This document shows positions 1-42,130 of a stretch of DNA of 42,130 bases, in pieces. This DNA is from Deltaproteobacteria bacterium. GTDB lineage: Bacteria > Myxococcota > Myxococcia > Myxococcales > 40CM-4-68-19. Within the stretch, counting starts at the first letter, position 1, and every line of letters starts with the position of its first letter. Location: positions 1-42,130 of the forward strand of contig VBKI01000032.1 of the NCBI GenBank assembly GCA_005879535.1, in the 5' to 3' direction. Under the pieces are notes generated by a model. It saw nothing but the letters and a program-made list of their open reading frames with translations, did no database searches and was not told where the DNA came from. Both the position numbers and the translations under genes were made by a program.

Positions 1-1167
1 TGCCGCGCGCTGCCGGTTCTGCGTCACCGCGCGCACCCAGAGCCCGAGGCGCGTGCGGGAGAGAAGTATCCAGACGAGCAGGAGAACCAACGAACCGAAG
101 AGCAGGATGGCGATGCGGTTGAAGGGCAGGACCAGCCCGGCGAGCACGGTGATGCCGCCCGACATCCAGTCCGGGTTGGCCACCTCCACGTTCTGCGCGC
201 CGAAGGCGCTGCGCACCGCCTGCATCAGGAGCAGGCTCGCGCCGAAAGTGGCGAGCAGCGTCTCCAGGGGGCGACCGTAGAGCTTGCGCACGACGGTCAG
301 CTCCAGCAGCGCTCCCACCGCGGCCGCCGCGAGGAACGAGGCGGGCACGGCGACGGCCAGGTACCAACCGAAGTGACCTGGCCATTGGCGGCGGAACAGC
401 GTCTGCACCAGCCAGGTGGCGTACGCGCCGATCATCAGCAGCTCGCCGTGCGCCATGTTGATCACGCCCATCAGCCCGAAGGTGACGGCGAGGCCCAGGG
501 CGGCGAGGAGGAGCACGCTTCCGAGGCTGAGACCGCTGAAGAGCAGCCCCACCATCTCTGCCCGCTTGAGCGAGGCCTCCACGCTCCCGGTCGCGTCCTT
601 CAGCGCGGCGAGCACGGCGGGATCGCTCTCCACCGCGAGCCGCTGCGCCAAGAGCCGCTTGCTGGTCGATCCAGGCACCCGTCGAAGCTGCTGTGCCGCG
701 GCGATCCGGCGGGCGGGCTCGGACGCCGAGAGCGCGAGCATCGCCTGCGTGGTGAGCAGGACCTCGCGGACCTCCTTGTCCTTCTCCTTCGTCAGGGCGC
801 CCTCGACGGCGGGAAGGACGTCGGGATCCGGCGCCTGCTGCAGCGAGCGCGCAGCCTCCAGGCGCTCCGCCCGATCCGGCGCGGAAAGTGACACTTTTTC
901 CAGGTCGTCACGCGACGCTGCGGGAGCGCCGGTGAGAGCGTCCCGCAGCCTTCCACCGTCGTCGATGAGGACCGGTCCTTCGGGCCCCGCATAGAGGCGG
1001 CCCTCCAGCGTCGCGCGAAGCACCGGAACGGCAGCTGCATCACCGGCTTCAGCCAGAGCGGAGACCGCCCCTTGGCGGTCCGCCTGGCTGCCTCGAGCGA
1101 TCTTGTCGAGCGTGCTCGCGTCGAGACTGACCGCGAGCACGACCGCCGTGATCAAGCCTGCCGTCAT
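1..1167 (-). CDS. urtB: Urea ABC transporter permease UrtB (C-terminus beyond window)
   Basis: Inner-membrane permease of the urea ABC importer. The frame reads from an ATG whose first base is 1167 to the window edge (389 codons seen), so the C-terminus is missing. Residues up to about 210 form a soluble, Ala/Arg/Glu-rich region after a short hydrophobic start. This long N-terminal extension is characteristic of UrtB and sets it apart from plain LivH permeases. From there the branched-chain-type permease fold begins (AEMVGLLFSGLSLGS, then VTFGLMGVINMAHGELLMIGAY, a LivH/UrtB signature), followed by further membrane segments. Its ATG overlaps the stop of the upstream porin gene as ATGA, so translation is coupled. 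urtC, urtD and urtE would be expected beyond base 1. I see nothing broken in the visible part. Confidence 0.93.
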   Translation of the reverse strand, partial: MTAGLITAVVLAVSLDASTLDKIARGSQADRQGAVSALAEAGDAAAVPVLRATLEGRLYAGPEGPVLIDDGGRLRDALTGAPAASRDDLEKVSLSAPDRAERLEAARSLQQAPDPDVLPAVEGALTKEKDKEVREVLLTTQAMLALSASEPARRIAAAQQLRRVPGSTSKRLLAQRLAVESDPAVLAALKDATGSVEASLKRAEMVGLLFSGLSLGSVLLLAALGLAVTFGLMGVINMAHGELLMIGAYATWLVQTLFRRQWPGHFGWYLAVAVPASFLAAAAVGALLELTVVRKLYGRPLETLLATFGASLLLMQAVRSAFGAQNVEVANPDWMSGGITVLAGLVLPFNRIAILLFGSLVLLLVWILLSRTRLGLWVRAVTQNRQRAA

Positions 1168-2195
1168 TCCTGGAACTGGATGCCGAGCTGCACGCCGGTG
1201 ACGCTCGACCCGGCCGGCGGATTGGTGTTCTGCACCGCCAGTCCTATGCGCGCATTGTGCCCGTCCAGGATGTAGTTGAGGCCGACATCCACGGTCCGCG
1301 TCGGGTCGCCACCCAATGCCGCGACGGCGTGCTGGTAACGTACCATCGGCTGGACCCGGCCCGGACCCATCTTCGACGCGAACAGCCAGCTGGCAAGGCC
1401 GAAGGCGCTCCAGCCTTCCTTGCCCAGATCGTTGCCCTGGTCGAAGTTGTAGTAGGCGCCTTCGAGCGTGAGCACGTCCGCGGCGATGACTTTCTTCTCG
1501 AAGAGGAGGTCGACGTTGAACCCCAGCATCTTCTTGTCGCCGGCCGTATCGATGGTCTTCTTGTACTGAATCGTGCCTCCCAGCGCGAGGACGTCCTTCG
1601 ATCCGTAATAGGTGCTGGAGTTGTAGTAGCCGGGCTCCGGATCGAGGAAGTTGAAGACCACCCGCCCGGCGTAGATGGCCTGACCGACGGGTACCGCGGT
1701 GTCCAGCGTGAAGACGCCCGCCTGGTATTTGAGCTGTCCGTGGTTGAGCTGGCCCCACAGCGCTGCTCCGTCGGCGCGGCCGGCGTAGATCGATGGATAT
1801 CCGTTGACGGTCGTCGGATAGTTCCAGGCGTTCTGGTAGTAGGGCCCGCTCAGGTTCGCGCGGTCCGACGGTGGCAGAAAGCGTCCCATCCAGACGTTGA
1901 AGAGCTCGCTGGGCTCGAACTGCGCGATGGCGTCGAGCACGCGGATGGTGCCGCCATCGGCGTTGTTCAGGTCGAGGTTCCCCGCGAACTTCAGCCAGGG
2001 CGCGAACTGGCCGGCGATGTACGGACGCACGTCCAGCGTGTTGACGCTTACTCCTTGCGCGGGCGTGGTGTCGACGTAGCCGCCTCCGACGCGGACCCCG
2101 ACTCCATAGGAGAGTGTCTTGGGTCCGAGGGTGAGCTCTGCGGCCGGAGCCGCTGCGGCGGCGAGCGCGACGGTGCAGATGACGGCGATTCTCAT
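1164..2195 (-). CDS. Outer-membrane porin of the urea transport operon
   Basis: A 343-residue protein with an N-terminal signal peptide (MRIAVICTVALAAAAAPAAA-like, cleavage near residue 19). The rest alternates short polar and aromatic stretches typical of outer-membrane beta-strands, and it ends GVQLGIQFQE, a beta-strand-like terminus although the last residue is not aromatic. It lies one base downstream of urtA and overlaps urtB by 4 bases, so it belongs to the transporter operon. It probably lets urea or short amides cross the outer membrane before UrtA captures them. A comparable arrangement is known from Methylophilus, where the porin FmdC is encoded with an amide/urea ABC system; that this protein is an FmdC relative is inference from context. 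A general or phosphate-type porin is the alternative. Confidence 0.75.
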   Translation of the reverse strand: MRIAVICTVALAAAAAPAAELTLGPKTLSYGVGVRVGGGYVDTTPAQGVSVNTLDVRPYIAGQFAPWLKFAGNLDLNNADGGTIRVLDAIAQFEPSELFNVWMGRFLPPSDRANLSGPYYQNAWNYPTTVNGYPSIYAGRADGAALWGQLNHGQLKYQAGVFTLDTAVPVGQAIYAGRVVFNFLDPEPGYYNSSTYYGSKDVLALGGTIQYKKTIDTAGDKKMLGFNVDLLFEKKVIAADVLTLEGAYYNFDQGNDLGKEGWSAFGLASWLFASKMGPGRVQPMVRYQHAVAALGGDPTRTVDVGLNYILDGHNARIGLAVQNTNPPAGSSVTGVQLGIQFQE

Positions 2196-2196
2196 C

Positions 2197-3444
2197 CTAG
2201 CGCCCCGCCCGCTTCTCGTTGCCTGCGATGAACGGGCTCCACGGCTGGGCGCGGATCGGTTTGTCCGTCTTCCAGACCACGTCGAACTGCCCGTTGCCCT
2301 GCACCTCGCCGATGAACACCGGCTTCCACAGGTGGTGGTTCGTCTCGTCCATCTTCAGCGTGAACCCGGAGGGCGCCACGAACGTCTGGCCGGCCATCGC
2401 CTTGCGGACGTCGTCGACCTTGACGCTGCCGGCCTTCTGCGCCGCCTGCGCCCACATGTGCATGCCGACGTAGGTGGCTTCCATCGGGTCGTTGGTCACG
2501 CGCGAATCGCCGCCGGGAAGCCCGTTCTTCTTCACGTATGCCTTCCACATCTTGATGAACTCGGCATTCGTCTTGTTCTTGAGAGACATGAAGTAGTTCC
2601 AGGCCGCGAGGTGGCCGACCAGCGGCTTGGTGTCGATGCCGCGCAGCTCCTCTTCACCGACGGAGAACGCGACCACCGGGATGTCGGTGGCCTTGAGCCC
2701 CTGGTTGCCGAGCTCCTTGTAGAAGGGCACGTTGGAGTCGCCGTTGATGGTGGAAATCACCGCCGTGTGTCCGCCGGCGCCGAACGCTTTGATCTGTGCG
2801 ACGATCGTCTGGTAGTCGCTGTGGCCGAACGGCGTGTACGTCTCCAGGATGTCGCTCTCCGGGATTTTCTTCGACTTCAGGAAGGCCCGGAGGATCTTGT
2901 TCGTGGTGCGCGGGTAGACGTAGTCGGTGCCGAGCAGGAAGAAGCGCGTCGCGCCGCCGCCTTCCTTGGACATCAGGTATTCCACCGCGGGGATCGCCTG
3001 CTGGTTCGGCGCCGCGCCCGTGTAGAAGACGTTCTGCGACAGCTCCTCGCCCTCGTACTGGACAGGATAGAAGAGGAGCCCGTTCAGCTCCTCGAACACC
3101 GGCAGCACGGACTTGCGCGAGACCGACGTCCAGCAGCCGAACACCGCCGCCACGTTGTCCTTGGTCAGCAGCTGGCGCGCCTTCTCCGCGAACAGCGGCC
3201 AGTTCGAGGCGGGATCGACGATCACTGGCTCCAGCTTCTTGCCGAGCACGCCTCCTTTGGCGTTGATCTCGTCGATGGTCATCAGCGCGACGTCCTTGAG
3301 CGACGTCTCGCTGATCGCCATCGTTCCCGACAGCGAATGCAGAATGCCGACCTTGATGGTCTCCGCGGCGCGAGCCGGCGGCGCGCCGAAGAGGACGGCG
3401 CAGAGAACGGACGACAGCATGAAGATGAGCTTCCGGGTGTACAT
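2197..3444 (-). CDS. urtA: Urea ABC transporter substrate-binding protein UrtA
   Basis: Periplasmic urea-binding protein, 415 residues, of the branched-chain amino acid/amide binding family. A classical signal peptide ends in PPARA-AE near residue 26. The mature part opens TIKVGILHSLSGTMAISE and continues with family-typical segments such as AVFGCWTSVSRKSVLPVFEE, LLFYPVQYEGEE and DPMEATYVGMHMWAQA. The start at 3444 was chosen because it gives the signal peptide and has an AGGAG at 3456-3460; the frame stays open upstream, but that stretch has no signal peptide and covers the promoter region. First gene of the operon urtA-porin-urtB. A sigma-54-like element at 3489-3504 fits nitrogen control of urea uptake. 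Confidence 0.95.
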   Translation of the reverse strand: MYTRKLIFMLSSVLCAVLFGAPPARAAETIKVGILHSLSGTMAISETSLKDVALMTIDEINAKGGVLGKKLEPVIVDPASNWPLFAEKARQLLTKDNVAAVFGCWTSVSRKSVLPVFEELNGLLFYPVQYEGEELSQNVFYTGAAPNQQAIPAVEYLMSKEGGGATRFFLLGTDYVYPRTTNKILRAFLKSKKIPESDILETYTPFGHSDYQTIVAQIKAFGAGGHTAVISTINGDSNVPFYKELGNQGLKATDIPVVAFSVGEEELRGIDTKPLVGHLAAWNYFMSLKNKTNAEFIKMWKAYVKKNGLPGGDSRVTNDPMEATYVGMHMWAQAAQKAGSVKVDDVRKAMAGQTFVAPSGFTLKMDETNHHLWKPVFIGEVQGNGQFDVVWKTDKPIRAQPWSPFIAGNEKRAGR

Positions 3445-3488
3445 GGGTTGGGGTTCTCCTCGGCCCGGTCGGACCTGCGCCCGGTCAG

Positions 3489-3504
3489 TGCAACAGCGGG
3501 ACCA
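3489..3504 (-). promoter_or_regulatory. Sigma-54-like -24/-12 element upstream of urtA
   Basis: On the minus strand the sequence reads TGGTCCCGCTGTTGCA. It has the invariant GG and GC with exactly 10 bases between them, and the -12 part TTGCA is a perfect match. Transcription would begin near 3478, about 34 bases before the urtA ATG. Nitrogen-limitation control of urea uptake commonly uses sigma-54, so the placement makes sense. GG-N10-GC is common by chance in GC-rich DNA, so this remains a prediction. Confidence 0.45.
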
Positions 3505-3567
3505 CTTGCCGCGGCGCGGCGACGGCTGCCCTTCATTCGTGCGAGCCGCCGAAGCTGGAGAAGTCGC

Positions 3568-3731
3568 CCGACGAAATCGTCGGATGCATGGGTCCGCGAC
3601 GACAAAAACGTCGCGCGCGTCCTCGACAAACCGTGCGTCGGTCCGCGCGCGATGGTTCACGGTCGTGCAGTTGGCCGGGCGAACGGCTGACGTTTTCGTG
3701 GTTTCCCGGTGGGCGACCGACGAATTCGTCG
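3568..3731. repeat. Cluster of CGACGA-type palindromes upstream of urtA
   Basis: Three inverted repeats sit in the 293-base gap between urtA and the kinase remnant. 3568-3583 has arms CCGACGA/TCGTCGG around AA. 3595-3615 has arms CGCGACG/CGTCGCG around seven bases. 3718-3731 is the perfect palindrome CGACGAATTCGTCG. The first and last are each followed, in opposite orientations and 21-22 bases further in, by AAACGTC, so the whole stretch looks like an imperfect inverted duplication. Relative to the predicted urtA start the first two lie at about -90 and -120 to -135, where upstream activator sites of sigma-54 promoters usually are. They could equally be REP-like extragenic repeats. Confidence 0.55.
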
Positions 3732-3737
3732 CTTGCG

Positions 3738-4322
3738 CTATGTAAACCCAGGGGCGAGCATGCGGTTGAAGCTCTCGGGACTGCGGATTCCCTGACGCGC
3801 CATCCACGTGTCCGCGGCCGCGATGCGAGCGGCACCGGCCTCACCGCCGGACAACTCGCCGTGGCGGCGTCGCGCGACGGCGGCGTAGAGCGCCATGTCG
3901 ACGGTATCGAACTCGCTCGCGGCCCGTTCGAGGAGGATGAGAGCCCGCTCCGGCTGGCCACGAAGGGCTGCGATCCCGGCGCGGAGCAACTCGCCCGCCG
4001 GCCTGAACGCGGCGATGGGATCGCTCATCAGCTCGCGCGCAGCCCGATCCGCGACGTTCAGGAGAGCACTTCTCGCGGCCCGATCGCGTGCATCCGCCAC
4101 CGCCGCGAGCGCGCTGGCGCCGCGGACGTGCACCATCTGTGACCGCACGACGCGCACGCGACCCAGCATCGATTGTTCGAACGCTGGCCAGGCCGCGTCG
4201 ACGCGCGCCCAGGCGGCGTGGCCGTCGCCCTCATAGCGGTCGACGAACGCCTCGCCGAGCAACAGGAGCATGTGCTGGATGTCGAAGCCGCCGGTCACCC
4301 ACTGCTCTCGAGCGAGCCGCAC
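3738..4322 (-). pseudogene. C-terminal remnant of kinase-AAA-repeat protein
   Basis: This frame (about 194 residues) matches the expected C-terminal end of the large kinase-AAA-repeat proteins of Myxococcota: an opening like REQWVTGGFDIQHMLLLLGE, alanine-rich helical repeats, MALYAAVARRRHGELSGGE, and the ending DTWMARQGIRSPESFNRMLA. It lies directly behind the kinase/AAA part (4231-5580) but in another reading frame; the switch is at about 4323. The middle of the normal protein, several hundred residues of ATPase core and helical repeats, is absent. It is therefore read as the 3' end of one gene that suffered an out-of-frame deletion. A start at GTG 4322 is formally possible, but I see no ribosome-binding site for an independent gene. 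Confidence 0.75.
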
Positions 4323-5580
4323 TTCGGCGTCGCAGCTCCTGGGGGTCCGGAATCTCGACGGCGGGTCTGGACGCGGTCGCCACCGCCGGGGCCTGCCGCA
4401 GCACGGGGAACAGGCGCACCAGGGAATGGATGTCGCTCGGCAGCAGCACTTCAGCCTGGTCCCCCAGACGCCGCAATCGCTGCGAGAGCGAATCGATCAC
4501 GCTGTCGAGCGCCTTGTAGGGGACGGATTCGCGCTCGTAGCAGCGGCCGGCCAGCACGGTTGCCCGAGGGTCCGCCCGAATGCGGCCGAGGAAGCGATCG
4601 ACCAGCGTCGTCTTGCCCATGCCCGAACGACCCTGGACGAGGACGGTCACGGGCGTGCCTTCGCGCGCTCGTGCTTGCGCGGCTTCCAGCGCCTCGAGCT
4701 GGGACTGCCGCCCAAGGAAGACCGGTGCAGGCCCCTGCGCGGGCATGCCGGTCGGGACGTGGGCACTTCGCAACCGTCGCAACACTTCCGAGCCCTTCGG
4801 CCGCTCGTCGGGGTTCCGATGGACGAGCGCGGTCGCAAGCTCGGCGAGATCCTCCGGAATGCCGTCGCGACGCAACGGAGGCGCCTCTCGCCGGATCTTT
4901 GCGTCGAGCACCTCGATCACCGTGCCCTCGAAGGGCAGCCGCCCGGCGAGGATGTCGTAAAGCATCGCGCCCACGCTGTACCAATCGCAGGCCGGGCCCA
5001 ACTCCGCGCCGCCGGCTTGCTCCGGTGACATGTACGGCGGCGTTCCGCCCATCGGATCGAGGATCGAATCGCCTGCCGACGCGGACCGCCGGGCGCTCAC
5101 CAGACCGAAGTCGAGGAGGACGACCCGGCCTCGGCTATCCACCATCACGTTCGACGGCTTGATGTCCCGGTGCAGGCGTCCAGTCGCGTGGAGGGCTTCG
5201 ACGCCGAGCGCGAGCTGCCGGAACGCGTCGCGCAGCCGGTCGACGTCGCCATTGGCGATCCAACGCCGGAAATCGACGCCCTCCAACAGCTCCATGGTGC
5301 AGAACCAGCGGTCTTCGTCCGAGATGAGCTCGTAGAGGGTGACGAGGTTCGGGTGCGAGACGTTGGCGAACGAGCGGAACTCGTGCTTGAACCGGTATAG
5401 CCCCGCCGGATCGAACCGCTGCAGCGTCTTCAGCGCGACGTCGCGGCCCTGGGCGAGATCGCGGGCGCGATAGACCACACCCATCGGTCCCGCGCCGAGC
5501 CGCGAGAGGACCTGGAACCGCGCGTTGCCGCCGAAGTCTCCGGGGTCCACGGAGTCACCCTGAGGAAGGGCGCGCATCAT
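4231..5580 (-). CDS. Ser/Thr protein kinase with truncated AAA domain (gene broken downstream)
   Basis: A Hanks-type kinase domain fills residues 22-275: glycine loop LGAGPMGVVY, Lys51 in VALK, HRDIKPSN at 137-144, DFG at 157-159, and MSPEQ in the activation segment. All catalytic elements are present. An AAA/NACHT-like ATPase domain starts near 286 (FLGRQSQLEALE) with Walker A GRSGMGKTT at 317-325. The family-like sequence stops at DPQELRRR (residue 419), then the frame runs about 30 residues of junk to a stop at 4231. The family's C-terminal end resumes in another frame (3738-4322), so a large internal segment was deleted. A truncated but catalytically competent kinase could still be made. 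Start at ATG 5580 (ATG 5577 is next) is uncertain because no clear ribosome-binding site is visible. Confidence 0.82.
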   Translation of the reverse strand: MMRALPQGDSVDPGDFGGNARFQVLSRLGAGPMGVVYRARDLAQGRDVALKTLQRFDPAGLYRFKHEFRSFANVSHPNLVTLYELISDEDRWFCTMELLEGVDFRRWIANGDVDRLRDAFRQLALGVEALHATGRLHRDIKPSNVMVDSRGRVVLLDFGLVSARRSASAGDSILDPMGGTPPYMSPEQAGGAELGPACDWYSVGAMLYDILAGRLPFEGTVIEVLDAKIRREAPPLRRDGIPEDLAELATALVHRNPDERPKGSEVLRRLRSAHVPTGMPAQGPAPVFLGRQSQLEALEAAQARAREGTPVTVLVQGRSGMGKTTLVDRFLGRIRADPRATVLAGRCYERESVPYKALDSVIDSLSQRLRRLGDQAEVLLPSDIHSLVRLFPVLRQAPAVATASRPAVEIPDPQELRRRSAARSRAVGDRRLRHPAHAPVARRGVRRPL

Positions 5581-5609
5581 ACTGAATCTATGCAGCTGTG
5601 CTGGAAGGT

Positions 5610-5625
5610 TGCGACGATCCTGCCA
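5610..5625 (-). promoter_or_regulatory. Possible sigma-54-like element upstream of the kinase gene
   Basis: Minus strand reads TGGCAGGATCGTCGCA: TGGCA at the -24 position, then GCA with the correct 10-base GG-to-GC spacing, though the -12 TTGC core is only TCGC. Transcription would start near 5599, about 19 bases before the kinase ATG. A perfect CGACGAATTCGTCG palindrome lies just upstream (5642-5655), the same motif found upstream of urtA. This is weaker than the urtA element and could be chance. Confidence 0.3.
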
Positions 5626-5639
5626 TTTCGACCGAGGGA

Positions 5640-5657
5640 AGCGACGAATTCGTCGGA
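5640..5657. repeat. 18-bp palindromic sequence, inverted copy of 3715-3732
   Basis: AAGCGACGAATTCGTCGG contains the perfect 14-bp palindrome CGACGAATTCGTCG at 5642-5655. The same 18 bases occur on the opposite strand near 3716-3733, so the two copies bracket the broken kinase gene in inverted orientation about 1.9 kb apart. It may be an operator for a regulator acting on both the kinase and urtA promoters, or an extragenic repeat that took part in rearrangement. The sequence alone does not decide. Confidence 0.55.
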
Positions 5658-5712
5658 ACGGCGGCCCGGATGTGAAGATTGGGTGAACCGGGGCCCATCC
5701 CTGCGAACGCAT

Positions 5713-5742
5713 TTGACAAACCGCGGCAAGGGGCGCTACCCA
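5713..5742 (+). promoter_or_regulatory. Predicted promoter of the ilv-leu operon
   Basis: A perfect -35 TTGACA lies at 5713-5718. The best -10 candidate is TACCCA at 5737-5742, 18 bases downstream, which is weak against TATAAT but resembles the TAnnnT pattern of other likely promoters here (16697-16702, 19754-19759). Transcription would begin around 5748-5750, immediately before the ATG at 5751, so the leader peptide might be translated from a nearly leaderless transcript. An AAGGGG at 5728-5733 would serve ATG 5742 if transcription starts further upstream. Confidence 0.45.
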
Positions 5743-5876
5743 TGTGCGCCATGAAATCCCGGCTCCCGCGCGCCGCCGTCCTCTTCGCTTCCGCGCCGGA
5801 GCTTCGCTCCTCGCTCCTTCTTGGCGTCGTCGGACTGCTTCCGCTCATTAGCAGCGGGTGCGGGCCGCCGTCCTGA
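5742..5876 (+). CDS. Leader peptide of the ilv-leu operon attenuator
   Basis: A 44-residue peptide (41 from the second ATG at 5751) whose second half is packed with the amino acids made by the operon: SLLLGVVGLLPLIS, containing six Leu, two Val and one Ile. Over its whole length it has nine Leu codons, four of them CTT, and an ATT for Ile. CTT and ATT are uncommon in neighbouring genes, which would sharpen ribosome stalling. The stop codon (5874-5876) lies 27 bases before an intrinsic terminator. Stalling at the Leu/Val/Ile codons leaves 5855-5864 free to pair with the terminator's first arm; normal translation covers it. This is the classic leader-peptide design known from enterobacterial ilv and leu operons. 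AAGGGG at 5728-5733 favours ATG 5742. Confidence 0.8.
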   Translation: MCAMKSRLPRAAVLFASAPELRSSLLLGVVGLLPLISSGCGPPS

Positions 5877-5939
5877 CCGAGGAAGATTTCCGGAAGGAAC
5901 CTGGCCCCCGCACCCGACCCGGTGCGGGGGCTTTTTTTT
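5855..5939 (+). terminator. Attenuator: intrinsic terminator with competing antiterminator
   Basis: Terminator: GCCCCCGCACC (5904-5914), a 6-base loop, GGTGCGGGGGC (5921-5931), then eight T (5932-5939); the 11-bp stem is perfect. Antiterminator: CGGGTGCGGG at 5855-5864, inside the leader-peptide coding region, is exactly complementary over 10 bases to CCCGCACCCG at 5907-5916, so the two structures exclude each other. A small hairpin CCGCT (5841-5845)/AGCGG (5853-5857) could act as the pause/protector stem. The terminator ends 15 bases before the ilvB start, and no gene upstream on this strand needs ending here, so its role must be regulatory. Confidence 0.85.
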
Positions 5940-5954
5940 GCCCCCGAGGTCCGC

Positions 5955-7703
5955 ATGTCGTCGCAGCCCGCAGTTGCACAGCAGAGCCGAAGCCCCGACG
6001 CCGAACCGGTCCAGAGGACGGGCGCGCAGATGGTCTGGGAAGTTCTCGTGCGCGAAGGCGTCGACGTCGTCTTCGGGTACCCGGGCGGCGCGATCATGCC
6101 GACCTACGACGCGATGCCGGCCTATCCCATCCGGCACGTCCTGGTCCGGCACGAGCAGGGCGCCGCCCACATGGCCGACGGCTATGCCCGGGCGTCGGGC
6201 AAAGTCGGAGTGGCGATCGCCACCTCCGGACCGGGCGCGACGAACCTCGTCACCGGCATCGCGACGGCGATGATGGATTCCTCTCCCATCGTCTGCATCA
6301 CGGGGCAGGTGCCTTCGACGGTCTTGGGCAGCGACGCCTTCCAGGAGACGGACATCACCGGCATCACGCTGCCGATCACCAAGCACAACTACCTGGTCAC
6401 GCGCGCCGAGGACGTCGCCCCCACCCTCCGCGAGGCCTTCTTCATCGCCCGCTCCGGCCGGCCGGGTCCGGTGCTGGTGGACATCACCAAGGACGCGCAG
6501 CAGGGAGTGGCGCGCCTCGACGCGCGGTTGCCGACGCGGGCGGCGCGCAGCCGCCCGATTCCGACGCCGACTTCCGACGCCATCGCCCGGGCAGCCTTGT
6601 TGATCGACGCGGCCGAGCGGCCCCTGATCCTCGCGGGCCAGGGCGTTCTGGCGTCGGGATCGACGGCGCTCTTGCGCGAGTTTGCCGAGAAGACCGGCGT
6701 TCCGGTGACCGCCACGCTGCTCGGCCTCGGAGGCTTCCCGGCATCGCATCCGCTCAGCCTGGGCATGATGGGGATGCACGGTGAAGCCTGGGTGAACACG
6801 TCGATCCAGGAAGCAGATCTCTTGGTCGCGCTGGGGATGCGCTTCGACGACCGGGTCACCGGCAAGCTGCAGACGTACGCGGTGAACGCGAAGAAGATCC
6901 ACGCGGAGATCGACCCCAGCGAGATCAACAAGAACGTCCGGGTGGACGTCGCCCTGCCGGGAGACCTGCGGCGGACGTTGGAGGCGCTGCTTCCGGTCGT
7001 ACAGGCGCGAACGCGCAAGCCCTGGCTGGATCGCATCGCGGCCCGGCGGAGCGAAGCGGCCCGCCGCGACGTGCAGTCGGTTCCCTCGGGCGGGAAGCTC
7101 TTCGCCGCCCACGTGCTGCACGATCTCTGGCGCTTGACGGAAGGCAAGGCGCTGGTCGTGACCGACGTCGGCCAGCACCAGATGTGGGAGGCGCAGTACT
7201 ACAAGCACGAGCGACCCCGGTCGCTGATCACCTCGGGCGGCCTCGGCACGATGGGGTTCGCGCTTCCCGCGGCGATGGGCGCGCGCTTTGCCCGACCGGA
7301 CGACGAGATCTGGGTAGTGGCGGGCGACGGCGGGTTCCAGATGACCGCCTGCGAGCTGATCACCTGCGCGCAGGAAGGCCTGAAGCTCAACATCGCCATC
7401 GTCAACAACGGCTATCTGGGGATGGTCCGACAGTGGCAGGAGTTCTTCTACAACCGCCGGTACGTCGCCACGCCGCTGCGCAGCCCCGACTTCGTGATGC
7501 TGGCTCAGGCGCACGGTTTGCCGGGACTCCGCGTCACGCGCAGGGAGGAGATCCCTCAGGCCGTCGAGCGGGCCCGGGCCGAGGCGGGCTCGGTGGTGGT
7601 CGAGTTCCGCGTCGAGCAGGAAGACTCGGTGTACCCGATGGTGCCGGCCAACACCGACCTGCGCGAGATGATCCGGCGACCCGCATTCGCCGAGGAGGAG
7701 TGA
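5955..7703 (+). CDS. ilvB: Acetolactate synthase large (catalytic) subunit
   Basis: Catalyses the first common step of valine, leucine and isoleucine synthesis, joining pyruvate to pyruvate or 2-oxobutyrate with ThDP, Mg and FAD. It is 582 residues, the family length. The N-terminal ThDP domain has VFGYPGGAIMP and RHEQGAAHMADGYARASG, which carries the catalytic Glu. The middle FAD-binding region follows, and the C-terminal ThDP/Mg site is GDGGFQMTACEL...NNGYLGMVRQWQ. Start at ATG 5955 with GAGG at 5946-5949; the in-frame GTG at 5922 lies inside the attenuator stem and is rejected. The stop overlaps the ilvN ATG as TGATG. Controlled by the upstream attenuator. Confidence 0.97.
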   Translation: MSSQPAVAQQSRSPDAEPVQRTGAQMVWEVLVREGVDVVFGYPGGAIMPTYDAMPAYPIRHVLVRHEQGAAHMADGYARASGKVGVAIATSGPGATNLVTGIATAMMDSSPIVCITGQVPSTVLGSDAFQETDITGITLPITKHNYLVTRAEDVAPTLREAFFIARSGRPGPVLVDITKDAQQGVARLDARLPTRAARSRPIPTPTSDAIARAALLIDAAERPLILAGQGVLASGSTALLREFAEKTGVPVTATLLGLGGFPASHPLSLGMMGMHGEAWVNTSIQEADLLVALGMRFDDRVTGKLQTYAVNAKKIHAEIDPSEINKNVRVDVALPGDLRRTLEALLPVVQARTRKPWLDRIAARRSEAARRDVQSVPSGGKLFAAHVLHDLWRLTEGKALVVTDVGQHQMWEAQYYKHERPRSLITSGGLGTMGFALPAAMGARFARPDDEIWVVAGDGGFQMTACELITCAQEGLKLNIAIVNNGYLGMVRQWQEFFYNRRYVATPLRSPDFVMLAQAHGLPGLRVTRREEIPQAVERARAEAGSVVVEFRVEQEDSVYPMVPANTDLREMIRRPAFAEEE

Positions 7704-8272
7704 TGCCGCACGACTCCGCGTTTTCCATTCCCAGTGGCCGGAGGACGGCGCAGACGCTCATCGTCTACGTCGAAGATCAGCCCGGGACCCTCAACCGCAT
7801 CGTCTCGCTGTTCCGGCGGCGCGGGTTCAACATCGAGTCGCTCACGGTCGGCCGCTCCGAACGGGAAGGCATCTCCCGCATCACCGTGGTGGTGCGTGCG
7901 GACGACGAGACCGCCCGGCGGCTGGAGGCGAACCTCTACAAGCTCGTCAACGTGCTTTCGGTCGAAGACGTGACCCACGCGCCGTCGGTCACGCGCGAGA
8001 TGGCGTTCGTGAAGGTGCGCGCCGCGCAGAACCGGCGCCCCGAGTTGCTTCAGCTCGTGCAGACCTTCCGCGCCCGTGTGGTGGACCTCGGTCCCGAGTC
8101 GGTGATCGTCGAGACCACCGGGACGCAGGAGAAGCTCGACGGGCTCGTCGAGGTGCTGCGCCCCTTCGGGATCCTCGAGCTGGTGCGCACTGGAGCGGTG
8201 GCGATGCAGCGAGGACCGGGGGGCGGCGCGCAGGACGAAGCGTCCGAATCGGATGACGGGGTAGCCGCATGA
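7703..8272 (+). CDS. ilvN: Acetolactate synthase small (regulatory) subunit
   Basis: Regulatory partner of IlvB that normally confers valine feedback inhibition and stimulates the catalytic subunit. It is 189 residues. An ACT domain begins near residue 18 (TLIVYVEDQPGTLNRIVSLF, RRRGFNIESLTVGRSE), followed by the usual second half ending near FGILELVRTG. A short acidic/Gly tail follows. ATG 7703 overlaps the ilvB stop, and AGGAGGAG just upstream is a strong ribosome-binding site. The frame ends at 8272, overlapping a possible ATG (8269) of leuA. Confidence 0.95.
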   Translation: MPHDSAFSIPSGRRTAQTLIVYVEDQPGTLNRIVSLFRRRGFNIESLTVGRSEREGISRITVVVRADDETARRLEANLYKLVNVLSVEDVTHAPSVTREMAFVKVRAAQNRRPELLQLVQTFRARVVDLGPESVIVETTGTQEKLDGLVEVLRPFGILELVRTGAVAMQRGPGGGAQDEASESDDGVAA

Positions 8273-8301
8273 CTTTCAAACCAGAAGCAGGAGCGACGCG
8301 G

Positions 8302-9885
8302 ATGAACAGGAACGGGAACGAGACGAGCGACCGGGTGATCGTGTTCGACACCACCCTGCGCGACGGTGAGCAGGCCCCAGGCGGGAGCATGAACCTCTCG
8401 CAGAAGATGCAGGTGGCGAAGGCTCTCGCGGCGCTCGGCGTGGACGTGATGGAAGTCGGATTTCCCGTCGCGTCGCCAGGCGATTTCCAGGCCGTGGAAG
8501 CGATCTCCCGGCAAGTGGAGGGCCCCGTCATCTGCGCGCTCGCGCGCGCGCACCGGCCGGACATCGACGCCGTCCTCAAGGCGCTGGCGCCCGCGTCGCG
8601 CCGTCGGGTCCACGTCTTCCTCGCCACGAGCCCGATCCACCGCGAGCACAAGCTGCGGATGACGCAAGCGGAAGTGGTCCGCGTCGCCACCGGCGCCATC
8701 GAGTACGCGCGCGAGCGCTGCGACGACGTGGAGTTCTCCGCCGAGGACGCGGCACGCACGGAGCCGGACTTCCTCGTCGAAGTGGTGGAGCGCGCCATCG
8801 AGGCGGGCGCCACGACCATCAACATCCCCGACACCGTCGGGTACGCGGTGCCTTCGCACTTCGCCGCCATCATCGAGAACCTGCGCGCCAAGGTCCGCGG
8901 CATCGACCGCGTGGTGCTCAGCGTCCACTGCCATGACGATCTCGGCATGGCGGTAGCCAACAGCCTGGCGGCGCTCCAGGCGGGGGCGCGGCAGGTGGAG
9001 TGCACCGTCAACGGGATCGGCGAGCGCGCCGGGAACTGTTCGCTCGAGGAAGTGGTGATGGCGCTGCGCACGCGCCACGACTTCTTCGGCCTGCGCACGG
9101 GCATCCGTACGCAGCAGCTCTGCTCGGCGAGCCGGGTGGTGGCGGGAGCGACGGGATTCCACGTCGCGCGCAACAAGGCGGTGGTCGGGCAGAACGCCTT
9201 CGCCCACGAATCCGGCATCCACCAGCACGGGATGATCAACCACCAGCAGACGTACGAGGTGATGCGGCCCGAGGACGTCGGCTTCAAGAGCAGCAACCTC
9301 GTGCTCGGCAAGCACAGCGGCCGCCATGCGCTGAACGCGCGGCTGCACGATCTCGGCTACCAGCTCGAGCCGGAGCAGATCGACAAGGTATTCGAGGAGC
9401 TGAAGCGGCTCGCGGACAAGAAGAAGGAGATCTACGACGGCGACCTCGACGCGCTGCTCGTCGGCCTCTTCCAGAACGGGACGGCGCGCCGCTGGGAGCT
9501 GGCGAGCCTCAACGCGGTCAGCGGCACCGGCACGCCTCCCACTGCCGCCGTGTCGCTCCTCACCCGCGACGGGCGGAAGCTCGACGAGGCGGCCACCGGC
9601 GACGGTCCGGTCGACGCCGTCTTCAAGTGCATCGAGCGCATCACCGGCGTGAAAGCGCGTCTGCGCGACTTCACCATCGCGAGCGTCAGCGCCGGCGAGG
9701 ATGCGCAGGGTGAAGTGATCGTCGTCGTCGAGCACGAGGGCCGCACCTATCGCGGGCGCGGCCTGAGCACCGACATCGTCCTCGCCAGCGCCGAGGCCTA
9801 CCTGGAGGTGGTGAACCGAATCTCCGCGGGCCGCCTGCAGCGCAAGACGCCCCCCGAGCCCGAGGTGGTGTGTGGCGCAGTCTGA
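8302..9885 (+). CDS. leuA: 2-isopropylmalate synthase
   Basis: Commits 2-oxoisovalerate to leucine by condensing it with acetyl-CoA. The protein has 527 residues from ATG 8302. The TIM-barrel catalytic domain shows [15 protein letters not shown] at the start, the metal-binding [17 protein letters not shown] (HxH), and [15 protein letters not shown]. The C-terminal half holds the linker ([21 protein letters not shown]) and an allosteric region from about 390, probably sensing leucine. The start was chosen for GCAGGAG ending eight bases before 8302; the alternative ATG 8269 overlaps the ilvN stop as ATGA and adds 11 residues. Its 3' end overlaps leuC by 14 bases. Confidence 0.95.
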
Positions 9886-11302
9886 GCCGCGCACGCTCTT
9901 CGGCAAGCTCTGGGACGCGCACCTCGTCCGTCCGGAGACGGACGAGGCGCCAGCGGTCTTGTACGTCGATCTCCACCTCGTGCACGAGGTGACCTCGCCG
10001 CAGGCATTCTCGGTGCTGCGCGAGCGCGGCATCGGCGTGAGACGTCCCGGCCGGACGCTCGCGACCATGGATCACTCGACGCCGACCACGCCGCGTCCGC
10101 GGGGCACGAAGCTGGTCATCGAGGACCGCGACTGCGCGGCGCAGCTTGGCGCGCTGGAGGCGAACTGCGCGCAGTTCGGCGTCGAGCTGCACTCGCTCTC
10201 CAGCGAGCAGCAGGGCATCGTGCACGTCATCGGGCCGGAGCTGGGTCTGACGCAGCCGGGGATGACCATCGTCTGCGGCGACAGCCATACCAGCACGCAC
10301 GGGGCCTTCGGCGCCTTTGCTTTCGGGATCGGCACCAGCGAAGTGGCGCACGTGCTGGCCACGCAATGCCTGCTGCAACGGCGGCCGCGAACGCTGCAAG
10401 TGCGGGTCGAAGGCCGGCCGCGGCCGGGTGTCACCGCGAAGGATCTCATCCTCTCGATCATCGGCCGCATCGGCATCGCCGGCGGCACCGGCCACGTCAT
10501 CGAGTACACCGGAAGCGCCATCCGGGCGCTCTCGATGGAAGAGCGGATGACGGTGTGCAACATGTCCATCGAGGCCGGAGCCCGCGCCGGCTGCATCGCG
10601 CCCGACGACGTCACGTTCCAGTACCTGGCCGGGCGGCCGCGGGCGCCGCAGGGCCCGGACTGGGATCGCGCGCTCACTCGCTGGCTGACGCTACCCGGCG
10701 ATCCGGGAGCGATCTATGATCGCACGGTCGAGATCGACGGCAGCGCCGTCGAGCCGACCATCACTTTTGGAACGAATCCGGGAATGTCCGTCCCGATTCG
10801 CGGCGAGGTGCCGGATCCGGGGTCCGCCACTGACGCCGCGAATCGGGCGGCATTGGATCGGGCGCTCCGCTACATGGGCCTGCGGCCGGGACAGCCGCTG
10901 ATCGGCCATCCTATCGACGTCGTCTTCATCGGAAGCTGCACCAACGCGCGCCTCGAGGATCTCCGCGCTGCGGCATCGGTTCTGCGAGGAAGGAAGGTGG
11001 CGGCAGGGGTCCGCGCGCTGGTGGTGCCCGGATCCCGGCAGGTGAAGAAGGCGGCCGAGGCAGAGGGCCTGGATCGCGTTTTTCGCGATGCCGGTGCGGA
11101 GTGGCGCGAGCCCGGGTGCTCGATGTGCATCGGGATGAACGGCGATCAGGTCGGGCGGGGACAGTCCGCCGTCAGTACCAGCAACCGCAATTTCGAAGGG
11201 CGCCAGGGTCCCGGTGCGCGGACTTTCCTCGCCAGCCCACTGACCGCCGCAGCGGCTGCGATTGCCGGCGCCATCGCCGACCCGCGGGAGCTTCTGCGAT
11301 GA
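9872..11302 (+). CDS. leuC: 3-isopropylmalate dehydratase large subunit
   Basis: Aconitase-family subunit that, with LeuD, isomerises 2- to 3-isopropylmalate on a [4Fe-4S] cluster. It is 476 residues with [27 protein letters not shown], the first cluster Cys in [13 protein letters not shown] and the other two in [10 protein letters not shown], then [19 protein letters not shown]. All ligands are present. It starts with GTG 9872 inside the end of leuA, preceded by CCGAGGTGGT. The LeuC-then-LeuD gene order with an ATGA overlap suggests stoichiometric synthesis. Confidence 0.96.
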
Positions 11303-11880
11303 CGGCGCTGCAACCCTTCCGCAAGCTCGACTCCCGGACCGCCGTTCTTGCCCGCGCCGACATCGACACCGACCAGATCATTCCGGCGCGCTATCTCAAG
11401 GGCACCACGCGCGCCGGCCTTGGCCGCTGGCTCTTTGCTGGCTGGAGGTACGACGAACAGGGCCGTCCGAGGGCAGACTTCCCGCTCTCGCGGCCCGAGG
11501 CCCACGGCGCGCAGGTGCTGGTCGCCGGAGCGAATTTCGGCTGCGGGTCATCGCGCGAGCACGCTCCCTGGGCGCTGCTCGATTACGGCTTCCGCGCCGT
11601 GGTCAGCTCGTCCATCGCCGACATCTTCCGCGGCAACGCGCTCAAGAACGGGCTCCTGCCGGTGATCGTCGATCCGGCGACGCACGAGATCCTGCTCGCG
11701 TCGCCGGGGGTGCGCGTCAGCATCGATCTCGAGTCGTGCACGCTCGCGTTCGGCGACGCCCGCGTCAGCTTCGCCATCGACCCCTTTTCCCGCCGCTGCC
11801 TGCTCCAGGGCGTCGACGAGCTCGGGTACCTTCTCGAGCAGGAAGACGCGATCGCCGCATACGAGAAGGAGCAAGGATGA
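11299..11880 (+). CDS. leuD: 3-isopropylmalate dehydratase small subunit
   Basis: Swivel-domain partner of LeuC, 193 residues. Typical landmarks are [17 protein letters not shown] near the N-terminus, [17 protein letters not shown] and [18 protein letters not shown]. The ATG overlaps the leuC stop, and the stop overlaps the leuB ATG, both as ATGA. Nothing unusual is seen. Confidence 0.96.
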
Positions 11881-12952
11881 GGGCGCTAATCGCGGTCTTG
11901 CCGGGCGACGGCGTCGGTCCGGAAGTGACAGCGGAAGCGGTACGCGTCCTCACCGCGGTGGGCGAGCTGTACGGGCACGCATTCGATCTTCGCGAGGCAA
12001 CCGTCGGGGGAGTCGCCATCGAGCGAACGGGTGTACCGCTGCCGGACGAGACCGCCGCTCTCTGCCGCGGCGCCGACGCCGTCCTGCTGGGCGCCGTCGG
12101 CGGACCGCGGTGGGGCCCTTCATCGCCGGTCCGGCCGGAGCAGGGACTGCTCGAGCTGCGGCGCGCGCTCGGCGTGTTCGCGAACTTGAGGCCTGCCTCG
12201 CCGCATCCGCGCGTCGTTGCGGCGTCGCCGCTGAAGCCGGCGGTGCTGCGCGGGGTGGACGTGCTGATCGTCCGCGAGCTGACGGGCGGAATCTACTTCG
12301 GCGAGAAGCGCCGCGAGGCGGCCTGGGCCGAGGACCACTGCACCTACAGCGAGGACGAGATCGCGCGCGTCGTCCGCGTCGCAGCGCGGCTTGCGCAGTC
12401 GCGCCGCGGCCGGCTGACGTCGGTCGACAAGGCGAACGTGCTCGAGACTTCCCGGCTGTGGCGCGAGGTGACGACGCGCATCGTCCAGGAGGAGTATCCC
12501 CGGATCAGCCTGGAGCACCAGCTCGTGGACTCCTGCGCGCTCCGCCTCGTGCAGCGGCCAGCGGACTTCGACGTCATCGTCACCGAGAACCTGTTCGGCG
12601 ACATCCTCACCGATCTCACCGCCGTGCTCGGCGGCTCGATCGGGATGCTGCCCTCGGCATCGCTCGGAGAGCGCGGACCAGGACTGTACGAGCCGGTGCA
12701 CGGCTCGGCGCCCGACATCGCCGGCCGTGGGCTTGCGAATCCCTACGGAGCGATCGGGAGCGTCTCGCTGCTGCTCCGCCACTCCTTGCATCTCGAGGAC
12801 GAGGCCGCCGCGGTCGACGCCGCCATCGGCGCCGCGCTGGAGACCGGGGCGCTCACCGCCGACGTGGCCGACCGGGACGATCGCACCTGCAAGACTGTCG
12901 AGGTGGGCGATGCCGTCGTCCACGCGCTGTCGCGGCACAAGGAGTCACGCTG

Positions 12953-12953
<1 letters not shown>
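11877..12953 (+). CDS. leuB: 3-isopropylmalate dehydrogenase
   Basis: NAD-dependent oxidative decarboxylase completing 2-oxoisocaproate formation, 358 residues. The motifs are [18 protein letters not shown] at the N-terminus, [31 protein letters not shown] (catalytic Lys), [11 protein letters not shown] (metal-binding Asp), and [18 protein letters not shown] with the NAD-binding segment. A ribosome-binding site AAGGAG precedes the ATG, which overlaps the leuD stop. The stop overlaps ilvD as TGATG. Confidence 0.96.
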
Positions 12954-15674
<2,721 letters not shown>

Positions 15675-15688
15675 GAGCCGGAGGCAGG

Positions 15689-16669
15689 GTGGAACGCGTC
15701 CAGAGTACGGAGCTCGAAGGCCGGTCGACCGCCGGATCCAGAGGAACGACGGCGGCCGGTCCTCCGCGCATGTGGCTGAACGGCAAGCTCGTCTCGCCTT
15801 CGGAGGCGCGGTTGGACTTCCTCACGCCCGCGCTCCACTACGGAGTGGCGGCCTTCGAGGGGATCCGCTGTTACCGCACGGCGCGAGGGCCGGCCATCTT
15901 CAGGCTCGAGGAGCACGTCGAGCGGCTGATCCATTCGGCGCGCGTCCTCGGCTGGCGCGAGCTGCCGTTCGGTCTGGAGGAGCTGACCGCAGGCTGCACG
16001 GACGTGGTCCGCGCGAGCGGATTCGAGGAGTGCTACATCCGCCCTCTGATCTGGCTCGCGGAAGGCGGCTGGAACCTGACGGTCGACGGCGGCAAGGCGT
16101 ACGCGGGCATCGCCGTCTGGGAGTGGAAGGCGTATCTGGGGGCAGAGGCGCTGGAGCAGGGCGTTCGCGCCAACGTCTCCACCTTTACCCGTCACCACCC
16201 GAACGTGATGATGACCAAGGCGAAGATCAGCGGGAACTATCCCAACTCGGTGCTGGCGAAGACCGAGTCGCTGCGCCTCGGATTCGACGAGGCGATCATG
16301 CTCGATGCGCAGGGCATGGTGGCGGAGTGCACCGGCGAGAACATCTTCGTGGTGCGCCGCGGGCGCCTGGTCACGCCGCCTCCCGGGGCCATCCTGGAGG
16401 GCATCACCCGCGACTCGATCATGACGCTGGCGCGCGATCTGGGCCACGAAGTTGTCGAGCAGCCGGTCTCCCGCGACCAGCTCTACATCGCCGACGAGGT
16501 CTTCGTGACCGGGACCGCGGCGGAGGTGATCGGGCTGCGGGAGATCGACTTTCGTCCGATCGGCTCCGGCCGCGGAACGCCCGTCACGCGGGCGCTGCAG
16601 CAGGCGTACCACGCGGTGGTGCGTGGAGAGCATCCCCGCTCTGCGTCCTGGCTCACGTTCGTGAGCTGA
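15689..16669 (+). CDS. ilvE: Branched-chain amino acid aminotransferase
   Basis: PLP enzyme performing the last transamination to Val, Leu and Ile. From GTG 15689 it has 326 residues; from ATG 15770 it would have 299. Fold-type IV features are ALHYGVAAFEGIRCYRT, the PLP lysine in TKAKISGNYPNSVLAK, DEAIMLDAQGMVAECTGENIF, and GAILEGITRDSIM. GGAGG at 15680-15684 supports the GTG start, although spacing is short (4 bases). The extra N-terminal 27 residues are Gly/Ser/Thr-rich and not conserved in the family, so the ATG start remains possible. Last gene of the operon, 14 bases after ilvC. Confidence 0.93.
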   Translation: MERVQSTELEGRSTAGSRGTTAAGPPRMWLNGKLVSPSEARLDFLTPALHYGVAAFEGIRCYRTARGPAIFRLEEHVERLIHSARVLGWRELPFGLEELTAGCTDVVRASGFEECYIRPLIWLAEGGWNLTVDGGKAYAGIAVWEWKAYLGAEALEQGVRANVSTFTRHHPNVMMTKAKISGNYPNSVLAKTESLRLGFDEAIMLDAQGMVAECTGENIFVVRRGRLVTPPPGAILEGITRDSIMTLARDLGHEVVEQPVSRDQLYIADEVFVTGTAAEVIGLREIDFRPIGSGRGTPVTRALQQAYHAVVRGEHPRSASWLTFVS

Positions 16670-16674
16670 CCGGG

Positions 16675-16709
16675 TCGACAACGGCGCCGGACCTGCTAGG
16701 TTCGGCGCC
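16675..16709 (+). promoter_or_regulatory. Hairpin after ilvE overlapping the predicted sodC promoter
   Basis: GGCGCCGGACC (16683-16693) and GGTTCGGCGCC (16699-16709) pair over 11 positions in RNA, counting one G-U, around a TGCTA loop. It follows ilvE by 13 bases but has no real T-run, so it could be a weak terminator or an RNA stabiliser. The same stretch contains a promoter candidate, TCGACA (16675-16680), 16 bases, TAGGTT (16697-16702), which would start the superoxide dismutase transcript near 16709. Confidence 0.45.
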
Positions 16710-16727
16710 CCGTTTCCGGAGGTGCTC

Positions 16728-17378
16728 ATGCGGTACGCGACGCTGCTCCTGATCCTCGCTTGCGGCTGCGCCACTACGACGTCCACGACGGGTGCGCCAT
16801 CGGGCGGCACCGCCGGCGGAGCGGACGCCGGCACCGTCTCGTCCGACGCGGGCATGTTCGGAACTTTCGACGCGGGCGGAATGTACGGCGATGCTGGCGC
16901 GATGGGCGCGCCGGACGCCGGGATGCCGGGCACGACGCCGTCGGTGCTGACGGCGAGGCTCGAGCCGCGCAGCAGCAGCAACGTGTCGGGCATCGCGCGT
17001 GTCACTCCGGGAGGATCCGGCGTCGTGGTCCTGGTGGAGGTGCAGAATGCCACGCCCGGCGAGCACGGGGTGCACATCCACGAGAACGGCGATTGCAGCG
17101 ACCCTGCTGCCCAGAACGCCGGCCCTCACTTCAATCCCAAGTCGGCGGCGCACCACGGCGGCGCGAACACGCCAGTCCGCCACGGCGGCGACCTCGGGAA
17201 CATGAAGGTCAGCTCCAGCGGCCGCGGCCTGCTGGCCGTGACCGTGTCCGACCTGACGATGGACAATGCATCCGGCCGCGCGGTGGTCGTCCACGAGAAG
17301 GCGGACGATCTGCAGTCGGATCCGGCAGGCAACTCTGGAAATCGCATCGCCTGCGGCGTGCTCCAGGCCGGCCAGTAA
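16728..17378 (+). CDS. sodC: Cu/Zn superoxide dismutase, lipoprotein form
   Basis: Converts superoxide to hydrogen peroxide outside the cytoplasm. It has 216 residues. The N-terminus MRYATLLLILAC is a lipoprotein signal with the lipidated Cys at 12. A linker of about 55 residues rich in Ala, Gly and Asp (DAG repeats) tethers the catalytic domain. Metal ligands are visible in HGVHIHENGDC (Cu His pair), PHFNPKSAAHHGG (bridging and Zn His), HGGDLGN (Zn Asp) and VVHEKADDL (Cu His). The start uses GGAGG at 16718-16722, five bases before ATG. It is likely a single gene with its own promoter, perhaps protecting surface Fe-S or lipid targets. Confidence 0.93.
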   Translation: MRYATLLLILACGCATTTSTTGAPSGGTAGGADAGTVSSDAGMFGTFDAGGMYGDAGAMGAPDAGMPGTTPSVLTARLEPRSSSNVSGIARVTPGGSGVVVLVEVQNATPGEHGVHIHENGDCSDPAAQNAGPHFNPKSAAHHGGANTPVRHGGDLGNMKVSSSGRGLLAVTVSDLTMDNASGRAVVVHEKADDLQSDPAGNSGNRIACGVLQAGQ

Positions 17379-17414
17379 GACGCTCAGGAAGAAGGTGACC
17401 GACGCGATGCGGGG

Positions 17415-17450
17415 CTAGTTGCCGGCGCCATCCTCGCGCTGACGTGTTGA
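17415..17450. repeat. Degenerate duplicate of a small-gene 3' end (second copy 17560-17597)
   Basis: CTAGTTGCCGGCGCC...GCTGACGTGTTGA at 17415-17450 repeats, in the same direction, the sequence CTAGTTGCCGCCGCC...TCTGACGTGCTTGA at 17560-17597, which encodes the C-terminus and stop of the small minus-strand gene 17560-17850. The rest of the 181-base gap 17379-17559 shows no convincing gene. The copy may be what is left of a second, decayed member of that gene family. Confidence 0.45.
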
Positions 17451-17559
17451 CGCGCGCTGCTGTGCGCGAATCAGCGGTGTATTCGGCCACTGCGTATGCT
17501 GTGGTGGCCCTACTCGTCGGCCTCGCCGTGCCCTCGCGCATGGTCGAATTGCGTATCCG

Positions 17560-17850
17560 CTAGTTGCCGCCGCCCATTCCCGGTCTGACGTGCTTGACTT
17601 TCTGGGACTTTACGATCGTCGCTGCATTCAGAAGCGCATCGACGGGACCGACTCCCTTCATGTTCTTCACGCCCTGGGTCATGCCCTCGACAAAGAGAGG
17701 GCAGGCCCAAACTGGAATTTCGCCAGTCGTCATCTCAATCGGCCGTCCAACAACGATCTCGACGGTATGACGAAGGCCATCCTTACCGAGATAAGACCAG
17801 GTATCTCTTGCGATGGGATCACGGATCGCGTCTGCTTGTTCCTTTGGCAT
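17560..17850 (-). CDS. Small hypothetical protein (DUF6968-like)
   Basis: A 96-residue soluble protein: a charged N-terminus, SYLGKDGLRHTVEIVVGRP, a middle VWACPLFVEG, then a helix GVGPVDALLNAATIVKSQKV and a glycine-rich end. The layout (a short beta-sheet half with a conserved W-x-C-P, then a (G)VDAL..A helix) recalls small DUF6968-type proteins, a comparison made from memory. Function is unknown; such small proteins often occur in accessory loci. The surrounding DNA has visibly lower GC than the flanking operons, suggesting transfer. A GAGG four bases before ATG 17850 supports the start. It sits 6 bases behind a tiny Cys-rich frame and has a degenerate copy of its tail downstream. Confidence 0.6.
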   Translation of the reverse strand: MPKEQADAIRDPIARDTWSYLGKDGLRHTVEIVVGRPIEMTTGEIPVWACPLFVEGMTQGVKNMKGVGPVDALLNAATIVKSQKVKHVRPGMGGGN

Positions 17851-17856
17851 GTCGCC

Positions 17857-17988
17857 TCAGAATCCGCCGTTACCTAGATAAGCTTGGTTACAGAAGGAAA
17901 TGCATTGGGCGAGCCGCTCGGACACTTGCTGCATACACAAAGCGTATGCCTTTCTTGCTTCGCATTTGCCGAGATTTGGGGACACCAT
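17857..17988 (-). CDS. Possible 43-residue Cys-rich small protein
   Basis: From ATG 17988 the frame encodes 43 residues with four cysteines in a helical-looking stretch (KCEARKAYALCMQQVSER, then CISFCNQAYLGNGGF). The frame is open about 57 bases further upstream without a better start, so it could be the C-terminal remnant of a longer protein. It ends six bases before the next small gene on the same strand. No ribosome-binding site is apparent. I do not recognise it. Its position in a lower-GC patch and its spacing are the only support. Confidence 0.3.
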   Translation of the reverse strand: MVSPNLGKCEARKAYALCMQQVSERLAQCISFCNQAYLGNGGF

Positions 17989-18042
17989 ATACGCAGTCGT
18001 GCAAGCTCGCCGCGGAGACCCTTCTCGCCGGCGACGACGTCG

Positions 18043-18375
18043 CTACTCAGCGGTCACTCCATCATCTCCACAAAGAGGACACTGCTGGAGCCGCGCCAAC
18101 GACGGGAACCATGCCGGCAGGGGGACTTTCGTGAGTGCCCAACCTGACACAGATTTCCCGCAAGCCCGACACCTCACCGATGACACGAACCAGAGGAAAG
18201 CCCCTGCCATCGCCATCACACCGGCGAGATGCAGCCAAAGCGGATGCGTCCCCGTCGAAATTGCGTAACTGGCGACCCATAGAAGGGAGGCGATGCCGAT
18301 CCCGAGGCCAAACACGGCAACCTTCCAGCGTTGGTGCGTTCGATGGAGCCAGTTTGGCGAGTGAGCGCCGTTCAT
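18043..18375 (-). CDS. Small membrane protein with a zinc-ribbon-like tail
   Basis: A 110-residue protein with two predicted membrane segments (about residues 20-38, VAVFGLGIGIASLLWVAS, and 47-66, LWLHLAGVMAMAGAFLWFVS), followed by a cytoplasmic tail with paired cysteines, CRACGK and CPLCGDD, a typical zinc ribbon. Such proteins are widespread and mostly uncharacterised. GGGGGATG lies eight bases before ATG 18375. It lies in the lower-GC patch and has the same orientation as the two small genes downstream. Function unknown. Confidence 0.65.
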   Translation of the reverse strand: MNGAHSPNWLHRTHQRWKVAVFGLGIGIASLLWVASYAISTGTHPLWLHLAGVMAMAGAFLWFVSSVRCRACGKSVSGWALTKVPLPAWFPSLARLQQCPLCGDDGVTAE

Positions 18376-18501
18376 CGGTCATCCCCCACAGCGCACACTC
18401 AATTGCCGGGCATTGTGAAGTCAATGGGCAGAAAACGAGCCGGTTGGGCCAGAATGATGGCCGCGCCGGCCCGCCGATTCGTGGGGAACGCAAAAAATCC
18501 G

Positions 18502-19612
18502 CTACCGCAGTAAGCCGCTCCAGAATGGATGCGTGCAGCCGCCTTCGCCCGCGTGGCCGATGACGGTCCCGTCCGGGCCCATCGCCCGCGCCGGAGTACA
18601 GATCGAGCGTGTCGTGCGGGGAAACGTCGTCGCGCGGGATCAGCGCGTATGCGCGGCCCTGCCGGATGATCTGCAGATCGTAGTTGCGATGTGACGAAAG
18701 CCAGGAGGGCGGATTGTCTGCCGCGCCCACGCCACTGCGCACCGTCGTGACCCACGACCCGTCGATCTGGATCCCTGCCCCGCCGCCCACCAGCGGCCGC
18801 ACCATCGGCTTCGACTTCCCTTTCGGCGACAGATCGAATGGGGCAGAGATCGCGGACAGGTTCAGGTCGTACCAGCGCGCCGCATATCCGTTCCCGTGCG
18901 CGATCACGATGAGCGCCCGCCCTTGCGCGTCGATCACGCCGGCGGCCGCGTTGTTCGCCTGGCCGACCTCGATCGACGCGGCGCGCGCGCCCTGCGTGTC
19001 GAACCGGTATGCGTTCAGCTTCGAGCCGCAGCGCTCGAGCACCAGCGAGCCGCCGAGCGAGGAGTAGAACGCCTCCTCGGAACACTTATCTGACAGGGCC
19101 GAGCGGCGCACCGCCTGGCCGTTCGCCGACCAGGCGACATGCTGGTTGCCCTGTGTGCTCTGGAAGCCGTCCTGCTGGCCAAAGACGTCTCCGCCAACGC
19201 TGGAAAAGCTGCCGCGTTCCGTGCCGCCCGGATTCCAGACGTGCCACGTGCCGGTCCAGTTGTCGCCCATCGATCCGGGATGCGCCTCTCCGGCGACGTT
19301 GCCGCTGAGATCTCCAGTGGCGTTCCAGCACACGTCCTGGCGGCCGTGAGGCGTCGTTACGGTCACCGCGGCGCCGAGGTTGTCAGGCATCACCCCGCTG
19401 CAGTCCAGCGCAGCCGCTGCGCCGCCGTCCGCTACGCCGGCATCCGTGCTGCCGACGCCACCGTCCGCCGCGACGCCACCGTCCGCCACGACGCCGCCGT
19501 CCGGCGGAACGCCGCCGTCATTGGCGAAGCCCGTCGAAGGACTGATCCCGTTTTGCTCGATAGGGCCGCACGCGCAAGCGGCAGCCAATCCGAGGAGAAA
19601 AGATTTCCACAT
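18502..19612 (-). pseudogene. Lipoprotein with frame break near its C-terminus
   Basis: The N-terminus is MWKSFLLGLAAAC, a lipoprotein signal with Cys at about 13, followed by a linker of DGG/DAG repeats to about residue 67 and a secreted domain with WSANGQAVRRS, SDKCSEEAFYSSLGG and RWYDLNLSAIS. The domain resembles surface lipoproteins of Myxococcota of unknown function. At LDLYSGAGD (about 18582-18590) the sequence leaves frame; the expected ending, MGPDGTVIGHAGEGGCTHPF and stop, is found in the next frame, ending at 18502. A short out-of-frame deletion is the simplest reading. The original frame stays open to 18062 but with Arg-rich junk overlapping another gene. It is divergent from the cellulose operon. 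Confidence 0.7.
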
Positions 19613-19731
19613 TCATGCCTCCGGGTGGGCGGAACCTGCTCATCCGCGCAGCGGCCCGCGAGTTTCACACCACCACTCCCCCGACCGTGCGACACACGGA
19701 CGCGAGGGCGCTCGCGCGAACGCCCGACCCT

Positions 19732-19759
19732 TTTGATCCCGCACCGTCGTCTCTAGCCT
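19732..19759 (+). promoter_or_regulatory. Candidate promoter of the cellulose operon
   Basis: TTTGAT (19732-19737), 16 bases, TAGCCT (19754-19759) resembles the TCGACA-16-TAGGTT arrangement before sodC. It lies 20 bases before the bcsQ start in the 166-base gap shared with the divergent lipoprotein gene. GGAGGG at 19770-19775 is the ribosome-binding site. No other operator-like repeat stands out in this gap. Confidence 0.35.
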
Positions 19760-19778
19760 TGCCTTACCCGGAGGGACC

Positions 19779-20513
19779 TTGACGCCAGACGTCCGCAACC
19801 TGCTACGCCATCTGCGCGTGCCGGGGCTCGCTTACCGCGACTTCAGGGCGGCAGCGCCCGCACCGGTCCGTCGGACGGAGCAACGACAGGGGGTCGTCAC
19901 GATCGGGCTCGTCTCGCTGGTTCCTTCCGTCGGGCGCACCGCTCTCTGCGCGAATCTCATCCGGGCCTTCGCGCAGGCCGGTGCGCGTGCCGGCGCCGTG
20001 GACGTCGATCCCAAGGGCGCGCTCACCGCCTGGTTCGGATCCGAAGGACGCGATCCTTCCGGCTGCATCGAGCATCTCGCCCTCGAGCGGGACGTCCTGC
20101 TCGTCGATACCGGCTCGCCTCCTCCCGCCGATGTGCTGAGCGAGGCCGACGAGCTCCTGGTGGTCGCTCGCCCCGACGCCACCTGCCTTGCGGCGGTGCC
20201 ACAGATGGAAGCGCTCCTGGTGCGGACGCGGATGCGCTCCTGGCGCAAGCCGCGCGCCCGCTGGCTGGTCAATGCATTCGACGGCCGGCGACGAACCGAT
20301 CGCGAAGTCCTCGCGGCGATGCGGCGCGCGCTCGGTCCGCGCGTGCTCGCGACCGTCATCCAGGAAGACCGTGCCCTCCACGACGCATTCCTCGAGCACC
20401 GCGCCGTCCGCGATCTCGCGCCTGCCGCGCAGGTGGTGGCGGATCTGGACGCCTTGGCGAAGGAGCTCCACCCGGGGGGGAGGGCCACCGAACGGCATGC
20501 GTGGGTCGAGTGA
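19779..20513 (+). CDS. bcsQ: Cellulose biosynthesis BcsQ-like ParA/MinD ATPase
   Basis: A 244-residue ParA/MinD-fold protein at the head of the bcs operon; in enterobacteria BcsQ helps place and activate the synthase at the pole. The fold is recognisable: TIGLVSLVPSVGRTALCANL (41-60) stands where the deviant Walker A KGGxGKT would be, AVDVDPKGALTAWFG follows, and VLLVDTG is the Walker B strand. The signature lysine and the GG of the P-loop are gone (VPSVGRTA), so ATP binding may be weak or lost. The start is TTG 19779 behind GGAGGG, with unusually short spacing. The 3' end overlaps bcsA by 17 bases. Confidence 0.8.
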   Translation: MTPDVRNLLRHLRVPGLAYRDFRAAAPAPVRRTEQRQGVVTIGLVSLVPSVGRTALCANLIRAFAQAGARAGAVDVDPKGALTAWFGSEGRDPSGCIEHLALERDVLLVDTGSPPPADVLSEADELLVVARPDATCLAAVPQMEALLVRTRMRSWRKPRARWLVNAFDGRRRTDREVLAAMRRALGPRVLATVIQEDRALHDAFLEHRAVRDLAPAAQVVADLDALAKELHPGGRATERHAWVE

Positions 20514-22617
20514 CATCCCGCGAGCCTTGGCCGCCATCTTCGCCGGGCTCTGCATCACGCTGTTCGTCGTCACCCCGCTCGATCTGCGCACGCAGTTCGC
20601 CCTCGCCGGTTCGCTCGTCGTCGCCGCGCTGATCCTCGGCCGCTCGCAGGGTCGACTCGCCACGCTCTCCCTGGTGCTGCTGTCGGTGGCGACCACCGGC
20701 CGCTACCTCTGGTGGCGCCTGGGAACGACGCTGTCGTCGGACTGGTCCTTCGACGCCGTGCTCAGCGGCATCCTCCTCGCGGCGGAGCTGTACGCCTGCG
20801 CGATGTTGTTGCTTGCGTATGCGCAGTCGATCGCCGGTCTCCGGCGCAAGCCGGTGCCGATGCCGCACGATCTCGCATCGTGGCCGAGCGTGGACGTCTT
20901 CATTCCCACCTACAACGAGCCGCTGGACATCGTACGCGCCACCGTCCTCGCCGCGGCGTCGCTCGACTGGCCCCGCGACCGCCTGCGCGTTTGGGTCCTC
21001 GACGACGGCCGCCGTCCGGGATTCCGCGAGTTCGCCGCCGAGGCGGGCGTCGGGTACGTCACGCGACCCGACAATGCCCGCGCAAAGGCCGGCAACCTGA
21101 ACCACGCCTTGGGCAAGACCAACGGCGAGTTCGTCGCGATCTTCGACTGCGACCACGTGCCCGTCCGGTCCTTCCTGCAGACCACGATGGGATGGCTCCT
21201 GCGCGATCCCAGGCTCGCGCTGGTGCAGACGCCGCACCACTTCTACTCGCTGGAGCCGTTCGGCCGGAACCTGGGCACCGCTCCGCGCGTGCCGGGCGAG
21301 AGCGAGCTGTTCTACGGCGTCATCCAGCCCGGCATCGATACCTGGAACGCGTCGTTCTTCTGCGGATCGTGCGCGGTCCTCCGCCGCAGCGCCCTGGACG
21401 ACGTCGGCGGCATCGCGGTGGAGACCGTCACCGAGGACGCTCACACCGCCTTGAAGATGCACCGGCGCGGATGGCGGACGGCCTATCTCGACGTTCCCCA
21501 GGCGGCCGGTCTTTCCACCGAGACCCTGGCGGCACATGTCGGGCAGCGGATCCGCTGGGCTCGGGGAATGGCGCAGATCTTCCGCGTGGACAACCCGATG
21601 TTCGGGCGCGGGCTCAAGCTCTCCCAGCGTCTCAGCTACTTCGCCGCGATGCTGCACTTCTTCTCCGGAGTACCGCGGCTGGTGTTCCTCTTGGCTCCGG
21701 TCGGCTACCTGGTGTTTGGCTGGCACATCTTCAACGCGCTGCCGCTCGCGGCGGTGGCGTACGGCCTGCCGCACCTGATCCATTCCACGGCGTGCAACGC
21801 GCGCATCCACGGCCGCTTCCGTCATTCGTTCTGGTCCGAGGTCTACGAGACGTGCCTCGCCTGGTACACCGCCATTCCCACCACGCTGGCGCTCATCGCG
21901 CCCCGCACCGGGAAGTTCAACGTCACCGCGAAGGGCGGCCGCGTCGACGTCCCGTACTTCGACGGCCGCATCGCGCTGCCCTACATCCTGCTCGCGGCCG
22001 TGAACCTGACCGCCATCGCCGCCGGAGCCTGGAAGCTGCGGATGGGTGACGGCGAGCTCGATTCGCTCGCCATCAACGCCGCCTGGGCGCTGCACAACCT
22101 GATCGTGCTCGCGGCAGCCATCGGTGCGGCGTGCGAGCGGCCGCAGGTCCGCGCCGCGCAGCGCGTGCCGGCGCGGCTCCCGGCGATGCTCCGCTTCGCC
22201 GACGGCACGACGGCAGCCGCGGAGACCCGCGACCTTGGACGCGATGGCGCCAGCGTCACCTTGCGCGCGCCAGTTCCCATGTCCCAGCGCGAGCAGGTCT
22301 GGCTTTCTCTCTTTTGCTTCGATGCGGAGCAGCCGCTCCCCGCCGAGGTACTCGACGCCGGGGGCCGCTCCGTTCGGGTGCGCTTCACGTCGCTCTCCCT
22401 CGAGCAGGAAGCGCATCTCGTCCGGGCCATCTTCTCGCGCGCGGATGCCTGGCTGGGTTGGGCCGACGGCCACCGCCGCGACCGGCCCCTGCTCACGTTG
22501 CTGTCCATTGCCCGCCACGGAGCGGCCGGAGTCGGCCGCGCACTCGCGCTGTCGATGCGCCCACCTCCCCGCGCGCTGCCTTCGCGCCTGCCGGTGCCTG
22601 CTCGGGGGCACGCATGA
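20497..22617 (+). CDS. bcsA: Cellulose synthase catalytic subunit (UDP-forming)
   Basis: Inner-membrane GT2 glycosyltransferase polymerising UDP-glucose, 706 residues. Several N-terminal membrane segments precede the GT domain: WVLDDG (166-171), DCD at 217-219, FFCGSCA near 287, TED at 312-314 and QRIRW at 350-354, i.e. the full D,D,D,QxxRW set. More membrane helices follow, then a PilZ domain with RAAQR (552-556) and DLGRDG (579-584). The PilZ consensus is RxxxR and DxSxxG, so the serine is replaced by glycine, which may change cyclic-di-GMP sensing. ATG 20497 was chosen because it overlaps bcsQ and gives a family-like N-terminus; its ribosome-binding site is GGGGGAGG, somewhat distant. Confidence 0.95.
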   Translation: MRGSSDIPRALAAIFAGLCITLFVVTPLDLRTQFALAGSLVVAALILGRSQGRLATLSLVLLSVATTGRYLWWRLGTTLSSDWSFDAVLSGILLAAELYACAMLLLAYAQSIAGLRRKPVPMPHDLASWPSVDVFIPTYNEPLDIVRATVLAAASLDWPRDRLRVWVLDDGRRPGFREFAAEAGVGYVTRPDNARAKAGNLNHALGKTNGEFVAIFDCDHVPVRSFLQTTMGWLLRDPRLALVQTPHHFYSLEPFGRNLGTAPRVPGESELFYGVIQPGIDTWNASFFCGSCAVLRRSALDDVGGIAVETVTEDAHTALKMHRRGWRTAYLDVPQAAGLSTETLAAHVGQRIRWARGMAQIFRVDNPMFGRGLKLSQRLSYFAAMLHFFSGVPRLVFLLAPVGYLVFGWHIFNALPLAAVAYGLPHLIHSTACNARIHGRFRHSFWSEVYETCLAWYTAIPTTLALIAPRTGKFNVTAKGGRVDVPYFDGRIALPYILLAAVNLTAIAAGAWKLRMGDGELDSLAINAAWALHNLIVLAAAIGAACERPQVRAAQRVPARLPAMLRFADGTTAAAETRDLGRDGASVTLRAPVPMSQREQVWLSLFCFDAEQPLPAEVLDAGGRSVRVRFTSLSLEQEAHLVRAIFSRADAWLGWADGHRRDRPLLTLLSIARHGAAGVGRALALSMRPPPRALPSRLPVPARGHA

Positions 22618-24671
22618 GGCTCGCGACCGCCGCCGCCGTACTGCTCTGCGCCGGAGCGGTTCGGGCGGAGAGATTCGTGGAGCTCGGTCCGACGCGTGCG
22701 CAGCGCGATTCCAGCGTGCCCGCGCTGGACTTTCCCTTCACGGCCCGCGCCGACGAGGAGCTGACGGGCGCGGCGGTCCGCATCGCGTTCGCCGGCCCGA
22801 TCGAGTCGATGGAAGTGCTGGTGAACGACGAGCGGGTCGCCCTCCTCACCGGAGACGATCCCCGCCCGCCGGACATCCCTGTCGCCCGCACCTTGCTCGC
22901 CGACCGCAACACGCTTTCGCTGCGGCTGCGCGATCGCGAAGGCCGCTGCGTCGCGAGGCAGGGTGCCTGGGCGGCGGTCCGCTCGATCGGCGTCGTCCTG
23001 CAGGCGAACCCGGTGCCTCTCCCCAACGAGATGGCGTTGCTCCCCTTGCCGTTCTTCGACCGCGGATACGACACGAGCGCGACGGTTCCGGTCGTGCTGG
23101 GCCATCCGCCTTCCCACGAGGAAGTGCGGCTCGCCGCCATGGTGGCGAGCTGGTTCGCGGTCGATGCGCCGATCCCCCTCGCCTTCGACGCGCGTGTCGG
23201 CACGCTTCCCGACTCGCGCGCGATCGTGCTGGTCGCCGGCAGCGCCGATGCATCGCGCCTGGGCATCGATCCGCCGCGTGGCCCGTCCATCCGCATGATC
23301 GACCATCCCGCCCATCCCGAGTCGAACGTGAAGCTGCTCGTGATCGGCGGCCGCACTGCCGAAGAACTGCGGGTTGCTGTCGAGAGCCTCGTCGCCCGCA
23401 GCGCGCGCCTGGCGGGACCGGAGGCGATGTTGCCGCGACCTCCGCCGCAGCCGCCCGCGGCGCCCTACTCCGCCCCGCGCTGGGTGCCCTCCGGACGGCC
23501 GGTGCCGTTCTCGCAGTATCCGTCGGGCAGCGTGTTCGCCCACGAAGGCAGCACCCCAGCAACGCTGGCGGTCCGGTTCCGCGTCGCTCCGGATCTGTGG
23601 ATCTGGCCCGCCGAGTTCGTGGTGCTCGACCTCGGCTACTCAGAACGGATCCCGCGCGGCGCGCTCCCGCCGCGGCTGGACGCGGAGATCAACGGATACT
23701 TCCTCGCCACGTTGCCGCGGGCGTCGCCCGGGAAGCCGCAGCGAGTCCGGCTGCGCATTCCCCGAGAGCACATGCGAGGGTTCAACCAGCTCCTCGTCCA
23801 CGTCCACTATCCCGATCCCGATCCATGCGCCGCGGTCCCCGCGTGGACGTCCGGTGAGTCGCCGCGGGTCGAGATCGCCGGCGACTCCGTCCTGCACGTG
23901 GAACACCTGAGCCATTTCTCGAACCTTCCCGACGTCTCGGCCTTCGCGTTCGACGGTTTTCCGTTCACGCGCGTGCCGGATCTCGGCGACACCGCCGTGG
24001 TGCTGCCGGAGCGGCCGTCTCCCGCCGAGCTGTCAATGGCGCTCTCGGTGCTCGGGCAGCTCGCGCAGATCACGGGCAGGGTGGCGACGCGCGCGACGTT
24101 CCCTCCCTCGTCCGAGATGCCGCGCGACCGCGACGTCCTCGCCATCGGTACACCCGACGACAACGCGCTGATCTCCCGCTGGTCCGTCGCCTTGCCCATC
24201 GCGCTGCAGGGAAAGTCAGCGCGGGTGCAGCGCACGTTCCGGCCGCTCGACCTGCTCGGCGGGCCGGAGCCGCTGCTCGACGCGCAGCGCGCCGGGGACC
24301 TCCTCTCGCGGTCGGCCGATGTCGCCGCCATCGCCGCCATCGAGTCTCCCGTCTCACCCGGCCGCGTCGCGGTGGTGATCACGGGGACGGCGATGCCGCG
24401 GTTCGCGGACTTCCTCGGATACGCGCAGAGCCGCGGCCGCGGCGGCGATCTCCTCATGCTCACCAACGGCGAGCGCGCGATGTTCCGCATCGGCGGTGCC
24501 TTCGGCCGGGGCGAGCTCGATACCTGGACCCGGGCGCGCTGGTTCCTCGCTACGCATTGGCTGGCGTTGCCGCCGGTCCTGCTGGTCGGCGCGGTATTGC
24601 TGGCGGCGCACGGCCGGCGCTTCCTGGCGCGGCGGATGCGCGCCCGGCTGACCGTCGGGGAGGCCGCATGA
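22614..24671 (+). CDS. bcsB: Cellulose synthase periplasmic subunit BcsB
   Basis: Partner of BcsA that anchors in the inner membrane and guides the glucan through the periplasm, 685 residues. A signal peptide (LATAAAVLLCAGAVRA) is followed by the paired carbohydrate-binding and flavodoxin-like domains. Family signatures include LLPLPFFDRGYD, the segment ending FQLxVxY-like (MRGFNQLLVHVHYPDPDPC), LHVEHLSHFSNLPDVSAFAF and FPFTRVPDLGDTAVVLP. A C-terminal membrane helix (LALPPVLLVGAVLLAAHG) ends in a basic tail, as in other BcsB. ATGA overlaps at both ends with bcsA and bcsZ. Confidence 0.95.
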   Translation: MRLATAAAVLLCAGAVRAERFVELGPTRAQRDSSVPALDFPFTARADEELTGAAVRIAFAGPIESMEVLVNDERVALLTGDDPRPPDIPVARTLLADRNTLSLRLRDREGRCVARQGAWAAVRSIGVVLQANPVPLPNEMALLPLPFFDRGYDTSATVPVVLGHPPSHEEVRLAAMVASWFAVDAPIPLAFDARVGTLPDSRAIVLVAGSADASRLGIDPPRGPSIRMIDHPAHPESNVKLLVIGGRTAEELRVAVESLVARSARLAGPEAMLPRPPPQPPAAPYSAPRWVPSGRPVPFSQYPSGSVFAHEGSTPATLAVRFRVAPDLWIWPAEFVVLDLGYSERIPRGALPPRLDAEINGYFLATLPRASPGKPQRVRLRIPREHMRGFNQLLVHVHYPDPDPCAAVPAWTSGESPRVEIAGDSVLHVEHLSHFSNLPDVSAFAFDGFPFTRVPDLGDTAVVLPERPSPAELSMALSVLGQLAQITGRVATRATFPPSSEMPRDRDVLAIGTPDDNALISRWSVALPIALQGKSARVQRTFRPLDLLGGPEPLLDAQRAGDLLSRSADVAAIAAIESPVSPGRVAVVITGTAMPRFADFLGYAQSRGRGGDLLMLTNGERAMFRIGGAFGRGELDTWTRARWFLATHWLALPPVLLVGAVLLAAHGRRFLARRMRARLTVGEAA

Positions 24672-25756
24672 TGGCCATGGTCGCCGGAGCGTTGCTCGCT
24701 GCCTCTCCCTGCGACGCTTCGTGGCCGTTGTGGACCCGGTACTCGGAGCGGTTCATCGCAGGTGACGGCCGCGTGATCGACCGCAGCGCATCGGAGCGGA
24801 GCACATCGGAAGGGCAGGCCTACGCGCTCTTCTTCGCCTTGGTCGCCAACGACCGGGCATCGTTCCAGCGCCTCCTCACCTGGACGGAGCAAAACCTCGC
24901 CCGCGGAGATCTCGGGCGCAACCTCCCGGCCTGGCACTGGGGAAAGCGGCGCGATGGCACCTGGGGCGTAATCGACAAGAACTCAGCGAGCGACGCCGAT
25001 CTCTGGATCGCCTATAGCCTGCTGGAAGCAGGACGGCTGTGGGCGGACGCCAGGTACACGGCGCTCGGCCGGCGCGTTCTCTCGAACGTCGCCTCCAGGG
25101 ATCTCGCGGAGGCCCCGCAGTTCGGCACGATCCTCCTTCCCGGACCGAGCGGCTTCTCCGTCAGCGGGGGGTTCCGGATCAATCCGAGCTATGCCCCGCC
25201 GCAGCTCCTGCGCAGGTTCGCGCAGCTGGGCGCGCCTTGGGATCGCGTGCTGCAAAGCTCGGTGCAGATGTTGCACCTCTTCGCCCAGGGTGGCGCTGCT
25301 CCCGACTGGGCGTTCGCCAAGGCGGGAACGCTCGTCGAAGACCCGGTGCACGGCAGGGTCGGCAGCTACGACGCCATCCGTGTCTACCTCTGGGTCGGCA
25401 CGATGCCCGACCGCGATCCGCAGCTCGATCGCATTGCCCAGGGCCTGCTGCGCGAATTGGAGAAGACGGCGGCGTTGCCCGAACGCATCGACGCGCGCAC
25501 GCTCGTCGCGCGCGGGTCGGCTCCACCGGGGTTCTACGCCGCGCTCATCCCCATCGCGCCCCCCGACGCGCGCCGCGCGCTCGAGGCGCGCGTCTCCGAG
25601 GCCCGCAAGGACGGCCTCTACGGCGACCCGCCGGCCTACTACGACCAGAACCTCATCCTGTTCGCGCAGGGATTCAGCGAGTCGCGCTACCGGTTCGGCG
25701 GCGACGGCTCGCTCGCACCTGCCTGGGAGACCCGATGCCTCGGGCGCGCACGCTGA
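24668..25756 (+). CDS. bcsZ: Cellulase BcsZ (GH8)
   Basis: Periplasmic endo-beta-1,4-glucanase of glycoside hydrolase family 8 that trims nascent cellulose, 362 residues. A short signal peptide (AMVAGALLAASPCDA) is followed by the domain: STSEGQAYALFFALVAND holds the general acid Glu48; KNSASDADLWIAYSLLEAGRLW carries Asp109/Asp111, one of them the probable base; then INPSYAPPQLLRRF, SYDAIRVYLW and YYDQNLILFAQGF. All catalytic residues are present. The ATG overlaps the bcsB stop, and the 3' end overlaps bcsC by 22 bases. Confidence 0.94.
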   Translation: MMAMVAGALLAASPCDASWPLWTRYSERFIAGDGRVIDRSASERSTSEGQAYALFFALVANDRASFQRLLTWTEQNLARGDLGRNLPAWHWGKRRDGTWGVIDKNSASDADLWIAYSLLEAGRLWADARYTALGRRVLSNVASRDLAEAPQFGTILLPGPSGFSVSGGFRINPSYAPPQLLRRFAQLGAPWDRVLQSSVQMLHLFAQGGAAPDWAFAKAGTLVEDPVHGRVGSYDAIRVYLWVGTMPDRDPQLDRIAQGLLRELEKTAALPERIDARTLVARGSAPPGFYAALIPIAPPDARRALEARVSEARKDGLYGDPPAYYDQNLILFAQGFSESRYRFGGDGSLAPAWETRCLGRAR

Positions 25757-28700
25757 TTGCCATCCTGGCGATGGCGTCCGCGGCGCTCGCGGACGACCTT
25801 CTCGGCGGCCTCGTCCGCAACGCCTGGTACTGGCAGGCGCGGGCCCGCTCCGACAAGGCCGACGATGCCTGGAAGCAGGTGCTGGAGGTGGCGCCGGACA
25901 ATGCCGAGGCGCTCGCGGCAGTCGGCGGCTTCAGCGCCCGCGCCGGCCGCATGCAGCAGGCGCGAGAGATGCTCGCGCGGCTCGAGAAGGTGGCGCCCAA
26001 CCATCCCGACGTTCCCGTGCTGCGACGGCAGATCGAGCTCGGCCCCCGTTTCGGCGCCTTGCTGCTGGACGCGCGCAAGCTGATCCACGAAGGCCACCCG
26101 GCTGCAGGAGCGGCGAAATACCGCGAGCTGTTCGGCCCGGCAGGGCCGCCTGGAGATCTCGCGCTCGAGTACTACCAGACCGCCAGCGGCGCCCCGGAAG
26201 GGTGGCAGGAGGCCCGCGACGGCTTGCGACGGCTGGTGCGGCGCGCGCCCGCGGAGGTCCGATACAAGCTCGCGCTCGCGAAGCTCCTCACGTATCGCGA
26301 CGAGACCCGCCGCGAGGGAATCACCATGCTGGCGGCGCTGGCGCGCGACCCGACCATCGGCAAGGACGCCGCCGCGGGCTGGCGGCAGGCGCTTCTCTGG
26401 CTCACGCCGACCGAGCGCGACGTCGCCCTCTACCGCGACTGGCTGAGGGGACACCCGAAGGACATGGAGGTCAAGCTCCACCTCGAGCGGGCGCGAAACG
26501 CGGCCACGATCCGCGAAGGATTTGCCGCGCTGGACCGCGGGGACATGCGCGAGGCGCAGAGGTTGTTCGATCTGGCGGGCAAGGATCCCGACGCAGTGCA
26601 CGGCCGCGCGCTGATCGCCGGCCGCCGCGCTGCCCAGGCGAAGAAGTCAGGGTTCGCGGCGCTCGACCGCGACGATCTCACTGCTGCCGAGTCCTACTTC
26701 CGTTCGATTCCCGCCGATGCCGACACCCGGCTCGGTCTGGCGCTGATCGCCCAGAAGCAGGCGGCGCAAGCGCAGCGCAACGAGGACTTCCCCAAGGCGC
26801 GCGAGCTCCTCGAGCGCGCCCGCAGGCTGGTTCCCGACCGACGCGACGTCTGGGAGCGACAGCTCCAGGGCGTGGTCTTCTGGTCCCGGTTGCGCGACGC
26901 GCGCATCGCCCGGGAGGAGGGTCGCGACAACGATGCGGAGGCCGCGCTGCGGGCAGCCATCGACGGCGGTGTGCCACAGGAGCGCTGGCACGCGCGCCTG
27001 GCGCTCGCCGACCTCATGCTCGAGAGCGGCCGGCCCGGCGAAGCGGAGACGAATCTGCGCGAAGTGCTGGTTTCCGTGCCGGACGAGACCTCCGCGCTGC
27101 GCGCTCTCGCCGGTCTGCTCGTGCAGCAGCGCCGGTTCGAGGAGGCGATTCCCGTCAACGAACGCCTCGCCAAGGTGGCGCCGCAATACTCCTATCGGGC
27201 CGGCTGGCTGCGCGCGGAGATGCTGCGCACCGAGGCGGCGAAGAGCCGGCAGGCGCACGAATTCGCCCGGGCGCGCCAGCAGCTCGGCGAAGCGCGCGAG
27301 GCCGATCCGTCGGACGTCTGGGTGCTGCACGATCTCACCAACGTCCTCTTGCAGTTGAATGCCCTCCCCGAAGCGCAGAGCGCGGTCGCCGCCTTGTTGC
27401 GCTTTGCCCCGGAGCTGCCGGAAGCGCGGGTGGCGCAGGCGCGCGTGCTCGCTGCCGCCCACCAGGATATCCAGGCCCTGGCGATCCTGCGGTCCCTGTC
27501 GCCGCCTCCGCGCGATCCGGCAGTGCTGGCACTTCGGCGCCGCCTGGAATTCCAGGTCCGCATCCCGCCGGCGCTGGAGCTCGCCATCACCGGAAGGCGG
27601 GACGAGGCGGTGCGCGAGCTGGAAGCGATGGAGGCGGAGGCCAAAGGACAGCCCGAGCTCGTCGCGCAGCTCGCCGTCGCCTGGTCGAAGATCGGCGACC
27701 GCGCAAAGGCGTCGGCGCTCATGCGCGACGCCATGGCACGCGGTCCGGCGGCGACGCGCGCCGCGCGTCTGGAGCTCGCCTCGACCCTGCTCGACTCGGA
27801 CGACGACGCCTTCCTCGGAGAGATCCTGCGCGGCCTCGATCGGGATCCCTCGCTGACGCCGGCAGAGCGCCGCTCGCTCGGCGACCTCCGCGTCGCTCAT
27901 GCCGTCCGGCTTGCCGATCGCCAGCGCGAGCAGGGCGATCTCCGCGCAGCGGAAGCTGCTCTGTCCGCGGCGCTGCGCGACTATCCGCGCGACCCCCTGC
28001 TGCTCGCTGCGCTGGCGCGGACCCGGGAGCAGGAGGGAAACATGGACGCGGCGCACGGCCTCTACCTCGAGGTGCTGCGCGCGGTTCCGAACGACGGCGA
28101 CGCGCTGCGAGGCGCAGTCGACACGGCGTTGGCGCGGGGCGACGTGGACGAGGCGCGAGGGCTGCTGCGCGGCGCGACCGCCCCCGGGCAACCGGACGAT
28201 CCCAGGCTCCTGCAGCTCGCCGCCCACCTCGAAGAACGCGAGGGCGACGACGCCGAGGCCATGCGCCTGCTCCGCCGCGCCTCGGCACTGGCGCGCAGCG
28301 AGGTGTTCCGGACCACGCAGATTCCGCAGGAAGGAATCGGCCGCGGGATGAACCCGGAAGGAACGCCGCGGCTCGCCGCGCGGACCGATCCCGAGGTCCT
28401 GCACTCGGAGATCGCCCGCGACATGCAGCGTATCGAGAGCCGCCATCGCCCCGCCATCGGCGGCGACGTCGGATTCCGGCAGCGCAAGGGTGAGCCGGGC
28501 TTGAGCGCGCTCAGCGAATATCGCGGCGCCGCGAACGTCGAGGTGCCCATCGCGCTGTCCGGCAGGCTCACGCTGCGCATCTCCGAGGTCCAGCTCGATG
28601 CGGGATCCGTATCGGCCTCGGCGGGATCCCGTTTCGGAACCGGAGCGGTGGGCGGCGCCGGCCCGCAGCGGGCGCTGGGAACGGAGCTCCATGCGACGTT

Positions 28701-29457
28701 CGAGAGCCGCCATCTCGTCGCCGATGTCGGTGCGACGCCGCTCGGGTTCCCCATCCTCGCGGCGGTGGGCGGCGTACGACTGCGCGGCAACATGGGTCCG
28801 CTCTTCGTCGCGGCAGAGGGGTCGAGCCGCAGCGTCACCGACAGCTTCGTCTCCATGGCGGCGGCCCGCGATCCGGCGACCGGGACTTTGTGGGGCGGCG
28901 TGCTCCTGCAAGGCGGCCGGCTCGATCTCTCGGTGAACGGCCGCATCGGGTCGATCTACGCGTACGGCGAAGGCGGACGGCTGATCGGCCTGCGCGTGCT
29001 CGAAAACCGGCGCTTCGCCGGAGGCGGCGGAGCGGAGCTGGCGCTCGGAGCGGGTCCGCTGGGAGAGTTCCGGCTCGGTCCGGCCTTCACCGCGCTCGCG
29101 TTCGAGAACAACCAGCGCTTCTTCACCTTCGGCAACGGCGGCTACTTCAGCCCGCAGCGTTTTTTCCACGGGGCCGGCGTCCTCCGCTGGCAACACCCGG
29201 GAGCGGTGAGGTGGGACGCCGCGGCGGAGCCCGGCTACGATTGGTACCAGGAAGCGCACGCGCCGATCCTGCCGTTCGATCCGAACAGCGGGTTCTATGC
29301 CGGCAAGACGGAGGGCGGATTTTCGTTCACGGGGCGCGCCTTTCTCGGGATCGGCCTCGGCGGAGGATTCGAGCTGGGCCTCTCTGGCGCGGTGCAGCGA
29401 GCGCCGGAGTTCCAGGAAGTTCGCGCCGGCGTCGTCCTGCGCGCCGCCGGACTCTGA
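25735..29457 (+). CDS. bcsC: Cellulose export outer-membrane protein BcsC
   Basis: Exports cellulose across the outer membrane, 1240 residues, the usual size. The signal peptide ends ASAALA-DD. A long superhelix of TPR repeats (about 30 to 850), rich in Ala, Leu and Arg, spans the periplasm. The C-terminal BCSC-type domain (about 890-1240) is a beta-barrel: alternating Gly/aromatic strands, FGNGGYFSPQRFF, NSGFYAGKTEGGFSF, and a terminal short strand GVVLRAAGL. The start ATG 25735 overlaps bcsZ. The last gene of the operon is followed by a terminator-like hairpin. Confidence 0.94.
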   Translation: MPRARTLIAILAMASAALADDLLGGLVRNAWYWQARARSDKADDAWKQVLEVAPDNAEALAAVGGFSARAGRMQQAREMLARLEKVAPNHPDVPVLRRQIELGPRFGALLLDARKLIHEGHPAAGAAKYRELFGPAGPPGDLALEYYQTASGAPEGWQEARDGLRRLVRRAPAEVRYKLALAKLLTYRDETRREGITMLAALARDPTIGKDAAAGWRQALLWLTPTERDVALYRDWLRGHPKDMEVKLHLERARNAATIREGFAALDRGDMREAQRLFDLAGKDPDAVHGRALIAGRRAAQAKKSGFAALDRDDLTAAESYFRSIPADADTRLGLALIAQKQAAQAQRNEDFPKARELLERARRLVPDRRDVWERQLQGVVFWSRLRDARIAREEGRDNDAEAALRAAIDGGVPQERWHARLALADLMLESGRPGEAETNLREVLVSVPDETSALRALAGLLVQQRRFEEAIPVNERLAKVAPQYSYRAGWLRAEMLRTEAAKSRQAHEFARARQQLGEAREADPSDVWVLHDLTNVLLQLNALPEAQSAVAALLRFAPELPEARVAQARVLAAAHQDIQALAILRSLSPPPRDPAVLALRRRLEFQVRIPPALELAITGRRDEAVRELEAMEAEAKGQPELVAQLAVAWSKIGDRAKASALMRDAMARGPAATRAARLELASTLLDSDDDAFLGEILRGLDRDPSLTPAERRSLGDLRVAHAVRLADRQREQGDLRAAEAALSAALRDYPRDPLLLAALARTREQEGNMDAAHGLYLEVLRAVPNDGDALRGAVDTALARGDVDEARGLLRGATAPGQPDDPRLLQLAAHLEEREGDDAEAMRLLRRASALARSEVFRTTQIPQEGIGRGMNPEGTPRLAARTDPEVLHSEIARDMQRIESRHRPAIGGDVGFRQRKGEPGLSALSEYRGAANVEVPIALSGRLTLRISEVQLDAGSVSASAGSRFGTGAVGGAGPQRALGTELHATFESRHLVADVGATPLGFPILAAVGGVRLRGNMGPLFVAAEGSSRSVTDSFVSMAAARDPATGTLWGGVLLQGGRLDLSVNGRIGSIYAYGEGGRLIGLRVLENRRFAGGGGAELALGAGPLGEFRLGPAFTALAFENNQRFFTFGNGGYFSPQRFFHGAGVLRWQHPGAVRWDAAAEPGYDWYQEAHAPILPFDPNSGFYAGKTEGGFSFTGRAFLGIGLGGGFELGLSGAVQRAPEFQEVRAGVVLRAAGL

Positions 29458-29461
29458 CGGT

Positions 29462-29498
29462 TAGGCGCTGCCGCACCGAAGGTGCGGCTTTGCGCCTA
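29462..29498 (+). terminator. Hairpin terminator after bcsC
   Basis: GCCGCACC (29470-29477), loop GAA, GGTGCGGC (29481-29488), then TTT. An outer pair, TAGGCGC (29462-29468) with GCGCCTA (29492-29498), extends the structure. The T-run is short, so termination may be partial, but the position five bases after the bcsC stop is right for the end of the operon. Confidence 0.6.
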
Positions 29499-29536
29499 CG
29501 CTGGAGCGCATTCATTCTCCGGCGCGCGCGCAGAGT

Positions 29537-29552
29537 GCGCATTAATATGCGC
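29537..29552 (+). promoter_or_regulatory. Palindrome and -10-like box before the cytochrome-like gene
   Basis: GCGCAT-TAAT-ATGCGC is a 16-bp inverted repeat that contains TAATAT (29543-29548), a good -10 box in a GC-rich setting. Transcription would begin near 29555, so the message would be almost leaderless (ATG 29558). No convincing -35 is visible, which would fit an activator- or repressor-controlled promoter. Confidence 0.35.
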
Positions 29553-29557
29553 GCTCG

Positions 29558-30067
29558 ATGTTGCTGCGCGTCCCCATCGCCGCGCTTCTCGTCGCCGGAT
29601 GCATCGGCGGCGTCGATCGGGCGCAGTGCGCCATCGATCCCGACTGCGCCCAGCCCGCGTTCTGCGCGCAGGGCACATGCATCGAAGGGACGAGGACTTG
29701 CCCCGTTCTGCAGCCCACGTTCTCGAGCATCAACTTGCACTTCATCCAGGTGGGCTGCGGCGTCCGCCAGCTGAATTGCCACGCCACGGACTCAGCGAAC
29801 GTGAACAGTGGGCCGAGTTTCTTCGGACACCCGTATGCGAACCTCGTCAACGCGTCGGCCGCGAATCAGCTGGGAAGCGCCCGCGGACTCGTGCTGGTGA
29901 AGGCCGGCGATCCGCAGGGCTCGTTCTTGCTCACCAAGCTGCGCCTGACCTCGGCACTCGATCCGACGTACGGAGGCGGCCAGCCGGCAGACGCGCCGGG
30001 CTCGACGTGCGCGGATGCGTTGGCGGCGATCGAGCAGTGGATCCAAAGCGGGGCCCCGGACAACTGA
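29558..30067 (+). CDS. Lipoprotein with CX6CH motif, probably cytochrome-like
   Basis: A 169-residue lipoprotein: MLLRVPIAALLVAGC with lipidated Cys15. A cysteine knot-like segment CAIDPDCAQPAFCAQGTC (24-41) is typical of myxobacterial surface proteins. The main domain has FIQVGCGVRQLNCHATDSA, then SGPSFFGHPYANLV, LVKAGDPQGSFLLTKLRL and an end AIEQWIQSGAPDN. This is the layout of planctomycete/myxobacterial PSCyt-type c domains, but the heme motif is C67-X6-C74-H75, not CXXCH. Whether heme is bound cannot be told. It is followed one base later by the tandem-Rieske gene, so both likely act in one electron-transfer unit at the cell surface or periplasm. Confidence 0.7.
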   Translation: MLLRVPIAALLVAGCIGGVDRAQCAIDPDCAQPAFCAQGTCIEGTRTCPVLQPTFSSINLHFIQVGCGVRQLNCHATDSANVNSGPSFFGHPYANLVNASAANQLGSARGLVLVKAGDPQGSFLLTKLRLTSALDPTYGGGQPADAPGSTCADALAAIEQWIQSGAPDN

Positions 30068-30068
30068 A

Positions 30069-30878
30069 ATGGCCGACTTCTCGCGAAGATCGATGATCCG
30101 CACCGCGGCGCTCGTCTCCCTGGCGGCGAAGGTCGGCTGCGTGCGCCGCATCTCGCCCAACCGTTCCCTCAGCGTTCCCGCGCCGGTCGATGGCGATGTG
30201 ACGATCCCGCTGGCGCAGGCGTCCGAGTTGTCGACCGCCGGCGGCGCCGTCATCGCCCAGCCGCTGGGCGAGCCTGGGGGATATCTGATCGCGAATACTG
30301 GTACCGGTTTCGTCGCGCTGGGAGCGACGTGTCCGCACGAGGGTTGCTCCGTCGCGTGGGTCCCGGAAGATCGCGAGGCCGAATGCCCTTGCCACGGCTC
30401 CCGCTTTGCCGGAGACGGGACCGTCCTGAATCCTCCCGCACAGAGCGATCTCGCAACCTATCCGGTGGCGCCCGACGGGCAGGGGAACCTCATCGTTCAG
30501 CTCTTCGCCGGCACGGGCGCCTTGAAGGATCTCCGCGTCAGCGACGGGGAGTTCAGCTTTGCGATCGCGGACTTTCCCGCCCTGGCGACAGTGGGAGGCA
30601 TCGTCGCCGGCCGTCCGACCGGATTCCCCAGCCCGCTGCTCATCACCCGCCTCCCCTTGGAAAGCGGGCCAGATGCGGTTGCGGCGATCGACGCCATCTG
30701 CACGCACCTCGGGTGCACCGTCCTGCCCGGAGCCGGCGAGCTGGACTGTCCGTGTCACGGCTCGATCTTCAATCTCGCCGGCGGATTCGTGCAGGGCCCG
30801 GCGGGAGGAGGCCTACTCCGGTACGTAGTGGCCTTCGACGGCACGACGGTCACCGTATCCACCACGTTCCGCGCCTGA
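30069..30878 (+). CDS. Tandem (double) Rieske [2Fe-2S] protein
   Basis: A 269-residue protein with two complete Rieske domains. Domain 1: TCPHEGC with C88/H90, ECPCHGSRF with C106/H109, and a likely disulfide C93-C108. Domain 2: CTHLGC with C211/H213, DCPCHGSIF with C227/H230, and disulfide C216-C229. Both match the high-potential bc1/b6f pattern CxHxGC...CPCHGS. The N-terminus, DFSRRSMIRTAALVSLAA, looks like a twin-arginine export signal followed by GC at 23-24, so it could also be lipidated. It is coupled to the upstream CX6CH lipoprotein. No cytochrome b gene is nearby, so it is not an ordinary bc1 operon. Proteins with two Rieske domains in tandem are rare as far as I know. Confidence 0.9.
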   Translation: MADFSRRSMIRTAALVSLAAKVGCVRRISPNRSLSVPAPVDGDVTIPLAQASELSTAGGAVIAQPLGEPGGYLIANTGTGFVALGATCPHEGCSVAWVPEDREAECPCHGSRFAGDGTVLNPPAQSDLATYPVAPDGQGNLIVQLFAGTGALKDLRVSDGEFSFAIADFPALATVGGIVAGRPTGFPSPLLITRLPLESGPDAVAAIDAICTHLGCTVLPGAGELDCPCHGSIFNLAGGFVQGPAGGGLLRYVVAFDGTTVTVSTTFRA

Positions 30879-30884
30879 GGGAGG

Positions 30885-31361
30885 TTACTGGGGCTGGTTC
30901 TGTCCCCGGATCTCGCCGGCCGGATTCGAGCTGGTGTGGATGTTCGTGTACGTGCCGCGGGCGCGCATGGCGGAGAGCATCGAGTTGATGTCGCCGGCGA
31001 CGATGGTCTGGCTCGGCGTGGTCCCCGCCCGCACGTCGGAACCCGTGAACGACCCGGTGAAGGTTCCCGACGTGGCGGCCGGCGGCGTGAATGGCACTAC
31101 CACCGTACCGCCTTCGGTCGAGGTGCCGACATGGATGTGGCCCATGGTGGCGTTCCCCGACAGACCGCTGAACGTGACCGTGTAGCTGACGGTCGAGCCG
31201 CTGACTGTGTACGTCGCGCTTCCCGTCGCCGACGCGTTCGGATGAGGCGAAGCCGGAACCTCGTTGGCGCTGCTCATTGTCGCGGTGAACTTCGTGGCTG
31301 GCCCTGACGACCCTCCGCAAGCCGCCAGCGCGCAGGCTGCAGAAATCAATGCCGTTTTCAT
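30885..31361 (-). CDS. CHRD-domain lipoprotein
   Basis: A 158-residue lipoprotein (MKTALISAACALAAC, Cys15) with a CHRD domain: FTATMSSANEVPASPHPN, TYTVSGSTVSYTVTFSGLSG, ATMGHIHVGTSTEGGTVVV, FTGSFTGSDVRAG and YTNIHTSSNPAGEIRGQ. The conserved His-containing loops (GHIH, NIHT) and the terminal PAGEIRG are diagnostic. CHRD domains are found in many bacterial surface proteins; their function is not known. It converges on the Rieske gene with a six-base gap. The 126 bases between it and the next minus-strand gene hold no other gene. Confidence 0.88.
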   Translation of the reverse strand: MKTALISAACALAACGGSSGPATKFTATMSSANEVPASPHPNASATGSATYTVSGSTVSYTVTFSGLSGNATMGHIHVGTSTEGGTVVVPFTPPAATSGTFTGSFTGSDVRAGTTPSQTIVAGDINSMLSAMRARGTYTNIHTSSNPAGEIRGQNQPQ

Positions 31362-31487
31362 GGTCTCTCCTCGGGGTGCGAACCGCCTCGGACACTTGGA
31401 GTGCGCGATGGGTCCGCAGGTTCCCAGGAAAAGCTAATGCGGCTCATTCTGGCGCGGATCTCGCCATTCGGATACCGCCCCGGCCGG

Positions 31488-33263
31488 CTAGTGAAGCGCA
31501 GTGCCCGAGACCCCGGCCTGGCCGGTCTGGGCGATCCAGCCGTCCACCCGCTTCTCCAGCACGTCCAGCGGCATGGCGCCGCCGCCCAGCACCTCGTCGT
31601 GGAAGCCGCGGATGTCGAAGCGCGCCCCCAGCTGCTTCTTCGCGCGATCGCGCAGCTCGAGGATCTTGAGCTGGCCAATCTTGTATCCCAGCGCCTGCGC
31701 CGGCCAGGCCATGTACCGGTCGGTCTCGCTCTGCACCGTGGGCTCGTCGATGCCGGAATTGGCGTGGAAGTAGTCGACCACCTGCTGGCGCGTCCAGCGC
31801 TTGAAGTGGAAACCTGTGTCCACCACCAGCCGGATCGCGCGCAAGAGATCGTCCTGCAGGTGTCCGTACATGCTGTACGGATCCTGGAAGAAGCCCGCAT
31901 CCTGTCCCAGCCGCTCGGAGTACAGGCCCCATCCTTCGATGAACGCGACGTAGAACGCGTGCTGCCGGAAGGGGGGCAAGCTCGGCAGCTCCTGGGCGAT
32001 CGACACTTGAAGATGATGCCCGGGAACGCCTTCGTGGTACGCGGTGGTCTCGATGTCGACGGTCGTTCGCTTCTCGAAGTCGCCGGTGTTCACCATCACG
32101 TGGCCCGGTCGCTTGCCGTCCGGCGTCCCGTCGACGTATTGCGCGCCCGAGGCTTCCTTCTCGCGGTAAGGCTCGACCGGCATCACCTCCACCTTCGCCT
32201 TCGGCAGCCGCCCGAAGTACTGCGGCAAGCGCGCCGACATCTGATCGATGTACTTCCGGTACTGCTCGAGCATCTGCTCGCGCGACTTCGGATGGAGATC
32301 CGGGTTTTTCGCGATGGCGGCGTCGAACGACTTCAGATCCTTGTAGCCGAGCCGGTTCGCGATCTTCAGCATCAACGCCCGGTCGCGAGCGACCTCTCGC
32401 AGGCCGAGCTGGTGGATCTCCTCCGGCGACATCTTCGTCGTGGTCGACTGCTCGACGGCGTACGCGTAGCGCGCGGCGCCGTCCGGCAGCGCCCAGATGC
32501 CAGGCTCCGCGCGGCCCTTCGGGACGTACTCCTCCTGGACGAACTTGGTGAAGCGCTGGTACGCGGGCCGGATCCCGTCGCGGATCGCGGCCAGCATTTG
32601 CTCGCGGATGCGCGTCTTGTCCGCCTCGGGGAAGCCCGCGGGGATCTTCTTCGCCGGCTCGAAGAACGGGTTCGCCTCCGGCTCGGCGTCGGCGATCTTC
32701 GCCGACTGCCGCGCCACCTGCTCGAGCAAAATCCGCGGCGGCACCAGCTTGTCGTCGACGCCTTTGCGCATCAGCTCGGTGATTTGCGCGAACGCGATGG
32801 GAAGCAGCCGGAGCCGGGCGATGTAGTCGTCGTAGTCCTTCACCGTCTCGAAGGAGAGGACGGAGACGAGCTGCGGCGCGTTGATGTGGATGCCGCCGAA
32901 CTGCGAGACGGGCATCTCCCAGTCCTTGAACGGCACTCCCTCGAGCTGCACCCGGATCTGCCGCACCATCAGCGCGTGATTGAGCGCCTCCTGCTCGGGA
33001 AATCCCTGCACGCCGACGGCGAGGAAACGGGCGAGGAACTGCGTCTGCGCCTCGATGTCCGTGTAGATCGCCTTCTCGGAGAAATCGGTGATCTTGTCGT
33101 TGTAGCGCTTGTCGCCCAGGACCGATGCGTACTCCGGATTGGTCCGCATCGTGTATTCCCAGTGCTCGGACAAGAGGTCGGCGAGCTGCTGGCGCCGGGA
33201 ATCGACGGTGCCGGGAGCGATCTGGGCGACGAGGACGGCGACGAGGACGAAAGCGCTGGGCAT
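31488..33263 (-). CDS. DUF885 family metallopeptidase (paralogue 1)
   Basis: A probable secreted zinc peptidase, 591 residues from ATG 33263, whose start MPSAFVLVAVLVAQIA gives a signal peptide; an upstream ATG at 33347 adds 28 unlikely residues. The family's zinc motif is HEGVPGHHLQ (about 410-419), with EGWGLYSE following as the third-ligand region, and MSPEEIHQLGLREV is another DUF885 landmark. The C-terminus includes PAQALGYKIGQLKILELR. Related to the peptidase at 35170-36921, but clearly divergent. Substrate unknown. A clear ribosome-binding site is not seen. Confidence 0.88.
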   Translation of the reverse strand: MPSAFVLVAVLVAQIAPGTVDSRRQQLADLLSEHWEYTMRTNPEYASVLGDKRYNDKITDFSEKAIYTDIEAQTQFLARFLAVGVQGFPEQEALNHALMVRQIRVQLEGVPFKDWEMPVSQFGGIHINAPQLVSVLSFETVKDYDDYIARLRLLPIAFAQITELMRKGVDDKLVPPRILLEQVARQSAKIADAEPEANPFFEPAKKIPAGFPEADKTRIREQMLAAIRDGIRPAYQRFTKFVQEEYVPKGRAEPGIWALPDGAARYAYAVEQSTTTKMSPEEIHQLGLREVARDRALMLKIANRLGYKDLKSFDAAIAKNPDLHPKSREQMLEQYRKYIDQMSARLPQYFGRLPKAKVEVMPVEPYREKEASGAQYVDGTPDGKRPGHVMVNTGDFEKRTTVDIETTAYHEGVPGHHLQVSIAQELPSLPPFRQHAFYVAFIEGWGLYSERLGQDAGFFQDPYSMYGHLQDDLLRAIRLVVDTGFHFKRWTRQQVVDYFHANSGIDEPTVQSETDRYMAWPAQALGYKIGQLKILELRDRAKKQLGARFDIRGFHDEVLGGGAMPLDVLEKRVDGWIAQTGQAGVSGTALH

Positions 33264-33402
33264 GAGGTCTCGATACGAAGCAGCCCGCCCGGCATTTCGC
33301 CGATGCACACTCGCGGACGACGGGCCGACATGGAACTGGAGTTTCACCGCCAGTCATTTATTGGGTGTCGGGCGCAATCCTCGCGCCGAAAGGGAGGGGC
33401 GA

Positions 33403-34047
33403 ATGACCTGGAAGTCGATCTCCGCGGTGACGCTGGGGGCGGCGCTCTTCGCGAGCGCGGCGGCAGAGGCTGCTTCCTGCAACAAGGACGCAGACTGCAG
33501 CTCCGGGCAGGTGTGCTCCAACGGCACCTGCGTCAAGCGCGCATCGAGGGCCGCCTCCGACGCGGCGAGCTCGGTCGCCCCGACGGAATCGCTGATCGCC
33601 GGGACCAGGCGCACGCCCTACATCGGCTGGGGCGGAGTCGGGTTCTACAACGTCAGCGCGGGCAACAGCTCGGGCGCCTTCGGCCTGCACGCCGGCGGCG
33701 CGGTCAGCCTGATCTCGCTGACGCCCGAGCTGCCGCTGATCGCCTGGGGGGACGTCGCCCTGGGATTCCCGACCGGAGGCACGATCTTCCCGATCAAGCT
33801 CGGTGCCGGAGTGCGCTACGACAGGGCCGGCCCTGTCCAGCTCCTCGGCGGCGTGGCCTTTGCGTTCATGCCGAATACCTTCAGCGGCGCTCCGACTCCG
33901 GTCGGCGTGGGCCTGATGGGAACGGTGCTCTACCCGCTGCCGCAGCTGCACCCCAATCTCTCGGCGCAAGCGCAGATCGGATATGACTTCCTCAGCGACG
34001 GTTTTGGTTTGTTCGGTCTGACCGCCGGCGCGGGATGGGCCTTTTAG
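33403..34047 (+). CDS. Outer-membrane beta-barrel-like protein with Cys-rich head
   Basis: A 214-residue exported protein. A signal peptide MTWKSISAVTLGAALFASAAAEA is followed by a short cysteine cluster CNKDADCSSGQVCSNGTC (a common myxobacterial surface motif) and a Ser/Ala linker. The rest is Gly-rich, alternating sequence consistent with an eight-to-ten-strand beta-barrel, ending TAGAGWAF with a terminal Phe, the usual signal for outer-membrane assembly. AGGGAGGGG lies just before the ATG. Function unknown. It is convergent with the M74 gene (three-base gap) and divergent from DUF885 paralogue 1. Confidence 0.75.
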   Translation: MTWKSISAVTLGAALFASAAAEAASCNKDADCSSGQVCSNGTCVKRASRAASDAASSVAPTESLIAGTRRTPYIGWGGVGFYNVSAGNSSGAFGLHAGGAVSLISLTPELPLIAWGDVALGFPTGGTIFPIKLGAGVRYDRAGPVQLLGGVAFAFMPNTFSGAPTPVGVGLMGTVLYPLPQLHPNLSAQAQIGYDFLSDGFGLFGLTAGAGWAF

Positions 34048-34050
34048 CCC

Positions 34051-35121
34051 TTACTCGGCCGTTGCCATCTCGGGGTTGATCCCGCCCACCCACGACTGCG
34101 CCACGCTGGAGGAACGCTCCGGCGGCAGCAAGCGCGGCGGGATGGCCAGCGGCGGGGGCAGCGGACAGACCGTGCAGTTGCTGCGCACTGGAATCACCAG
34201 GTGTTGCCCGAGCCGCAAGACCGATCGCCCCTGGATGCGATTCGCCTTGCGGATGGCTACGACGCTCGTCTTATAGCGCGCCGCGAGCTGTCCGAGCGTG
34301 TTCCCCGAACGCACCAGGTGGAGGACCACGTTGTCGTCCGGGCCTAGCGCGAGCAGCGGCTGGATTCTCCGGCCCAGCTCCTGCGAACGAGGCGCGTAGA
34401 ACCGGACGTGGAAGTGATCGCGGTGGCTCCGTGCGTGCCTGACGATGCGCCCGAAGATCTGCCCGAGCCATCGCGCATCCTCGCCGATGGCCAGCGCGTA
34501 CCGGATCAGGACCGCCTGAATCCGCTTGTCGACGAGGATGAGCTGGACGTCAGTCTCGGTGATCAGCGCCCGGAGCAACGCCCAGTTGCGCGCCGGATCC
34601 ATCACGCTCTCGCGGGCGACACCGCGCGGCGGGATGCGATCTCCCCGATAGAAGAGCCCGATATCCGCATCGCGGCCGCTCTGGTGCGATCGGTGCGGCC
34701 TCAGATTTCCGCCATCCTTGGCTCCCACGTGGCTGAGCCGGGCGGGCGCCGAGGCGGGGAACCGGCGGTGCACGGACCGGAAGACCTGCGCCAGCGCGTC
34801 GATCGTCTCCCGCGTCGCGTACGCGACGTTCGGCCGCTCGACGATCCAGGCTGGATCCTGCGGCATCTGCACGGCATTCAGCACCCGCCCCCGGTCGGCG
34901 AAGCCGATGGACACGCTGCCCAGCGAGGCCAGGTCGTCCCGGAACTTTCGCGCCAGGTCCTGGTCCGTCAGCTCCCGGGTATAGAGGAGGGCAGGGCCCA
35001 CCGGCTCTGCCGTCGCTGATTCAGCCTCCTCTGGAGCATCCCCTTCCGTCGCGGTGACACCTTCCTGGGCGGAAGCGGCGGCGGCCGTGAGCGCAATGAG
35101 CGCAGTAAGGGCGAGTCGCAT
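34051..35121 (-). CDS. M74 murein endopeptidase (MepA-like) with LysM domain
   Basis: A 356-residue exported cell-wall hydrolase. A signal peptide (LTALIALTAAAASA) and an acidic linker precede an MepA-type catalytic domain: HVGAKDGGNLRPHRSHQSGR, DADIGLF (the HxxGxDxD-type zinc site), and HARSHRDHFHVRFYAP with the HxH zinc ligands. After it comes a LysM motif for peptidoglycan binding (LVRSGNTLGQLAARYKTS, ANRIQGRSVLRLGQHLVIP), then a Pro-rich tail. It probably cuts peptidoglycan cross-links. It is the third gene of the thioesterase-DUF885-M74 run, 48 bases behind the DUF885 gene, so it may be co-transcribed. Confidence 0.87.
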   Translation of the reverse strand: MRLALTALIALTAAAASAQEGVTATEGDAPEEAESATAEPVGPALLYTRELTDQDLARKFRDDLASLGSVSIGFADRGRVLNAVQMPQDPAWIVERPNVAYATRETIDALAQVFRSVHRRFPASAPARLSHVGAKDGGNLRPHRSHQSGRDADIGLFYRGDRIPPRGVARESVMDPARNWALLRALITETDVQLILVDKRIQAVLIRYALAIGEDARWLGQIFGRIVRHARSHRDHFHVRFYAPRSQELGRRIQPLLALGPDDNVVLHLVRSGNTLGQLAARYKTSVVAIRKANRIQGRSVLRLGQHLVIPVRSNCTVCPLPPPLAIPPRLLPPERSSSVAQSWVGGINPEMATAE

Positions 35122-35169
35122 TGCGGCATAGCATACCGGATAAACCCCGCCTTGCGTCCAGCTTCTCCT

Positions 35170-36921
35170 TCATCGCCGCTGTTGGGCGATGAACGCGCGA
35201 ACATTTTCCTCAAGAACGTCAAGGGGAAGCGCGCCGCTCCCGAGCACTGCGTCATGAAAGGTGCGCACGTCGAACTTCGCTCCCAGCTCCTTTGACGCAA
35301 GCGCTCGCAGCTCCTTGAGCTTGAGCTCTCCGATCTTGTATGCGAGCGCCTGGCCAGGCATGACGATGTAGCGGTCGATCTCGACCACGATGTCGTGCTC
35401 GGTCTTGGCGGAGTTCTGGCGGAAGTAGTCGATCGCCTGGTCCCGGCTCCAGCCCAGCGCGTGCATCCCCGTGTCCACCACGAGACGGATCGCGCGCCAC
35501 ATCTCGTAAGTGAGCTGACCGAACTGCGAATAGGGGTCCTGGTACATCCCCAGCTCCGGCCCGAGGCTCTCTGCGTACAGCCCCCAGCCTTCGACGAAGG
35601 CGACGTAACGCGACGTCTTGCGGAACTCGGGCACCGACGTGAGCTCCTGGGAGATGGCGATCTGCAGATGATGGCCCGGCACCGACTCGTGGAGCGTCAG
35701 CGCCTCCATCTCCCACTTCGGTCGGGTATCCAGCTTGTACGTGTTGACGAAGTAGCTTCCCGGCCGATGCGCCTCCGGCGAGCCCTGGCGGTAGTACGCG
35801 GTCGTCTGCGAAGGTGCTGAAAAAGCAGGGATTTCCACGACTCCATAGGGCAGCCGCGGGAGCTTGCCGAAGAGGCGGGTCAGCTCCGGATCGATTCGCT
35901 TGGCGATGTCGCGGTACTCGCGGACCAGTTCGCGCGCATCGGTGAAGTAGAAGCGTGCGTCGGTCCGCAGGAAAGTGGCGAAGTCCGCGAGCGTCCCCTT
36001 GAAGCCGACGCGCGCCAGCACCTTCTCCATCTCGCCGCGGATCCGCTTCACCTCGGAAAGGCCGAGCTGGTGGATCTCGTGCGGCGTGAGCGAGGTGGTG
36101 GTCTCGCGCCGGACGCGCTCGAGGTACCAGTCGACGCCCTCCGGCAACGCCGAGAGCGCAACGGTTTCGCGGGCGTGCGGCAGGTATGCGGAGACGAAGT
36201 ACTCCCGCAGCTTCCGGTACGCAGGGACGATCTTCTCGCGGTAGATGCGCACGGCGTCCGTGCGCGCCTCTTCGGAAATCCCCTCCGGCAGCTTGGCGAA
36301 CGCCTTGAGCAGAGGGGCCTGCAGGGGATCCTCCGGCGTTTGCGCATCGAGCTGAGCGGCGACGTCGCGCAGGACCACGCGAGGGGAGACGACGCCAGTC
36401 TCCACTCCGCGCCGCAGTCGCGCCTCGACCTGCGCCATGCGCTGCGGAACGGCGTCGAGGCGCGCGACGATGTCCTGGTAGTCGCGCGCGGTGCGCGCCG
36501 GCATGATGTCCAGCGTGCTCGAGAGGTACTGCGGTCCGGCGAGCTGCGTGATGGCGAGCAGCTCGCGGGGAAAGCGCTGCGCGGCGAGGTCGTCGTCGAC
36601 GTCGCGGCGGAAGAGGTCGTAGTTGACCTGATCCTGCGCGTCGACCTTCCTGCGGTCGATGGCGGAGAGCGCCTGGCCGAGCGACACCGTCTCGTGCTTG
36701 CGTCGCTCGATGGCCTCGAGCGATTCGTCGGTCCAGCGGTTGTTGTAACCGGCGACGCCGCGCGAGGTCGCGAGCTCGGGATGCTCGGCGTTGTCGTACT
36801 GCCACGCCAGATCGAAGAGCCGGTGGAGCTTCTGCGGGTCCTTCGCCTTGCTGCGGGCGAGCTCGGCGAGCGATTCCTGGAAGGGTGTAGCGGCGGCGAG
36901 AACGAGAACGAGAGCGAGCAT
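35170..36921 (-). CDS. DUF885 family metallopeptidase (paralogue 2)
   Basis: A 583-residue member of the same family as the gene at 31488-33263. The signal peptide is short (MLALVLVLAAATPF). The zinc motif HESVPGHHLQ, the following VAFVEGWGLYAESLG, LTPHEIHQLGLSEV, and the C-terminal PGQALAYKIGELKLKELR all match. It starts nine bases behind the thioesterase gene, so it is co-transcribed. Two differing family members within 6 kb suggest duplication followed by divergence. Confidence 0.88.
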   Translation of the reverse strand: MLALVLVLAAATPFQESLAELARSKAKDPQKLHRLFDLAWQYDNAEHPELATSRGVAGYNNRWTDESLEAIERRKHETVSLGQALSAIDRRKVDAQDQVNYDLFRRDVDDDLAAQRFPRELLAITQLAGPQYLSSTLDIMPARTARDYQDIVARLDAVPQRMAQVEARLRRGVETGVVSPRVVLRDVAAQLDAQTPEDPLQAPLLKAFAKLPEGISEEARTDAVRIYREKIVPAYRKLREYFVSAYLPHARETVALSALPEGVDWYLERVRRETTTSLTPHEIHQLGLSEVKRIRGEMEKVLARVGFKGTLADFATFLRTDARFYFTDARELVREYRDIAKRIDPELTRLFGKLPRLPYGVVEIPAFSAPSQTTAYYRQGSPEAHRPGSYFVNTYKLDTRPKWEMEALTLHESVPGHHLQIAISQELTSVPEFRKTSRYVAFVEGWGLYAESLGPELGMYQDPYSQFGQLTYEMWRAIRLVVDTGMHALGWSRDQAIDYFRQNSAKTEHDIVVEIDRYIVMPGQALAYKIGELKLKELRALASKELGAKFDVRTFHDAVLGSGALPLDVLEENVRAFIAQQRR

Positions 36922-36930
36922 CCGCGCACC

Positions 36931-37806
36931 CTACTTGCGCGTCACCCGCCGCATCAACCCTTCCTGCGCGACACTGGCGACGAGCCGTCCCGCGCGGTCG
37001 TGGATCAAGCCGCGGGCGAGGCCGCGCGCGCCCTGCGCGGAAGGGCTGTCCATCGTGTACAGCAACCACTCGTCGACGCGCGCGGGTCGGTGGAACCACA
37101 TCGCGTGATCGATGCTCGCCAGGATGGTCTCCCCGCGCATCCAGCTGACACCGTGGGGACGGAGAGCGGTCGGAATCAGATTGTAGTCGGATGCGTAGGT
37201 CAGCATGCAGGTGTGCAGCAGCGGATCGTCCGGCATCCGGTCCACGGCCCGGAGCCAGAATGCCTGGCGCGGCTCGGCGACGCGCGGCTTGAGCGGGTTC
37301 CATGGATGGACCGGGCGGAACTCGATCGCCCGCGGCCGCAGCAGCGTCTCACGCAAGCGCTCCGGCAGCTCCACGCCTGACTCCGCCAACCAGCGATCGC
37401 GGGTCTCTTCGCTGGTGGGCAGCGACTCGGGCGGCGGCACCTGCGGCATCTGGTCCTGGTGCTCCAACCCGGGCTCGGCGACGTGGAACGAAGCGAGCAT
37501 CGACAAGATGGGCTGGCCGTGCTGGATGGCCTGCACGCGTCTTGCCGTGAAGCTGCGTCCGTCGCGGATCCGATCGACTTCGTAGACGATGGGCGCGGCC
37601 ATGTCGCCCGGGAGCAAAAAATACGCGTGCAGCGAATGCGGGGCGCGGCCCTCCACCGTGCGCGTCGCCGCCACCAGCGCCTGTCCGATGACCTGGCCGC
37701 CGAAGACGCTCTTTCCGCCCAGATCGCTGGACTGACCGCGGAAGAGGTTCACCTCGAGCGGCTCGAGATCGAGCTGGCGGATCAGGTCGGCGAGCGCGGG
37801 GTCCAT
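36931..37806 (-). CDS. tesB: Acyl-CoA thioesterase II (TesB)
   Basis: Cytosolic double-hotdog thioesterase hydrolysing acyl-CoA, 291 residues. N-terminal landmarks are GGKSVFGGQVIGQALVAA and HSLHAYFLLPGD. The second hotdog has YASDYNLIPTAL (active-site Asp), ASIDHAMWFHRP (family Thr/Ser position) and a terminal VASVAQEGLMRRV with the catalytic Gln. First gene of a three-gene minus-strand run. It shares a 106-base divergent gap (37807-37912) with the penicillin-acylase gene. Why a lipid enzyme heads a peptidase operon is not clear. Confidence 0.93.
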   Translation of the reverse strand: MDPALADLIRQLDLEPLEVNLFRGQSSDLGGKSVFGGQVIGQALVAATRTVEGRAPHSLHAYFLLPGDMAAPIVYEVDRIRDGRSFTARRVQAIQHGQPILSMLASFHVAEPGLEHQDQMPQVPPPESLPTSEETRDRWLAESGVELPERLRETLLRPRAIEFRPVHPWNPLKPRVAEPRQAFWLRAVDRMPDDPLLHTCMLTYASDYNLIPTALRPHGVSWMRGETILASIDHAMWFHRPARVDEWLLYTMDSPSAQGARGLARGLIHDRAGRLVASVAQEGLMRRVTRK

Positions 37807-37912
37807 CGGAACATTGTCCTACGATAGTTGACACCGGGCGACTTCCAAGGAAAAGGAGAGAACCCGACAGTTCTGTGGCCACTCCTGCAGCCCCACTTTC
37901 ATGGAGACGTCG

Positions 37913-40855
37913 ATGCGCACTCGGATGTTGGCGGCGGTGTACGCAGTCCTCGCTGCCTGCGCGGGAAGCGAGCCTCAGCCGACACTCACGATCACTCCGT
38001 CTGGAAACCAGACCGCATCCGGTCCGGTGACCATCACCGCCGGGCCGGTGGAGCTCGCCAACGAAGTGACGTGGTCGACCACCGTTCCCGGAACGATCTC
38101 CGGCGACAAGGGGCCGTCGGTGGTGTACCACCCGCCGCCTTCGACGCAGCCGGTGACGGTCACCGCCGCGGCGCGGGGGCAGACGAAGACCGTGACGTTC
38201 ACCACGCAGGGCACGGCGCTTCCGGGGCACACCGTCACTGGCCTGACCGGGAACGTCGACGTGACGTACGATCAGTACGACATCCCGCACATCTTCTGCG
38301 CGAACCAGAACGACTGCTACGCGGTGCAGGGCTACATCCAGGCACAGGACCGGCTGTTCCAGATGGATCTGTTCCGGCGGATCGCGCGGGGAAAGCTCGC
38401 CGAGCTGGTCGGTTCGGTGCAGCTCGGACAGGACAAGCAAATCCTCACCCTGTTCGTTACGCGGGACGCCAATCGGATCGAGAACAAGCTGGTCGCAGCG
38501 CTGGACGCCTCGACGAGGGCCAAGCTGGACGCCTTCGCCAGCGGGGTGAACGCCTATATCGCCTTCCTCAAGCAGAACGTCGCGTTGATGCCGCAGGAGT
38601 ATGCCCAGATCTCGGCGGCCATCACGCCCAACGACATCCTCGATTGGTTGCCCGAGGACACGCTCGCCGTTGGCCGGCTGCAGCAGTTCCAGCTCTCGGA
38701 AACGATCGAGGAGGAAACTGCGTATGGCCTCTTTGGCCAGACGTTTTCGGTCATCCATCCCGAACAAGGGCGGATCAACGCGTACATCCGCCCGGTGCAG
38801 CCGATCCAGGGCTTCACGCTCGCGCCGGACGACTCCTCGGTACCGCACATTCCCGCTCGGCCAGCGCCGGGAATGAATGGCGACCTCACGGCGTGGCTGC
38901 CTGCCCTGGCCGAAATCCATGGCCGCATGAGCGAGATGAAAGCCACGTTCGGCTCGATCAGCGAGGGAGCGGGCTCGAACAACTGGGCGGTTGATGCCGC
39001 GCATTCCGCGAATGGCCAGGCGCTGGTGGCGAACGATCCCCACTTGTCGCTGCAGTATCCGCCGTTGTTCCATCTGGCAGGCCTGACCGCGAGCGACAGC
39101 AGCGGTCTCAATCTCCTGGGCGGCGCCTTTCCCGGCATTCCCGGCGCGCTGATCGGCAGGGGCAAGCACGTCGCCTGGGGGGCCACCGTCGTGGGCTACG
39201 ACGTAACCGATCTGTACCAGGATACGCTCGCCAGTTGCGGATTGCCCGTGCCGTGCGTGAACGGCGTGCCACTTGCGGTGGCCACGTATTCCATCAAGGT
39301 CCGCGGCGGCTCGGACGTTCCGTTCCAGGTCCTGATCGTGCGCCAGCACGGTCCGATCATCGCGCAGGTAGACTCGACGCACGTCATCAGCATGCGCTGG
39401 ACCGGCCACGAGACGACCCAGGACATCAAGGCATTTCTCGATCTCGACAACGCCGACGCTGTGGGCGATCTCTCGGCAGCCGGGAACAGCGCGTTTGCCG
39501 CTCTGAAAAACTACTCTGTCGGCGCGCAGAATTTCGTCCTGGCTGACGACGCCGGGAACATCGGCTACGACCCCCACGCGATCGTACCTTTGCGTCCGTG
39601 GGCCACGACGCGCTTCCCGTGGCTGCCGCTTCCCGGTGACGGAACTGCAGAATGGGGCGCAGGCAGCGGCGCGGACTGCGTGACGGCGCCGGCGGTTCCC
39701 GGGCCGTGCTGGGTGCCGGACAACCAGCTGCCGAGGGGAGTCAATCCCTTCAAGGGGTACTACGCAACGGCGAACAGCGATCCGGCAGGGTACACCGGTC
39801 ACACATTCAGCCCGTTCGGAAGCTCTATCGACTCGTCGTTGTATTCCTACCTCAGCTTCGATTGGTCCGATCCCACCGACGTCCGTTACGCGCGCATCGC
39901 GGACGTTCTGCGCACGAAGACCACCGGCGGCGGCAAGGTCTCGCTGGACGACATCCAGAAGCTCCAGAGCGATCATGCCGTGCTTCTCGCCAAGCTGTTC
40001 GAGCCGCTCTACCCGTCCACGGCGGTGGTCAACCAGGTGAATTACACCAGCGCGCGCGGCCTGCTGACGCAATGGGGAAGCGATAATTACGACTGCCCCA
40101 CGGGTTTGACGGGAATGGATCCGAAGAGCGCGGCCGTCACCGATGCCACGCAGCTCAGGGACTCCGCTGCCTGCCTTCTCTTCCACACCTTCCTACAGAA
40201 GTTGCTGCACAACGTCTTCGACGACGACTTCGCCGTGGTCTCGGCGGCGACGGGCCAGTCGTTCTCCGGCAATACCGGCGCGGAGATTCGCGCCATCCTC
40301 TACATGCTCCAGGCGGCGACGCCGTCGTCGGACACGCATTTCTGCGACGACGTCGACAGGACCTTCGATCCGTCGAAGACCAAGGCCCATACCTGTCAGG
40401 AGCAGGCGATTACGGCGCTCCTCACCGCTTACGGCACGCTGCAGACGGCCTACGGCACCGACACGACGAAGTGGCTCTGGGGCAGGGTGCATACGCTGAC
40501 GACGCAGAGCGCGGCGGCCCCGCTCATCGCCGGCGCCTTCTCGGGCGGTCCGTATGCGCGTCCTGGCGGCGCGCTGACGGTGGACGTCGGCAATCCGAAT
40601 TCTTCGCAGTCCAGCCCGCTGGCGTTTGCCTATTCGAGCGGATCGAACCTGCGGTTCATCTCCGTCATGGATCCGGCCGCGGCCAACGCGCAGGTGAAGA
40701 TGCAGCTTCCGGGTCCCGAGCGTGACGCCCCCGCCGTGCTCACGAACACGCTGACGCTGCTCAACATGTACGTGCTGAACCAGTACTTCGACTTCCTCTA
40801 CGGACACCAGGTCGACAACAAGGGCCTCTCCACGCAGAGGTTCACCGCCCCATGA
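37913..40855 (+). CDS. Penicillin acylase family protein, lipoprotein
   Basis: A 980-residue Ntn-hydrolase precursor of the penicillin/acyl-homoserine-lactone acylase family. MRTRMLAAVYAVLAAC is a lipoprotein signal with Cys16. An Ig-like domain (about 25-100: ITPSGNQTASGPVTI, VVYHPPPS) comes before the acylase. The alpha part has VTYDQYDIPHIFCAN and IQAQDRLFQMDLFRR. The maturation site is EGAGSNNWAV, whose Ser would become the N-terminal nucleophile, followed by ANDPHLSLQYPP. The C-terminal beta part includes LPLPGDGTAEWG. ATG 37913 follows GGAG with good spacing; ATG 37901 lacks one. Possible roles are quorum-signal or lipopeptide degradation; the substrate cannot be told from sequence. Coupled to the next gene by ATGA. 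Confidence 0.88.
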   Translation: MRTRMLAAVYAVLAACAGSEPQPTLTITPSGNQTASGPVTITAGPVELANEVTWSTTVPGTISGDKGPSVVYHPPPSTQPVTVTAAARGQTKTVTFTTQGTALPGHTVTGLTGNVDVTYDQYDIPHIFCANQNDCYAVQGYIQAQDRLFQMDLFRRIARGKLAELVGSVQLGQDKQILTLFVTRDANRIENKLVAALDASTRAKLDAFASGVNAYIAFLKQNVALMPQEYAQISAAITPNDILDWLPEDTLAVGRLQQFQLSETIEEETAYGLFGQTFSVIHPEQGRINAYIRPVQPIQGFTLAPDDSSVPHIPARPAPGMNGDLTAWLPALAEIHGRMSEMKATFGSISEGAGSNNWAVDAAHSANGQALVANDPHLSLQYPPLFHLAGLTASDSSGLNLLGGAFPGIPGALIGRGKHVAWGATVVGYDVTDLYQDTLASCGLPVPCVNGVPLAVATYSIKVRGGSDVPFQVLIVRQHGPIIAQVDSTHVISMRWTGHETTQDIKAFLDLDNADAVGDLSAAGNSAFAALKNYSVGAQNFVLADDAGNIGYDPHAIVPLRPWATTRFPWLPLPGDGTAEWGAGSGADCVTAPAVPGPCWVPDNQLPRGVNPFKGYYATANSDPAGYTGHTFSPFGSSIDSSLYSYLSFDWSDPTDVRYARIADVLRTKTTGGGKVSLDDIQKLQSDHAVLLAKLFEPLYPSTAVVNQVNYTSARGLLTQWGSDNYDCPTGLTGMDPKSAAVTDATQLRDSAACLLFHTFLQKLLHNVFDDDFAVVSAATGQSFSGNTGAEIRAILYMLQAATPSSDTHFCDDVDRTFDPSKTKAHTCQEQAITALLTAYGTLQTAYGTDTTKWLWGRVHTLTTQSAAAPLIAGAFSGGPYARPGGALTVDVGNPNSSQSSPLAFAYSSGSNLRFISVMDPAAANAQVKMQLPGPERDAPAVLTNTLTLLNMYVLNQYFDFLYGHQVDNKGLSTQRFTAP

Positions 40856-42130
40856 CCATGCCCAAGACGCGCGCTCTCGTCGTACTCGCCCTCGCGGCCG
40901 CCTGCGGCGAGCCTGGGAACGTTCCGCAGACGGCGGCACAGCCCGCCGTCACGGCGGTCTTCGATCCGACCACTGCGAGCATTCCGCTTCCGAACGACCT
41001 CGCGCGGGCGCCGGCTCCTCCCGGAACGCCGGCCCTTCCCGCGGCGCAGCAGGAGCTTCTCAATCTCTTCAACTCCCAGGGAGGCTTTCCCAGCGACCAG
41101 GAGCTGCCGGTCACCATCTCGCTGGTCAAGACCACCGTCGGACAGAGCGGAGTCGCTACCAAAACTGCCCCCACCTTCGACCCGGCGAGCGTGAACGCGG
41201 GGAACCTGGTCGTGTTCCTGAAGACGGCGACGTCGGGCGGGCTCGTCGCCATCGATCCGATCACGGACGCCAACTACGTCTCTGCCGGAGATCATGGCGT
41301 CCTCAGCATCCACAACCGCAATCGCGCGCCTTGGGCACCCGGCCAGTACGTCGTCGGCCTTCGCGGCGGGCCCAACGGGGTCAAGACGAAGGAGGGCGAG
41401 GAGATCCACGCCGCGCCGACGTTCTATTTCGTCGCACAGGGGCACAAGCTGGTCACCGATCAGGATCTCGCGGCCATTCGCGCACAGACAGGGTCGGAAG
41501 CAGAAGCGCAGGCGGCAGCGGCGCAGCTCAATGCGCTCATCGACGCCTACACCCTGGGCGGAGTCTATACAGCGGTGAACCAGGTCTTCCCGCACGAGGA
41601 GCTCGCGGCGCTGACGGCCTTCACCGTCGCGCCCGTCACCGCGACGGTGGTCGAAGTGGATCCGGGGCGCGGGATCGTCCCGCTCCCGATCGATCTTCTC
41701 CGCGATCCATCGACGGGGAAGCTGACGCCGCTCGCGGCGTGCACCCTCGCCGGGGGAACACTGAGCGCGCAGGGCGCGTGCTCGAGCGCGGCGGCAGCCG
41801 GGTTCGCGGCGCTCGACGGTTTCTCGACCACCGGAATGATCCTGGCGCAGACTTCGGACCTGATCACCGCCAGCACGGTGACCTCGAGCACGGTGCAGCT
41901 CTGGGAGATCCCGACGTCAGGCGCGCCCGTGCAGGTCAGTCCGACGACCTACATCACCGAGCCGGTCGAGGTGACGCAGTCCGGTTTCTCGCCGGCCATC
42001 GCGCTGCAGCCCGCCGGCGCCACGGCGGCGGACCCGACGTCGGTCTTTCGCACGCGGCCGCTGAAGGACAACACGGATTACGCCGTGGTGATCTCCGACG
42101 GCGTGAAGGACAAGACGGGGGCGTCCATCG
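40852..42130 (+). CDS. VolA/Pla-1-like lipoprotein (C-terminus beyond window)
   Basis: A lipoprotein, MTMPKTRALVVLALAAAC with lipidated Cys near 18, running off the right edge (426 codons seen). The N-terminal domain AVFDPTTASIPLPNDLAR, PWAPGQYVVGLRGG, and GRGIVPLPIDLLRDPSTGKL, TTGMILAQTSD, FRTRPLKDNTDYAVVISDGV recall the N-terminal part of VolA/Pla-1-like surface lipases, whose alpha/beta-hydrolase domain would lie beyond the window. Its ATG overlaps the acylase stop (ATGA), so the two are translationally coupled and probably work together on a lipid or acyl substrate outside the cell. The hydrolase part is not visible, so the enzyme class is inferred. Confidence 0.7.
   Translation, partial: MTMPKTRALVVLALAAACGEPGNVPQTAAQPAVTAVFDPTTASIPLPNDLARAPAPPGTPALPAAQQELLNLFNSQGGFPSDQELPVTISLVKTTVGQSGVATKTAPTFDPASVNAGNLVVFLKTATSGGLVAIDPITDANYVSAGDHGVLSIHNRNRAPWAPGQYVVGLRGGPNGVKTKEGEEIHAAPTFYFVAQGHKLVTDQDLAAIRAQTGSEAEAQAAAAQLNALIDAYTLGGVYTAVNQVFPHEELAALTAFTVAPVTATVVEVDPGRGIVPLPIDLLRDPSTGKLTPLAACTLAGGTLSAQGACSSAAAAGFAALDGFSTTGMILAQTSDLITASTVTSSTVQLWEIPTSGAPVQVSPTTYITEPVEVTQSGFSPAIALQPAGATAADPTSVFRTRPLKDNTDYAVVISDGVKDKTGASI

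Follow-up and report, generated by a model that had tools for sequence, protein, structure and literature searches.

The leader region and the operon downstream

The window (the whole stretch of 42,130 nucleotides analyzed) harbors an operon of nine genes, ilvB-N, leuA-C-D-B, and ilvD-C-E, and NCBIfam assignments of all nine confirm the originally predicted nine-gene operon. The gene 5' of the leader is divergent. Features of the leader and operon, all on the plus strand, are as follows.

5713-5718, plus, -35 hexamer TTGACA
5737-5743, plus, putative -10-like element TACCCAT, read by eye, 18 nt past the -35 hexamer
5751-5876, plus, leader peptide ORF, 41 codons and a stop, probably leaderless, with ATG 5742 as an alternative start
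5814-5849, plus, putative regulatory Leu/Val/Ile codon run (CTC CTT CTT GGC GTC GTC GGA CTG CTT CCG CTC ATT), rich in rare CTT
5854-5871, plus, candidate antiterminator strand (region 2), with core GGGTGCGGG at 5856-5864, within the last codons of the ORF
5904-5914, plus, terminator 5' arm (region 3), GCCCCCGCACC, able to pair with region 2 or region 4
5921-5931, plus, terminator 3' arm (region 4), GGTGCGGGGGC
5932-5939, plus, T8 tract of the intrinsic terminator
5955-7703, plus, ilvB, acetolactate synthase large subunit (TIGR00118), start ATG 5955
7700-8272, plus, ilvN (TIGR00119)
8269-9885, plus, leuA (TIGR00973)
9872-11302, plus, leuC (TIGR00170)
11299-11880, plus, leuD (TIGR00171)
11877-12953, plus, leuB (TIGR00169)
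12950-14713, plus, ilvD (TIGR00110)
14691-15674, plus, ilvC (TIGR00465)
15671-16669, plus, ilvE (TIGR01122)

The leader ORF encodes MKSRLPRAAVLFASAPELRSSLLLGVVGLLPLISSGCGPPS* and has 41 codons when read from ATG 5751 or 44 when read from the in-frame ATG 5742. Its composition is unusual, as a stretch of 17 residues contains 10 Leu, Ile, or Val residues, and only 4 of the 204 short ORFs (30 to 60 amino acids) in the window reach at least 9. The terminator stem, with 11 perfect base pairs and a 6-nt loop, is followed by T8 and is the sole perfect 11-bp hairpin with at least 7 T after it in the 42-kb window. Within the ORF, 5855-5864 (CGGGTGCGGG) is the exact reverse complement of 5907-5916 (CCCGCACCCG); a perfect 10-nt complement occurs anywhere in the ORF in 0.1% of dinucleotide shuffles (p about 0.001) and within its last 26 nt in 0.025%. 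A peptide of 41 to 44 residues ending just before the terminator, the 11-bp stem with eight T, the 10-base complementarity, and the nine leucine codons, four of them CTT, had all been predicted, and each coordinate and count was reproduced exactly. Between the stop codon and the terminator, TTTCCGGAAGGAAC (5880-5902) is kept in close relatives and is able to fold into a small hairpin within the loop of the antiterminator.

Other genes surround the operon. The divergent gene (4231-5712, minus) encodes a Ser/Thr kinase with a partial AAA_16 domain; the AAA match ends early and the frame may run on in the ORF at 3738-4322, so a frameshift is possible. At 2197-3807 (minus) lies a gene for a periplasmic binding protein (Peripla_BP_5) that may belong to a urea or amide ABC system, and, judged by eye, the ORF after ilvE (16722-17378, plus) resembles a Cu/Zn superoxide dismutase whose start is lipoprotein-like.

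Conservation of the leader RNA

The sample of the window's family comprised 12 genomes, 6 of which carry this ilvB gene, and in all six the leader lies immediately 5' of it (family and gene names of relatives, here and below, rest partly on gene sequence). A search with the antiterminator pattern returned one match per genome, at ilvB, in those six; the remaining six genomes, several of them incomplete, have no close ilvB. Same-order relatives with ilvB in other gene orders (e.g., L007, L008, L009, and L021) have no leader directly upstream. The six family peptides (MKSRLPRAAVLFASAPELRSSLLLGVVGLLPLISSGCGPPS, MTSQPKASSFTTAPRAALSLLVLVGLLPLITVGCGPPV, MAHRTTSANCPSAAASSLVLSIISIGLLATGCGPPF, MTQRPATFCNDSSSAAGLVSISLIGLILVVLRDGCGPPF, MTLRAATVSPFAERAQLSLSILIVVLLTAGCGPPF, and MNRSPRSSNDAFPAAAGALSLSLSILGLLSAGCGPPF) share the invariant end GCGPP, which corresponds to the antiterminator strand GGG TGC GGG CCN CCN and is always followed by one further codon and then the stop. 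In every case CTT or ATT, encoding Leu or Ile, starts nine bases before GGG TGC.

Codon usage in these leaders departs from that in the operon. CTT makes up 17 of the 37 Leu codons in the six leaders versus 5% in the operon genes (p = 7e-11), and ATT makes up 8 of the 11 Ile codons versus 6% (p = 2e-7), whereas CTG, the operon's choice for 45% of its Leu codons, appears once. A tRNA-Leu(GAG), which would read CTC and CTT, is present in the genome. Leucine had been proposed as the main signal, but this dominance is local: the shares of Leu, Val, and Ile vary among members, some of which are dominated by Val, and this varying balance indicates that the switch probably senses all three amino acids together.

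The hydrophobic run and the Cys residue might instead be features of a protein, with the ORF encoding a functional small membrane peptide or lipoprotein, and a hydrophobic run followed by ..GC is indeed seen in the window family. However, the residue at -3 before the Cys is S, T, A, R, T, and S in the six peptides, so there is no lipobox ([LVI][ASTVI][GAS]C), and in Polyangia members, where this RNA is translated in a different frame, there is no Cys at that place. Rare synonymous codons are enriched, and the third base of GGG is fixed solely in the antiterminator, which also argues against selection on the peptide and makes this explanation extremely unlikely.

It is the RNA that is kept across lineages. 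The core GGGTGCGG is retained while the frames differ, being read as GGG TGC GGG (Gly-Cys-Gly) in the window family and as GGT GCG (Gly-Ala) in Polyangia-type leaders. Seven core positions are paired in at least 19 of 20 leaders. The comparison of relatives suggested in the original prediction thus recovered the peptide, the runs of branched-chain amino acid (BCAA) codons, and the competing pairing in all six family members, but covariation within the conserved 9-nt core was limited. There are two informative changes: a G-C pair is replaced by A-U in L094, and strand 2 follows a strand 3 change in L082. In both leaders, a C-to-T change in strand 3 is matched in strand 2 while the terminator keeps a mere G-U at that position, which suggests that the pairing of strand 2 with strand 3 is selected in its own right. 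Myxococcaceae-like and threonine leaders (see below) have wholly different strands that are nevertheless complementary. Of 32 leaders, 24 have an antiterminator duplex that outperforms dinucleotide shuffles (P < 0.05); the energies of the other 8 were not below those of shuffles at this level because the sequences are very GC rich. In most leaders the antiterminator begins 14 to 21 nt before the stop codon; in a marine group (L068, L079, L082, and L087) the strand lies just past it.

The promoter region is conserved as well. The TTGACA hexamer is found in 6/6 family members, 38 to 39 nt 5' of the start codon, and by eye a TAnnnnT element follows it in 6/6 at a spacing of 17 to 18 nt and lies 7 to 8 nt before the ATG; formal promoter prediction returned no match for the leader promoter. 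Across the phylum, the start codon lies 35 to 43 nt, mostly 38 to 39 nt, from the first base of the -35 box in 23 leaders, threonine leaders among them, with spacing measured to TTGA[CT]. Shine-Dalgarno pairing is weak at the leaders (median of -3.1 kcal/mol versus -6.6 kcal/mol for operon genes). This spacing, together with the weak Shine-Dalgarno pairing, suggests that the leader mRNA is leaderless, the ORF being translated without an upstream 5' leader. Exceptions are the Myxococcaceae-like ilvB and leuA leaders, which do not have the leaderless spacing. Homologs and promoter spacing favor ATG 5751 over ATG 5742, but AAGGGG is located 9 nt 5' of ATG 5742, and translation may therefore begin there from a Shine-Dalgarno-led start, giving the 44-amino-acid peptide.

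A putative ribosome-controlled switch

The region combines a BCAA-rich short ORF, an intrinsic terminator before the first gene, and an antiterminator that excludes the terminator and is predicted to be governed by the ribosome. Since promoter spacing, BCAA run, antiterminator, stop position, and terminator are all conserved, the locus very probably (we would put it at about 90%) carries a leader-peptide transcription attenuator that serves the entire ilvBN-leuACDB-ilvDCE operon, as judged from comparative sequence analysis.

According to this model, transcription would begin at ATG 5751 or no more than a few bases from it, and the ribosome would load on the 5' end. A shortage of charged Leu, Val, or Ile tRNA would make the ribosome stall in the Leu/Val/Ile run, so that GCGGGTGCGGGCC just ahead of it would stay free and could pair with the newly made first arm of the terminator, and this 2:3 pairing would let RNA polymerase read through. 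With an ample supply of all three amino acids, the ribosome would go on to the stop codon and cover the core, and the terminator would then form before ilvB, presumably ending transcription. The geometry is consistent with such a sequence of events, as the core starts 18 nt upstream of the stop codon. The established ribosome footprint extends about 15 nt from the P site in the 5' direction and 12 nt from the start of the A-site codon in the 3' direction, and with a footprint of this size a ribosome at the stop codon should cover strand 2 in both layouts, whether the strand lies before or just past the stop.

Equilibrium folding was uninformative as a test of the switch, as the terminator wins at nearly all stall sites, and for full-length RNA of the window it is favored at every one. 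Because the terminator is more stable at full length, the choice must be kinetic, and equilibrium folding was replaced by folds of the transcript ending at arm 3. In these folds, the 2:3 pairing forms in 14/14 leaders, for most stall sites, with the ribosome on the BCAA codons and in 0/14 with the ribosome at the stop codon.

The presence of the terminator in the equilibrium fold of the full leader would equally fit a constitutive terminator, or one belonging to the upstream region, with the short ORF being incidental. Against this, many genomes conserve the ORF together with its codon run, antiterminator, and stop position, and the divergent orientation of the upstream gene (4231-5712, minus) leaves nothing there needing termination; we regard this explanation as very unlikely. 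The sensor might also be something other than a ribosome, such as a T-box, a riboswitch, or an RNA-binding protein, with the ORF as a by-product. T-boxes, ppGpp riboswitches, and other RNA elements are known to precede BCAA genes in other phyla. ppGpp riboswitches in this position have been described (PMC10272879). However, a search of 4,227 Rfam families at the gathering score gave no match, either in the window or among 18 loci of relatives, and if transcription starts near 5750 there is no room for an aptamer 5' of the ORF. A non-ribosome sensor is thus exceedingly improbable here, and attenuation by a translating ribosome is the reading we retain.

The original prediction had attributed to this locus the full enterobacterial logic of stalling and antitermination. 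The codon run and the antiterminator are indeed conserved, but three aspects differ: there is no conserved 1:2 hairpin, strand 2 would be covered directly by a ribosome at the stop, and a 5' leader is probably missing from the mRNA. A 1:2 (protector or pause) hairpin reached P < 0.05 in just 4 of 24 leaders, the window's among them (P = 0.04). Such a hairpin is typical of trp-type attenuators and is not needed for the mechanism.

Distribution and relation to known attenuators

A scan of 110 loci for terminators and short ORFs 5' of ilvB yielded further Myxococcota leaders (L044, L045, L051, L058, L068, L079, L081, L082, L085, L087, L094, and L103). A covariance model (R1), built from 12 Myxococcota leaders and searched against 195 genomes of the phylum, gave strong matches before ilvB in three further genomes and also in a different Myxococcota family (L126 and L139), where a leader of this type precedes ilvC. 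Sorangium cellulosum So0157-2 and So ceGT47 have one strong match each (61 bits), about 600 nt 5' of ilvB; a short ORF lies between leader and ilvB, and in Sorangium (L031 and L033, about 2400-2980) it has about 150 codons. Moderate matches were obtained in Myxococcaceae-like genomes, before ilvB and, separately, before leuA, with peptides ending in GAGPPF. The leuA leaders (L128, L130, and L134), with Leu CTT runs and the GAGPPF end, resemble the ilvB leaders of the same family (L127, L129, L132, and L133). Two weaker matches (L136 and L145) are threonine leaders before aspartokinase genes, STTTTTTHTTTRGARAV and similar, with the same layout; these leaders, from two genomes of the same order, contain a threonine run, a terminator, and an antiterminator within the ORF and are probably leaderless with a GTG start. 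At E values up to 0.01 the model matched 71 genomes, not all of them real, as weak matches include plain terminators; three (L131, L135, and L140) were rejected as chance terminators because they have no BCAA context. Taken together, these matches indicate an attenuator that is common to many Myxococcota, including cultured Sorangium. No convincing match was detected in the Chloroflexota and Acidobacteriota genomes searched. One Verrucomicrobiota locus (L200) has a BCAA leader, MNSSVALIALITVVLAIVATDPNTHGRLAKATSS, and a terminator before ilvD, with TTGACA about 40 nt before the ATG; its sequence is unlike the Myxococcota class.

Attenuation through BCAA-rich upstream ORFs is documented for Escherichia coli and Corynebacterium and has been proposed for other bacteria (PMC10272879, PMC11857589, and PMC1262725). 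The closest counterpart is E. coli ilvL, the attenuator of ilvXGMEDA, which likewise has a multivalent BCAA leader peptide. The antiterminator core GTGCGGG is common to ilvL and the Myxococcota leaders, and the terminators of ilvL (ACCCCCGCACCGAAAGGTCCGGGGGT) and Sorangium (GCCCCCGCACCGAGAAGGTCCGGGGGC) are nearly identical, with the same C-C mismatch. The covariance model, trained without ilvL, matches it at 35.7 bits (E = 1.5e-9 in a search space of 6.6 kb) but scores only 17 bits for ivbL and 12 bits for leuL, so that the similarity of antiterminator and terminator sequences to ilvL is beyond chance for the 6.6 kb searched. On the other hand, the ilvL ORF has a longer 5' leader, its best antiterminator stretch lies farther from the stop (-32 to -13), and it controls ilvXGMEDA rather than ilvBN-leuACDB-ilvDCE. 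Rfam family RF02744 covers the ilvL 5' region, and at the gathering score it did not match the window.

Common descent of the Myxococcota leader and ilvL is plausible from these likenesses, but the likeness may also reflect convergence, as both are functionally constrained and the ilvL match comes from a search of 6.6 kb. We tentatively speculate, at somewhat less than even odds, that the gammaproteobacterial ilvL and the Myxococcota attenuators derive from one ancestral switch that kept GTGCGGG...CCCCCGCACC...GGTCCGGGGG while the sequence, frame, and amino-acid balance of its peptide drifted and the switch moved between ilvB, ilvC, and leuA.

Other systems are similar in logic or layout. E. 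coli ivbL (ilvBN) and leuL (leuABCD) share the logic and the target genes of the window attenuator but differ in terminator and antiterminator sequences. The Corynebacterium glutamicum ilvBNC attenuator (ilvB-II motif) also has a BCAA-rich upstream ORF, a terminator, and an antiterminator before ilvB, and it has been discussed as a leaderless mRNA (PMC10272879 and PMC11857589); its peptide is usually 15 to 17 amino acids, and the published model includes a third, anti-antiterminator hairpin. In the Rfam search, which covers Corynebacterium ilvB-II, ilvB-OMG, T-box, and other leaders to the extent that Rfam models them, the window had no match at the gathering score. For leaderless leader peptides, a precedent is Sinorhizobium meliloti trpL, whose RNA 5' end is the leader ATG (PMC7298713); it responds to Trp and encodes a 14-amino-acid peptide.

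The original prediction held that ilv and leu control is little described in this lineage, and in line with this we found no description of attenuation in Myxococcus or deltaproteobacteria in the literature searched; the comparative surveys of Vitreschak et al. and Lopatovskaya et al. (2004 and 2010), cited in PMC10272879, may list some cases. The leaders form a widespread, probable attenuator class of Myxococcota that has no Rfam family and no description for the phylum in that literature. Its design is compact: the ORF is probably leaderless, and its own last codons supply the antiterminator. In the window, the nine genes that serve three amino acids seem to be under the control of a single leader. 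Overall, BCAA biosynthesis in Myxococcota, and in Myxococcaceae also threonine-pathway biosynthesis, is probably under ribosome-mediated attenuation. The window organism is uncultured and myxobacterium-like, and Sorangium cellulosum is a cultured host that carries the leader; the match to ilvL, in turn, means that the age of a classic regulatory RNA can be put to the test.

Follow-up and report, generated by a model that had tools for sequence, protein, structure and literature searches.

The window (the whole 42,130-nucleotide stretch of soil myxobacterial DNA that was analysed) encodes a protein with two Rieske sites in a single chain. With moderate confidence, we propose that this lipoprotein serves as the electron carrier in an envelope redox module of three to four proteins present in part of the Myxococcota. 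The other proposed members are a YceI-type lipocalin and a four-helix b561-like membrane protein with two predicted hemes, with a cytochrome-c-like lipoprotein as a fourth member in the window's family only. This proposal is founded on the linkage of the genes, the architecture of the proteins and the way in which the module is divided in the window genome. A search of the open-access literature (subscription papers and preprints being outside its scope) found no description of a tandem Rieske/b561-like/YceI module. The finding is real and conserved, apparently undescribed in that literature yet recognisable in kind. Its gene set is kept in well-studied organisms, including a Myxococcus xanthus strain and Anaeromyxobacter sp. 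PSR-1.

The tandem Rieske protein

The window lies on contig C32 of a 5.16 Mb genome in 118 contigs (G000). The reading frames and coordinates of the two genes were verified, with a 169 amino acid lipoprotein encoded at 29558..30067 (+) and, after an intergenic gap of 1 base (30068), the ATG of the 269 amino acid tandem Rieske protein at 30069 (gene at 30069..30878, +), confirming that the Rieske gene lies one base behind that of the CX6CH lipoprotein. The Pfam Rieske model PF00355 matched two stretches of the protein (E 1.6e-21, 76.4 bits compared to a cut-off of 20.3) and both sites, CPHEGC...CPCHGSRF (30330..30401, +, as far as CPCHGS) and CTHLGC...CPCHGSIF (30699..30764, +, likewise), retain complete ligand sets and disulfide pairs, as the original prediction had stated for these 269 residues. 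Chance or a frame error as the origin of the tandem was ruled out, as full-length relatives are present in 69 out of 195 genomes from the phylum. The protein would be a rare natural example of a single chain that carries two Rieske clusters.

Cys24 (30138..30140, +) stands at the lipobox position, with an unusual Lys at -3, and is conserved in 18 of 18 aligned tandem proteins, while twin Arg residues are present in 17 of the 18, the remaining one lacking its start. The window protein is therefore predicted to be a Tat-type lipoprotein anchored to a membrane, supporting the earlier view of it as an exported two-Rieske electron carrier; the cell surface as its site, suggested in the original prediction, is putative. 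The description of its sites as high-potential had to be toned down. At site 1 of the 18 tandem proteins the Ser is present in 17 and the aromatic position is always Phe (18/18), never Tyr; at site 2 the Ser is present in all 18 and the aromatic position is Phe in 14 and Tyr in 3, with one gap. The window protein keeps the Ser but has Phe instead of Tyr at both sites and, as mutants of bc1 Rieske proteins with Phe for Tyr have a lower potential, its clusters are probably of intermediate to high potential. Its best NCBIfam match was the b6f PetC model, below the cut-off of that model. It resembles the Rieske subunit of bc1 and b6f complexes (PetC/QcrA) in its cluster ligands, disulfide pair and the Ser of CPCHGS, but differs in having two clusters per chain, a predicted lipoprotein anchor, Phe for Tyr and no PF00033-type cytochrome b beside it.

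A tree of the domains was built from 93 rows (31 of 40 tandem and 31 of 45 single domains were taken, with near-copies excluded by hand). First domains grouped together in 29 of 31 cases (SH-aLRT 86) and second domains in 30 of 31 (SH-aLRT 89), the latter group also containing two single domains; one first domain (L129_d1) strayed, and the protein of L159 appeared as a separate duplication (97). Because first domains cluster apart from second domains, one old tandem is favoured over a recent duplication. Duplication and fusion, the two origins considered in the original prediction, are both compatible with such an old tandem. The L159 protein (7194-8726), from another Myxococcales MAG, is an independent tandem Rieske whose two domains are each other's nearest kin. 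In a further protein (L078 9073-9861, -) the second Rieske site lacks exactly its two disulfide Cys while retaining all four ligands, a natural test of disulfide pairing.

Linked genes in the Myxococcota

Tandem Rieske genes were found at 74 loci in 69 of the 195 Myxococcota genomes, taking matches at about E 1e-60 or better; G016 (residues 1-151, 3e-46) was dropped along with every weaker match, most of these being to single domains, while G001 (residues 79-255) was included, as were G006 and G011, in which contig ends cut the gene. A b561-like gene lies within 5 kb of the tandem Rieske gene at 64 of the 74 loci, on the same strand in 64 of 64, with a median gap of about 650 bases, and so the earlier statement that no cytochrome b or other respiratory gene is adjacent is true in the window but does not extend to its relatives. 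By genome, 68 hold both genes, 1 the tandem Rieske only, 16 the b561-like gene only and 110 neither (Fisher p 1e-35, this test and the linkage count both being uncorrected for kinship; second rows for G050, G143 and G144 in the b561-like list were dropped as duplicates of listed genomes). The single exception among the 69 tandem genomes is G010, in which the contig begins at the spot and a C-terminal piece of the b561-like protein is still visible (L117). The Rieske protein is not essential to the b561-like gene, as shown by the 16 genomes that hold the latter without a full tandem Rieske.

A second, named set of loci was obtained by scanning contigs with a narrow pattern, and 80 loci were kept. 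Two sites lay in one frame at 37 loci (L115-L151) and at L159; a b561-like gene was found at 31 of the 37 and a YceI gene at 27, compared to neither at any of the 42 single-Rieske loci. The tandem hosts are Myxococcota or unplaced Deltaproteobacteria MAGs, with the exception of one record, and include the M. xanthus strain (L138), Corallococcus, Archangium, Pyxidicoccus, Citreicoccus and Anaeromyxobacter (among them Anaeromyxobacter sp. PSR-1, L127). The exception, which carries the module, is labelled Comamonas sp. KCTC 72670 (L142), a label that looks wrong.

Gene order varies, being YceI, lipoprotein, b561-like and tandem Rieske in G008 and G002, and b561-like, YceI and Rieske in family f4; in Anaeromyxobacter (family f6, where L127 and G037:C311 are one contig) YceI accompanies Rieske and the b561-like gene lies past a sigma gene. 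The YceI proteins of relatives match PF04264 above its cut-off (39.8 bits compared to 23.7, E 7.8e-10, for L064). Tandem Rieske genes stand among other genes in G004, G005 and G007. A second tandem-Rieske context was seen in L065 (3219-8106), L066 (5827-10626) and L070 (6553-11076), comprising a large CXXCH protein (weakly PSCyt2/DUF1585-type), a weakly DUF1501-type protein, the Rieske protein and a short protein of unknown kind, which in L070 is incomplete.

The b561-like family, aligned in 36 rows, has four conserved His (in 36, 36, 36 and 35 rows, the last with one gap) and no other conserved His. In an AlphaFold model (36 rows, pLDDT 89.3) helices span residues 38-84, 94-117, 130-157 and 163-190, with His 58, 97, 134 and 171 placed one on each. 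The cytochrome b561 plan is of about 130 residues in four consecutive helices in which only H1-H4 are fully conserved, one per helix, with H1 and H3 placed on the non-cytoplasmic face, opposite H2 and H4 on the cytoplasmic one (PMC10691727); the b561-like protein has this layout of one conserved His on each of four consecutive helices. Only 3 of the 36 members reached E 0.01 with Pfam PF01292 (best 21.6 bits, under the cut-off of 30.1), and PF03188, searched over 189 genomes, had two matches (G066 and G170). A PDB sequence search with the family profile gave no match, nor did Foldseek with the model at E 0.001 or better, and hhalign of the family gave no support against one PF03188 member (probability 3.6) or against cytochrome b. 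Structure comparison gave Z 10.5 for b561 4o6y (rmsd 3.1, 132 residues) and Z 11.9 for b6, with designed helical bundles higher at Z 13.9. The four-His pattern and the model agree with the b561 plan but, as sequence, profile and fold searches tie the family to b561 weakly or not at all, we describe it as b561-like in layout only.

In the window genome the module is split. Contig C52 (L108 7371-8485) holds a YceI and b561-like gene pair between def and a methyltransferase gene, followed by alaS (these three names were taken from reading the translations, not from a family search), and the YceI gene (G000:C52:12439-12882) matched PF04264 at 46 bits. The sister genome G006 has the same pair, also between def and the methyltransferase gene. 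The def-alaS neighbourhood holds the whole operon, including lipoprotein and Rieske, in G008, and YceI, b561-like and Rieske genes in G001. In both the window and G006 the lipoprotein-Rieske pair stands alone, its genes one or a few bases apart. As the window genome keeps YceI and b561-like genes at the site which holds the whole operon in relatives, the window pair may be a separated half of the module or, possibly, an older second copy which took over after loss. Sequence comparison put the window Rieske protein at 66% with that of G006, 62% with a lone copy on contig C342 of G002 and 49% with the copy in the full operon on contig C334 of G002, a genome with two tandem Rieske genes of which the C342 one is alone and close to that of the window. 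Because its closest kin are those of G006 and the lone G002 copy, a simple transposition out of the def-alaS operon accounts for the pair no better than an older duplication with later loss. No match to cytochrome b PF00033 was found on contig C32; two are present elsewhere in the window genome (C102 and C84), each adjoining another Rieske gene, and thus the tandem-Rieske module is not the only candidate Rieske-based quinol oxidase of this genome.

The CX6CH lipoprotein

The lipoprotein (lipobox LVAG|C) has a Cys-rich N-terminal part and a cytochrome-c-like (PSCyt1-like) C-terminal domain carrying the CX6CH motif, Cys67...Cys74-His75 (C-GVRQLN-CH; 29756..29782, +). Pfam has no family for it. 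The TIGR03806 model (SO2930-type diheme cytochrome c) was matched by a close relative at E 4.2e-6, and all 10 relatives scanned had hits to PSCyt1 or cytochrome c models with E no higher than 1, only one of them at cut-off (L206, 22 bits), and so the domain, judged by these matches, is part of a broad myxococcal cytochrome-like group. An AlphaFold model from 5 rows reached a pLDDT of only 37.

An alignment of 32 rows, from which L207 is absent (it gave no row) and from which L050 was excluded as the same gene as L208, showed C-to-CH spacings of 2, 3, 4, 5, 6 or 9; the relatives had been chosen by a pattern requiring C...CH, and the invariance of C...CH is thus partly built in. Among close relatives CX6CH is kept in G006 and three others have CX9CH. 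A Met at position 142, a candidate axial ligand, is present in 30 of the 32 rows, and is replaced by Gln in the window (29981..29983, +) and G006, exactly the two CX6CH forms. The window protein therefore departs from the usual c-type arrangement of CXXCH with an axial Met or His, and covalent heme on it is doubtful given both the variable spacing, from 2 to 9, and the Met to Gln change. What it shares with PSCyt1/SO2930-type cytochrome c domains is a C-terminal domain that can be aligned with relatives having CX2CH and CX4CH; it differs in its CX6CH and in Gln for Met, and any heme on it is putative. The simplest reading of these sequences would be heme loss in the window and G006 lipoproteins. 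The cytochrome-like layout that was first noted is supported at the level of the domain. CX6CH as a new conserved heme motif was rejected on the range of spacings among relatives, and this removes a false lead, CX6CH being a drifted form of a variable loop without a constant partner.

Close members of the lipoprotein family were found in 5 of the 195 genomes, all of them in the window's family (5 of the 12 family genomes searched), with the next matches at E 8e-19 or weaker. Compared to the tandem Rieske in 69 of 195, this answers in the negative the question, raised by the original prediction, of whether the CX6CH partner is always adjacent to the two-Rieske architecture. Rather than a working cytochrome, the window lipoprotein is probably a partner for docking or assembly whose heme site has degenerated.

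Possible functions of the module and its surroundings

In the proposed module, the b561-like protein would bind two hemes b, one through His 1 and 3 and the other through His 2 and 4, and exchange electrons with the menaquinone pool, and YceI would hold an isoprenoid quinone. A relay would then run from the quinone pool through the b561-like hemes and the YceI carrier to the tandem Rieske protein, which would take electrons on the periplasmic side and pass them on via its second cluster to an acceptor. Possible acceptors are a c-type cytochrome and, within the envelope, lipid radicals or oxidants. Which way the electrons would flow is conjectural.

The nearest known system is that of Burkholderia cenocepacia, in which the cytochrome b561 LcoA and the YceI lipocalin BcnA are encoded together and limit lipid peroxidation in a defence against peroxyl radicals, with a proposal that the b561 re-reduces lipocalin-held quinone (PMC9113575). 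We propose that our module follows this plan with a two-cluster lipoprotein carrier in addition. It similarly places the gene for a membrane protein of four-His, b561-like layout beside a YceI gene, but it adds a two-cluster Rieske lipoprotein, its b561-like protein is not recognisable as a Pfam b561 and its function is putative. It could be a variant of LcoA/BcnA for defence against lipid radicals or oxidants, in which the tandem Rieske keeps lipocalin-bound quinone reduced or oxidised. The b561 and YceI genes do make up the LcoA/BcnA gene pair (PMC9113575), and ECF sigma genes were identified by Pfam near the module in four of the neighbourhoods examined (G002, G003, G008 and G037; L061, L064, L072 and L114), with an RskA-type anti-sigma gene in that of G008 (L064); these sigma genes, few in number, would fit a stress role. 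The L071 sigma gene is a BLAST relative of that of L072, which adjoins a DUF4384-like gene. However, the LcoA/BcnA report makes no mention of Rieske proteins (PMC9113575), and neither hhalign nor Pfam established homology of the b561-like protein to LcoA, so that we consider this specific role possible but rather unlikely. The module would connect Rieske chemistry with b561-YceI antioxidant systems in a way that can be tested.

The original prediction of a self-contained relay would have the lipoprotein and tandem Rieske working as two proteins on their own, with the b561-like and YceI link in relatives a matter of history without present function here. That the pair stands alone in the window and in G006, and that both have changed the lipoprotein alike (CX6CH, Met to Gln), would be expected of such a relay, but both genomes still hold YceI and b561-like genes elsewhere, the b561-like gene being adjacent in relatives, and the lipoprotein is present in 5 of 195 genomes compared to the tandem Rieske in 69, making this account improbable. 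A bc-like quinol oxidase built from other parts, which would combine a b561-like diheme b with Rieske clusters and a c-type lipoprotein to bifurcate quinol electrons, is more doubtful still, for although genes for these three kinds of cofactor protein adjoin one another in G008 and G002 and the first Rieske domain resembles b6f PetC, the c-like lipoprotein is missing at most loci, conventional cytochrome b genes adjoin Rieske genes elsewhere in the window genome and there is no demonstrable Qo-site signature. It is conceivable, as something of a long shot, that the module is a bc-complex analogue of separate origin. A minimal diheme b protein of four helices, without kinship to cytochrome b, would then deliver quinol electrons to the envelope together with the two-cluster Rieske lipoprotein and a YceI quinone carrier, the clusters forming either a fixed wire of two steps or a pair of one-electron acceptors for each quinol.

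Upstream of the pair in the window is a cellulose synthase cluster (20527-29457, +; bcsA with PilZ, bcsB, a GH8 gene and bcsC), which is preceded by a class IV aminotransferase gene (15770-16669) and whose bcsC ends about 100 bp before the pair. Membership of the pair in this cluster was rejected since in G006 the pair directly follows the class IV aminotransferase gene, and its neighbourhood is therefore not fixed. Convergent with the tandem Rieske gene is a gene for a CHRD-domain protein (30885..31361, -), whose link to the Rieske is uncertain; the same convergent arrangement with a CHRD-domain gene recurs in G002 (L060) and, in family f6, in two genomes (L071 and L072, with four CHRD stretches in L072). 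Beyond it, two DUF885 proteins (E about 1e-174) are encoded near each other at 31488-33347 (-) and 35170-36921 (-).
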